This document shows positions 1-64,000 of a DNA stretch of 64,000 bases, piece after piece (the first letter of the stretch is position 1; each line of letters begins with the position of its first letter). A program made the translations under genes and the position numbers. Below the pieces are notes generated by a model, which saw only the letters and a program-made list of their open reading frames with translations, did no database searches and was not told the DNA's origin. This stretch comes from Acholoe squamosa (Eukaryota; Annelida; Polychaeta; Phyllodocida; Polynoidae), in contig OX439052.1 in NCBI GenBank assembly GCA_949317995.1, forward strand, positions 36,519,932 through 36,583,931, written 5' to 3'.

Positions 1-2459
1 GGCCGTGGTTCCAACGGGGACTTATGGTGGACGCCGGTTTCCGTGAAACCGTGTACGCAGCTAACCGAGCCTTCGAGCTCGGAGCGTATCCGAAGCCTGA
101 CAAGTCCCTGTGGAACGTCAAGGCTACGAACATTAACTGGGTAGGCTGTGTCTGGGATACCGATGGCCAGACCTACCCACGCCCTAGTGCTATCCGGACG
201 CCGTGCCGGACCACTAAGGAATTCCGGGAGGCCGCTGCTAACTTCAAGCAGTGGGACGACGGTTACTACATAACCGAACAGGAATTGGTGGATGTCCAGA
301 ACAATTCACTAATCGGATTGGACCGAGCTGCAGCCCTTCGGACGGTTATTGTCCGCCGCATGACTGCCGAACAGGAGGCACAGGAAGAGGCTAAGAGGGC
401 CGCGGAAGCACCCGCACCTCCTATCCCCGACCTGAAGCTTGCCACCAGAAGCTCCGCCAGTGCTACATCAGCTACCGGCAGCACTACTACTCCAGTAGAA
501 GCCACGACCTCCAGCACATCCGGAACCCAGGAACCGGAGGAAGACTGGAAGGTCAGTAAGAACCGACGATCCGCTGCTCGGAAGCTCAAGAATCTCCCGG
601 ATTCTGCGAGAGCCGAGCCGAAACCCAGCACCTCAACCACTGGTAGTACTGCCATGGAGGTTGAGTCGTCTGACGAGGAGTCGGTGCACGAATCCTCGGT
701 TGAGTACGATGAGAAGGCCACTCCATCAACTCAAACCGAGGCCGAACGTTGGGCTAACGCCAAATCCGGATTCAAAACCCGGATCCCGACGTGTTTCTCC
801 GACTGTGCGTACGGAGTTAAGAAGGACGGCTCTACCCTCTATGCCTGTCCAGACTCAATCAATAAGAACGATGAGTCGGATGATGAAGATTGGATGCGCC
901 TTTCGGACGAGGACCCCAATCCGAGCAAAGCCTATCGAAAGATGTGGCTTATGCTAAACCACACCGAAGGGTATTACACTTATACCCAGAGGAGGAAGCT
1001 GCGTTGGGCTTTAGAGAAGTGGTACGGTGACGATCAAAAGTCCTGTCCCTTCTCTATCTGCCAGGATGCGAGTGATGTCTCGATCCGGACCTGGAGTACT
1101 CCAGCCCGGTTCCAAAGGCATCTGGTAGAGGCCCACTTCCACCATCACCCGGTTTACATTTGTGATCCGAGTTATGGTAAGAAGGGCAAGAAGTGTACTA
1201 CGAAGGTGCAATACAACCGACGTAGTGATCTGGCTAGACACCAGAAGAAATGCCACGCAGAAGGTTTGGACGGGGCCCGGAAGCGCATCATGGAGCTTCA
1301 TCAGGAACTCATGAAGGAGTTCGATAGCCTGAGCGAGGATGCTTGGTCTAAGATCCGACCAGGGGACCAAGTCCTCTGCGAAGTTCCGAAGACCAAGGAT
1401 TCGAAACTCCGAGCAAAGATAGTCCTGACTCCTGGAAAGGGTAAATTGGACATGCACGAGTCTCTCTGGCAGAAGTGCGAGGAATCCGGAAAGGATGCAA
1501 AGAGAGCTCGTGAAAGGAGCAGGAGAGACCAGAACCGTGGCGGCAACGGTAATGGTCAGAGCACAACAAAACCAAAGGTCAGAGCAGAGGACCGTTCCAG
1601 GTCCCCTCTGACAAGGCACCCCGCAGAACAGGCTCAGGGCACTCCGGTGTTCAAGAAGCCTGAACCTGCCGGATACGCTGGAGCCGTATCTAAACCTGGG
1701 AAAGTGAGTTCTCGAAACTTTCCGTCCTTAAACCAGGGACCTGGACCTGAGAGCCAGACCTTGGTGGTAGGAAAGGATGGTCGCCTTATGCCAAAGAAGA
1801 CCACCGCATCTGCTGCCGCCGGATCTGCATCCGCTCCAGCCGCCCCACCAGTTACCTTTACCCAGGAGCAGTTAAACATGTACCTGCAAATGGGACTGAA
1901 ACAGAATATACCACCTGCCTTCTGTGTACCAACGACAGGTGTGTCCGGGAGTCCTAAACCCGGAAGTGGTCCACAGGCCGCCTCGACTCCTCCCAAGGCT
2001 GTCGCGGCACCTGAGAAACCGAAGGACGCCATTACCATTAAAACTGGTAATGCGGAAGTTTGGTTTGAGAAGTCTCGCCAAGGGGAGGCAGATGTCCAGA
2101 AGGCCATCTACACCCATTGGGAGAAGACCGTTCGTGAGAAAGCGATCGAGTTTCATCAGGGTCTCCTAAACGAAACCCTGTTGTGTATGAAACAGGTGGG
2201 CAACGCTGAAAAGCAACGTCTCGAGACTCTCATCCGGGACGATGTAAAGGCCCAGGAGGAGGCTGCCTCAGCTGCTCAAGAAAAAGCAGCTATGGATGTA
2301 CACGTGTTGGAAAAACGTGTAAAGGAGGAGATCACTCGGAACACCAACCTGAACACTAAGTTCATGAGGGTGTTCGGAGTCGACTTGGACAGTTGGGACG
2401 GCACTCCCGAGTCGGCTTTAGCTCTTCTGAAGAAGAAGCATGCTAAGAAATCCGTTTAA
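1..2459 (+). CDS. Gag-like / accessory ORF of an LTR retrotransposon, 5' partial
   Basis: A long ORF of at least 811 residues counted from the ATG at 24. The frame stays open upstream to the first base of the window, so the true start may lie outside. Around residues 340-410 there are two C2H2-like zinc-finger motifs: paired Cys followed by FQRHLVEAH, then paired Cys followed by LARHQKKCH. Residues about 100-240 and 500-650 are low-complexity (Ala/Ser/Thr-rich, then basic and Pro/Gly-rich). The last ~120 residues are charged and probably coiled-coil. No reverse transcriptase, protease or integrase motif is visible. The ORF is followed by 1.4 kb of non-coding DNA, a purine-rich tract and an LTR, so I infer it belongs to an LTR element, either as Gag or as an extra 3' ORF with pol upstream of the window. 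I do not recognise the family. Confidence 0.6.
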   Translation, partial: PWFQRGLMVDAGFRETVYAANRAFELGAYPKPDKSLWNVKATNINWVGCVWDTDGQTYPRPSAIRTPCRTTKEFREAAANFKQWDDGYYITEQELVDVQNNSLIGLDRAAALRTVIVRRMTAEQEAQEEAKRAAEAPAPPIPDLKLATRSSASATSATGSTTTPVEATTSSTSGTQEPEEDWKVSKNRRSAARKLKNLPDSARAEPKPSTSTTGSTAMEVESSDEESVHESSVEYDEKATPSTQTEAERWANAKSGFKTRIPTCFSDCAYGVKKDGSTLYACPDSINKNDESDDEDWMRLSDEDPNPSKAYRKMWLMLNHTEGYYTYTQRRKLRWALEKWYGDDQKSCPFSICQDASDVSIRTWSTPARFQRHLVEAHFHHHPVYICDPSYGKKGKKCTTKVQYNRRSDLARHQKKCHAEGLDGARKRIMELHQELMKEFDSLSEDAWSKIRPGDQVLCEVPKTKDSKLRAKIVLTPGKGKLDMHESLWQKCEESGKDAKRARERSRRDQNRGGNGNGQSTTKPKVRAEDRSRSPLTRHPAEQAQGTPVFKKPEPAGYAGAVSKPGKVSSRNFPSLNQGPGPESQTLVVGKDGRLMPKKTTASAAAGSASAPAAPPVTFTQEQLNMYLQMGLKQNIPPAFCVPTTGVSGSPKPGSGPQAASTPPKAVAAPEKPKDAITIKTGNAEVWFEKSRQGEADVQKAIYTHWEKTVREKAIEFHQGLLNETLLCMKQVGNAEKQRLETLIRDDVKAQEEAASAAQEKAAMDVHVLEKRVKEEITRNTNLNTKFMRVFGVDLDSWDGTPESALALLKKKHAKKSV

Positions 2460-3898
2460 AGCATGCTAGGGTTATTTCTTCCATAATTTTTTTCCAACAC
2501 CAAATGACCAGATATAGTCTTTGCGGAACCCTATAGGTCTGCGAATGCTTTTTCTAGTGCATGAACACCTATGCTATGTGTTCCGGGTTCCTTTGACCAG
2601 TCTATTATTCAGGTTGTATAACATTTATTACACCCTGAATAGCCTATTCGGATTTATAATTTCATCCATGAACAATCCGATAGTAGACTTGCTGCTGTGA
2701 GACGCATCCGGATGCCAGTTCCAGACTCCTGCTGTTACCCGTGCTAACCAATTACTAGGATGGACTTTACGATTTACCTCTACAACTCATCTGTACTCCC
2801 GAATGGACTTATATCTCTACTACTATTACTTCCGGATCAACCTATATCGGACTATTATTTTACTTATGTCAACTAAAACTTAAAAAGGATTACGTTCTCT
2901 ACACAGTTGACACATCCGGACTAATATTCTACAAATCTACACCATTCGGATATACTATAAACTTTAGCACGTCCATCCCGTGGTTAGCTGACCACACCTA
3001 CCTACTAGTACCCGGAGGATACAGCAGAAGACTCCAGCAGCATTTATAACTCCTGTATATTGTATATAATGTCATATTTCTATTTTTCTATAATATTATA
3101 TGTATGTACATATCCACTAGATACATATTATAATACGGGTACATGGACATTTCCTGATACGGATCTCTAATCACTATTAGTATTTATATTATAAGATCCG
3201 TTAAACTTCACCAGATAGCACATATTATTGTCCTGCGAGACAAATTATATAATAAGTATAATGATCTGGTGCTATAAAAGTTATTAGGTACACGGTGATA
3301 ATATATTATTATATTCATTACCACACCGTGATGTTTTTTTCTTTTCTTTTCAAGTGTATGTTATAAATAATCCTATTCGTACTACTCACGGAATCCTTAA
3401 CGGATTCGTATAATATTAATATACGACATGTCATTAGATAGTGATGTTACTATAACAGTCTTCTTTAAGACTACATATTCAAATGTGGTGTCAATGACTA
3501 CAAACACACATACGGATGTTATTTTGTGATATGTTTTATTATCGACAGTTCCGTTACATATAGCTGTCATCATCACATGTATACGATTCATATTACTTGT
3601 CTTATTAATTATACCTGAAATATAATACAATATTATGTGGTATAATAATTAAATAGACAGTTCCGTTTCACATAACTGTCTCTTCTTCAAGTAATTCGTA
3701 TAATATTTCAACATCCTAATCGTTATATGTAACTAAATTTCACTATCGAATATATATATATGACATCTGGTTCACAATTTATTTAGTGTTAATGTTATAC
3801 CTATGGTTGTACCTCTATTACTAAAGGTTTAGACATGTAGAAATGTTATCCTAGTAATATTATATGTATAACACCCTCCTAAATGTCTGGGGGAGTGG
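2460..3898 (+). other. Non-coding 3' region of the LTR element, ending in a polypurine-like tract
   Basis: This stretch is AT-rich with scattered CCGGA/TCCGGA motifs like those in the ORF before it. It has no ORF above 80 codons and no RNA gene that I can see. It ends at 3887-3898 in the purine-rich tract CTGGGGGAGTGG, directly before the TGTAG start of the LTR, where a plus-strand primer tract of an LTR retrotransposon is expected. Confidence 0.5.
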
Positions 3899-4275
3899 TG
3901 TAGAGGTACACTTTACTAAACCATAGGAGTTGGGTACCGTCTGACGTGGCGGGTGAGTCGAGTCGTCGGACGTTCCTCAGGTTCCGGATAGGTGGCAGCA
4001 CCGATCCGGGTCTGTGGGGACATCTGACGACGAACACCTGGGTCCGTATATAAAGCCCAGGGCTCAGCCGCTGCGTCAGAGGCCCTTCTGGCCTCCACAC
4101 TATGTAAACCACTGCCTTTTAATATTAGCTGCCTCTTTGATATCATTCGGCAGCCGTGAGTGTGCATTAAGTAATAAACCTAACCGTTGGCATACACTTG
4201 GAATACTGTCTTACTCTTTCTTTCCGAATCGTAAGACCCGAACCCCCCAGGTCCGTAAGGCCACAAACCCTTACA
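3899..4275 (+). mobile_element. 3' LTR of the upstream retrotransposon
   Basis: This 377-bp segment begins TGTAGAGG and ends CTTACA. It contains a TATA box (TATATAAAG at about 4047-4055) and an AATAAA signal at 4173-4178, in the order expected of U3-R-U5. The sequence right after it (ATAGGGTTCAG) is the interior of a satellite monomer, so the element inserted into the satellite array. ATAG at 4276-4279 is the expected 4-bp target duplication, but its partner lies outside the window. Confidence 0.7.
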
Positions 4276-5439
4276 ATAGGGTTCAGGATTAAAGTAAAGG
4301 GTCTCCCTAGTCTCTGTGAGTGATTTTTAGGTGTCAACGAGTGGTTGTTAGCCTACCAATAAGTGACATGAGTACTTGTGAGTCATTTTTAGGGTCAAAA
4401 TAGAGTTCAGAATTAAAATAAAGGGTCTCCCTAGTCTCTGCCACTGATTTTTAGGTGTCAACGAGTGGCTGTTAGCCTACCAAAAGGTGACACGAGTACT
4501 TGCGAGTAATTTTAGTGTCAAAATGGGGTTCAGAATTAAAGTAAAGGGTCTCCCTAGTCTCTGTGAGTGTTTTTTAGGTGTCAACAAGTGGTTGTTAGCC
4601 TACCAATAGGTGACACAAGTACTTGTGAGTCATTTTTAGGGTCAAAATAGGGTTCAGAATTAAAGTAAAGGGTCTCCCTAGTCTCTGTGAGTGTTTTTTA
4701 GGTGTCAACAAGTGGTTGTTAGCCTACCAATAGGTGACACAAGTACTTGTGAGTCATTTTTAGGGTCAAAATAGGGTTCAGAATTAAAGTAAAGGGTCTC
4801 CCTAGTCTCTGTGAGTGTTTTTTAGGTGTCAACAAGTGGTTGTTAGCCTACCAATAGGTGACACAAGTACTTGTGAGTCATTTTTAGGGTCAAAATAGGG
4901 TTCAGAATTAAAGTAAAGGGTCTCCCTAGTCTCTGTGAGTGTTTTTTAGGTGTCAACAAGTGGTTGTTAGCCTACCAATAGGTGACACGAGTACTTGTGA
5001 GTCATTTTTTAGGGTCAAAATAGTATTTAGAATTAAAGTAAAGGGTCTCCCTAATCTCTGCCAGTGTTTTTTAGGTGTGAACGAGTGGTTGTTAGCCTCC
5101 CAATAGGTGACACAAATACTTGTGAGTCATTTTTAGGGTCAAAATAGGGTTCAGAATTCAAGTAGGGGGTCTCCCTAGTCTCTGTGAGTGATTTGCAGGT
5201 GTGAACGAGTGGTTGTTAGCCTCCAAATAGGTAACACAAGTACTTGTGAGTCATTTTTAGGGTCAAAATAGGGTTCAGAATTAAAGTGTAGGGGCCAGCT
5301 CTGGCTGTAAGTCCATGGCGGTAGGCCATCTGCCCCGTTCCGGTTGCACCAGCCTTCAGGGGCTGGTCAGCTGGTATAAGCTGCCCCCCTTGTGTATTAT
5401 ACCGATCCAGATGTAGGTGGAAGGTAGAGAATGTCAGAC

Positions 5440-5511
5440 GGGGAAGTAGCTCAGCGGTAGAGCTTCCGCCTGCAGGTTGGAGGGTCCCGGGTTGGACTCC
5501 CGGTTTCTCCA
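5440..5511 (+). tRNA. tRNA-Cys(GCA)-like gene in 5' terminal repeat, copy 1 (C56G variant)
   Basis: The 72-nt sequence folds as a full cloverleaf: 7-bp acceptor stem (two G-T pairs), GCTC/GAGC D stem, a 5-bp anticodon stem with one mismatch at the loop end, loop CTGCAGG with anticodon GCA (Cys), 5-nt variable loop, and perfect 5-bp T stem. The A box TAGCTCAGCGG is good. The B box reads GGTTGGACTCC, so the invariant C56 of the T loop is G. That should weaken Pol III binding and the tertiary fold. A TTTT run follows 6 nt after the discriminator base. Confidence 0.75.
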
Positions 5512-5537
5512 AGACGTTTTCCGCCGACCTCTACACG

Positions 5538-5550
5538 GGTGGAGAAACCG
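5538..5550 (+). promoter_or_regulatory. Primer-binding-site-like sequence complementary to the embedded tRNA
   Basis: GGTGGAGAAACCG lies 2 nt after the 5' terminal repeat. It is complementary to the last 11 nt of the embedded tRNA-like gene (CGGTTTCTCCA) plus two bases of an added CCA tail. This is the position and polarity of a retrotransposon minus-strand primer site. The same sequence occurs at the same offset in the other two islands. Confidence 0.65.
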
Positions 5551-6179
5551 AGTTGGTCCTGACACGTGTGAGGGGGGACTACGAGAACTCGGTACCTGGG
5601 CTGGTATGACATGAATGACGATTCAATTTGCTAGTAGTGGGGAGACTTGAAAGAGGTGGCCGGTATGCGACTCAGTACTAGTCCCGGGTATCTGGTACCT
5701 ATTGGGTACTGAACCCTATATTGAATCTGGTAGGGAGGAGTGTAGGGGCCAGCTCTGCCGTAAGGCCAGCAGCCCCGTTTCTGGAGATCCCAGCCCCCAG
5801 GGGCTGGCATCCGGTGGTAGCTCCCCCCTACGTGTGTGTCATACCAATCCAGGTGTAGGTGCCTGGAACGGTATAATACAGATACGCTTCGACCCTGGCA
5901 GTACTGTGTACTGGTAGGTCAACTGGGAAGTCAGGAGTGCCTCATACTGCTTGATAAAGCCCAATCGATCTGGTTGGGAGGAATGCTTGGTGCTGGTTGG
6001 CCATGGTTGAAGCTGGTTGGGAGGAGTGTAGGGGCCAGCTCTGGCTGTAAGTCCATGGCGGTAGGCCATCGGCCCCGTTCCGGTTGCACCAGCCTTCAAG
6101 GGCTGGTCAGCTGGTATAAGCTGCCCCCCTTGTGTATTATACCGATCCAGATGTAGGTGGAAGGTAGAGAATGTCAGAC

Positions 6180-6251
6180 GGGGAAGTAGCTCAGCGGTAG
6201 AGCTTCCGCCTGCAGGTTGGAGGGTCCCGGGTTCGACTCCCGGTTTCTCCA
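6180..6251 (+). tRNA. tRNA-Cys(GCA)-like gene in 3' terminal repeat, copy 1 (intact boxes)
   Basis: Same 72-nt cloverleaf as the copy at 5440, but with the consensus T loop TTCGACT, so both the A box (TAGCTCAGCGG) and the B box (GGTTCGACTCC) are intact. The discriminator is A, and a TTTT run 6 nt downstream can act as a Pol III terminator. The anticodon loop CTGCAGG has G at position 37, where animal tRNA-Cys usually has A. It could be a functional tRNA, a tRNA-like RNA or a pseudogene. Confidence 0.75.
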
Positions 6252-9200
6252 AGACGTTTTCCGCCGACCTCTACAAAAGCAAGGGGTCTCCCTAATCTCT
6301 GCGAGTGTTTTTTAGGTGTGAATGAGTGGTTGTTAGCTTCTCAATAGGTGACACGAGTACTTGTGAGTCATTTTTAGGGTCAAAATAGGGTTCAGAATTA
6401 AAGTAAAGGGTCTCCCTAGTCTCTGCAAGTGATATTTAGGTGTCAATGAGTAGTTGTTAGCCTACCAAGTGGTAATACTAGTAATTAAAAGTAGTTTTTA
6501 GGTGTCAACGAGTGGATGTTAGCCTTCCAATAGGTGACACAAGTACTTGTGAGTCATTTTTAGGGTCAAAATAATGTTTAGAATTAAAGTCAAGGGTCTC
6601 CCTAATCTCTGCCAGTGTTTTTTAGGTGTGAACGAGTGGTTTTTAGCCTACCAATAGGTGACACGAGTACTTGCGAGTCATTTTTAGGGTCAAAATAGAG
6701 TTCAGAATTAAAATAAAGGGTCTCCCTAGTCTCTGCCAGTGATTTTTAGGTGTCAACGAGTGGTTGTTAGCCTACCAAAAGGTGACACGAGTACTTGCGA
6801 GTAATTTAAGGGTGTCAAAATGGGGTTCAGAATTAAAGTAAAGGGTCTCCCTCGTCTCTGTGAGTGTTTTTAGGTGTCAACAAGTGGTTGTTAGCCTACC
6901 AATAGGTGACACGAGTACTTGTGAGTCATTTTTTAGGGTCAAAATAGTATTTAGAATTAAAGTAAAGGGTCTCCCTAATCTCTGCCAGTGTTTTTTAGGT
7001 GTGAACGAGTGGTTGTTAGCCTACCAAAAGGTGACACGAGTACTTGCGAGTAATTTTAGTGTCAAAATGGGGTTCAGAATTAAAGTAAAGGGTCTCCCTC
7101 GTCTCTGTGAGTGTTTTTTAGGTGTCAACAAGTGGTTGTTAGCCTACCAATAGGTGACACGAGTACTTGGGAGTCATTTTTTAGGGTCAAAATAGTATTT
7201 AGAATTAAAGTAAAGGGTCTCCCTAATCTCTGCCAGTGTTTTTTAGGTGTGAACGAGTGGTTGTTAGCCTACCAAAAGGTGACACGAGTACTTGCGAGTA
7301 ATTTTAGTGTCAAAATGGGGTTCAGAATTAAAGTAAAGGGTCTCCCTAGTCTCTGCGAGTTATTTTTAGGTGTCAACGAGTGGTTGTTAGCCTACCAAAA
7401 GGTGACACGAGTACTTGCGAGTAATTTTAGTGTCAAAATGGGGTTCAGAATTAAAGTAAAGGGTCTCCCTAGTCTCTGTGAGTGTTTTTTAGGTGTCAAC
7501 GAGTGGTTGTTTGCCTACCAATAGGTGACACGAGTACTTGTGAGTCATTTTTTAGGGTCAAAATAGTATTTAGAATTAAAGTAAAGGGTCTCCCTAATCT
7601 CTGCCAGTGTTTTTTAGGTGTGAACGAGTGGTTGTTAGCCTCCCAATAGGTGACACGAATACTTGTGAGTCATTTTTAGTGTCAAAATGGGGTTCAGAAT
7701 TAAAGTAAAGGGTCTCCCTAGTCTCTGCAAGTGATTTTTAGGTGTCAACGAGTGGTTGTTAGCCTACCAAAAGGTGACACGAGTACTTGCGAGTCATTTT
7801 TAGGGTCAAAATAGGGTTCAGAATTAAAATAAAGGGTCTCCCTAGTCTCTGCCAGTGATTTTTAGGTGTCAACGAGTGGTTGTTAGCCTACCAATAAGTG
7901 ACATGAGTACTTGTGAGTCATTTTTAGGGTCAAAATAGAGTTCAGAATTAAAATAAAGGGTTTCCCTAGTCTCTGCCAGTGATTTTTAGGTGTCAACGAG
8001 TGGTTGTTAGCCTACCAAAAGGTGACATGAGTACTTGCGAGTAATTTTAGTGTCAAAATGGGGTTCAGAATTAAAGTAAAGGGTCTCCCTAGTCTCTGTG
8101 AGTGTTTTTTAGGTGTCAACAAGTGGTTGTTAGCCTACCAATAGGTGACACAAGTACTTGTGAGTCATTTTTAGGGTCAAAATAGGGTTCAGAATTAAAG
8201 TAAAGGGTCTCCCTAGTCTCTGTGAGTGTTTTTTAGGTGTCAACAAGTGGTTGTTAGCCTACCAATAGGTGACACAAGTACTTGTGAGTCATTTTTAGGG
8301 TCAAAATAGGGTTCAGAATTAAAGTAAAGGGTCTCCCTAGTCTCTGTGAGTGTTTTTTAGGTGTCAACAAGTGGTTGTTAGCCTACCAATAGGTGACACG
8401 AGTACTTGTGAGTCATTTTTTAGGGTCTAAATAGTATTTAGAATTAAAGTAAAGGGTCTCCCTAATCTCTGTGAGTGTTTTTAGGTGTCAACAAGTGGTT
8501 GTTAGCCTACCAATAGGTGACACGAGTACTTGTGAGTCATTTTTTAGGGTCAAAATAGTATTTAGAATTAAAGTAAAGGGTCTCCCTAATCTCTGCCAGT
8601 GTTTTTTAGGTGTGAACGAGTGGTTGTTAGCCTACCAAAAGGTGACACGAGTACTTGCGAGTAATTTTAGTGTCAAAATGGGGTTCAGAATTAAAGTAAA
8701 GGGTCTCCCTCGTCTCTGTGAGTGTTTTTTAGGTGTCAACAAGTGGTTGTTAGCCTACCAATAGGTGACACGAGTACTTGGGAGTCATTTTTTAGGGTCA
8801 AAATAGTATTTAGAATTAAAGTAAAGGGTCTCCCTAATCTCTGCCAGTGTTTTTTAGGTGTGAACGAGTGGTTGTTAGCCTACCAAAAGGTGACACGAGT
8901 ACTTGCGAGTAATTTTAGTGTCAAAATGGGGTTCAGAATTAAAGTAAAGGGTCTCCCTAGTCTCTGCGAGTTATTTTTAGGTGTCAACGAGTGGTTGTTA
9001 GCCTACCAAAAGGTGACACGAGTACTTGCGAGTAATTTTAGTGTCAAAATGGGGTTCAGAATTAAAGTAAAGGGTCTCCCTAGTCTCTGTGAGTGTTTTT
9101 TAGGTGTCAACAAGTGGTTGTTAGCCTACCAATAGGTGACACGAGTACTTGTGAGTCATTTTTTAGGGTCAAAATAGTATTTAGAATTAAAGTAAAGGGT

Positions 9201-11204
9201 CTCCCTAATCTCTGTGAGTGTTTTTAGGTGTCAACAAGTGGTTGTTAGCCTACCAATAGGTGACACGAGTACTTGTGAGTCATTTTTTAGGGTCAAAATA
9301 GTATTTAGAATTAAAGTAAAGGGTCTCCCTAATCTCTGCCAGTGTTTTTTAGGTGTGAACGAGTGGTTGTTAGCCTACCAAAAGGTGACACGAGTACTTG
9401 CGAGTAATTTTAGTGTCAAAATGGGGTTCAGAATTAAAGTAAAGGGTCTCCCTCGTCTCTGTGAGTGTTTTTTAGGTGTCAACAAGTGGTTGTTAGCCTA
9501 CCAATAGGTGACACGAGTACTTGGGAGTCATTTTTTAGGGTCAAAATAGTATTTAGAATTAAAGTAAAGGGTCTCCCTAATCTCTGCCAGTGTTTTTTAG
9601 GTGTGAACGAGTGGTTGTTAGCCTACCAAAAGGTGACACGAGTACTTGCGAGTAATTTTAGTGTCAAAATGGGGTTCAGAATTAAAGTAAAGGGTCTCCC
9701 TAGTCTCTGCGAGTTATTTTTAGGTGTCAACGAGTGGTTGTTAGCCTACCAAAAGGTGACACGAGTACTTGCGAGTAATTTTAGTGTCAAAATGGGGTTC
9801 AGAATTAAAGTAAAGGGTCTCCCTAGTCTCTGTGAGTGTTTTTTAGGTGTCAACGAGTGGTTGTTTGCCTACCAATAGGTGACACGAGTACTTGTGAGTC
9901 ATTTTTTAGGGTCAAAATAGTATTTAGAATTAAAGTAAAGGGTCTCCCTAATCTCTGCCAGTGTTTTTTAGGTGTGAACGAGTGGTTGTTAGCCTCCCAA
10001 TAGGTGACACGAATACTTGTGAGTCATTTTTAGTGTCAAAATGGGGTTCAGAATTAAAGTAAAGGGTCTCCCTAGTCTCTGCAAGTGATTTTTAGGTGTC
10101 AACGAGTGGTTGTTAGCCTACCAAAAGGTGACACGAGTACTTGCGAGTCATTTTTAGGGTCAAAATAGGGTTCAGAATTAAAATAAAGGGTCTCCCTAGT
10201 CTCTGCCAGTGATTTTTAGGTGTCAACGAGTGGTTGTTAGCCTACCAATAAGTGACATGAGTACTTGTGAGTCATTTTTAGGGTCAAAATAGAGTTCAGA
10301 ATTAAAATAAAGGGTTTCCCTAGTCTCTGCCAGTGATTTTTAGGTGTCAACGAGTGGTTGTTAGCCTACCAAAAGGTGACATGAGTACTTGCGAGTAATT
10401 TTAGTGTCAAAATGGGGTTCAGAATTAAAGTAAAGGGTCTCCCTAGTCTCTGTGAGTGTTTTTTAGGTGTCAACAAGTGGTTGTTAGCCTACCAATAGGT
10501 GACACAAGTACTTGTGAGTCATTTTTAGGGTCAAAATAGGGTTCAGAATTAAAGTAAAGGGTCTCCCTAGTCTCTGTGAGTGTTTTTTAGGTGTCAACAA
10601 GTGGTTGTTAGCCTACCAATAGGTGACACAAGTACTTGTGAGTCATTTTTAGGGTCAAAATAGGGTTCAGAATTAAAGTAAAGGGTCTCCCTAGTCTCTG
10701 TGAGTGTTTTTTAGGTGTCAACAAGTGGTTGTTAGCCTACCAATAGGTGACACGAGTACTTGTGAGTCATTTTTTAGGGTCAAAATAGTATTTAGAATTA
10801 AAGTAAAGGGTCTCCCTAATCTCTGCCAGTGTTTTTTAGGTGTGAAGGAGTGGTTGTTAGCCTCCCAATAGGTGACACAAATACTTGTGAGTCATTTTTA
10901 GGGTCAAAATAGGGTTCAGAATTCAAGTAGGGGGTCTCCCTAGTCTCTGTGAGTGATTTGCAGGTGTGAACGAGTGGTTGTTAGCCTCCAAATAGGTAAC
11001 ACAAGTACTTGTGAGTCATTTTTAGGGTCAAAATAGGGTTCAGAATTAAAGTGTAGGGGCCAGCTCTGGCTGTAAGTCCATGGCGGTAGGCCATCTGCCC
11101 CGTTCCGGTTGCACCAGCCTTCAGGGGCTGGTCAGCTGGTATAAGCTGCCCCCCTTGTGTATTATACCGATCCAGATGTAGGTGGAAGGTAGAGAATGTC
11201 AGAC

Positions 11205-11276
11205 GGGGAAGTAGCTCAGCGGTAGAGCTTCCGCCTGCAGGTTGGAGGGTCCCGGGTTGGACTCCCGGTTTCTCCA
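11205..11276 (+). tRNA. tRNA-Cys(GCA)-like gene, copy 2 5' repeat (C56G variant)
   Basis: Same cloverleaf and GCA anticodon as the other copies. The T loop reads TTGGACT, the same C56G change as in the 5' repeat of copy 1. Confidence 0.7.
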
Positions 11277-11302
11277 AGACGTTTTCCGCCGACCTCTACA
11301 CG

Positions 11303-11315
11303 GGTGGAGAAACCG
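11303..11315 (+). promoter_or_regulatory. Primer-binding-site-like sequence, copy 2
   Basis: GGTGGAGAAACCG, 2 nt after the 5' repeat, complementary to the 3' end of the embedded tRNA-like gene as in copy 1. Confidence 0.6.
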
Positions 11316-11944
11316 AGTTGGTCCTGACACGTGTGAGGGGGGACTACGAGAACTCGGTACCTGGGCTGGTATGACATGAATGACGATTCAATTTGCTAGT
11401 AGTGGGGAGACTTGAAAGAGGTGGCCGGTATGCGACTCAGTACTAGTCCCGGGTATCTGGTACCTATTGGGTACTGAACCCTATATTGAATCTGGTAGGG
11501 AGGAGTGTAGGGGCCAGCTCTGCCGTAAGGCCAGCAGCCCCGTTTCTGGAGATCCCAGCCCCCAGGGGCTGGCATCCGGTGGTAGCTCCCCCCTACGTGT
11601 GTGTCATACCAATCCAGGTGTAGGTGCCTGGAACGGTATAATACAGATACGCTTCGACCCTGGCAGTACTGTGTACTGGTAGGTCAACTGGGAAGTCAGG
11701 AGTGCCTCATACTGCTTGATAAAGCCCAATCGATCTGGTTGGGAGGAATGCTTGGTGCTGGTTGGCCATGGTTGAAGCTGGTTGGGAGGAGTGTAGGGGC
11801 CAGCTCTGGCTGTAAGTCCATGGCGGTAGGCCATCGGCCCCGTTCCGGTTGCACCAGCCTTCAAGGGCTGGTCAGCTGGTATAAGCTGCCCCCCTTGTGT
11901 ATTATACCGATCCAGATGTAGGTGGAAGGTAGAGAATGTCAGAT

Positions 11945-12016
11945 GGGGAAGTAGCTCAGCGGTAGAGCTTCCGCCTGCAGGTTGGAGGGTCCCGGGTTCG
12001 ACTCCCGGTTTCTCCA
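11945..12016 (+). tRNA. tRNA-Cys(GCA)-like gene, copy 2 3' repeat (intact boxes)
   Basis: Same cloverleaf with consensus TTCGACT T loop and intact A and B boxes. The 5' flank has a single change (CAGATG instead of CAGACG) outside the tRNA body. Confidence 0.75.
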
Positions 12017-14118
12017 AGACGTTTTCCGCCGACCTCTACAAAAGCAAGGGGTCTCCCTAATCTCTGCGAGTGTTTTTTAGGTGTGAATGAGTGGTTGTTA
12101 GCTTCTCAATAGGTGACACGAGTACTTGTGAGTCATTTTTAGGGTCAAAATAGGGTTCAGAATTAAAGTAAAGGGTCTCCCTAGTCTCTGCAAGTGATAT
12201 TTAGGTGTCAATGAGTAGTTGTTAGCCTACCAAGTGGTAATACTAGTAATTAAAAGTAGTTTTTAGGTGTCAACGAGTGGATGTTAGCCTTCCAATAGGT
12301 GACACAAGTACTTGTGAGTCATTTTTAGGGTCAAAATAATGTTTAGAATTAAAGTAAAGGGTCTCCCTAATCTCTGCCAGTGTTTTTTAGGTGTGAACGA
12401 GTGGTTTTTAGCCTACCAATAGGTGACACGAGTACTTGCGAGTCATTTTTAGGGTCAAAATAGAGTTCAGAATTAAAATAAAGGGTCTCCCTAGTCTCTG
12501 CCAGTGATTTTTAGGTGTCAACAAGTGGTTGTTAGCCTACCAAAAGGTGACACGAGTACTTGCGAGTAATTTTAGTGTCAAAATGGGGTTCAGAATTAAA
12601 GTAAAGGGTCTCCCTCGTCTCTGTGAGTGTTTTTTAGGTGTCAACAAGTGGTTGTTAGCCTACCAATAGGTGACACGAGTACTTGTGAGTCATTTTTTAG
12701 GGTCAAAATAGTATTTAGAATTAAAGTAAAGGGTCTCCCTAATCTCTGCCAGTGTTTTTTAGGTGTGAACGAGTGGTTGTTAGCCTACCAAAAGGTGACA
12801 CGAGTACTTGCGAGTAATTTTAGTGTCAAAATGGGGTTCAGAATTAAAGTAAAGGGTCTCCCTAGTCTCTGCGAGTTATTTTTAGGTGTCAACGAGTGGT
12901 TGTTAGCCTACCAAAAGGTGACACGAGTACTTGCGAGTAATTTTAGTGTCAAAATGGGGTTCAGAATTAAAGTAAAGGGTCTCCCTAGTCTCTGTGAGTG
13001 TTTTTTAGGTGTCAACGAGTGGTTGTTTGCCTACTAATAGGTGACACGAGTACTTGTGAGTCATTTTTTAGGGTCAAAATAGTATTTAGAATTAAAGTAA
13101 AGGGTCTCCCTAATCTCTGCCAGTGTTTTTTAGGTGTGAACGAGTGGTTGTTAGCCTCCCAATAGGTGACACGAATACTTGTGAGTCATTTTTAGTGTCA
13201 AAATGGGGTTCAGAATTAAAGTAAAGGGTCTCCCTAGTCTCTGCAGGTGATTTTTAGGTGTCAACGAGTGGTTGTTAGCCTACCAAAAGGTGACACGAGT
13301 ACTTGCGAGTCATTTTTAGGGTCAAAATAGGGTTCAGAATTAAAATAAAGGGTCTCCCTAGTCTCTGCCAGTGATTTTTAGGTGTCAACGAGTGGTTGTT
13401 AGCCTACCAATAAGTGACATGAGTACTTGTGAGTCATTTTTAGGGTCAAAATAGAGTTCAGAATTAAAATAAAGGGTTTCCCTAGTCTCTGCCAGTGATT
13501 TTTAGGTGTCAACGAGTGGTTGTTAGCCTACCAAAAGGTGACATGAGTACTTGCGAGTAATTTTAGTGTCAAAATGGGGTTCAGAATTAAAGTAAAGGGT
13601 CTCCCTAGTCTCTGTGAGTGTTTTTTAGGTGTCAACAAGTGGTTGTTAGCCTACCAATAGGTGACACGAGTACTTGTGAGTCATTTTTTAGGGTCAAAAT
13701 AGTATTTAGAATTAAAGTAAAGGGTCTCCCTAATCTCTGCCAGTGTTTTTTAGGTGTGAAGGAGTGGTTGTTAGCCTCCCAATAGGTGACACAAATACTT
13801 GTGAGTCATTTTTAGGGTCAAAATAGGGTTCAGAATTCAAGTAGGGGGTCTCCCTAGTCTCTGTGAGTGATTTGCAGGTGTGAACGAGTGGTTGTTAGCC
13901 TCCAAATAGGTAACACAAGTACTTGTGAGTCATTTTTAGGGTCAAAATAGGGTTCAGAATTAAAGTGTAGGGGCCAGCTCTGGCTGTAAGTCCATGGCGG
14001 TAGGCCATCTGCCCCGTTCCGGTTGCACCAGCCTTCAGGGGCTGGTCAGCTGGTATAAGCTGCCCCCCTTGTGTATTATACCGATCCAGATGTAGGTGGA
14101 AGGTAGAGAATGTCAGAC

Positions 14119-14190
14119 GGGGAAGTAGCTCAGTGGTAGAGCTTCCGCCTGCAGGTTGGAGGGTCCCGGGTTGGACTCCCGGTTTCTCCA
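14119..14190 (+). tRNA. tRNA-Cys(GCA)-like gene, copy 3 5' repeat (C56G variant)
   Basis: Same cloverleaf and GCA anticodon. The D loop has AGTGGTA instead of AGCGGTA, which still fits the A box. The T loop is TTGGACT (C56G). Confidence 0.7.
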
Positions 14191-14216
14191 AGACGTTTTC
14201 CGCCGACCTCTACACG

Positions 14217-14229
14217 GGTGGAGAAACCG
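14217..14229 (+). promoter_or_regulatory. Primer-binding-site-like sequence, copy 3
   Basis: GGTGGAGAAACCG at the same offset as in copies 1 and 2, complementary to the 3' end of the embedded tRNA-like gene. Confidence 0.6.
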
Positions 14230-14858
14230 AGTTGGTCCTGACACGTGTGAGGGGGGACTACGAGAACTCGGTACCTGGGCTGGTATGACATGAATGACGA
14301 TTCAATTTGCTAGTAGTGGGGAGACTTGAAAGAGGTGGCTGGTATGCGACTCAGTACTAGTCCCGGGTATCTGGTACCTATAGGGTACTGAACCCTATAT
14401 TGAATCTGGTAGGGAGGAGTGTAGGGGCCAGCTCTGCCGTAAGGCCAGCAGCCCCGTTTCTGGAGATCCCAGCCCCCAGGGGCTGGCATCCGGTGGTAGC
14501 TCCCCCCTACATGTGTGTCATACCAATCCAGGTGTAGGTGCCTGGAACGGTATAATACAGATACGCTTCGACCCTGGCAGTACTGTGTACTGGTAGGTCA
14601 ACTGGGAAGTCAGGAGTGCCTCATACTGCTTGATAAAGCCCAATCGATCTGGTTGGGAGGAATGCTTGGTGCTGGTTGGCCATGGTTGAAGCTGGTTGGG
14701 AGGAGTGTAGGGGCCAGCTCTGGCTGTAAGTCCATGGCGGTAGGCCATCGGCCCCGTTCCGGTTGCACCAGCCTTCAGGGGCTGGTCAGCTGGTATAAGC
14801 TGCCCCCCTTGTGTATTATACCGATCCAGATGTAGGTGGAAGGTAGAGAATGTCAGAC

Positions 14859-14930
14859 GGGGAAGTAGCTCAGCGGTAGAGCTTCCGCCTGCAGGTTGGA
14901 GGGTCCCGGGTTGGACTCCCGGTTTCTCCA
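14859..14930 (+). tRNA. tRNA-Cys(GCA)-like gene, copy 3 3' repeat (C56G variant)
   Basis: Same cloverleaf, but unlike the 3' repeats of copies 1 and 2 it carries TTGGACT. This suggests conversion between the two terminal repeats of this copy. Confidence 0.7.
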
Positions 14931-17480
14931 AGACGTTTTCCGCCGACCTCTACAAAAGCAAGGGGTCTCCCTAATCTCTGCGAGTGTTTTTTAGGTGTGA
15001 ATGAGTGGTTGTTAGCTTCTCAATAGGTGACACGAGTACTTGTGAGTCATTTTTAGGGTCAAAATAGGGTTCAGAATTAAAGTAAAGGGTCTCCCTAGTC
15101 TCTGCAAGTGATATTTAGGTGTCAATGAGTAGTTGTTAGCCTACCAAGTGGTAATACTAGTAATTAAAAGTAGTTTTTAGGTGTCAACGAGTGGATGTTA
15201 GCCTTCCAATAGGTGACACAAGTACTTGTGAGTCATTTTTAGGGTCAAAATAATGTTTAGAATTAAAGTAAAGGGTCTCCCTAATCTCTGCCAGTGTTTT
15301 TTAGGTGTGAACGAGTGGTTTTTAGCCTACCAATAGGTGACACGAGTACTTGCGAGTCATTTTTAGGGTCAAAATAGAGTTCAGAATTAAAATAAAGGGT
15401 CTCCCTAGTCTCTGCCAGTGATTTTTAGGTGTCAACGAGTGGTTGTTAGCCTACCAAAAGGTGACACGAGTACTTGCGAGTAATTTTAGTGTCAAAATGG
15501 GGTTCAGAATTAAAGTAAAGGGTCTCCCTCGGCTCTGTGAGTGTTTTTTAGGTGTCAACAAGTGGTTGTTAGCCTACCAATAGGTGACACGAGTACTTGT
15601 GAGTCATTTTTTAGGGTCAAAATAGTATTTAGAATTAAAGTAAAGGGTCTCCCTAATGTCTGCCAGTGTTTTTTTAGGTGTGAACGAGTGGTTGTTAGCC
15701 TACCAAAAGGTGACACGAGTACTTGCGAGTAATTTTAGTGTCAAAATGGGGATCAGAATTAAAGTAAAGGGTCTCCCTCGTCTCTGTGAGTGTTTTTTAG
15801 GTGTCAACAAGTGGTTGTTAGCCTACCAATAGGTGACACGAGTACTTGGGAGTCATTTTTTAGGGTCAAAATAGTATTTAGAATTAAAGTAAAGGGTCTC
15901 CCTAATCTCTGCCAGTGTTTTTTAGGTGTGAACGAGTGGTTGTTAGCCTACCAAAAGGTGACACGAGTACTTGCGAGTAATTTTAGTGTCAAAATGGGGT
16001 TCAGAATTAAAGTAAAGGGTTTCCCTAGTCTCTGCGAGTTATTTTTAGGTGTCAACGAGTGGTTGTTAGCCTACCAAAAGGTGACACGAGTACTTGCGAG
16101 TAATTTTAGTGTCAAAATGGGGTTCAGAATTAAAGTAAAGGGTCTCCCTAGTCTCTGTGAGTGTTTTTTAGGTGTCAACAAGTGGTTGTTTGCCTACCAA
16201 TAGGTGACACGAGTACTTGTGAGTCATTTTTTAGGGTCAAAATAGTATTTAGAATTAAAGTAAAGGGTCTCCCTAATCTCTGCCAGTGTTTTTTAGGTGT
16301 GAACGAGTGGTTGTTAGCCTCCCAATAGGTGACACGAATACTTGTGAGTCATTTTTAGGGTCAAAATAGGGTTCAGAATTAAAGTAAAGGGTCTCCCTAG
16401 TCTCTGCAAGTGATTTTTAGGTGTGAACGAGTGGTTGTTAGCCTACCAAAAGGTGACACGAGTACTTGCGAGTCATTTTTAGGGTCAAAATAGGGTTCAG
16501 AATTAAAATAAAGGGTCTCCCTAGTCTCTGCCAGTGATTTTTAGGTGTCAACGAGTGGTTGTTAGCCTACCAAAAGGTGACACGAGTACTTGCGAGTAAT
16601 TTTAGTGTCAAAATGGGGTTCAGAATTAAAGTAAAGGGTTTCCCTAGTCTCTGCGAGTTATTTTTAGGTGTCAACGAGTGGTTGTTAGCCTACCAAAAGG
16701 TGACACGAGTACTTGCGAGTAATTTTAGTGTCAAAATGGGGTTCAGAATTAAAGTAAAGGGTCTCCCTAGTCTCTGTGAGTGTTTTTTAGGTGTCAACAA
16801 GTGGTTGTTTGCCTACCAATAGGTGACACGAGTACTTGTGAGTCATTTTTTAGGGTCAAAATAGGGTTCAGAATTAAAGTAAAGGGTCTCCCTAGTCTCT
16901 GCGAGTGATTTTTAGGTGTGAACGAGTGGTTGTTAGCCTCCCAATAGGTGACACGAATACTTGTGAGTCATTTTTAGGGTCAAAATAGGGTTCAGAATTA
17001 AAGTTAGTCTCTGCAAGTGATTTTTAGGTGTGAACGAGTGGTTGTTAGCCTACCAAAAGGTGACACGAGTACTTGCGAGTCATTTTTAGGGTCAAAATAG
17101 GGTTCAGAATTAAAATAAAGGGTCTCCCTAGTCTCTGCCAGTGATTTTTAGGTGTCAACGAGTGGTTGTTAGCCTACCAAAAGGTGACACGAGTACTTGC
17201 GAGTAATTTTAGTGTCAAAATGGGGTTCAGAATTAAAGTAAAGGGTCTCCCTAGTCTCTGTGAGTGTTTTTTAGGTGTCAACGAGTGGTTGTTAGCCTAC
17301 CAATAGGTGACATGAGTACTTGTGAGTCATTTTTAGGGTCAAAATAGACTTCAGAATTAAAGTAAAGGGTCTCCCTAGTCTCTGGGACTGATTTTTAAGT
17401 GTGAACGAGTGGTTGTTAGCCTCCCAATAGGTGACACTAGTACTTGCGAGTCATTTTTAGGGTCAAAATAGGGTTCAGAC

Positions 17481-19245
17481 ACCTAGCTATAACATGACAG
17501 GCCCTGACTGACATCTAAAAATGACTCACAGACCCTTGTTACACCTCTCTTTAGCCTCACAGACCCTTGCTGACACCTAAAAATGACTCGCAGACACTTG
17601 GCCCACCTCACTTTAGCCTAACAGACCCTCACTGACACCTAAAAATGACTAGCAGACACTTGGCCCACCTCACTTTCACCTAACAGACCCTCGCTGACAC
17701 CCAAAAATGACTCACAGACACTTGGTACACCTCTTTAGCCTCACAGACCCTCACTGCCATCTAAAAATGACTCGCAGACACTTGGCCCACCTCACTTTCG
17801 CCTAACAGACCCTCACTGACACCTAAAAATGACTCACAGACACTTGGTACACCTCTTTAGCCTCACAGACCCTCACTGACATCTTAAAATGACTCGCAGA
17901 CACTTGGCCCACCTCACTTTTGCATAACAGACACTCACTGACATCTAAAAATGACTCGCAGACACTTGACCCACCTCACTATCGCCTAACAGACCCTCGC
18001 TGACACCTAAAATTGACTCTCAGACACTTGGAACACCTCGCTAGAACATGACCGACCCTCACTGACATCTAAAAATGACTCGCAGACACTTGGTACACCT
18101 TTCTTTAGCCTCAAAGACCCTCACTGACACCTAAAAATGACTTGCAAACACTTGGCCCACCTCACTTTAATAGCCTAACAGACCCTCACTGACACCTAAA
18201 ACTGACTCGCAGACACTTGATCCACCTCTCTTTAGCCTCAAAGACCCTCAGTGACAGCTAGAAATGACTCAGACACTTGGCCCACCTCACTTTCGCCTCA
18301 CAGACCCTCGCTGACACCTAAAATTGACTCGCAGACACTTGGTACACCTTTCTTTAGCCTTACAGACCCTCACTGACACCTAAAAATGACTCACATACAC
18401 TCGGTACACCTCTCTTTGGCCTAACAGACCCTCGCTGACACCTAAAAATGACTCACAGACACTTGGCCCACCTCACTTTCGCCTGACAGACCCTCGCTGA
18501 CACCTAAAATTGACTCGCAGACACTTGGTACACCTCGCTATAACATGACAGACCCTCACTGACACCTAAATATGACTGGCAGACACTTGGTACACCTCTC
18601 TTTAGCCTCACAGACCCTTGCTGACACCTAAAAATGACTCGCAAACACTTGGTTCACCTTTCTTTAGCCTTACAGACCCTCACTGACACCTAAAAATGAC
18701 TCGCATACACTCGGTACACCTCTCTTTGGCCTAACAGACCCTCGCTGACACCTAAAAATGACTCACAGACACTTGGCCCACCTCACTTTCGCCTGACAGA
18801 CCCTCGCTGACACCTAAAATTGACTCGCAGACACTTGGTACACCTCGCTATAACATGACAGACCCTCACTGACACCTAAATATGACTGGCAGACACTTGG
18901 TACACCTATCTTTAGCCTCACAGACCCTTGCTGACACCTAAAAATGACTCACAGACACTTGGCCCACCTCACTTTAGCCTAACAGACCCTCACTGACACC
19001 TAAAAATGACCCGCAGACACTTGGTACACCTCTCTTTAGCCTCACAGACCCTTGCTGACACCTAAAAATGACTCGCAAACACTTGGTTCACCTCTCTTTA
19101 GCCTCACAGACCCTCACTGACACCTAAAAATGACTCAGACACTTGGCCCACCTCACTTTCGCCTAAAAGACCCTCACTGACACCTAAAAATGACTTGCAG
19201 ACACTTGGCACTTTGGCACTCACAGTAGCCTAACAGACCGTTGCT
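17481..19245 (-). repeat. Satellite array B, 62-bp monomer, inverted relative of array A
   Basis: About 28 units of 62 bp containing CTGACACCTAAAAATGACTC and ACACTTGG(C/T). Its reverse complement aligns over the full 62 bp with one half of the array A monomer (TTTTTAGGTGTCA...GTTAGCC...CTTGCGAG). The array orientation therefore flips at about 17480. Units differ by several substitutions and there is no coding capacity. Confidence 0.9.
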
Positions 19246-20060
19246 GATACCTAAAACTGGAACTCTGAATTTTAGAGGTGAAAATATTTTGAGCCTGAAA
19301 ATTACTGCTATGCACTATGCACTATTCACTCTAATACTTCCACACGCCCCCCCCCACTAAAAAAAAAAGAGGTTTATCATCATTCACATTGTGCCCCCCA
19401 CCCCCACCCCCATCTTAATGTCAACTGATTTAGCTATACAAAAGTATGGGTTTTTATATACCTAAGCCTGCTCAACATGACCACTGCTGTGGGTGACTGG
19501 AGGTTAAGGAGGGTGACTGGGGGTTATGAACTGACCAATCAGACAGCTCCCCCCCCCCACACCACCCACCCTTCCGGCCCCCACGGAAGGCGTAGGCCAT
19601 ACGCATCTCTCTCGTACCGTTGAGGTCTCAGACCACCAAAACATTTCTCACTATAATCTATTATAGCTTAACCACCGATAAAACCCGCCTACAATGATTC
19701 AAATCGCCCAAAATAACCACAAATCTTTAGATACATCTTTTATCCTTAATCTGAGATAAAAAAAACATAGGTTTGACCAATCCAGTTTTTTTCTATTGGC
19801 CTGCATGCATACCTACCTACATTTTGACCTATTCTGCACCTAATAATTCAACAGTGCTCACTAATTTTTTAATGCCACCCACCAGTGCCTAACCAAAGGG
19901 CCAGTGTGTCACAATTTATATTCTATGAATCAGTACAGTTTAGTGATTTATTTGATGCCTTATAGCAAAGCTGACAATAATTTCCACACACTAATATAGA
20001 CCAATCAGAGGCCATCATCTCTTAACTGCCTACATTTACTGTATGATGAGGGGGGAACTG
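19246..20060. other. Intergenic, no gene seen
   Basis: Unique-looking AT-rich DNA with poly-C and poly-A runs near 19345-19375 and 19395. I see no ORF of note, RNA gene or clear element ends. Confidence 0.5.
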
Positions 20061-21439
20061 ACTCGTATAACGGGTCGTCAACTCCGCCGTCAACTCCCAG
20101 TTGATGTTCGTGTATATATGTATAAAATAGTGTTGTATATGTATTAAATTGGTTCAATTATATGTGAATTTGACTTAAAGTCATATTCTACACTTTCTAC
20201 TCCTCCCTAGCCCACCTAAAAAAGTATTATTTAGTAAAATACAAGTGCTATTGGGATACCCGTTACAACATGTGAGGTGGGATGCATTTTTTGCACTGTT
20301 CAAGACAAGGGAGCATTCATTTTTCAGAGGTTCACAAAATCAGTTCTGAATGAGTGGGGATGGTGGACTTTGGGAATGGTGCAGGAGTGGCAGTTCTTTA
20401 ACATGGGGGGAGAGGGCTGGGGGGGGAGGGGGTTTAGACTTTCTAGGATAAAAAAATTTCAGACCCGGAGTGATAATTTTTTAACAACAGGTGGGGGGCT
20501 GGTGGGTTTGAGGGGGGTAAGAATTTTTTCAACCCCTTGCCCAGGGGGGCAGAATTTTTTCCACCCCTCTAATGAGGGGGTCAAAATAATTTCACCTGTC
20601 TTCAGAGAGGGGGGGGCAATTTTTTTCCCCGCGTCTGCGCATAAACCCACCAGCCCCGCCCGTGTTTTTATAAAAAAAATGATCACTCCCTTAGGGGGAG
20701 CAAAGAATTTCACCCCTTTTTTAAGCGAAAAAGCCCAGGCCCTACTATTAAAGGGAGTGGTCATTATTTATCAACGGGGGGAGGGTGGTGGTGGGTTTGA
20801 GGGGGGAGTTCGTAAAATATTCAGACCACTCCGAGGAGGGGGGTAAAAAATTTTGACCCTTCTTGAGGCGGGGGGACAGGGGTTGTAAAAATTTTACCCT
20901 CTTTTTAGCAAAAAGCCTGAACTCTACTATAGATCAAAGAGGGGCGCGGGGGTGCGCAAATTGTTTTTACTGCTGTTGAGAGGGGGTGCGTAAAAAATGT
21001 TCTGGCATCCGCACAAAAACCCACCACCCCCGCTGTTGATGAATAAAGACCACTCCCTAAAGAATAAAAGGGGGGGAGTGGAAAAGACTCCAAACCCCTC
21101 TATGTTGCCATGTGGGGATAGGGTGTTTACCCCTTTCACTTCAGTCTGGCTGGGGGGAGGGGTGGATGAGGGAGCATCTGTTAGGCTATTCATTTGGTAC
21201 AAATGACATCATGCAGGGGTAGCGGGAGGGGGGTTAGGCCCGGCATGATGGGATTAATTTTCCATATACCTTCAGCATTGCAATATTGGCAAAAAACATG
21301 ATGGGGGGGTATCAAAAATGGTCGAAAAAAGCATAACATCATTTGTACACACCTCAATTGCAGAGGTGGTGGATAGGAATAGGGGGCCTATATTTCAGGG
21401 GTAGGCAATTTTTTTTTTTTATTGGGAGGGAAATGGGGA

Positions 21440-22330
21440 TTTCATGTGAGTTGATGTCCTTCATACAAAGCTGTCAGCTCCAGGTTCTATAGAGGGGGTA
21501 AAGACCCTGGAGTTGATGTCCTGCATACGGAGCTATCAGCTCCAGGTTAGAGGGCTTAGTACGAGCTTAGTACTGAGGCCTAGTGCATCCGCCATTGCTA
21601 TATCTGGGAGCTGGCAAGATAAGGACTGATAAGAACCAGCATGGTGGGTACTGGGTGTTAAATAATGTACCCAAATAATTCTGCAGTGGCTGGAGGGAGG
21701 CATCTCATTAGTTGATATTGTATCCCGGGTCAGCCCTATAGAGGTGGTATAGACCATGGGAGTTGATGTTCTGTATACAGAGATGTCACCTCCAGGTTCT
21801 GTAATAGTGCTATAGACCATGGGAGGTGATGTCCTGCATACAGAGCTATCAGCTCCAGGTTCTATAGAGGATGTAAAGACCATGGGATGTGATGTCCTGT
21901 ATAGAGAGCTATCAGCTCCAGGTTCTGTAGAGGGGGTATAGACCATGGGAGGTGATGTCCTGTATACAGAGATGTCACCTCCAGGTTCTATAGAGCTGCT
22001 ATAGACCATGGGAGGTGATGTCCTGTATAGAGAGCTATCAGCTCCAGGTTCTATAGTGGTGATAAAGACCATGGGAGGTGATGTCCTGTATAGAGAGCTA
22101 TCAGCTCCATGTTCTATAGTGGTGATAAAGACCATGGGAGGTGATGTCCTGTATAGAGAGCTATCAGCTCCAGGTTCTATATAGGGGGTATAGACCCTGG
22201 AGTTGATATCCTGCATACAGAGCTTTCAGCTCCAGGTTCGATAGAGGTGGTAAAGACCATGGGGGTTGATATCCTGTATATATTGGTGTCAGCTCCATCA
22301 CCCCTGACGGTGATGGTGGATAAACCATGG
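21440..22330 (-). repeat. 63-bp tandem repeats in the left arm
   Basis: About 13 units of ~63 bp, each with GACCATGGGAGGTGATGTCC and AGCTCCAGGTTCTATAG. Because 63 is a multiple of three, the minus strand stays open for 226 codons (21536-22216) as 21-residue repeats around YRTSPPMVY. There is no start context, domain or splice evidence for a real protein. Confidence 0.8.
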
Positions 22331-23609
22331 GAGCTGATGTTGGTTTTCAGCTCCTGGTCCTAATCTGATGGTGAAGGACTCTATAGCAGGCCATCAGCTC
22401 CAAGTCAATGCGATATACCATATTTCCCCGCGGACAAGCATTAAGTTGTAAATTGGTCGGGCGTAAACACGCAGCAGGCTATTTCATGAAAAAAGCAGCC
22501 TCCCACTTTGCATTATTCCTCACATAAATCTACCAATTATGTTTCAATATCCCATCTTTTACCTACAGATTACAGTCTGATTTATTTTCAAAGTAGTTTT
22601 TACACGGGGCCCCATCAATACATGGAGAAATATGGTATTCACTATGGGAGTTGATGACCTGTATGGTGGGGTGTCAGCTCCTGTACCATCAAATGATATA
22701 GGTAGTATCTGGAGCTGATGACCTATTAAACAGGTCATTAGCTTCAGTGCTATCTAACACCCTGTTATTACCTATAGCTGACAGCCTAGCATACAGACCA
22801 TGAACTCCAGTAACATCACCTACCATAGTAACACCTGGAGTTGGTGCCTTACTATAGTGGTCATCACTTACAAGTTCCAGTGCTACATAGCAATAAAAGT
22901 ACATGGGGACGATGCCCTACTATAGAGGCCTTCACCACCAGTACTCTACACCTGAGTAGGACCCGAAGCTGACACCCCACCATACAGGTCATCAACTCCC
23001 ATAGTAAACACCATATTTCTCCATGACATGGCCAGGCCCCGTGTAATAGCCAATAAATGTTACGTTTTAGGCCATAACTCCACTTATATGTAAGGTAGTT
23101 AGACAATTTCTTCACGGTAAAATTTGTACTCATGTCCCATCTATTAAAACTACTTTGAAAATAAATCAGACTGTAAGCTGTAGGTAAAAGATGGGATATT
23201 GAAACATAATTGGTAGATTTATGCTAGGAATAATGCAAAGTGGGAGGCTCCTCTTTCATGTAATAGCCTGCTCCATATATAAGCCTGACCAATTTACCAC
23301 TTAATGCTTGTATAAGCCTTGGCTTATACATGGGGAAATATGATATATCGCCTTGACTTGGAGCTGATGGCCTGCTATAGAGGCCTTCACCATCAGATTA
23401 GGACCATGGTTTATCCACCATCACTGCCAGGGGTGACGGAATAGGGGGCTTAGGGTGGCCATGCCCCCAATCTCAGACTAAGGGGGCCAGACTTTATTTT
23501 GCACCCCCCAAATTATGAAACCAATATACACTGTTATGGTGAACTTGGTCATTTGCTCCCCACCTGACCCGTGTCGGCTCCCCTGAAGTCACATTGCTTC
23601 CGACACCCC

Positions 23610-24460
23610 TGACTGTGCCTGGAGCTGACACCACTCTATACAGGACATCACCTCCCATGGTCTATAGCACTATTACAGAACCTGGAGGTGACATCTCTGT
23701 GTACAGGACATCACCTCCCATAGTCTACTCTATACCCCCTCTACAGAACCTGGAGCTGATAGCTCTCTATACAGGACATCACATCCCATGGTCTTTACCA
23801 CCTCTATAGAACCTGGAGCTGATAGCTCTGTATGCAGGACATCACCTCCCATGGTATATAGCACTATAACAGAACCTGGAGGTGACATCTCTGTATGCAG
23901 GACATCAACTCCAGGGTCTACACCCCCTATATAGAACCTGGAGCTGACAGCTCTGTATGCAGGACATCACCTCCCATGGTATATAGCACTATTACAGAAC
24001 CTGGAAGTGACATCTCTGTATACAGGCTTCAACTCCCATGGTCTATACCCCATATATAGAACCTGGAGCTGACAGCTCTGTATGCAGGACATCACCTCCC
24101 ATGGTCTATAGCACTATTACAGAACCTGGAGGTGACATCTCTGTATACAGGACATCAACTCCCATGGTCTATACCACCTCTATAGGGCTGACCCGGGATA
24201 CAATATCAGCTAATGAGATGCCTCCCTCCAGCCACTGCAGAATTATTTGGGTACATTATTTAACACCCAGTACCCACCATGCTGGTTCTTATCAGTCCTT
24301 ATCTTGCCAGCTCCCAGATATAGCAATGGCGGATGCACTATGCCTCAGTACTAAGCCCTCTAGAACCTGGAGCTGATAGCTCTGTATGCAGGACATCAAC
24401 TCCAGGGTCTTTACCCCCTCTATCGAACCTGGAGCTGACAGCTTTGTATAAAGGACATCA
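23610..24460 (+). repeat. 63-bp tandem repeats in the right arm
   Basis: Inverted counterpart of the left-arm array, on the plus strand. Here the reading frame is broken into pieces (23594-23809 and 24038-24376), which argues against a conserved protein. Confidence 0.8.
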
Positions 24461-25698
24461 ACTCACATGAAATCCCCATTTCCCTCCCAATAAAAAAAAA
24501 AATTGCCTACCCCGCTGAAATATAGGCCCCCTATTCCTATCCACCACCTCTGCAATTGAGGTGTGTACAAATGATGTTATGCATTTTTCGACCATTTTTG
24601 ATCCCCCCGTCATGTTTTTTGCCAATATTGCAATGCTGAAGGTATATGGAAAATTAATCCCATCATGCCGGGCCTAACCCCCCTCCCGCTACCCCTGCAT
24701 GATGTCATTTGTATCAAATGAATAGCCTAACAGATGCTCCCTCATCCACCCCTCCCCCCAGCCAGACTGAAGTGAAAGGGGTAAACACCCTATCCCCACT
24801 TGGCAACATAGAGGGGTTAGGAGTCTTTTCCACTCCCCCCCCCCATTTTATTCTTTAGGGAGTGGTCTTTATTCATCAACAGCGGGGGTGGTGGGTTTTT
24901 GTGCGGATGCCAGAACATTTTTTACGCACCCCCTCTCAACAGCAGTAAAAACAATTTGCGCACCCCTGCGCCCCTCTTTGATCTATAGAAGAGTTCAGGC
25001 TTTTTGTTAAAAAAAGGGTCAAATTTTTACACCCCCCCCCTCAAGAAGGGTCAAAATTTTTTACCCCCCTCCTCGGAGTGGTCTGAATATTTTACGAACT
25101 CCCCCCTCAAACCCACCACCACCCTCCCCCCGTTGATAAATAATGACCACTCCCTTTAATAGTAGGGCCTGGGCTTTTTCGCTTAAAAAAGGGGTGAAAT
25201 TCTTTGTTCCCCCTAAGGGAGTGATCATTTTTTTTTATAAAAACAGAGGGGGGGGGCTGGTGGGTTTATGCACAGACGCGGGGAAAAAAATTGACCCCCC
25301 CCCTCTGAAGACAATTAAAATTATTTTGACCCCCTCATTAGAGGGGTGGAAAAAATTCCGCCCCCTGGTCAAGGAGTTGAAAAAATTCTTACCCCCCCTC
25401 AAACCCACCAGCCCCCCCCACCTGTTGTTAAAAAATGATCACTCCAGGTTTGAATTTTTTTTTCCTAGAAAGTCTAAACCCCCTCCCCCCCCCCCCCATG
25501 TTAAAGAACTGCCACTCCTGCACCATTCCCAAAGTACACCATCCCTACAGTAGATAATATATGCTCCCTCACCTAGTGATGATGGAATTGCGCGCTGCAA
25601 GCAGCGCGCACCATATGTGCCTATTGAACACACCAATGTATAGCTACCTAGACACTGACTGGGAGTTGACGGCGGAGTTGATGCCCCGTTATACGATC

Positions 25699-25857
25699 CA
25701 GTCCATACCTCGAATGATCGTATGATCGTCGTCACTGCGGACCTCTATGGTGGTCCGAGATCTTGATGCCGGGGAACAGCTGAGTCCCTTTAAGTTCAGT
25801 AGGTGCTATAAACCCCTGTGACGGAACGGACTAGGGCTATTGAATCTACCCTGTAAC
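25699..25857 (+). promoter_or_regulatory. Short 5' region of the SLC35G-like gene
   Basis: Only about 160 bp separate the palindrome from the start codon. It holds a GC-richer stretch (TCGTCGTCACTGCGGACC) and GCTATAAACCCC at about 25805, a possible TATA-like element 53 bp before the ATG. It is unproven. Confidence 0.3.
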
Positions 25858-26853
25858 ATGGAGAAGTTCAGGAAACTTTACAATGAAAGGCAACTCTCAG
25901 GGTTTCTTTCAGGCCTTGGAGCAGGTTTCGCTGATGTCCTTAGTGCAGCCTGTGTGCAAAAGCTTGGTGATGCTGTGCCACCGTTCGAACTGAATGCTGC
26001 TCGATTCTTTACACAAATCATCATGTCCTTCTTTATGGTAGTCTGCACCAGGAAGACATTAAAAGTAGCACCAATTAAAGTGCACTGGGTGCTGGTCAGC
26101 ACCATCTTATGTGTTTTGGATAACACCTTTTACTTTACATCAGCCGAGTATCTACCTCTGGGAAACCTGACCATCATGCATGTGACTCTGCTTTACACAG
26201 GAACGCTACTCATGTCAAAACTACTATTGGACCGGGATATCCACTTGGTGCAGTGTGTGATATTTGTGGTGATACTGGTTGGACAATTCATGCTACTCCA
26301 GCCATTCAATATCATAAGCACAGGCAGTAATACCAGTGGAAGCTATGATGGAGCAAGGACTATCAAGCAGGATGGATCTGATAACACCATAGCTGGATAT
26401 ATGTTGGTGACTGGATCTTCAGTAACATGCGTTATTAAAGCCTTTGTGTACCGGTTCCATCTGAATGAAGTACCGACAAGCGTTCTTGTGTTCTGGGTGG
26501 GCGTGCTGGGGCTAGTAGTATCCCTCCTACTTATGGTGTACATGGAAAGTCCAGTTCTACTCACATCAGGACTGGCACTCCTTCTTCTAGCAGGACATGC
26601 TGTGTTTGCTTCTGCACATACCATTCTGGTGATTTATACACAACAAGAATTGAATCCAGTCATCTATGGCATCGTGATGAATAGTGAAGAAGTGTTTGGA
26701 TTTCTTCTGCAGTATTCACTTCCACAATTACTACTGCCAGGACATAGAAATTTACTGGAGGGTGTGGGAGCTGTTATCGTTATGTCTGGTATATTTGCTT
26801 ATGTCGTCACAGATTTCAAAATAAAAAAGGTCACATCATTAGAAAATATGTAG
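25858..26853 (+). CDS. SLC35G-like EamA-family membrane transporter, intronless
   Basis: A single open frame of 331 residues from the ATG at 25858. The frame extends 18 nt further upstream only through a TTG, so I chose the ATG. The product is very hydrophobic, with about nine or ten membrane segments in two halves of the EamA/DMT fold. Typical landmarks are a short N-terminal cytoplasmic stretch, GFADVLSAACVQKLG, ELNAARFFTQ and NTFYFTSAEYLPLGN, and a hydrophilic loop with N-glycosylation-like NTS near residue 160. This is the drug/metabolite transporter superfamily, closest in layout to SLC35G/TMEM20-like proteins. The substrate cannot be told from sequence. There are no introns, which may mean origin by retroposition. 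It starts 160 bp after the right arm of the palindrome. Confidence 0.8.
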   Translation: MEKFRKLYNERQLSGFLSGLGAGFADVLSAACVQKLGDAVPPFELNAARFFTQIIMSFFMVVCTRKTLKVAPIKVHWVLVSTILCVLDNTFYFTSAEYLPLGNLTIMHVTLLYTGTLLMSKLLLDRDIHLVQCVIFVVILVGQFMLLQPFNIISTGSNTSGSYDGARTIKQDGSDNTIAGYMLVTGSSVTCVIKAFVYRFHLNEVPTSVLVFWVGVLGLVVSLLLMVYMESPVLLTSGLALLLLAGHAVFASAHTILVIYTQQELNPVIYGIVMNSEEVFGFLLQYSLPQLLLPGHRNLLEGVGAVIVMSGIFAYVVTDFKIKKVTSLENM

Positions 26854-27070
26854 AACATGGTCTCTGTTTGGTATATATTACTACAAGATTTGGTAGTTCA
26901 TGATCCTACCCCCTCATTTCCGTGCATGATGGATATTTGGTTAATATTTGGGAAATTTGAGAACTAAGGCTTTTAATGCTCCTGTCCTTAAATATTACAC
27001 TCCCAATGCTGTCTCATATATGAGGATCCTTGAATTTGTAATCTCTTCTCAGTGGCATGATTTATGTGTC

Positions 27071-27538
27071 TGTAGTGTTCTACCCCTCGATGTTCAATCG
27101 AATCTTTCGATAAACAACGAAGAACAACTATTCAGGTTCCAGTTAAAACTTTATTGTCTAATAACACATAGGCATCAGCCGTTCTCGATCACAGTTACAG
27201 GTGGCAGAGTTTGAACTCTAAATCAGGTTCGACACTAGGCCTTCTAGTGTCTACAGTTGATATTCCACATACACCTCCTCTGTGCAGCAGCACAGTGGAG
27301 TACTAGAATATGGTAGCCGGGCAGCCGCCAACCATCGCTTACAATGGTCAGTCGGGGCTGGACTGACTCCGAGGAAGGCCGTACAACGGCCTTATATACA
27401 CTGGAGTCGAGGGCCACGTGACCAAGTGGTGACGTGGCGCCGGACTCCAGCGCCCCCAGGCGTCGGGTAATAGAGGTGCTCTCGACGTCGCCCACGAGGA
27501 CCACGAAGGTACCTCGAAGACGACGCGGGACCACCACA
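27071..27538 (-). mobile_element. Solo LTR, minus strand
   Basis: This 468-bp segment reads TGTGGTGG...CACTACA on the minus strand and is flanked by the 4-bp duplication TGTC (27067-27070 and 27539-27542). It has a TATA box on the minus strand (27393-27399) and an AATAAA signal (complement of 27150-27155) in the right order. No internal retrotransposon sequence adjoins it. Confidence 0.8.
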
Positions 27539-28261
27539 TGTCTATTGATATAATGTGTAATGAATAAATCATAGCATCACTTTGTGGCATTTAAAGAGAT
27601 CACTTCAAGGTATACTAGTATCATATTCCATCTGTGGAAGGATTACGTTGTATAACAGAAAGCCTTGTTTATGTATTGCAATGCATACATGGTATAAGTT
27701 AAGATGTGTGACGATTATAATTTAAGCTTTTTGATAAAGTCAATAAAGATATAGATGTTAATCAGAATCAGGGGTGGACACATTTTGAAAATCTGGAGCC
27801 AATGCAGCAGCAGTTGTAGCTAAGACACAGGGTCGGAGAAGCCTTGGTACTAGAGATGAAAAAGATGTGAATCGAGGACATTGAAAAGGGGGGTGATGGA
27901 TCCACCGAAAGTGAAGCACAGTGAATTTGCAAGTCCAGTGAAGAAATTATGGTAGGATGACTGGGGGGGGCGTACTTCCAGGAAAATTTTGAATTCTAGA
28001 GGGCATTTGGTGCATTTTTAGACCCCATTTCGGAAGGGGACTGTAGTTATTTCCTACAAAATTCAGAAAGGGAGACTGAGGGTAAATATGACAAAGGCTG
28101 AGGGTGGAGGGTTGGTGGGTCAGGGGTGAGGGCAGGAGGATAGGGCTGGGTGTTTGACAATTTTTACCCCACAACATGGAAGGTGTGGGGTAAAACTCAA
28201 TTGAATCCCCCCCCCCTCAGTTCTATGGGCCTAAGTAATGAGAGACAGGAGATTCCTCTGG
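27539..28261. other. Intergenic, no gene seen
   Basis: AT-rich unique DNA with G-runs near 27963 and C-runs near 28207. No supported gene. Confidence 0.4.
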
Positions 28262-28448
28262 AGGGCGGGCTTCCCTAGCCCACTTAAAAGGGTCTACTTC
28301 TTCTCTTTCCTATCCCCTCGGGATGTGTGTGGTGCACATATGCGCGGGCACTGACACATTCCCCTGTGAAATAGTGTAATGTAGTTCTCGCCATGAATAT
28401 GACCTTAGCTGTCGAAATGGCGTTAAACATCTATTACTCACTCACTCC
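28262..28448 (+). mobile_element. SINE 3' part, copy 1
   Basis: Shares about 185 bp with 32055-32242, including CCTAGCCCACTTAAAAGGGT, ATGCGCGGGCACTGACACAT and CCTTAGCTGTCGAAATGG, and ends in a short ACTCACTC tail. The tRNA-like head is missing, so it is a 5'-truncated copy. Confidence 0.75.
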
Positions 28449-29890
28449 TCTGGAGGGCCATTTCGACATCTCAGAATGGAGGTCCCTCTAAAAAAAAGAC
28501 CTTTGAAAATGTAGACTCCAACTGGGGTATTCCCAGGCCTCAGACACCGTTGCTCTCTCTGTTTCTGCAGATCTGCAATAAGATAATCCTTGTTTTTTCC
28601 CTCAGGAACACTGATCATCATCACTGAGCTACAGTAAGATCATCTCCTGCCCCACCCCATGGAAAATTGATAAATTCTAGAAGTAAAATGGTGCACTTTG
28701 GAGAGTTCTATGAACATAATTGGATGCTATATTGGATTACAATGGTAAGGAGACAGTATCACTGTCATGAAATGTCATTTATTTCTGGAATGTCGAAATG
28801 TTTGGGGGGGGGGTAAAAGACTTGCCCCTCTCCAAAAGAAAAGTTTGGGGGGGGGGGGTCCTCTTAAGTATATGTGGAACTGATGAGTGTGCACTCCACA
28901 ATCTCCTTTTAAAGGGAGGGGGCAGTGAAAAACCAGGGACTGAGAAAGCAGGAAAAAGAAAATGGAGGGGTCAGCAGTCAATAATTCTGATGAGGCTTAG
29001 GAAAATGGGAAAATTTCGAAAATTTCAATGTCAAATCATGCATTCTGATGACCTCTGGGAATGACTTCATAATAACTTCATAACTTTGGTTCTAGTAGGA
29101 ATATTTAAAAAAACCTTTCACTGTTGGAAAGCCTAGGATCTGGAGAAGGAAATACCACTCTAGCTGTCACCAATTTCAAGGCAATTGTAACCACATTTTG
29201 TCTACATGGCGACAGTTGCCCACCCCTGCGTAATAATGAAAGATCCATCCTCTATGGTTAGCCCTTGGATTATAGGATTTTTGACTCAACATTTTGGGCG
29301 GCCAGAGGTAAAAAAAAAAGTTTTTGGGGATGCGTATTCAGGAAAGATCGAGAATTGTTGTGTGTTTACCTGTTATCACGGACCGTCTTTTTCTTTTTTT
29401 TTTGTTACTAATCTTGAAAAATCTGAGGCCAGAGGTTAATTTTTTATTTTGCCCAAAATCTCGGCGGCGGATCTGTATTCCAAGTTATTATCGGTTATTA
29501 TAATAAAACGGCCTTGTCTTGCAATCATGATCACGCCTCTAATGGAACTTATGGAATTGTTGTATTCATATCATGTAATTTCCTTTTGCCCTGAGCCTTT
29601 CAAGATTCTCGATGTCAAAATATACTAGAATTTACATTCATTTATAGAAAAGCATTTGTATTCACTTGTAGAAACGGATTCTGTACAACTCACCACCTGC
29701 CCGCCACGACTTTCTTTTACCCTTTTTACCCCAATACAAAAGTTCTTTTAGGAATAATTGTTTTCATAGAAAGATGGCTAATGTAAAACGCTGCACCGTG
29801 TTACCCCCATGCGTAGGCAATCCACCGGCGACCACACTAAGCCATTAAGAATGCTGTCAAGCTACATTCCACACTGGGATGTTGTCAACA
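28449..29890. other. Intergenic, no gene seen
   Basis: Low-complexity G-runs at 28801-28858, otherwise unique AT-rich DNA. The short ORFs here have no domain or codon signal. Confidence 0.4.
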
Positions 29891-29925
29891 AAGAGAGATG
29901 CCTAACATGAAACCCTGCACCCCAG

Positions 29926-30616
29926 CATGTTACCCCTCAGCATGGTACCCTCCAGCATGGTACCCCCAGCATGGTACCCCCAACATGGTACCCCCAGCAT
30001 GGTACCCCCCAGAAAGGTACCCCCAGCATGGTATCCCCAGAAAGGTACCCCCCAGCATGGTACCCCAGCATGGTACCCCCCAGCATGGTACCCCAGCATG
30101 GTAGTTCCCCAGCATGGTACCACCAGAAAGGTACCCCCCAGCATGGTACCCTCCAGCATGGTACCCCCCAGCATGGTACCCCCAGCATGGTACCCCCCAG
30201 CATGGTACCCCCAGCATGGTACCCCCAGTATGGTACCCCCCCAGCATGGTACCCCCCAGCATGGTACCTCCAGCATGGTACCCCCAGCATGGCACGCCCA
30301 GCATGGTACCCCAGCATGGTACCCCCCAGCATAGTACCCCCCAGCATGGTACCCCCCAGCATGGTACCCCCCAGCATGGTACCCCCAGCAAGGTACCCCC
30401 CAGCATGGTACCTCCTGCATGGTACCCCCCAGCATGGTACCCCCCAGCATGGTACCCCCAGCATGGTACCCCCCAGCATGGTACCCCCCAGCATGGTACC
30501 CCCAGCATGGTACCCCCAGCAAGGTACCCCCCAGCATGGTACCCCCTGCATGGTACCCCCCAGCATGGTACCCCCCAGCATGGTACCCCCCAGCATGGTA
30601 CCCCCCAGCATGGTAT
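29926..30616 (+). repeat. 13-15-bp minisatellite, unit CCCCAGCATGGTAC
   Basis: About 48 units of CAGCATGGTACCC with 1-3 extra C, with variants CAGAAAGGTACC and CAGCAAGGTACC. The lengths change the frame, so long ORFs (135-230 codons) appear in all frames of both strands as PPAWYPQHGT- or GGTMLGG-type peptides. These are by-products of a stop-free unit. Confidence 0.95.
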
Positions 30617-30619
30617 GAT

Positions 30620-31677
30620 GTACCCCCACTACTTGTAGTATATATACATGAAGAAAATTTTAATGTGCCATGCTGAAGCCTTTAACTCTGGTCCCTCCAC
30701 ATGCCATGCCAACTTGCTACTACTGTACTACATATTCTGGTGTAGATAAAGATCTGTCTTAAAGATGCAATTTCAACTAAAATGACTTTTTGGGGAGTGA
30801 TAATTGAATTGTACTATTGTTAATGTTGCCTGTTTCCCAAACAGAAATCTATTGAGAAATCTAGATGATCAATACCTAATTTCTATGGCGGGACATGAAG
30901 GATTATGGACACCAGTGTTGTGTTAAATGCATCGTTTATATTGTTTAAGTTTTACATTTTAGTCATGATTTCATGCTGGTCAAATACAGAGAGGGATAGT
31001 CGCGAGACTACCAAAATCTCTACTCACAGATTTAATATGGAGCGCGTTGTGCACAACAGCGTGACTATGAATACCGGGACGTATTCTACAGGAAATGTAA
31101 AAGGATTTCTTATTAGTTAAGTTCTACAATAGTAGGGTGCTCCACCAGCTGTTCCCTACTATGATAGGTACACTACCTGTTTAACTACCTGCCTTTACAT
31201 ATTACCTACTGTAATTTGTAAAGTGTTGCATTCTATAACATATCATTTCCATTAACTCTTTGGAATAGGAATGAGCAATATGTGAACCTTGTGTTTAAGA
31301 TAAAACTAAGGATAGGCAGTGTATCTTTTACCCACAAGGTCCCACTCATGGGCCATTAAGTATCCAGTCTACACAGGTGATTACTGACCCATGACATACC
31401 AAACACTTGCTATGTTATCCGGTGGTTTTAGTGTCGACCTACAGTGAAAATTCTGTGCCATCTTGTGCATATTTTAACAAGAAATACATTGCACATGGTT
31501 TTAAAACTTTGGCAGAATTTATAGAAATTACATACAAATGTGACATGCCTGAGAAATGACAAAATTTTAGTTGGGATACGATCTTTAAAAGGCCATCATG
31601 TCATTTTTTTAATTACAGGGCACCTGCACCTACAGGTAAAAGAATATGTCATTCCCTTGGCTGCTTGTAAATTGATT
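30620..31677. other. Intergenic, no gene seen
   Basis: AT-rich unique DNA. No gene, RNA or element ends recognised. Confidence 0.4.
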
Positions 31678-32242
31678 GCCTGGTAAGCTCAGTTGGGAGA
31701 GCAGAGGTTTCCAAATACAGGGGTCGTGAGTTTGATCCCAGCTCAAGCCTACATTTTGTAGTTGCATTGAGCCTGCTGGTTCTAGTAATGAAGTTGCAAC
31801 AGGTACATTGCAACAGGTACAGTCACAGGGGAACAAGCTCCATTCATAAATATTCATTAGCACATGAGGGAATGCACCAACCAGAGAGGCCCCTTCCTTA
31901 TGGGAAAATGACCAGGATCCTGGATCATTTTAGAGGAGGCATTGCAGTGATTTGATGTGAAATCTTCCAGGCCCACTATAGGGCCTGGGAGATCGAGGCT
32001 GATCCCACCATGGTAGCCCCATAATGTTTTCTGTTTTCTCCCTGTCACCTATAACGGGCCTCCCTAGCCCACTTAAAAGGGTCTATTTCTCCTCTTTACT
32101 ATCTCCTCAGGATGTGTGTGATGCACATATGCGCGGGCACTGACACATTCTAATGTGAAATTGTGTAATGTCATTCTCGCCATGAATATGACCTTAGCTG
32201 TCGAAATGGCGTTAAACATCTATTACTCACTCACTCACTCCC
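31678..32242 (+). mobile_element. Long tRNA-derived SINE with (CACT)n tail
   Basis: The head resembles a tRNA: A box TAAGCTCAGTTGG and a degenerate B box GAGTTTGATCCC about 40 nt later. A central body of about 300 bp follows, then the 3' module shared with 28262-28448 and, inverted, 38694-38885. It ends in ACTCACTCACTCACT. Confidence 0.75.
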
Positions 32243-33631
32243 TGTCACCTATGACGTCATTGGTGACATCATGCTGCCTCAGTGACGTCACCCGCAGTGG
32301 CTAGTGATGTTGCCATGATCTATGAGCGCAACTCCTATCCATGGTCCTTGCCACATTTTTCTTGTTTACCATCAACCCACTGCCACTATCAGACTCTCCC
32401 CATACACAATCTAATTTTGGTTTTATCTAGATTTTGTAAATATTCAGATCAGTTTTACCAGAAATATCTAAGAAATATCTACCATATTTACAAGGTCATG
32501 ATGGTCATGATTATGATGACAACTGAAAGAAAGACCTTCATTGAAATAGTCTCAAGACAAGGAAGACCTATTTTGATTCTAGACCATGTTCCTGTAGCGG
32601 GCAGGAAGGGTAGCTTAACCGAAAGATGACCGCATACATAGAGTTGCCCACGTTCTGTGGGCCTTGGGTCCTTATGTTGTTCAAATAGAAGTGTTAAATA
32701 CCAGATGAAATGATGTCCTCTGATATAATTATTTAGAAATTATGGTTGTATAATGATACACTGAAATAAAACAAGTACAAATGTCTAAATAATTATCTGT
32801 CATTGGCATCTTGGGAAAGCTTGAGGAGCTATTAGTCTCAGAGATATCAGGTATTACAAATCCCTTATTGAAAACCTGTACAGGAACCGACATCGTATGG
32901 GAAGCTAGCCTATGCTCTAAGGCTAGTGGGATTGCCTGTGGAGCTCGTCACTTTTCCCTCTTTAATGATTCCTTTGACCACTAATAAGGATTTGATTTTT
33001 TAAATGTAGACCACTGCAGTACTTCATATTGATATTGCTTTATTGAGATAAGACTACAAAGACATCGTGAACACACAGACTTTATTGTGACCATATCAAC
33101 CCAAAATTAGTGGGGGTACATATACTGTTTGTGTCCTTTATAAAGATTGCCGTGAGCATGTTTTATTCCCCAGTGGCCATAGCTGTGGCTCCACTGTGTG
33201 ATGATAACAGAGGATCAGAGAAAGTCTCAGATATCAAAGGTAGATGGAACATTCTCTAGAACATCTGGAGGAGACACAGCATATAATTATAATAATTAAG
33301 TGATCTGCACCACCTGAACTGCTGTGATTCTTGCAATAATATCATACCAGTATATTTGAGTCCCCACTTAGGCCTGAACTCCACTTGCATCACATGGGCA
33401 TATTATGCTATCTGCGACTATTTTCATTAATTGTTCTTTTTGTTTTTGTTTGCCTTTCAAGATGAAACAAGCACGGCAGCGTAACTTGAAATTGCTACAA
33501 CATTCACACAAAATTAAAAATAATGTAAACAACAACAAGAAGAACAAATGATTTTGGGGAGTCGTAGATAACATATGTATATACGTGTGTGTGTGGAGCT
33601 ACTGGAGATCTGGCTTTATGTAGAATACACG
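32243..33631. other. Downstream region of the gamma-glutamyltransferase gene
   Basis: No independent gene. On the minus strand, AATAAA signals (complements near 33033 and 33080) lie about 550-600 bp after the GGT stop codon and may end its 3' UTR. Confidence 0.4.
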
Positions 33632-36600
33632 TTAAAATCCAGTCACTCCACCATCACGGCGGCCATCGGAGGCACCAAATCGCTGACACTTTTTGTTGGC
33701 ACCACCAGGTGTCTCTAAGGTGCACATACTGACAGCCATTCCTATTGTGGCAATTCTAACCTGTGCCTCCTGGTTCTGGTGTCCATACTCCCTCAGCGCT
33801 TCCAATATCTCCTGTAATCGACACGATAAAGGTTGAAAATATATAAAGCCCTATCATGAAATGGAGCGAATCAGGTGTGGCTTGTCTTTGAGCATTTTAG
33901 TCCTCATAAATCATGACAGTTAGAACTGACATGATGAGGCCACTCTAAAGAACACTTGTTTCTCTTTTCTTTTTGATGAAAATGGAGAAAGGTATTTAAT
34001 TTTTGTACCATATTGGAGCTAATCGTCTCAGGAACACAGCTGGCTATCATTGATAAAGATTTTCAACTTTCAAAATGTTATTGATGACTATCATACCACA
34101 TTTTTTCACCCACAGACAGCTGCAGTGCATCGATTACTGGGCTCTTACCAACTGCTTATCACCCTATGTATAAGGCATGGCTAGTAACATCAGGTTGGAC
34201 CCCAGGTGCATCTTGTAGGATTGACAAAAGTTTTTAGCACTAGGATTTAAATTACAGAATAGTACAAAATGACCAAGGTGTGTCTCATAGGACTGACCTG
34301 GGTTATTTTTCGAAGAATGGCATGGGCAACATAAACTACAAATCAACCAGATTTGACCATTTATCCATGGCAAATCACCAAATACTATAACCTTAATCAT
34401 ACAAAAATCCCAGGTTAATCGCTCAGAGCATCTTTCAAAACAAGAATTTGGTATTCTTTATCTTTCTTCTAATATGTATATATTAAAAATTCCAACAAAA
34501 CATGTCTGACACTATAATAAATGTTCCAGTAATGAGATTCAATTTTACCTGTGGGAAGTCCTGTTCATGATATATAACATCTGGTAGCAGTTGATGGTGA
34601 AAACGGGGTTGGGACATGGCGTCTGCCAAAGAGCGTCCACGATACACATACCGCAGCACCACCTAGTGATAGGCGGAAGCAATCATACTGTTTACAAGAC
34701 AGTTCACACAAGTTTGACTTTTATATTGAGAATAGGTTTGTTCTTAATTCAGTTTAACCGCCAGTAGAGATATGCCTTGTCAGGACTGAAAATTAATTTT
34801 TATTGTGCATTTCTCAATTTACTTCTCATCATAGACTTATCAAGCTATTTTCGGGCCAACCCTGAACCATGAGGCCAAGGTTTTCTTCCAATTTTTGTCT
34901 TTGGTAACACATCACTATGTCATCGTTGCCTCATTATTTGCAGTCCACCTCTGTCCGATTTTGAGATTTGGTGAGTAAACAATGTCAATGGTCTGCAGGG
35001 GCGTAGGAAAAGGGGGGGCCAGGGGGGCCTGGGCCCCCCCCCCAATCATGAAGGAGGTGGGGCCTGAGTATGTCTGGGCCCCCCCAATATTTTCCAAGAA
35101 CTCATAAACACAATGGAAAAGAAGCTAAAACTTTACATCTCAAATTAGATTATTATGGTGATGTCATAGGGAAAATGGGGGTTCTGAGCCTAATGTCAGA
35201 TCCAAAATTTACCAAAAATTACTTTTCTATATGAATTCTATATACGCATTATATAGACGCCATCACGCATCAGCCGACAATTCAAGGTGGTCGCGATGGT
35301 GCCCTCGCCAGGCCCCCCCAAAGAAGAATTGCTTCCTACGCCTCTGGTCTGATCTTTGTCCAGATAGGGATCTAATATTGCCCTGAATTTGTGGTCTAAT
35401 GTTGGAATCCGCTTGGAATACTCTCTCAGATTAGGACAGAAGACATGAGATGCTTACCTCAGCTATTTGTGAGGGGATGGTTGAGCCTCCGGCAGCATAA
35501 ACCGCTGTGGTATAATGAACGAGCAATTAGTACCTTACTCATAATGCAAACCTGCATATATCATGGACCCCAACTTAGGTGGAAACCTCTTTCAGACACT
35601 GCTGGGATTTTTCTCCAGTTCAGAACTGATTTATTGAGTAGTATTTCATAGCAAGAAATGAAATTACCATTTAGTTTTATAAATGATGACATGATGACAG
35701 TTACAATACATTTTGAAAAAAAAACAACATCTTTAACATTTCACATGAAAATTTCGTATAATATTAAAACTTCTTTCTACATCAGAAAATCTTTTTTCTC
35801 TGCCAAGTGAAAAGAAAATTAGTTTTTCACACACCAACAAACACTTCGCCGTCAGAGTTGAAGATGAGGCTGGGTGACATGGAGGAGAGTGATGCTTTGC
35901 CCGGTTGTGGTAGGTTAGCTGCTGATGGAGGTAACTTAAACGAGTTTACGGAGCCAGGGCTGGAGAAATCATCCATCTCATCTGTAAAGATGATACCGGT
36001 CCGTTGACCTACCACTTTTGAGCCAAATCTACATGGGAGATTCATTTAAAACTGATTACATTGATTTTCCATTAAACTTTCAGAATTTTGAAAATTCACG
36101 AATTTGATCGCAATTTTTCTTGTTATATTTCATCAGGCTGCCTTGCAATTGAAGGGTTGTAAATTTCACATTGTCTGCTCAGTTTGAATAGACCAAATAT
36201 AATATAGGGGAAATAGTTGGTATGTATTCAGTGCAACCTGATTTTCCTCTTTATATGTTTTATGGAGATTGCTTAATTAGACCTTATAAGCTTCTAATAT
36301 TCCAATTATGTGAAGTAATTCAGGATGACACTCCTGTATAAATGCCTACTTGTGCTTTGACTCAATTGTCTTTGACTTAATCCTTTACTATTCCTGGCAT
36401 ACATCAATGGTGTGCTCGAAAACATCAGACACTCAAGGTGTCTGATGTACGCTGATTACCTAGTTACCTATATCAGTGGACATGATGTAAACCAAATGTC
36501 CATACTGATACAAGAAGACTTAAATGAAACCTTTAAATTGTGCTGTATTCATAAACTAACTGTAAACACAGAAAAAACCAAGGTTTTATGGTGCCATACA

Positions 36601-39600
36601 GAACATACTGTAGCAGTAGCGCTAGGCTGCTGCGGGGCCCTGCGGGGCTGGTTGGTTCGGCGAGGTGCCACTAGGGGACGCGTCGGCCGCGGCCACTATT
36701 GGCTGGAAGAGGGTCTTGAGCTGGTTCTGGCAACATGCACTGATAAGAACTGACAACATGGGACCAGCATGTCCCTGGAAGTGGGTGTTACCCAGGGACA
36801 AGGTACCCATCATGGTATGTCTTATCAGTGGGTTATACCTCAACCAGTGAAATTCAAAATGGCGGACTCACAGGACATCCATACTAAGCCCTATATAACG
36901 TGACGGTGGGACAGCGGCCCCTCAGTCCTGACTTAGGCTCCAAAAGGTACGGGTCGGACCAGCCTACCTTGTAGAGCCATGGCTATAGGAAGGACGTTGT
37001 GCATTGATCCTAGACGCTAACATGATGACTAATAGATGACCAATTGATGTTTAATGAATGATTGTTTCACGAGTCGTTGACTCCTTGTACCACTCATTAT
37101 TCGCAGAAAAGAAGGGACAGCCGTCTCTGTTTGTCAACCGTACTTGGGTAGCTGTCTTGTTGTCATTTCCCCCAGGCGACCAAATACCATTACAATACAC
37201 ACCCAAATGTGAATGAGCTGCCACTAAAACTGGCTGGTACAAACCTTGACTTAGGAATTCAACCATCTAGGTATAGTAATAGACAGCAATCAAACATTTA
37301 AAAGGTTTTGTGAAAGCAAAGTACAGAGTGTTAGGAACAAAACATACCATCTAAAAAGGTTAAGGCCCATTATAGATAATAAATTGTCTATAAGGTTGTA
37401 CAAGCAGATGATCATGGCCATCAGTGAGAATGTCAGCGAGTATCAGTGGTGCTGTTTATATCAACAGCAGCCCAAATGATTCTGTAAAGAAAATCCAAAC
37501 CCTCCAGAACCATAATCTAAGGTTGTGCTGGGGTATTTCCAACCCAATGGAAATATCAAGGCAGGACCTAGACACTCTAAGTAGATGCGAATTTCTGTAT
37601 GAGAGGAGAAAAATCCGCTTACTGAGCTTAATGCACAGGTTATCGTTATATGATGACCTGATACATGTTCTCACAAGGAACCTATGTAGTATTGCCAAAG
37701 TAGTGTTTAAAGTAAGCAGAGCACATATTAAGAAGTATGAGAAAAGCCCCATGTATCAGGGAAATGAATTATGGAAAAACTTGTGTCTCGAAACACAAGG
37801 TATTGTATGTAACAAGGAATAAAAAAAAAGTGTAAGGCTAGCCCTAGGCTAGCAGTGACTACATTTCCGGGAATCAACTGCATAACATGATATGCATTGA
37901 ACTATGATGTTGAAGAAAACCTGGAAGAGACATCATTTCCAGTAATAGACTCGTTCAAACCCATAGACAGTGACTCCATTGTCTTATACTATACCACACT
38001 GGATCAATCATGTTTGACGTATAATGGCATATATCCAAGGTATTTCTCTAAATCCATATGATTATCCCACTTGGCATTTTGTTAAAAAAACGTTTTTATT
38101 TGTTTCCCTATTGGTTTATTTTTGGTTGAAAATTGGTTGAAAAAAACGTTAAAAAACGTTTTTTTTGCCAAGTGGGATATGTTGTGTAATGTTATGTTAT
38201 TGCTTATTGGCCTACTACCCGGTTATATTACTCTCTTTCTTAGGATATAATTTATTCTATTCTCTTTTCTACTTGGCTTCTGTATGGAAAGTTTGTGTAC
38301 ATGATTGTTTAAGCCAAATAAGAATTGTTAAAAATTGTTAAAACTCTAACTTTATCCAACGTTCACTTTATATCACAGTGTCATTTAGGTTACTCACATA
38401 TTATTTATAGATGATGTGGTAGCCACTGCGCTGCCGTCAGGACCTATGATAGTATATCCGCCAGTGCCGGAGTCAGGTGGTGGTAGGAAGTCTGCTCCAT
38501 AGGCAGATAATGGTAGAGTACAATTGTCACAAATCCTTCTACGTAATGACTCCACATAGTCAGCATTTGTAAGCTTATCAATAATCTGTAATATTTGAAA
38601 CATAAACCCCAGTGTGTAAGATTGTTTGTAAAACGTAAGTTAAATGTCAAAAAAGGGCCAAAAAAGCATCACATAATTTATGGATAGCCAAATAATGAGT
38701 GAGTAAGTAATAGAATCTGATGTTTAACTCCATTTTGACAGCTATGGTCATATTCATGGCGGGAACTATATTACAATATTTCACAGAGTAATGCATCGGT
38801 GTCTGTACATATGTGCACCACGCACATCTGAGAGGATAGGAAAGAGAAGTTAGAGATCCTTTTAAGTGGGCTAGGGAAGCCTGTCACATAAAGAAAGCGA
38901 ATGTAGAGACAATATGAAAAATACCTACGTGCTGGACATTAACAAACCGTTGGTCAGCAAGAAATGAGCGCTGTGCATAAGCAAACTTAAATGCTTCAAT
39001 GATGTGCTGGTCAGCTAATATTTCATCAGAGAATGTAGAGGTGAAACCTTTAGGGAATTGAAATAAATCTTTGAATTCAAAATACAGACCATATACTCAT
39101 GTTATTATTTGGACTTTAAATTAAAAACATGATAATTCAGGCACTAATTTCAAAAATAGTCATTTCACCAAAAAGTGTTTACCCATTTGAAAATATAGTG
39201 CCTAGTGTCCATGAAAGAGTAAATTCACTATCTAAAGGGAAAAGAATTCAAAGGTGTTGAAACCTGGTTGGTTAAGTACAAATTGTACAATGTTACCAGA
39301 AGGTTATTTCAAAATAGCCTAATAAGTTATTTTAGGGTGACCAAAATATGATTCAGGATGCACCTTATAGATTGTTCCTGAACTCAGGGTGCCTCTTAAT
39401 CAGTTGATTTTGTAGGTTGCTATAACGCATTGCTACCCAAAGACACCAGTAACGTTGGTCCTTTTAGATACCTGTGGCAGCGTTACATGTCGCACAAGTT
39501 ATTTTTGTGTCTGTTTGTTTTTAGTTATATTACGCATCAGTTACGCGTGAATGTCGTGTCAATTTTTTTGTCAATATTGCACATGTGTTGCATAGAACAA

Positions 39601-41473
39601 TGGATTTTGGCTTGCCGCCTGTGATGCCTATGCCTGTATTTTGCTATTGAAGCCCTGGCTCGTGTTTGACACTTGCATAGAGTGCAACACCTCCAATTAG
39701 ACTTCTTTGCCCAGTCAGTTAAATTGCTGTAGAACAAGGTAAGCTGTTTCAACTGTGGCAGTATTGTCCTGAACATCATCCTCCAGATGCATTTATTTCT
39801 CCCAATTTAAATTTTAGAGAGTGTTTCCTTCAAAACAACACTGCACCTTTGATAAAGAATGGCAAACACTCCTTTTTGTCCATCCATAAAAAAGAACTGA
39901 CCACAAAAAGTAAAAATTGGCAACATGTTGAAAACTAATAGTTTACACCCCACCCTGTTTGCATGCTACACCTGGTAAAGTAGGTTTATAAATCAATCCT
40001 AATGTGAGTGAGCAGTGTAAAAGCCTACAGGTTTAAAACTTTTGCTATAAGTTTGAAGGGATTTCAACCAATGTACAGTGAAGTAGTTTAAAAAGTAGAT
40101 GCAAATAAAGTTCCAATGTGTTGTATGTTGTATCATTGATGTTAAATCCTGGATTAAGTACTAGGTAGTAGTACATACAGTATATGGACGGTCAGAGAGC
40201 TTGCTGTGTTGAGTGGAGAATCAGTAATGAAAAGAGCTCGGTGTGTAGAGTAAAGAGTCAGTGTGAGAAGAACTTCTAGGAAAAGACGCGCTTTGATTAA
40301 ATGCAGGCTTGGTCACTTTGTAAACAAAACCCACATGACTGGTCAGTGTGAGCAGAATGATTATTTTTGTAGTGAGTCACTGTTATCCTATCAACATGTT
40401 CCAATTAAGCTTTTACATGCTGCACCTTACCATAGCACACATACCCTTATCATAACATTTTCCTCCCTGGTACAAGGCGCACCTTGACTTTGAAAGGAGA
40501 CTATGAGGCAGGCTTGAAAATTGACAGTTTAGTACTGTTCTATGGTGTAAAAACCCCTCATATAAGCCGCACCCTGACTTTGGGTCAATCCTATAAGCCT
40601 AATTTCGATGTGGATTCTCTGCGGCTTATATAAGAGAATTTACGGTAGGTCATGTTTTGCATAAATTTGCATAAATTAGCATAAATTATCTCTCAGCCAA
40701 TCAGAGCTCGAGAAAGTAGGTCACTTGCCCATGCGCTTCCGGTTTCAAAACTAGGTCACTTCCTGTTCGTAAGTAAGTCAAACAGATTTCAGTAGTTGTA
40801 GCTATGTGCTGAGTTTACCACTATTTACTACTTATAGGGTAGTGTACATACCATCAAGGAGGTTCAAAATAAACTGTGTTATAATGCCAGCAGACGGGGG
40901 CGGTGGTGAAAACATTGTGATGTTTTTGTGCCGGAGAAAGGAGACAACTGGAGATTCAAAACGAGCCACAAAACTCCTGATGTCCTGCTCTGTTATGATT
41001 CCACCTGAAATAGGTTATTTATATTTACAAGATATGAAAGGCTCATTGCATTTCTGTATCTTATCTTATTCAAAATGAAATTTTTCTACACCTGAAGGAA
41101 CCAACTTAGAAGAAAGAGGGCACATGGAGCCGATTAGGCCTATATGCACTTTTATTTTATTTTTCCTGACTGTAACGAAGATACCAGACCTTTGGATTCC
41201 TCTAGGAGTAGTCCATGTCATTGGGCATAACTGAAGATGATAAGATATTAAGTTTATTTGATTATCCACAAACACTTGGTGTACCTTATACATGAGGTAT
41301 AATGGTGGTTACCTGCATCCTGTATATCAGCAGCCATATCAGCAGGCAGGCTCCCACTGTACGGACCCTTGTCATCAACTGCAGCTACCTGTCTTAGTGT
41401 TCTAACAAGGGTTGGATTGAAGTAGGTGTCTCCTTCAGCTTTAAGATGTCCATCCGGATGGACAAATAAGGCA
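33632..41473 (-). CDS. Gamma-glutamyltransferase, 3' eight exons (5' exons not found)
   Basis: Minus-strand exons at 41313-41473, 40852-41004, 38929-39047, 38398-38585, 35835-36028, 35458-35504, 34549-34662 and 33632-33811 join with consistent phases and GT-AG sites into about 384 residues. They match the gamma-glutamyltranspeptidase family (cleavage and transfer of the gamma-glutamyl group of glutathione, cell surface): EGDTYFNPTLVRTL, then PPPPSAG, then DSGT at the autocleavage site where Thr becomes the nucleophile, GSAVATTSSIN, TDEMDDFSSP, PGKASLSSMSP, AAGGSTIP, PRFHHQLLP and the C-terminal FGASDGRRDGG. After the catalytic Thr the usual Ala/Thr-His is Gly-Gly. About 180 N-terminal residues expected of the family, including the membrane anchor, are not seen in the window. 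The exon at 35458 is only 47 bp. Donor of the 35835 exon is inferred. Confidence 0.85.
34996..35346. mobile_element. MITE with CAGGGGCGTAGGAA ends, in a GGT intron
   Basis: A 351-bp foldback: left end CAGGGGCGTAGGAA pairs with right end TTCCTACGCCTCTG, and G-rich and C-rich tracts lie inside. It is flanked by a perfect 5-bp duplication GTCTG (34991-34995 and 35347-35351). No ORF. Confidence 0.8.
36380..37822 (+). pseudogene. LINE reverse-transcriptase C-terminal fragment, broken
   Basis: Plus-strand remnant of a non-LTR retrotransposon. It starts in the RT palm (AYINGVL...LMYADYLVTY, where the catalytic YADD has become YADY), continues through KLTVNTEKTKVLW, and after the solo LTR resumes with NELPLKLAGTNLDL. 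A frameshift near 37250 is followed by the C-terminal part ending RRKIRLLSLMHRLSLYDD at 37424-37822 and an A-run after the stop. It lies in an intron of the GGT gene, on the opposite strand. It looks CR1/Jockey-like; the exact clade is uncertain. Confidence 0.7.
36609..37194 (+). mobile_element. Solo LTR inserted in the LINE fragment
   Basis: 586 bp, TGTAGCAG...CATTACA, flanked by ATAC (36605-36608 and 37195-37198). A TATA box lies at about 36892. Removing the LTR and one ATAC leaves the LINE frame continuous across the junction, which confirms the boundaries. Confidence 0.85.
38063..38179. mobile_element. Short mariner-type MITE with TATCCCACTTGGCA ends
   Basis: A 117-bp inverted-repeat unit: TATCCCACTTGGCA at the left and its exact complement at the right, with TA at both tips as the likely target duplication. 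The interior is AACGTTTTT-rich. It lies in a GGT intron. Confidence 0.75.
38694..38885 (-). mobile_element. SINE 3' part, inverted copy
   Basis: Minus-strand copy of the SINE 3' module: GTGAGTAAGTAATAG tail, CCATTTTGACAGCTATGGTC body and CCTTTTAAGTGGGCTAGG at the far end. It is more diverged than the two plus-strand copies and lies in a GGT intron. Confidence 0.7.
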
Positions 41474-43380
41474 CTGTAAGAAAGGTTTGATTTTGTTATT
41501 CTTCAGAAATGAGTGGTGTTGTATCTTTTTAACCGTTGATATTGTTGTTTGGTTCTGGCTTGACCTTTATGAAATATTGTTTAGCCTAGAATAAAAAAAT
41601 ACAGCTGCTGTACCACAAGGGCGCAGTCACTGGGGGAAGGTATAGCTAAGGGAGTGATCATTTTTTAACAACAGGGGGGAGGGGTGGAGGGTTTGAGGGG
41701 GGTGCATTTACACATGATTTTCGGTAAGGTATGGCTAAATACCTCTATACTCATATTTTCTGCCCGTTGCTAGGCATGGGGTATTTTGGTTGCTGTCGCT
41801 AAGCAACCCAAGTGTACATAATACGGAATGTCACTTTGAACAATAGAGCCCCCTCTATCCATTTACTGGGGTTAGGTATATGGGTAAGTAAGGGAAGGAG
41901 AAGAGCTATGGCCGTGTGAAGAGTTGCATGAGAATGCTCCAGGTAAATCGACAAATCGGAAGACTCAGAGTTATAATGTAATAACGACTCCCACTTTATA
42001 GGAGTACAACCCTAAGGGTGTCTTGAACCCTTATGTGTATCTTTTTTTAAGAGTATATCTATTATTTTGCTAGATTTGCCAGGTTAATTTCAGATCTTTT
42101 GTTTTCAAAACTGTGAAGCAGCAATTTCCCCTGCTGCTCGCAGCAGGGCCGTTGGTCAGCTTTCTGTGTCCCTGAAGGATACAAGCCCTTGTGTCCTTTA
42201 GAGATACAAGGAATTGACTAATCAGGAGCCAGTCTCTGCAGCAGCAGATGGCAGCTGCTAAAACCAAGATGGTGGATCTTCTACAGCCTGCATTCAAAGC
42301 ACAAACACACTGATTTCTAAATAAATAGGCAGAATTTTCTTTGTTATAGAATTTGACAGATCAAAATAGTGATAAAAAGAAATTGAAATGCTCATTTATT
42401 GTGTCCATGGATGATGATCCTGGATTCAAAGCTTTGTTGACACAGTGCATGGGTGGGCTAGCCTTGTGTCCCTGAAGGACACAACACCAATTCTTTGTTG
42501 ACACATTGGGGTGGGCAGGTCTAAAGGAGTGATCATCATTTATCAACAGGGGGTGGTGGGTTTTCGCGTGGACGCGCAGAAATTTTTTACACCCCCTCCT
42601 TGACTGTAAATTTTTTGTGCCCTTCCCCCCAACGCACTGGAGGCGCTGAGAATGTTCGCACCCATCTATATTAGTGCACAGCTTTTGGGCTAAAAAGAAG
42701 GTAAATTCTTTTAGCCCCCCCTCAAGAGGGGTCAAAATTTTGTTAGGGAGTAATTATTTTTTTATCAACAGGGGTGTGTGGTGGGTTTAGGGGGGGGCAT
42801 AAAGATTTCACACCCCTCCCAAGGGGGGCTAATAAAATTTTGACCCCTCTTGAGGAGGGGCCCAAAAAATTTACCCTCTTTTTAGAAAAAAAAAACCTGC
42901 GCACTACAATAGATCAAAGAGGGGTGCACAAACTCCCGCGCCTCTGGCCCAGGGGGCACAAAAAATTTTGACTGCTGTTAAGGGGGGGGTGTAAAAAAAT
43001 TATTGTGTGTCCATGTGAAATCCCACCATTCCCCCTGTTGATAAATAATGGCCACTCCCTTAGACCCTAAAATCATCACGCCCCTCAGGGGGTGATTGTA
43101 ACCTATGTGCATTTTCTAAAAGCAGGGGAGCTGGTTTGTTGGGGGGGGCGCAAAAGAAATCACCCCCTTTAAGCTTTAACCAAAAATGCCAGTGCGCTGC
43201 TTAAAGGGGGGCTAGCACGGCTGAGACGTACTCGCCATAGCAAGTCACATGACCACCCCTTAACCGATCAGGGTGCTGCAAATTTTCTGCGGATTTATGA
43301 GCACTCTTTGTGCAGGTACCCATATTGATAATTTCCGTGATAGCCCTCCTTTAATAAAAAGGGGGACAGGAATTTTAGCA
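41474..43380. repeat. Intergenic, with G/C-rich foldback relatives of the 20-25.7 kb palindrome
   Basis: Blocks at 41640-41710, 42525-42740, 42745-43070 and 43080-43215 share GGGAGTGATCAT...TTATCAACAGGGGG...GGTGGGTTT with the palindrome arms, some as inverted pairs. No gene found, and no GGT N-terminal exon recognised. Confidence 0.6.
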
Positions 43381-43384
43381 GCCC

Positions 43385-43752
43385 ACTGTGTCCTTGAAGG
43401 ATACAAGCAGACCACTGCTTACAAATTCATGTGAATTCACGTGATCAATAACGTGAATTACACCAAATTTTCTTGTGAAATCACATGAATTTCACATGAA
43501 TTCACAAGAAATTGTTTCTAGGGCTGCTTGTATCCTTCAAGGACACAGTGTTCTGCTTGTGTCCTTCAAGGACACAATAGTCTCCTTGTATCCGTTAAGG
43601 AAACAGTGATCTCCTTGTTTCCTTCAAGGATGCAGTGGTCTGCTTGTATCCTTCAAGGACACAGTGGGCTGCTTATAGCCTTCAAGGATGAAGTGGGCTG
43701 CTTGTGTCCTTGGAGGACACACTGGCCTACTTGTATCCTTCAATGACGCGGA
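43385..43752. repeat. Tandem ~35-bp repeat with palindromic core TGTCCTTCAAGGACA
   Basis: About nine units of GCTTGTGTCCTTCAAGGACA followed by CAGTGG-type spacers. Each unit is a perfect or near-perfect dyad. Isolated copies also occur at 42157-42210 and 42468-42485, so the palindrome is dispersed as well as tandem. Confidence 0.8.
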
Positions 43753-43754
43753 AT

Positions 43755-44690
43755 CGTTCAACCTGAGACTGTTCAGTCTCAGGAAAAAACATCTATTGTG
43801 GAGTACTGAGCTACCTAAAAGCATTCGCTGTACCTAAAGCACACCTACCGCTGTAATTGACAGAGAAGATCCAAACGGGCACAATTGTTCAACCTGAGAC
43901 TGTTCAGTCTCAGGCAAAAAACTTTGGGTAAAGCACACCTGTCGCTGTAATTGGCAGAAAAGATTCATACGGGTGCACATTTTCAGTCTCAGGTAAAATC
44001 ATCTATTGGTGGAGTACTTTGGGTGAATTTCTTCACCATGGAAAAAGATGGTAGAAAGCTGTGCTACGCTGGCATCAAAAAGGCCGCGTAGCGAGGAAGA
44101 AGAAAGATTACTATCACCCAACTCACAAACAAAGTCACCTGAAAACAAGAATTTGTTTCTTGAGCTAAGTGCTGTACGTAATGAGGATGGGGGTGCACAA
44201 GCTGCACAAACAGCACAGGCGGTGCTCAGTGCATTGAATCAGAATAGTAATGATATCCAGGACAGCATGAAAACTTTGAATGACAGTCAAGATGGGGAAA
44301 TCTTTGTGACTGGGGTTTTTAACCCCAATAGTCTAACTACGTTAGTAGAGAGTAAGGATATTGTAGACGCAATAGTCGCATCTGGTGGAAGGCAAGCTGA
44401 GGAAATGTGGGAAATATGGACAAAATGGGCTTGGAAAACATTGCCACTGTAATTCAAAAAGAAATGACTGACATGAAAGACCAAATCGTCACCTCACAAA
44501 AAAAAAGAAATGATTGACCTCAAATCTGACATTCTATCTGAAATGACAAAACTACTGGAGGTTCACAATTTAAACCTGGTAGGCAGGCTAGAGAATATTG
44601 AGCAGGCACATACTGACCTTGAAATGAAGGTGACCCGAGTGGAAGGTGACATGACTAGACATGTGAGTAGTATAATAGATGGTCTTTTCT
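43755..44690 (+). pseudogene. LINE 5' end with ORF1-like remnant
   Basis: The first part holds three repeats of TGAGACTGTTCAGTCTCAGG, like the repeated 5' UTR of some LINEs. An ORF follows from 44038/44048 to 44452: a charged N-terminus, then Ala/Gln-rich. A shifted frame (44427-44690) encodes a heptad-rich segment (EMTKLLEVHNLNLVGRLENI) typical of coiled-coil LINE ORF1 proteins. The frameshift and the missing C-terminus mark it as a remnant. The assignment is tentative. Confidence 0.45.
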
Positions 44691-45147
44691 GGATATTATC
44701 CAGAAAAGACCACCATATTTGGATTATCCAGAGAAGACCTCCTATTTTTAGATTATTTATAAAAGAGATCGTTTATAGATATATTTAATTTATCTATAAA
44801 AGAGGTCGTTTATAGATATATTTAGATTATTTATAAAAGAGGTCGTTTATAGATATATTTAAACAGAAAAGACCATCATATTTGGATTATCCAGAGAAGA
44901 CCTCCTATTTTTTAGATTATTTATAAAAAGTGTTCATTTATAGATTATTTAGAATCCAGATAAGATCTGCTCGTTCATAATATATATTAAGAATCCAGAT
45001 AAGATATGCTCGTTCATAATATATATTAAGAATCCAGATAAGATATGCTCGTTCATAAGATATATTTAGAATCTAGATAAGATCCTTTTTTTTAGAAAAT
45101 TAAGAATAAGAACAAACTCAATGTTGATATCTTTATGCTTTATGTAG

Positions 45148-45198
<51 letters not shown>

Positions 45199-45200
45199 TC
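44690..45200. repeat. AT-rich tandem repeats and (TA)n microsatellite
   Basis: Units of 60-100 bp built on TTTATAGATATATTTA and TGGATTATCCAGA, then about three ~41-bp units with GCTCGTTCATAATATAT (44950-45065), then (AT)n at about 45153-45195. No coding signal. Confidence 0.8.
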
Positions 45201-45696
45201 AGACCAAAGGTTTACAGCTATGATATATTTAGTTTAACTATAATTACTGTTTGTAATAAGCCTTGATACAGATGGGGACCAAAATAGTATTTCACACTCT
45301 TGAACTCTAGTTTTCTCAACTCGCTTAATGTGGTACGCCTATACATCTTGTAAGTAGAAAGAAAATATTCCAAGCTTATTGGAGAAATATTCCAGTTTTT
45401 CAAAGTGTCCTATATAAGGGTTAGAAATGCATCATTAACAGCATAAAACCTAAAAGAAAACACTTTAACTGTAATGTACTACGTATCTAGAGGCTCCTGA
45501 TGTAAAAAATAGTACCGCCCTCTGGTGAGGAGAAACTAAACTATGTGAAATAAACTGCAACCCTCAAGTTTTAAACACCTATTTTCGCTATTATATAATA
45601 AGAATAATGCAGGATGAACAAGTTTGAAAATGCCTGGAAACATATGTTAATTTTATTTTTTCATGAAGGTCTATGTTAATAAGAAAACCAGTTACT

Positions 45697-46092
45697 GGGG
45701 TATAGATATGTTAAACACAGCACTAAATGAAATCAATGTATATTATAATGTAATATTAATCTCAGTGCTAGGTGACATGGTATGTACAGGCAAACATCAC
45801 AATTGTTAGGAGTTTCTCTATAGTTTTTAGTTCAGCACTAAATGAAATCAATGTATATTATAATGTAATATCAATCTTAGTGCTAGGTGATATGGTATGT
45901 ACAGGCAAACATCACGACTGTTAGGAGTCTATATAGTTTTTAGTTCAGTTAACAGCTTTTCTTAAACACGCGCTGTTGAAATTCCCAAACCTTTGTCACA
46001 GGGTATAGATATGTGAAAAACATTACTAAATGAAATTAATGTATATTATAATGTAATATCAATTTCAGTGCTAGGTGACACGGTATGTACAG
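45697..46092. repeat. Local tandem repeat, the target of the Harbinger insertion
   Basis: At least three partial copies, starting near 45721, 45835 and 46021, share CACTAAATGAAATCAATGTA, GTGCTAGGTGA and GGTATGTACAG. The third copy stops at GTATGTACAG (46092) and resumes at 62209 with CAGGCAAATATTAC, as the other copies do without interruption. Confidence 0.85.
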
Positions 46093-46567
46093 GGGGCTGT
46101 TTTTCCTCATTCGGCGGAGGGTCCGCATTTAATATGCGGGGGCTGTATTTAATCAACGCGGCGTTAGGTGTTTAAGCTCAAAAATATGATCAAATATAAT
46201 TACCAATACAGACTTCCGCGTTCAAATGCGGACCTCCGTGTTCAAACACGGATTTTTCCTGTTTTTCCTCATTTCATGGAGGCAAATATCCTGCTCTGTT
46301 TTTAGGTTTCTGTGGGTTTTACACGGGGGGATAGGGGGGTAGGATAAGTAATATATATATCAAATTACAGCTCTACGCAGACCTTTTTCCTCCGTTTTCA
46401 CCCCCGTTTTTATTATAATATAAATTAATTAAATGAAAACAGGTCATGACCTCGACCTTGACCTTCATTGGGCGGTTGTTTTGATTGTGGTCAGAGACAG
46501 ACACAGAACAGCAGTAATGGGGTTCACTGTACGAGCAAAGAGACAGTACATGTAGAGGGTAGATCCC

Positions 46568-46857
46568 ATGAGCTTCTTTTCTGACAAGAAGTTTCAGGCT
46601 CGGTACAGGCTCAGCAAAGAAGTGGTCCGTGTGCTGATAAAAAACTTCGTGGCCACAAGAAAGAGGAAGGTGCTAAGGGGCATTCATGCAGTCCCTCACA
46701 GGATACGTGTGAGTACATTCACTTCCCAGTATAAAAAAAAAAATGATGCCCCAAGACCCAACCAAACCATATGGAAATCTTAGCTATGACCCCCCACTAA
46801 GAAATATAAATTTTATATATCCAAGGAGCCACCTGACCTAGTAAATCCTGGAATGAC

Positions 46858-46903
<46 letters not shown>

Positions 46904-48525
46904 CATGTGCTCCTTCTGTCACAAGAAAATGACTTTCCTCTCTTTCTCTTCTTGCAGTTCTGTATAGCCCTGAGATATTTTGCGACAGGCGCAAACTACT
47001 CAGCAGTAGGGGACTGCCATGGGGTGTCTAAGAGCATGGTGTCTATCAGTGTAGCTGCTGTGTCTGATTACTTCCACGACCACTTGGCTGAGTACGTGCA
47101 CTGGCCTGATCTGGAAACAGAAAAAAACAACAAAGCTGTTGTTTTCCTGCGCGAGAAGAAAAAACCAGGATGTTTTGGCCTGGTGGACGGGACTCATATC
47201 GCCATACACTGCCCCAGGGGTTTAACAGAAGACGAGAATCAGTACTATTGCTACCGGGGTTACTACTCGATAAACACTATGGTAAGTCATTTTATTTTCT
47301 TGAGGAATAAAACCAATTTTCCATTGTCCTCCATAATATTTTAAAGGTAATAACGTGTAAATGCTTGATAATAATTTATGTTAAAATCAGAATAAAAACA
47401 AAAAAATTAATCTTTAAAAAAAAATTTTAATTTTCAGATCGTCTGTGACTTCGATGGTCTTATCATGCATGTCAATGCCGCTAACCCCGGTAGCTGTAAT
47501 GACGTATACGTGATGAATGGGTCCCAAATAAAATATCTCGGAGAAAGACAGGACTTCAAGGGACTCTTCTTGCTCGGAGACTCCGGGTAAATATATTTCT
47601 TTTCCTTTCATAAAAATCTTTTTGCCTACTAGACCATTTACTTTCTTTTGCTTTAATATGAGTTTAATTGCATTTCATGTAAAATAATGGTTATGATAAA
47701 AAATAAATTTTTTTTATCTTTTTTCCTACAGATATGTCCTGACTGACTACATTTTGACCCCGGTCAAGTTTGAGGAAACCGTAGGAGACGTGCTGTATAA
47801 CCGGTGGCACAAGAGCACGAGATCTGGGGTGGAAAGAACAATTGGTCAACTCAAGCAGCGTTGGAGGTGAACAAATTTTTTATTTCTTGGAACAAAACCA
47901 AGGTTCTGCCTTTCAACCTTAAAAAGAAAGAGAACACAAGAAGTTTCCAGGATATTTTTAAAAATATTCTAACCACTTATCCTATTATATATGGCACATT
48001 GCACATGACATATCCAAATAAATATGCGTTAAACTTAATTACTTTTCCTGATATCCAACAACAACATCCAGTCACCCGTTCCTTCATATATTTCCCACAT
48101 GGCTCTTTATCTGTTTATGTAACTGTTTCTACCCAAAATTTTGTACCTTAAGTCACATAACAAATTGTTTTTCAAATTTAACACAACAACTTTTTTCCTT
48201 CAGATGTCTAGACTCCAGTGGGGGGTACCTATTCCATACACCCAGGAGGGCAGGACAGATTATAGAGACCTGTGTAGCTCTCCACAATTGCGCTAAGGTG
48301 GGGAGATGTCAACTCCTGCGGGATTATCCAGCCCATGACCAGTTCAGACGTCTGCAGGAACCCATAAACCAGCCTGACAATGTGGGAGGACAAGCTCGTG
48401 TCATGTTCCACAACATGCGGGCTGAGTTCATCCGTGAGTGGTTCCGGCCGGAATTGGAGCCAGGTCGCGCTAGGGCTGCAGTGCAGTGTTTGGCTTTGCA
48501 GCGATCAATTTCAAGGATGCTGTAA
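46568..48525 (+). CDS. PIF/Harbinger DDE transposase (HARBI1-like), five exons
   Basis: Exons 46568-46708, 46958-47281, 47438-47586, 47732-47866 and 48204-48525 join with canonical GT-AG sites and matching phases into 356 residues, the usual length. The N-terminus FQARYRLSKEVVRVLI and LRYFATGANYSAVGD are the helical part. The catalytic triad is visible as D124 (GLVDGTHIAIHCP), D177 (PGSCNDVYVMNG, where many relatives have SxHD) and E239 (SGVERTIGQLKQRW), with YYCYRGYYSIN and LLGDSGY between. It would cut and paste the element in the nucleus. The frame is intact, so the copy may be active or recently active. The start is the first ATG in frame. A (TA)n run lies in intron 1. Confidence 0.9.
46859..46901. 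repeat. (TA)n microsatellite in transposase intron 1
   Basis: A pure TA run of about 42 bp, a likely site of length variation. Confidence 0.9.
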
Positions 48526-49011
48526 ATATGTGAATAAACCTTTACAATGACAATGAATTTTTTTTTCAAATAAAATGGAAAAGACAAATGTTTTCTCCAT
48601 ATTACCTCTATTTTTATCATGATATATGAGCAGAAAAATTAAGTACATGTACTTTCTGATAACTCAAGAAAGATAACCAGCAACAAACATAAATAGTATA
48701 AAAGTATATAAGACAAAGGATGCATGCTCCTTATCTAAGGCACATAATGTAATACCTGAGTATTGAAATGATCACCATAATACTGATACGCTTAGCACCC
48801 ACTGATTTTTCAGTACCTGTCAATGATATGCACATTATACAGTTAAATAACTTTCTGTTATTTCTCTTAAGAAGTTATAGCTTCATCATGCTATGTCCTT
48901 AATAGCTACATCATAGAACGAAATAAAAAATAAATTGTACATAAAAAACAATTCTTTTTAGCAATGACAGACTTTTCTTGGTTATTTCTTGCCTTTTGAC
49001 ACAACAGTTTC

Positions 49012-52000
49012 TTATTCTCTGTTTTTCCTTTTAATTTTAATGCGCTGGGATCTTTTAATGGGCCTGTTATCGTGGTCTCTATCTGAGACAGATCCCTCAG
49101 TGTCTGCTTGCGAGGTTCCCCCTTCCCTCCCATCGTTCTTCAATGATTCTAATATAGCCACTGCTTCTGCCATGGGTACCCGTTGAATTTTCACATCCTG
49201 TGGTGCATTGTCCTCTGTCTCTTCTTCCAGCTGCGTTGAGTTTGGTGGAACAGCTGTGTCCTTTAATGGACAGCTGTCTGTAAGTCCGTCCTGCTGAGAC
49301 GAGCTCTGTAAGATGCCATCTTCCTGTTGTGGGCTGTTCTGTATCACTACCTCCATTTGAGGGGGGCTGTGAATGACCTGAACCTCCGGCTGCATTCTGT
49401 CCTGTGCTTCAGTGTCAACTCCCTCTGTTCCCATTACTTCGGCGGGTGGAGTGTCTTCCTGGACTAAGACAACCGTAGCAGAGGGCATAACTGAGAAAGA
49501 AGGCAACTGGGTCGCGTCAGGCTCGAGACTGGACTGCCGGTTGACCGCTGAAAAAAAAAATTCCTTTTTTATTGAAAGACTATATATATTTTATAACATT
49601 AAGCATAAGAAATTATTTTTAACTGACAGTTTTTCAACTTTGCACTTTAATAAGCTCCATGACATTAATTTCTTTCATAATTCTATTTGTAAAAGAAATA
49701 AAAATATATGGAAATTCCTTTTTAACGGACCTGTTGCTGGAATGAGTATTTTATCCGGCTGTTCGGTGGCCTGTTCAGGGGAACAAGTCTGGTAGAGCTT
49801 CGGCTGACCATCTAGAAACCAAAGTAATGTAATGAAACCGGTGTATCATGACATCTTGAACAATCAAAATAGATATATTGCTGTCATTAAGGGTGAATTT
49901 TCTATGTCAATTTTTAAAATATATTTACATCCAAGATGGCATACCTAAATAAACATTTTAATGGTGTTTTGCATATTAAATATGCTTTTTTTAAAATGCG
50001 TTAAAGATATTTTAATCTACTTACTGACTGGAGGCTCTGGGTGCGTTAAACTTAATTCCAAATGTTGAGTCGTATGGTCTACGTGGAAATCTCCATTGTC
50101 GCGCGAAGGTTCAAATGGCTGAGCAGGTGGTTGAGCTGAGTTTGCTGGAAATGGAGTAAATGAAATGAAATTAAACTGGTTGATTTATTAAGAACCGAAT
50201 TATTTTTAATATATGATATTAATGAAATTTTTTTTTTTAAGTTCTTTTATTTTATTGCTGAACCTGGCCGATAGAACATAATTAATTAGAGAAATAGTGA
50301 GAGAGAAATAGATGAGAAATAGTCATTGAAAAAAAATTAACAAATTACCTTCTAACACTGCCTTTATGAGGTGCTGGCTGTTTATTCTTTCTTGCGCTGC
50401 TGTCAAATGAGACAAATTTGATGTCACTGCAACTAATACCTTGTCTGTTTTCTCAGCCACTGACAGAGACAGTTCTTGTTCCTTCCTGACCATGTCAACT
50501 GAAATAGAGAGGCTTGCCATATTCTGGCTTAATGTCGTGACAATGTCATTTAGGTTCACAACAGTCGCATTTATTTTATCATGTGATTTGCTGACCGCTG
50601 CAGCAGCCTGAAGTTGTGAATCAGTTGTGAATGTCTCCTGCAGCCTTAAAAATTTGTTTTCCCACATTTTCAAGGCCCTTGGCAAGTTCTACTTCTTTCT
50701 TCACACTACGTTCAGCCAATTTCTCCTCTACCTCAAGCATAGTATCCCTGAGCGATTTATAATCATCTATGTCTTTATTTGCATTATCCTTTCGTTGTGA
50801 GATTTCAATACTTCCTTCAGGGCTCGCATATTATCTGAGGCCATGTCAATTAGATTCTTTTTAAGAGCAGCAGACATTTCACAAGAAGCTTTGTTGAAGC
50901 TCTCAGTTATACTCTGAGCCAAGTCTTTTGTTGAGTCTGCTATCTGACCTTGAGTCTGCATAATTTTTTGAACAAGCTTCTCCTGTTCTTCGCCAATTAC
51001 TTTGTTTGTCTCCTTTACAACATCTTTTAGGCTATCTACAAGAGCAAACATTTCTTCCTTCCTCTCCTGGGCTTCTTTTTGTTGTATGGCGTCAGTTTCT
51101 TGTATGGCGTCAGTCTTTTGGTTCTTTTCTCCCTTTTTGGTGTTAGTTTTCTTTTGACTGAAGAGTTCCTTCTTGGATTGAGTTTTCTGGTTAACAGCAT
51201 GCTCTATTTTCTGTAAAGCAGGACTGTTAGGAGTTGTACCTTTGGCTTTGACAGCCAAACGTGGAGAGCACCTTCTTCCGGCCTGAGAGGTGAAAACTGG
51301 AGATTCTTTCTCTTTGTTTTGGTTAGGAGTACTCATACTGAAAGCTTCATATCTTTCAGGAAACTCTGGTTCATCCTCTTCCAGGTCTGGCAGTGATGCA
51401 TTTACTATCTTTGAGAAAGAAGCCGATCTGCGAAGGCGTGGCCTCTTTGCAGGTTGCTCAGATATATGTTCAGTATTTATTTCATATTTATTTACCTCGT
51501 TATTTATTTCAGTCCCATCTTCCATGGAGTATTCTATTTCTTGGATTTCTGTTTCATTTATATTTTGATGAAGTGTGGGTGGAGCTTGCTCTTGTAGACT
51601 TACATGAAGCTGGGTTTGCAGCATGTCTCCAGGATTTTCTGGCTGATTGCGGACTGAACGTTCAGGGTAATTAACAACAGGCTGCTTTTGTTGTACAGTA
51701 TGGGTCGGCTGTTGGTGTGAGCTACCACTCTGCTGTTGGTACGAAGGACCTCCCTGCTGTTGGTACGAAGGACCTCCCTGCTGTTGGGGAGAGCTCCCAC
51801 CCTGCTGTTGGTACAAAGGACGTGCCTGCTGTTGGCGTGAGCTACCACCTGGCTGCTGGTAGGACGGACCTCCCTGCTGTTGGCGTGAGCTACCACCTGG
51901 CTGTTGGTGTGAGCTACTACATGGCTCTTGGTAAGACGGACGTGCCAGCTGTTCATGTGAGGGACCTGCCTGCTGGTGGTGCGAGGAAGTAGGCCAATTA

Positions 52001-53172
52001 AAGTTAACATTTTCAGGGTCCACGTTACCTGGAGATTGATCCTGCCTGAAGTTTACTCTTTGGATATTTGTATTTGTTTTTTGCCCAGTGTTAGAATTTT
52101 TATTTTCTTGTAGTCTGGCACGGTTTTTCTCCTGAAGCCTGCACACCTCAGCCAAAAGGTCGTCCTTAGTTCTGCCTGAAGGTAAAAGGGATACAACACT
52201 TGTGTCTGGGGTCTTCTTTTGCTCTGCCTTTTTAACCCTGGTATTGAAAGAGTCAACAATGTGAAGAAGAGTACCAGAGTTTACTTGGGGCTTCGCAAGA
52301 AGTTGTTGTGATGTCGCATTGGATAGGTAATTTGGGTTAGTCTGTGTGATGTTATCCTCTCTGTTCACTTCTTCCTGGAAGTTGGAAGAAATGACAGGGT
52401 TGTAGTTCTCTTGGTAAGAACGGTGCTCTGCAGGGGTCATGTTCCTCTCCATTTCTGCTTCCACCCTAACCGCTTGCTCTTTGTTAATAAAGGGCTCTGC
52501 AATAAAAAATAGGTGACAATGCATAAAGCTGTAACATAATTATATCCAAGCCTAAAACAGTTATTTTAGCGTAAACTTAATTTAAAAAATTCACGGTTTT
52601 ACCTGTTCAATAAAGAAGCACATATTTGGGAAAAGCTAGGAATTATTCTTGGTAAATAGAAAAATTGATTCCATGTTCTTACTTACCTCCACCTTCTAGG
52701 CTTTCTACCAATTGACCTTCTAGTGCCACTTCCAGGGCCTTAGAAGGCATACAAAGGGCTGCATAGTCCTCTCGCTCTTCTCTGTCCGGGTCATAGCAAG
52801 ACCAAGGCCTGTCCTTTCGATCTCCGCCCTTCAGGTTGGGGGGCTGCATTCCTGGTATGCCTGCAGAAAAAGTTAGTGAAACACATGTTATTTATGAAAT
52901 CATTTATATATGAACCATATTTTATAAGTTCTAAAAAATGCCTCTTATATACTGAAGTATCTTTGAATACCTAGTTAAAGAATGGAAAAATACAAGTAAA
53001 TATAGGTCAGATTTATTTACCTAAAATTACTTCGTTACCGGAGTAATCACAGATCGCCTGTTCCAGCTCATCAAGGTAGTCCTCTGCGTCCCTCTGACCG
53101 CTGCCGGTCTTGTATTTGTTGTCTATCATCTGTCTCTGTAAGTACAATTGTGCTTCAGTTATTTTAAACAGC
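49012..53172 (-). CDS. Unknown multi-exon gene in the Harbinger element (frameshifted copy)
   Basis: Minus-strand exons 53021-53172, 52687-52860, 50349-52496, 50025-50144, 49731-49811 and 49012-49547 have good GT-AG sites, and the checkable phases agree. The protein would be roughly 900 residues: an acidic N-terminal part (QRDAEDYLDELEQAICDYSG), a long Gln/Ser-rich repeat tract (units like GGSSRQQQ), a basic Ser/Pro segment, then a long coiled coil (VCRLQEKNRARLQE; later LEVEEKLAERSVKKE and VNLNDIVTTLSQNM), and a Lys/Arg-rich C-terminus. In the large exon the frame breaks twice, near 50800 and near 50670, in or beside A/T-runs. I see no Myb/SANT domain, though Harbinger elements often carry a second Myb-like protein. 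The first exon is not identified and may be shared with the 53276-61835 unit. Confidence 0.55.
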
Positions 53173-53275
53173 CTTAGAAAGACAGAAAAGAAGCAGATGG
53201 ATTTTAATATTTAAACGACTATATGTCCCACCCATATCGAAAATCCATAAAAGAGTACATGAAATAATAATTTAT

Positions 53276-56200
53276 TCAGGATGTGGAGAAAAAAAAATCT
53301 GTGAGCCCTGGAATGTTAGAAGATGACTGTGGAATGACCTGAGTGAGCGCTCTAACAGCTGCTGTTAGTCCTTCAAAGTTTTGAACATTAGTAGCAGGGG
53401 CAGCCCGCCCTTTCCCTTTACCTCGGTAAGAAGAGGAATTAGACCCACGAGGTCTTCCCCTTCCTCGCCCTTGACCCCTCGAGGAACTTCCTCTAGTGGG
53501 CTCTGGCAATATATATGTGGGATCAGTTTGTTCACAGTCTGGAGTCTCTGGGTATATGTACCGCCGTTTCTCCGGCGGAGGGAAGTGACTTTGATGTTCT
53601 CTACTTGGGCCCATTCCTTTTTGCCGGCGTGCCAACAGATCTGCTCTCTGACGTTCCATTGTGTGTAGGTGTGACATATAACTGATGGCTTGATCCCCTG
53701 CGTCACCAGAGAAATTTTCGGGTCGAGTGTCATCATAGAATTCTTCGTCATATGGTTCTCCATAATTGGGGTCAGCAAACTAGGTGAAAAGAAAGAACAA
53801 CCGGTGTTTAGTTCACTTTTATTAAAGTATTCTTAGAAAGACCAATATATAATTTGCATTGGATTTTTTTACCGTGTGGTGGTACCACCCTAAATCAGGT
53901 CACTTCCGGGTAGAATGGTAAAAGTCCTGCACTAAATACAGTCAATTTTTCACTTCTAGGGCTATAAAATGGGTTCTAAACAGGTTGTCTGTGTATATAT
54001 TGGCATTAAAATTATCCTGGAGGCTTGGAGAATATTTTTAAAAAAAGATTGGAAAAGAATGAAAATAATTTAGATCATTTACTGCGGACCAAAGGGACCT
54101 ATGATAGATGTGTAGTGACTCAGGTGGCAGACCACAAAATCACATCGGTGGTTTCCATGGCGATTTGCGAAAAATCTGATTGCACTTTGTTATGACAGAC
54201 CTAGTGTATGATTTTTGCCATTTCAAAAGCTACAATCTGGTATATTTGGCTTAGTTCTGAGGAAATTTTAAGTATTTGAAATATTTTGTCAAGTGTCAGC
54301 GATAGTGGATTTTTTCGGGTCGCAGCGCATATTTAGGGTGGTACCACCTTAACAGGGGATGGGATTATGCAAGGATCAGCAGAAATCTGTGCCATTTTTT
54401 TTCCCTTAACCCTATTTTTTTTAAAATCATCATTACTTATTAGTGTTTAGGCCCTCTCCTACATGGATAATGAGGTGTTAAACTGTAGATTTGCTTTGAT
54501 TTGACCCTAAAATCACATGATTTTCATTGAATATAGGCCCCAAAACTGGCTTTTTACTGTTCAGGCCATCGAGGGTATATCAGGGGAATTTCCAGTTCTT
54601 AGCTAAATTTGAAGAAATGGGTACATTTTTAACAAGGTACATGTCAGCTCTGACACTGGATATCAAGGTATGGGGTCAAGCAATAGATAGGGTGCCTAAT
54701 TGATCAGAATTCTATTGTTTGTTATTGGTTGCCATGGCAACATAACAGCTTGTCATTGTTCGTTATGCCCAATTTAGGCCCAAAAGAGCCATTTTGGCTT
54801 CAAAAAGGACCATAATTGGGCATTTTTATTGTTTCTACTGCTTTCCCTAATTTCCTGAGACTTAAGTGGGATATTCTGGCATAAAATAGATGGTTTGAGG
54901 CACGTTTGGAGGTACATTTGACAGGACATAGTGCAATCAGATTTTTCGCTACGTTCGATTGAAGATGGATACCCTAAAACGGGACATTTTTTGAGCAATT
55001 TGTGCCTGCGCACACCAGACCATGATCTCAATAGGCCCAAATTACCAAAAAAATGTCGTTTTTAGGCAGAATTTTAGGGTTGTTTCTGACTAAAGGGACT
55101 TAAAATATTGTATTTATGAAGGAATTTTGTGGTAACCATGGCAACCAAAAAAACAAACTTTTCTGTTAAGGTGGTACCACCCTAAATCAGGTCACTTCCG
55201 GGTAGAATGGTAAAAGTCCTGCACTAAATACAGTCAATTTTTCACTTCTAGGGCTATAAAATGGGTTCTAAACAGGTTGTCTGTGTATATATTGGCATTA
55301 AAATTATCCTGGAGGCTTGGAGAATATTTTTAAAAAAAGATTGGAAAAGAATGAAAATAATTTAGATCATTTACTGCGGACCAAAGGGACCTATGATAGA
55401 TGTGTAGTGACTCAGGTGGCAGACCACAAAATCACATCGGTGGTTTCCATGGCGATTTGCGAAAAATCTGATTGCACTTTGTTATGACAGACCTAGTGTA
55501 TGATTTTTGCCATTTCAAAAGCTACAATCTGGTATATTTGGCTTAGTTCTGAGGAAATTTTAAGTATTTGAAATATTTTGTCAAGTGTCAGCGATAGTGG
55601 ATTTTTTCGGGTCGCAGCGCATATTTAAGCTACTTATATGCGCGCATATAAGTGGTGATAAATGGGCAGTAGCAGTTCCCAAATGTATTACCAGATGTCA
55701 CCACTTCCACTCACCTGTTATGTAACAGGTTCCTTCACTGGTGGCCTTGTAGTCGGCCATATTGCCTAGCCCCAGGAAGGACCACCGGTCTCACATTGGA
55801 GATTTTTTTTCTCAGTCATCATGACTAAATGCGTGGCCTGTGATACTTCCTACCATGGTAACGCGGCCAAGTGCCCGAATTGTGGGGTGACCAATCCGGG
55901 GAAACGTCATTCTCCGGAGGATTCGGAAAAATTACCTGGTTCAGCGGATTCAGCCGAGCGTGACGAGCAGGAGGCCACGGAGGCCAGGCAGAGCGACCGG
56001 CCGCCCCACGGGAAGGACGGTCAACATGGTGAGCTTAGCAGCCTTGGGGAGGAATCTACACAAAATGAATTATTGCATCAGATTGAACTTGAAAGGGCCA
56101 GGAAATCAAAAATTGATGAAATGTGTAAACGCAAGGAGTTGGAACTAGAGTTGGCCAGCCTTAGGGCTGAAAATAACAGATCTCTTCGCCAATTAAACGA

Positions 56201-59200
56201 AGGCGTACGGGCTTGGCGAGGTGCCATGGGTGCGTTCGAGGGTGAAAATTCTTCTCTTACTGCTAGTGCACCATGTTGGAATCCTTCAGGGCTGGATGCG
56301 GTAAGGAACGAAAGTGGTGGGTCGAACGCCCTAGGTGCGTTCGAGGCCCAAACTTCTTTTCTTGCTGCTAGTGCTACGTATTTGAACTCATCAGAGTTGG
56401 ATACAGTAAGGAATAAAGGTGGGGACTCGAACACACCAGGCTTCCAAACTGGCCAATCACAAGCCAGCTCTAACTTTAACTGCGGAGCCCAAAATGGCCG
56501 CCCTGTACTTCCGGAAAGCCGGTTTTCGGCCGCAAACACTGTTTTAGGGCCTGATTCTAAAGTTATGGGACCCTCCGCAGGCCAATCCGGCCTTGAAACC
56601 ACCTCAGGTATGTTTGAATTACCCAACTTGAGTAAAAAATTGCCTACAGTAGAGGGAAATACCCAAGTAAACAAGTCGCTCACCCGCGATAACAAGCCAC
56701 CTTCCCGGTACAATCACCCGGTCCCCAGAGACAATCAACCTGACTATCCAGTGGGTCAAAGTCATTCCCATGGTGAATTAGACAATGATTATCAAGAGTT
56801 CCTACTGTGGAAACAGTGGAGAAGTGGTGGTGTAGCTACTAACACTGTTCCTCAGCTGTTCTACAGAGATGGCACACCTTATTCCCCACCTGTCACACCT
56901 GTTAGTCAGACTGTCAGTTGGCCTGGTGTGGGTCAATTTAGGGCACCGGATGGCAGGCTAAAGTTCCCACCTACACCTATGGTATATGGTAACCCGACTA
57001 CTTCTCATATGTATGGGATTCCAGTCCCAACATCCCATCAGCAGCAGGCTTCATATCAGTTTGGCGTTATTCCTAACCCACAACAACAGTACCAGGCTGC
57101 AGGAATCATACCCAATCAACAAAGCCTGTTCCAGGCTCCTGGTGTTCAGTCTGTGCAACCTCAAATTCCACATAACCCAACAGCATGGTATCCTAACCAG
57201 CAACTACAACACCAAGCTCAAGGCGCCCCAATGGTGATATTTTCACCAAACAATGCCAGTGGCAGTAAGTTTGTGACCTATGACATTGAACAGCACATGC
57301 CGCATGATAAAGTAAAAAAACCCGCCTTGAATGATGTTATTTCTGCTAGCATGGGTCTCTTGAATAGCATGTTGGCTAGAAACTTCCCATGTAAAAACTA
57401 TGGTAAACATGTTAAATTCCTAACTGACAAGAAAGCATTCTACAATGAGGATGCTCTCATTCAGTATGATCTTGCGATGCGTGAAAGGGGAGAATCGTTT
57501 GGTGAACACACATTCTGCTATTTCGATCACGACATCTTCTCAAACAGTGTTGGTCTTGAGAATCTTAGTGCCGAGCACTTATGTAATGTTCTTGGTATCC
57601 AGCCTCCATCATTTCAAAGTGGTGCTGGTACTGTTGCGGGATCGAGTAGTAAGAGGAAAAAGAACAAAAAGAAAAAGTCAGATGAAATTCACTGTTGCTA
57701 TGCATTTAACGGTGATAATGGTTGTAACGCCAAAGATTGCCCTCACCCACATGTATGTCGCTCTTGTGGGGGTAACCACACAAAACTAAAGTGCACTGTG
57801 AAAAAATCAAATGATTGATATCAGGCCTTAGTGGATTCTGATTCAGGGGTCAATGTCTCCGAGGAGTTTGGCATAGATGGTGGAATTATAAAATCTTCCG
57901 ATTCTGACAATACCAGTGATTCTGATATTACCAGTGAACTTGAATATAGTTTATTATGGGATGTCAACAAATTCGTAACTCCTTGTGGTTCAAATCATGT
58001 CAATTCTTCAGATTCATTACCAAAGACGGAAGACATTATATTAACTCCTACTATCTACACTTCCAGAATTGTCGATGGTGTTGAATGGTTTAGACCTTGT
58101 CCTTTGGATTGTGATTCCGTTCATGTCTTAGATGGCATGTGCCTCCAACTCAACCCACACGCCTTCTTTGATGAATGCATGGGGTTTGAGGAAGTTGATG
58201 GTAACTATGCTTATATCCTAGACGGTGTTCGTAACGGATTCAAAATCGTTGATGTGGATTATGATGGTTCTTATTTTCAAAAAAATTATCATTCCATAAT
58301 CAAAGAAGGTGTAAAATGCCAAATGGACGATCTGGTAAGGAAGGAGTTAATTGATGGTAAAGTCAAAAGGGTTCTTAGTAGACCCCAGTGTGTACATTCA
58401 CTGGGGGCTATTTTAAAACCAGACGGCAGCTTAAGACCCATAACAGATTGCAGCCGTGGTGATCCCGATGATAATCTCAAAAGTATTAATGACTTTATGT
58501 ACACAACTTGCCAACCGTTTCATTATACTCAAGTAGATAGTGTTACTGATGTCATACATGAGGGCTCGTTTTTATGTGTATTGGACATCCAATCTGCTTA
58601 TCGCAGTGTGGCTGTTCATCCGGACGATCGTTCCAAGCAAGGTTTTGTCTGGAGTCTGGACGGTGCACCAGAATATTTCGAAGATCAAGCCTTATCGTTT
58701 GGTCTTAGATGTGCACCATTTATCTTTACTCAACTAACCGAGTTTGTCATCCGGTGTATGAATCGTAGAGGTATTTTCAATGTTTTCGGTTACCTGGATG
58801 ACTTTGTCATTGTGGCTGACAACTACGAGGAGTGTGCGAGGCGTCAGGCGATATTGGTAGATCTGCTCCGACGTCTCGGTTTCCATATTGCATGGAAAAA
58901 AATCTTAACCCCTGCTACCAAAGTCCAGTATTTGGGTCTGGTAATTGACACAGTGAAAATGGAAATCAGCTTACCCCCACAAAAGTTAGACAACTTATTG
59001 GTACTGATCGACAAGTTCTTGGGTAAAACTGTTGCTACCAAAAAAGAATTACAAGAACTGTGTGGTCATTTGGCACACGCTAGTAGAGTTATTCGGGGAG
59101 GCAGAACATTTTCACGTAGAGTCATTAACCTACTCAAATACATGGCCGACAGTGTCACGGTGGTCAAACTACCTGATTGGTTTATGGATGACATCCGCTG

Positions 59201-61835
59201 GTGGAAAAGGTTCAGTTATGTATTCAATGGTTCTGCAAAAATCCTACGTACCTTTGATTATCATCCTATCGTAGACACTGACTCATCACTAACTGGTTTT
59301 GGCTCATGTTATAATGGTGATTGGTTAGTAGGTGCATGGAAGTTACCTGCCTACAATCAGTTGTATAATCGCTTTCCATTATATCATACTGTTAAACCCC
59401 CTTGTGAATATGATGAGACAGCTGACATTAACCTACTGGAAGTCTGGCCAGTGGTTGCCGCAGCGCAACGTTGGGGAAATGATTGGTCGGATACAAAAGT
59501 TGTAGTCAGAACCGACAATACCCAAGTCCAACGCATGATAAATACTGGCAGATCGCGGAGTGTTCGTTGTATGTGGTGGATAAGAGAATTATTTTGGTTA
59601 TCAGTTGTACATAATTTTCATATTGTTGCTACTCGCGTTAAATCTAAAGACAATATTGTTCCTGACTTTTTGTCGCGCTGTACGGATAAAAGGTGTGCAA
59701 AAGGATTGCCTTCATTTCTGATAAATGACTTCTGCTGCAGGGGATGTCTTGACTCACAAACTACGGAACTACCAGTCACAGTGGATGGCTGGAGCCATGG
59801 AGCGTACTAGAAAGAGCCAATGGAACTCTTATTTGGAATTTTGCATATTATATGGTGTGCTTGTTCCATTCCCCGCTAGTATAGAAGTTGTGTTGTTATA
59901 TGTTACACACTTGGCTGAGAGACTGCGCTACAGCTCTATTAAACAGTACCTAGGAGGACTTTGGGTGTTGCACAAGGTCCTAGGTTATGCACATGTCAAC
60001 CCTAATACATTTGAACTCTACATCACTATGAGAGGTATCCGAAGGACCCTAGGTGATCATGTGGACCAGGCGCGACCAGCGTCAGTGCAGGACTTAAAGC
60101 GTATTTATAAACTATTGGATATGTCATGTTCTGAAGATGTGGCATTTTGGATCACTGTTATCATGTGCTTCAGAGGCTTATTACGTAAGTCCAATGTGGT
60201 TGAACAAGGACTGGCAGTCTGCTTGTCAGATTTGACCTGGGAAGTCTGGGGGGTCTCCGTCAGACTTCGCCGTACAAAGACTATTTCATTTAAGGAGCGG
60301 GTCTTGTTCATACCCTTCACATTCATCTATGACTCTATCTTCTGCCTTCATCATTACCTGACCTTGCTGTTATCTATGGTGAACTACCCATCCAGTGACT
60401 CACAAGTAGTGTCGTACATGAAAAATGGCCAATGGTGTCGTGGCAGTTACTCATGGTACTTAGGCAAATTGCACAAGTTGTGCGCCAAGTCAGGCATCGA
60501 TAAGTTGTCTTCACACTCGTTACGAAGAGGAGGTGCATCAGCCTTGGCAGATGCAGGGTTCAGTCTATTGGACATCAAGAACATTGGTGACTGGAAATCA
60601 TTGAGTGTGTTGCATTATTTGACAAAATCCAAACAAGCTCGTGTCGATCTTGATCGGCGTATGGTCAGCGCCTTATTCGTGTAAAATCTGGTTATGTACT
60701 TTCATTGTTTTTTTTTTTTTTTGTTTTTTTTGTTTGTTCTCCATTCTGTTTGGCGTGTTGGCCTGGTTATGTATGTTTATTGGCCAGGTCCAATAAAATA
60801 TTCGCCCAAACTAGATTGGAGTTGTCGTACGTCTATTTATAAGCTACTTATATGCGCGCATATAAGTGGTGATAAATGGGCAGTAGCAGTTCCCAAATGT
60901 ATTACCAGATGTCACCACTTCCACTCACCTGTTATGTAACAGGTTCCTTCACTGGTGGCCTTGTAGTCGGCCATATTGCCTAGCCCCAGGAAGGACCACC
61001 GGTCTCACATTGGAGATTTTTTTTTTCTTTCTTCTTGTGTTACTTAGGCCTGGTTATGTATGTTTATTGGCCAGGTCCAATAAAATATTCGCCCAAACTA
61101 GATTGGAGTTGTCGTACGTCTATTTATAGCGCATATTTAGGGTGGTACCACCGTGTACTTATTGGACATACAATTTTTATTTATATGAATAAGGAAAAGA
61201 GGTCAAATATAGTGCAAACATAACTTATTTATATTAATTTCTAAGATTTCAGGGCCTACTTTTATCTGAGGCTAGGGGCTGTCTGCTGGAGACCCACACC
61301 TTTAGCAAGGGAACAACTTTTCCTTTTACCTTGTAACATGTAAAAGTGCCGAAAAGTATGACAAGGGGGGAGGGGGAGGCTCAAAAAAGGGCCAAGAAGA
61401 GTGGTCTATACTGAAAAAGGGCTTAAAAAAATAAAGGTCAGGGTAGTCCATTTTTTAACCCGGCACCGTACGATAATTTTTTGGTTCAGCAGATTCCTTC
61501 TGCCCCCCCCCTTTTTTTATTGTTCCCCAAAAAAATCACTTGACAGCTATTCACACGTCACAATCCCATGTTATTACAAGTTGATTGTTTCAGTTCATTG
61601 TCAGTAATAGGTAGGGTGGGTAAAAGGACCTTGAAATAAAGGGCGCCAACTCTACCAGGTCAGAAAGTAAACTGATGTTAACCGGCGTCATGAAAACCGA
61701 TGTTTCTAAGTACGAAATCTGATTAAAAAAAAGCATGTCATATACAATGCACACATAGGAAGAGACAGCAGACACAGGGCTTTCATTTCATAGTTTGATG
61801 GTTGTGTTACTCACCCTCTTATCTCCACGATTCAT
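53276..61835 (-). CDS. Unknown two-exon RG-rich protein in the Harbinger element
   Basis: A small first exon at 61815-61835 encodes MNRGDKR and ends in a perfect GTGAGT donor. The second exon, 53276-53779, follows a CACCTAG acceptor in the same phase and gives a 174-residue protein. It has an acidic N-terminal part (EPYDEEFYDDTRPENFSGD), a QRADLLARRQKG helix and an Arg/Gly-rich tail (RGQGRGRGRPRG), suggestive of RNA or DNA binding. The stop codon overlaps an AATAAA signal (53271-53278). The intron now measures 8.0 kb because it holds the X-Y-X/Ngaro cluster; originally it was about 0.76 kb. It may be a short isoform of a longer gene running on to 49012. Function unknown. Confidence 0.5.
55628..55810 (+). 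repeat. Ngaro split direct repeat A1
   Basis: Starts AGCTACTTATATGCGCGC, including the dyad TATATGCGCGCATATA, and ends in GGAGATTTTTTTT just before the Gag ATG. Nearly identical to A2, differing in T-run length. Confidence 0.9.
55821..57818 (+). CDS. Ngaro ORF1, Gag-like protein
   Basis: 665 residues from the first ATG after A1. The N-terminus has a zinc-ribbon-like pair of CxxC motifs (KCVACDTSY...KCPNCG, residues 3-22). Then follow a charged region, a coiled coil at about 80-130 (ELLHQIELERARKSK...LASLRAEN), a long Pro/Gln-rich middle (HQQQASYQFG and similar), a globular stretch at about 490-600 (DVISASMGLLNSMLARNFPC), a Lys-rich run and a C-terminal Cys/His cluster (CCYAF...CNAKDCPHPHVCRSCGGNHTKLKC), probably nucleic-acid binding. 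It would package the element RNA. It ends in a UGA that is in frame with the next ORF. Confidence 0.85.
   Translation: MTKCVACDTSYHGNAAKCPNCGVTNPGKRHSPEDSEKLPGSADSAERDEQEATEARQSDRPPHGKDGQHGELSSLGEESTQNELLHQIELERARKSKIDEMCKRKELELELASLRAENNRSLRQLNEGVRAWRGAMGAFEGENSSLTASAPCWNPSGLDAVRNESGGSNALGAFEAQTSFLAASATYLNSSELDTVRNKGGDSNTPGFQTGQSQASSNFNCGAQNGRPVLPESRFSAANTVLGPDSKVMGPSAGQSGLETTSGMFELPNLSKKLPTVEGNTQVNKSLTRDNKPPSRYNHPVPRDNQPDYPVGQSHSHGELDNDYQEFLLWKQWRSGGVATNTVPQLFYRDGTPYSPPVTPVSQTVSWPGVGQFRAPDGRLKFPPTPMVYGNPTTSHMYGIPVPTSHQQQASYQFGVIPNPQQQYQAAGIIPNQQSLFQAPGVQSVQPQIPHNPTAWYPNQQLQHQAQGAPMVIFSPNNASGSKFVTYDIEQHMPHDKVKKPALNDVISASMGLLNSMLARNFPCKNYGKHVKFLTDKKAFYNEDALIQYDLAMRERGESFGEHTFCYFDHDIFSNSVGLENLSAEHLCNVLGIQPPSFQSGAGTVAGSSSKRKKNKKKKSDEIHCCYAFNGDNGCNAKDCPHPHVCRSCGGNHTKLKCTVKKSND
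57819..59810 (+). CDS. Ngaro ORF2, reverse transcriptase and RNase H
   Basis: This frame continues directly from Gag after a single UGA (57816-57818), with no intervening stop and no early ATG; the first ATG in frame is near 58137. The length is about 660 residues. RT motifs: KPDGSLRPITDCSR, VLDIQSAYRSVAVHP, LSFGLRCAPFIFTQ and the catalytic YLDDFVIVADN. RNase H follows: VDTDSSLTGFGS, NLLEVWPVVAAA, VRTDNTQV and NIVPDFLSR supply the acidic residues. It copies the element RNA into DNA. No protease, integrase or methyltransferase domain is seen. Translation probably depends on UGA readthrough or reinitiation. Confidence 0.9.
   Translation, partial: YQALVDSDSGVNVSEEFGIDGGIIKSSDSDNTSDSDITSELEYSLLWDVNKFVTPCGSNHVNSSDSLPKTEDIILTPTIYTSRIVDGVEWFRPCPLDCDSVHVLDGMCLQLNPHAFFDECMGFEEVDGNYAYILDGVRNGFKIVDVDYDGSYFQKNYHSIIKEGVKCQMDDLVRKELIDGKVKRVLSRPQCVHSLGAILKPDGSLRPITDCSRGDPDDNLKSINDFMYTTCQPFHYTQVDSVTDVIHEGSFLCVLDIQSAYRSVAVHPDDRSKQGFVWSLDGAPEYFEDQALSFGLRCAPFIFTQLTEFVIRCMNRRGIFNVFGYLDDFVIVADNYEECARRQAILVDLLRRLGFHIAWKKILTPATKVQYLGLVIDTVKMEISLPPQKLDNLLVLIDKFLGKTVATKKELQELCGHLAHASRVIRGGRTFSRRVINLLKYMADSVTVVKLPDWFMDDIRWWKRFSYVFNGSAKILRTFDYHPIVDTDSSLTGFGSCYNGDWLVGAWKLPAYNQLYNRFPLYHTVKPPCEYDETADINLLEVWPVVAAAQRWGNDWSDTKVVVRTDNTQVQRMINTGRSRSVRCMWWIRELFWLSVVHNFHIVATRVKSKDNIVPDFLSRCTDKRCAKGLPSFLINDFCCRGCLDSQTTELPVTVDGWSHGAY
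59725..60684 (+). CDS. Ngaro ORF3, tyrosine recombinase
   Basis: 319 residues from the ATG at 59725, overlapping the end of the RT ORF by 86 nt in another frame. The N-terminal core-binding part includes YLEFCILYGV and YVTHLAERLRYSSIKQYLGGL. The catalytic part shows the first Arg in FRGLLRKSN, the HxxR pair in HSLRRGGASALADAG, and IGDWKSLSVLHYL with the likely nucleophile Tyr. This enzyme integrates the circular DNA intermediate and replaces the DDE integrase of LTR elements. The frame is intact and all expected residues are present. Confidence 0.9.
   Translation: MTSAAGDVLTHKLRNYQSQWMAGAMERTRKSQWNSYLEFCILYGVLVPFPASIEVVLLYVTHLAERLRYSSIKQYLGGLWVLHKVLGYAHVNPNTFELYITMRGIRRTLGDHVDQARPASVQDLKRIYKLLDMSCSEDVAFWITVIMCFRGLLRKSNVVEQGLAVCLSDLTWEVWGVSVRLRRTKTISFKERVLFIPFTFIYDSIFCLHHYLTLLLSMVNYPSSDSQVVSYMKNGQWCRGSYSWYLGKLHKLCAKSGIDKLSSHSLRRGGASALADAGFSLLDIKNIGDWKSLSVLHYLTKSKQARVDLDRRMVSALFV
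60760..61128 (+). repeat. Ngaro 3' repeat block B1-A2-B2
   Basis: B1 (60760-60841) and B2 (61047-61128) are 82-bp direct copies starting GGCCTGGTTATGTATG and ending CTATTTATA, with AATAAA inside. A2 (60842-61026) repeats A1. The B1/A2 junction equals the junction expected when the two element ends are joined in a circle. Confidence 0.9.
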
Positions 61836-62208
61836 GATTTTTCTCGGTGTACAAGTCGAAAAAGTTGACACCGGAAGAGAATGGCGAACATGGGGAAGAC
61901 CTTCCAGTGATGACGTAGGACTGAGATCCCGCAGGGATTCCCCTCTTTTCTCGCGTGATTGCAGGGTTCTTCCTATTTTTTCAGTAGGGCAGGACAGAAC
62001 GCGGACCCAAACATGGACATGAACACGGAGGTCCGCGTTCAGGTCCGCGTTCAGGGCCGCGTTTAATAAAATGATGTTATATTAGCCGGACGGAAATAAT
62101 TAGGCCAACTTATACACCTTTGACAATAAAAATAAATATGGAATTTTTTTATTCCGGGTTAGAAGTCTGTGTTTATGTATTTACTATTAAATGGGGAAAA
62201 ACAGGGCC

Positions 62209-62471
62209 CAGGCAAATATTACAACTGTCAGGAGTCTTTCTATAGTTTTAGTTCAGTTTACATTTTTTTAAAACACAGGCTGTTGAAATTCTAAAACCTT
62301 TGTTGGAATCACAAACAAAATGTTACCACCTGTATCAATACCGAGACATTAATTTGCTTAAACTATAACTATATACATAATTAAAAAGTTAAAATTATGT
62401 CTTTTATTTATTCTTTACATTTTTTAAACAACTGTTTATACGCTTCCAACAGAGTTTAGTAGTTAAAGGTG
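62209..62471. repeat. Continuation of the Harbinger target repeat
   Basis: CAGGCAAATATTACAACTGT and the following ~90 bp align with 45790-45835 and 45900-45990 (TAGGAGTCT, TTTTAGTTCAGTT, GCTGTTGAAATTC, AAACCTTTG), the right half of the interrupted repeat copy. The remainder is AT-rich unique DNA. Confidence 0.75.
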
Positions 62472-63359
62472 TACACTCTAAAAAATGCGTTTTAACTAAA
62501 ACATATTTTACCCCATACACTTTTTGGTAAAACACATTTTTATTATCTAAACACTTTTTCTAAAACACTTTCAATTTCCTGCAAAAGTGTTTAGGTTTAT
62601 AAAAGTGTTTTAATACTTGGTTCCAATCCAACTCACCAGGTGACAGGAGCAACCTATGATGGTACTTTGGTAACATTTATATGGACACAAATGTTTGAAT
62701 TTTAGTATAAATGATAATGATACACAGCATCCTAATAAAACTTTACATTTACACTTTACCTTAGAATGGATTTATAAAAGAAATATTTAAAAAATACCTT
62801 CTCAATACCTTAATTCCAATGTAACCCATGATAAACATCTATTTTTGTAACATTCAGGATTAATACATACATACATCCCAGTCCTAAACTCTTTGACTAA
62901 CTTTGTGCATTAATGTGTTTGAACTCATCTTGACTGTAGGCCAAGCCTGGTTAGCACAGAATCAATGTCGATAACTGGATGATCAACATTCATCAACTTG
63001 CTATCAATATAACTTCAATATTCTTTACCTGTAGAGAGACAATAATATGCAGTAGGAAGGACTCGCTAATCCTAAAACTGGGACCATGGGTTGTAAATAT
63101 GGAAATGAAATAATAGCAAGGGCATAAATTTGTTTGCAGCTTATTTTAAACGCTTTCTGAACCTAAACACTTTATTCTCAGAATTATTTAAACACTTTTT
63201 TATCTGAAACACAATTTAATCAAAAACCTTTAAAATTTTTTAACATTTTTTGAAAAAATGTTTTGTGTTGCCTAAAAATGTGTTAAACAAAGTGTTACAA
63301 GAAAGTGTTTTAAATACAGGTAAAAGTGTTTAAAAACAAAACACATTTTTTAGAGTGTA
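62472..63359. mobile_element. MITE/foldback with TACACTCTAAAAAATG ends
   Basis: Left end TACACTCTAAAAAATGCGTT pairs with the complement of the right end ACACATTTTTTAGAGTGTA. Both sub-ends are rich in AAACACTTTT motifs, and the middle is unique-looking. TA tips suggest mariner-type insertion. No ORF. Confidence 0.7.
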
Positions 63360-64000
63360 TGGTTTAAGGTACAGGTCAGTTTAATCAGTTAACAGTCCTT
63401 CACATGCCAAACATGGTTCCCCCAGCCAGCATAAATGGCTCTTATAAAAAGTTGTCATTAAGTTTTTCCAGTACTTTATTTTTTCTTCCTGGTAAACCAC
63501 ATACGACTCTAGTGTATTGATCTGCTCATGAAATGTGGGCCAACAGGGGAGAACGTGCCTCCAGGAGGATTTTTAGTACTGGCTTCGACCACCTAGGGGT
63601 AGTTTATGGGTAAAACACTGAAAAATATGTCAAAAATGCTATATGGGTCATTCTCATGAACTGTTAGCAGATCAGCATTTTAGCCTTGTTATGTTATAAA
63701 TCTGGGAGGATTGCTTTGAATTGATTTTCACTGATTCTATCAGGTCCACAACATGTTTGGCTACATTTGGGTATATAGTTTTGCCTCCCTATGGACAATA
63801 TTAACTGCTTGAGAAACAAAAAACAGGTGGAAATAGCATATTTTCAGGTATTTTTCCTTAGAAAGAGAATGCTGTATGGCACAAAAAAATGTAATCAGGA
63901 AAGAAAATGCAGCCAATTTCATTATTTTCATATAGATTAACAATGCATGAATTGCTGTAGTGCTTTAAACCTCTCATTAGTTCCTAAAATACAGGTAGTG
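63360..64000. other. Intergenic, no gene seen
   Basis: AT-rich unique DNA up to the window end. No supported feature. Confidence 0.4.

Follow-up and report, generated by a model that had tools for sequence, protein, structure and literature searches.

In a 64,000-nucleotide stretch of the Acholoe squamosa genome (the window) we identified a miniature LTR element of the Helenus type, whose LTRs, as far as can be judged from sequence, probably encode the primer tRNA for the element's own reverse transcription. The element appears to supply its own primer because the site at which copying would start complements the tRNA in its own LTRs. The sequence support comprises the tRNA gene with its boxes and TTTT, a 14/14 match including TGG, covariation across families, dispersed insertions and inverted junctions. 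The class of elements is already known; the complementarity of the primer-binding site to the own tRNA is the new part.

Structure of the element and its tRNA genes

The three window copies (Table 1) are a single insertion that was multiplied along with a satellite. The LTRs of the first copy differ at 3 of 249 positions, and the 249-bp terminal repeats, TGTAG/CTACA tips, AAAG duplication and purine tract named in the original prediction were all confirmed. Its claim of no ORF does not hold literally at a 120-aa cut-off, given a minus-strand frame of 137 aa with a TTG start (5839-6252). An intact dispersed copy, L009, measures 990 bp. The element carries the site TGGTGGAGAAACC and the tract GGTTGGGAGGAG. 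Within the internal region, 5727-5861 holds an LTR-like piece with a purine tract of its own; this piece, the primer-binding site and the post-tRNA TTTT are absent from the original prediction.

Table 1. Coordinates of the element and its features in the window
Feature	Position	Strand	Details or basis
Miniature LTR element, first copy	5287-6275	+	989 bp
5' target-site duplication AAAG	5283-5286		
3' target-site duplication AAAG	6276-6279		
5' LTR	5287-5535	+	249 bp, tips TGTAG...CTACA
tRNA gene of 5' LTR, anticodon GCA	5440-5511	+	ARAGORN tRNA-Cys(GCA); Rfam tRNA model
A box, 5' LTR	5447-5457	+	TAGCTCAGCGG; sequence vs consensus
B box, 5' LTR	5490-5500	+	GGTTGGACTCC; sequence vs consensus
TTTT, Pol III terminator-like, 5' LTR	5517-5520	+	5 nt past tRNA end
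Candidate primer-binding site, window copy	5537-5550	+	GGGTGGAGAAACCG; intact copies have TGGTGGAGAAACCG, complement of own tRNA 3' end + CCA
Internal purine tract	5727-5740	+	sequence
LTR-like piece without tRNA	5741-5861	+	70.6% identity to LTR positions 1-133
Purine tract preceding 3' LTR	6013-6026	+	CTGGTTGGGAGGAG
3' LTR	6027-6275	+	249 bp
tRNA gene of 3' LTR, tRNA-Cys(GCA)	6180-6251	+	B box GGTTCGACTCC; ARAGORN; Rfam tRNA model
TTTT past 3' LTR tRNA	6257-6260	+	
Second copy, satellite duplicate	11052-12040	+	flanks as first copy
Third copy, satellite duplicate	13966-14954	+	flanks as first copy

As predicted, each LTR carries a tRNA-Cys(GCA) gene with A and B boxes, recognised by ARAGORN and by the Rfam tRNA model at 47.8 (5440-5511) and 52.3 bits (6180-6251), compared with a gathering score of 29; RF00005 is the sole Rfam model at gathering score within the window. 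The B box of the 5' LTR tRNA has GGTTG where GGTTC is expected. The bare minimum-energy fold of the 3' LTR tRNA is not better than shuffles (z -0.53), so that support for the cloverleaf comes from ARAGORN and the covariance model. The body of the main-family tRNA resembles an alanine tRNA. Of the signals for Pol III transcription, the hallmark of a TRIMp3, the A and B boxes and the terminator-like TTTT are present, and Pol III would transcribe the gene; in L009, TTTT runs are limited to the post-tRNA one in the 5' LTR and its 3' LTR counterpart.

Complementarity between the primer-binding site and the own tRNA

In intact copies the junction of the LTR with the site reads CTCTACA-C-TGGTGGAGAAACCG, which places TGG one base past the LTR end. 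The site is the exact 14-nt complement of the 3' end of the own tRNA (GGTTTCTCCA) plus untemplated CCA. It is exact in 42 of 50 distinct two-LTR sites, a count in which a site was recognised only with a TTTCTCCA-like tRNA end and TGG at most 6 bases from the LTR end. Window copies have a single point change relative to intact copies, and this mutated site shares 13 nt with the complement of the CCA-tailed tRNA, a match that 20,000 composition shuffles of the 30 bases opening the internal region never attained. The CCA complementary to TGG is absent beside the LTR tRNA, where CTCCA is followed by AGACG; a CCA-tailed RNA is therefore the natural partner of the site. The templated part of the match spans 11 nt, less than a 12-nt inverted match elsewhere in the element (LTR 107-118 with internal 334-345). 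Two copies, L013 and L087, have truncated primer-binding sites and still exact target duplications.

Covariation across related families

In related families the tRNA end is a different one, and the site differs with it. For three of them the site was predicted ahead of retrieval: family X (tRNA end GCGAGACTA, site TAGTCTCGC), family Y (GTGTTTCCA, TGGAAACAC) and family W (ATCTGGTA, CACCAGAT, with a single discriminator mismatch). Family U (GGATGGGATA, TATCCCATC) and a variant of family X (CACAAGACTA, TAGTCTTGTG) were later finds that were not predicted. Anticodons differ (Ser, Cys, Leu), while the acceptor end remains matched to the site.

We evaluated this relationship for 20 copies, namely the main family and 19 places retrieved out of 47. 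With misses counted, 157 of 220 positions beyond TGG were matched, a value reached by none of 100,000 shuffles (best 136), the rows not being independent as family X contributes 5 of 20. Among seven hand-picked families, without family U (L119) and four misses, the true pairing of tRNAs with sites was the only one of 5040 attaining its score. Four of the 19 retrieved places are mismatched beyond TGG: L107 (2/11), L112 (5/11), L114 (5/11) and L115 (2/11); L115 is apparently a chance hit, and L107 is perhaps a repeat adjoining host DNA. The tRNA end of family Y (L102) was placed by eye one base before that of the pattern, the automatic register giving 7/14, and L111, kept in the automatic register, matched at 6/11. 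A pattern search returned 13 places; among the strings listed, three of family X match 4, 4 and 3 of 5 variable positions.

Dispersal and inverted junctions

Exact 4-bp duplications flank 35 of the 50 distinct two-LTR sites, with 30 different words, compared with 24 of 2450 mismatched pairs in the control; neither this rate nor that of exact primer-binding sites is genome-wide, because the loci were picked as best matches or pairs and recognition needs a TTTCTCCA-like end and TGG. Insertions with varied 4-bp duplications, proposed as a check in the original prediction, thus exist, and the two outcomes that it named as refuting, confinement to the satellite and segmental duplication of a tRNA locus, did not occur. 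A satellite-only origin is ruled out by the dispersed insertions.

A genome search gave 647 tRNA-like places. Twenty were read as loci and all are element sequence (LTRs or LTR fragments), as are four loci with odd flanks (one of them a repeat of L033) also retrieved from this set, along with 19 pair-like regions among the first 100 listed. A junction search returned 57 places, from which one array on C16 was also retrieved. Element sequence was found in 29 of 30 loci read, the exception being the unrelated L076, and three further places in L100 were read as LTRs. In 16 of the 30 loci the LTR end, in complement, directly adjoins tRNA-CCA. These inverted junctions lie at the tRNA/site complementarity and were found with a pattern that selects for them; 27 of the 57 strings end in CTCCACC. 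Template switching could be the source of these junctions. An exact 20-nt pattern, seeking related copies in viral contigs, gave no matches.

Proposed mechanism and alternative explanations

We propose that Pol III would transcribe the LTR tRNA and stop at the adjoining TTTT, after which the transcript would be trimmed and receive CCA. The tRNA 3' end may then pair with the 14-nt site just past the 5' LTR and be extended by the reverse transcriptase of a putative autonomous LTR element, with integration expected to yield the 4-bp duplications. The primer could be a free tRNA or, after processing, the tRNA-ended genomic RNA itself; the genomic RNA may also arise by read-through to the second TTTT, as in the proposal for Cassandra-like elements. 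We find it rather likely that a clade of LTR retroelements took over its primer supply, with a priming tRNA gene in every family and with tRNA end and site having co-drifted from cellular tRNAs, perhaps with a genomic-RNA primer.

Alternatively, priming could fall to an ordinary cellular tRNA with an identical 3' end, of which the LTR tRNA would be a captured relative serving as promoter only. The alanine-tRNA-like body of the main tRNA is consistent with this, and human tRNA-Ala(TGC) fits the main site at 12/14 and the family Z site at 12/14, in the latter case equalling the own tRNA. The genome also holds 203 alanine-tRNA-like places, which may include genes with such a 3' end. However, the 20 loci read from the 647 places and the four with odd flanks are without exception LTRs or fragments, and 29 of the 30 loci read from the junction search hold element sequence. 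None of the 57 places overlaps, by eye, the 100 listed of the 203 alanine places, a comparison that would reveal a gene only if its B box has GGTTC and, two bases further downstream, a pyrimidine follows. Set against 27 human tRNA ends, the own tRNA outscored the best-fitting one in 9 of 10 rows, which had been chosen for the purpose with clear misses excluded. Overall, we regard a cellular primer as unlikely.

A plain Helenus or TRIMp3, in which the tRNA persists just to promote Pol III transcription of genomic RNA and complements the site by coincidence, would agree with the A and B boxes and with the published view of the class (PMC10886601). Yet a terminator-like TTTT lies 5 nt past the tRNA, and therefore transcripts might mostly end there; moreover, promoter function has no need of a match between acceptor end and primer site, let alone one that takes in the untemplated CCA and covaries among families. 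We thus consider this explanation very improbable. A promoter role is compatible with priming as an additional role; the original prediction took the tRNA for a Pol III promoter alone, where the evidence suggests that it also primes. Even less credible is pairing between the LTR tRNA and the site within genomic RNA, for regulation or packaging and with no primer duplex: the 11 templated nt could pair inside one RNA, but it would be left unexplained that TGG, which in the main family sits one base beyond the LTR, faces untemplated CCA. Non-mobile duplication of a normal tRNA locus, which the common flanks of the three window copies might suggest, is practically dismissed by the exact duplications of 30 different words at dispersed sites.

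Relation to known elements

In Ty3/Gypsy elements and retroviruses a cellular tRNA primes at a site just inside the 5' LTR that complements the tRNA 3' end plus CCA. The present element has a like site layout but holds the matching tRNA gene within itself. Tf1 self-primes from a piece of its own mRNA and is likewise independent of cellular tRNA primers, whereas here a tRNA gene would be used instead. A tRNA-derived SINE, lacking LTRs and inserted by target-primed reverse transcription, is ruled out by the 249-bp LTRs and 4-bp duplications. Cassandra, a plant TRIM, likewise has a Pol III small-RNA gene in each LTR and no coding capacity, and the predicted analogy with a tRNA-bearing miniature LTR element was upheld; in contrast to the tRNA here, Cassandra carries 5S rRNA, which the present LTRs do not. 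We know of no self-encoded primer in Cassandra.

Whether the element had been described was left in doubt by the original prediction; its class was described as Helenus in 2024 by Kojima (PMC10886601). As described there, Helenus elements are non-coding TRIMs of ~1 kb or less that have a primer-binding site, a polypurine tract and, inside the LTRs, a tRNA-like sequence containing A and B boxes; in animals they make 4-bp duplications and are mobilised by Gypsy elements, with several families per genome (PMC10886601). The present element shares the tRNA-derived sequence within TRIM LTRs, the non-coding organisation with LTRs, primer-binding site and purine tract (989 bp for the window copy and 990 bp for L009, the 137-aa frame notwithstanding) and the 4-bp target duplications (exact in 35/50 sites). 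Kojima also reports finding no complementarity of the primer-binding site to the tRNA-like LTR sequence and states that this sequence has no part in initiation; the paper further notes that Cassandra transcripts run between the 5S sequences of the two LTRs (PMC10886601). Unlike Helenus as published there, the present element has 14/14 complementarity that covaries and is exact in 42/50 sites. This negative statement is the only one on own-tRNA priming that we met in the literature, and none of the papers listed in our searches was a report of an element encoding its own primer tRNA.

Implications

LTR retroelements usually borrow a host tRNA and are said to be vulnerable thereby to fragments of mature tRNAs (PMC7472051). 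If our reading is true, an element with its own primer gene would escape this dependence on host tRNA, and the puzzling tRNA genes in Helenus LTRs would gain a function. Counts of tRNA genes would be affected, as hundreds here (647 places, the 20 read being element sequence) would be transposon parts. Primer evolution would then be readable as coevolution of gene and site inside a single element.

Structure and genomic context

The window corresponds to G000:C18:36519932-36583931 in the 1.48-Gb assembly of 63 contigs that was searched. On re-analysis, the 249-bp terminal repeats, TGTAG/CTACA tips and AAAG duplication of the original prediction were recovered at 5287-6275, as was the complete tRNA in each LTR, which is 72 nt long and followed after 5 nt by TTTT. 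The two LTRs differ at three positions over 249 bp. The other copies in the window, two in number, share the flanks of this element; all three go back to a single insertion that was duplicated with the satellite. In an intact copy of 990 bp (L009), TTTT runs occur only at the two post-tRNA positions.

Within the internal region lies an LTR-like piece that lacks a tRNA and is preceded by its own purine tract. One short form (L022) starts at this piece, stops at the 3' LTR and carries CCTG on both sides, as if the internal purine tract had served as the start of plus-strand synthesis. Loci L021, L023 and L011 likewise have an end at the start of the internal piece, but among these four only L022 shows an exact duplication. 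Across copies, the anticodons were Ser-CGA (91), Cys-GCA (73), Leu-CAA (8), Ser-TGA (8), Ser-GCT (3) and a few others, in a tally where overlapping loci were entered more than once. Since anticodons vary between copies, decoding is not the conserved feature.

Features of the window and their positions
Feature	Position	Remarks
Satellite, 62/124 bp, with higher-order repeats	from 4139; 17405-19251	Element multiplied within
Miniature LTR element	5287-6275	Within the 62/124-bp satellite; 249-bp LTRs, 491-bp internal part
Large inverted repeat, foldback-like	20493-25417	Arms up to 98% complementary
Open 337-aa frame, EamA transporter domain	25840-26853	One relative at 38%
Minisatellite	29876-30640	Unit ~15 bp
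Frames with RVT_1 (reverse transcriptase) and Phage_integrase (tyrosine recombinase) domains	55821-60684	

The reverse transcriptase and recombinase frames we take to be a DIRS/Ngaro-like element.

Dispersal and mobility

An LTR query of the genome returned 2775 first-look candidates; identity over 249 bp is 99-100% for every one of the 40 that were scored, which lie on ten contigs. The loci read yielded 50 distinct two-LTR sites, 35 of which have exact 4-bp duplications comprising 30 different words (38 of 55 when overlapping loci are kept), versus 24 of 2450 mismatched flank pairs agreeing in 4 bp. The insertions are therefore independent, and the differing duplications named as a check in the original prediction were thus found. 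Judged from these sequences, the element is a member of a mobile family. LTR pairs are identical at 19 of the 50 sites, a few of these in compound copies, and some of the insertions look recent. One copy (L082) sits in an unrelated tandem repeat with the duplication AATG; a copy on contig C4 (L026) is interrupted over ~5 kb by other DNA, and 6 bp of its internal region are duplicated there. At L020, L023, L062 and L097, related subfamilies are present as inverted or compound copies whose joins fall in LTR or primer-site sequence.

Complementarity between the primer site and the LTR tRNA

In intact copies the internal region opens with C-TGGTGGAGAAACCG. The LTR tRNA ends in CGGTTTCTCCA, whose complement after CCA addition is exactly TGGTGGAGAAACCG; the window copy differs by a G at the first base of the site, a point change. 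The exact 14-nt site is present at 42 of the 50 distinct two-LTR sites, whose recognition required TGG near the LTR end. Among the fetched loci, tRNA end and site are both exact in 46 of 74 sites having tRNA, LTR end and NGG, some of which are 3' LTRs adjoining host DNA. When the first 30 internal bases were shuffled 20,000 times, a 13-nt match to the CCA-tailed tRNA complement never arose. However, LTR and internal region share another inverted match of 12 nt.

The tRNA gene, its complementarity to the primer site, covariation between families and mobility are all evident in the sequences, and the LTR tRNA is probably a self-encoded primer for reverse transcription of the element. It would be transcribed, processed and CCA-tailed before priming, and a helper element would be involved. 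Priming by an ordinary cellular tRNA appears unlikely: in nearly all of the loci read, searches for the tRNA 3' end of the main family led back to the element. With a flank differing from the first subfamily (reversed control 0), this end was found at 647 places, of which the 20 loci read, and likewise four chosen for odd flanks, proved to belong to related subfamilies, as whole LTRs or pieces of them. With a pyrimidine flank (control 0) it was found at 57 places; 29 of the 30 loci read contain element sequence and one (L076) is unrelated. Because the loci read are nearly all element sequence, the host likely lacks a cellular tRNA with this end, although an alanine-tRNA pattern does occur at 203 places in the genome, many within a single array on contig C12. 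The C12 array (G000:C12:51451300-51477567) consists of crowded alanine-tRNA-like genes on one strand, often spaced ~290 or ~390 bp apart.

Covariation between families

Related families with other tRNA ends also bear on self-priming. A search for a non-T first acceptor base beside an LTR end and TGG gave 47 places (control 1), and site predictions for five families were fixed before any reading past TGG. The first four fetched loci matched at 13/14 and 12/14 (family X), 13/14 (Y, with the tRNA end placed by eye; 7/14 in the automatic register) and 12/14 (W). Predicted families Z (L105, 12/14; L110, 11/14) and V (L106, 11/14; L109, 12/14) did less well, and in L106 the site seems to fit the tRNA of a sister copy better than that of L106 itself. 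Another fifteen 30-nt stretches brought coverage to 19 of the 47 places, among which L107, L112, L114 and L115 lack a tRNA/site match. Over 20 rows (the main family and these 19 places), 157 of 220 positions beyond TGG agree, TGG being left out because the search pattern required it; no score as high arose in 100,000 shuffles. For seven hand-picked families, the true pairing alone attains its score among 5040. In a variant of family X (L117), both sides are altered, with tRNA CACAAGACTA and site TAGTCTTGTG. Uncompensated differences within family X (L104, L118 and three printed strings from a separate pattern search) may be such as old copies could show, but lend no support to a self-encoded primer.

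Inverted junctions

At 16 of the 30 pyrimidine-flank loci read, the tRNA runs into CCA and from there into the complement of the LTR end, a count that gives no rate because the pattern selects such places. On the opposite strand, 13 junction loci run from LTR end through primer site into the complement of the tRNA sequence; ten continue into the complement of the LTR start, and eight of those then into that of the purine tract. Read in this order, the junctions show that the primer site has formed a duplex with element tRNA sequence and that this duplex was extended; they would fit a CCA-tailed primer and plus-strand DNA template switching alike and do not tell the two apart. L077, where the copy of the tRNA reaches only to about position 25 before internal sequence resumes, has the look of an incompletely copied primer.

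Relation to Helenus

The predicted miniature LTR element with an LTR tRNA stands, and it belongs to a described class: under Kojima's definition it is a Helenus element. Section 3.6 of the Helenus description (PMC10886601) reports no complementarity between the LTR tRNA-like sequence and the PBS and no contribution to initiation, whereas intact copies of the Acholoe squamosa element have exact 14-nt complementarity. The Pol III promoter role proposed for TRIMp3, the Pol III-transcribed TRIMs, can coexist with self-priming. It is in the probable self-encoded primer that we place the novelty of this element relative to Helenus.
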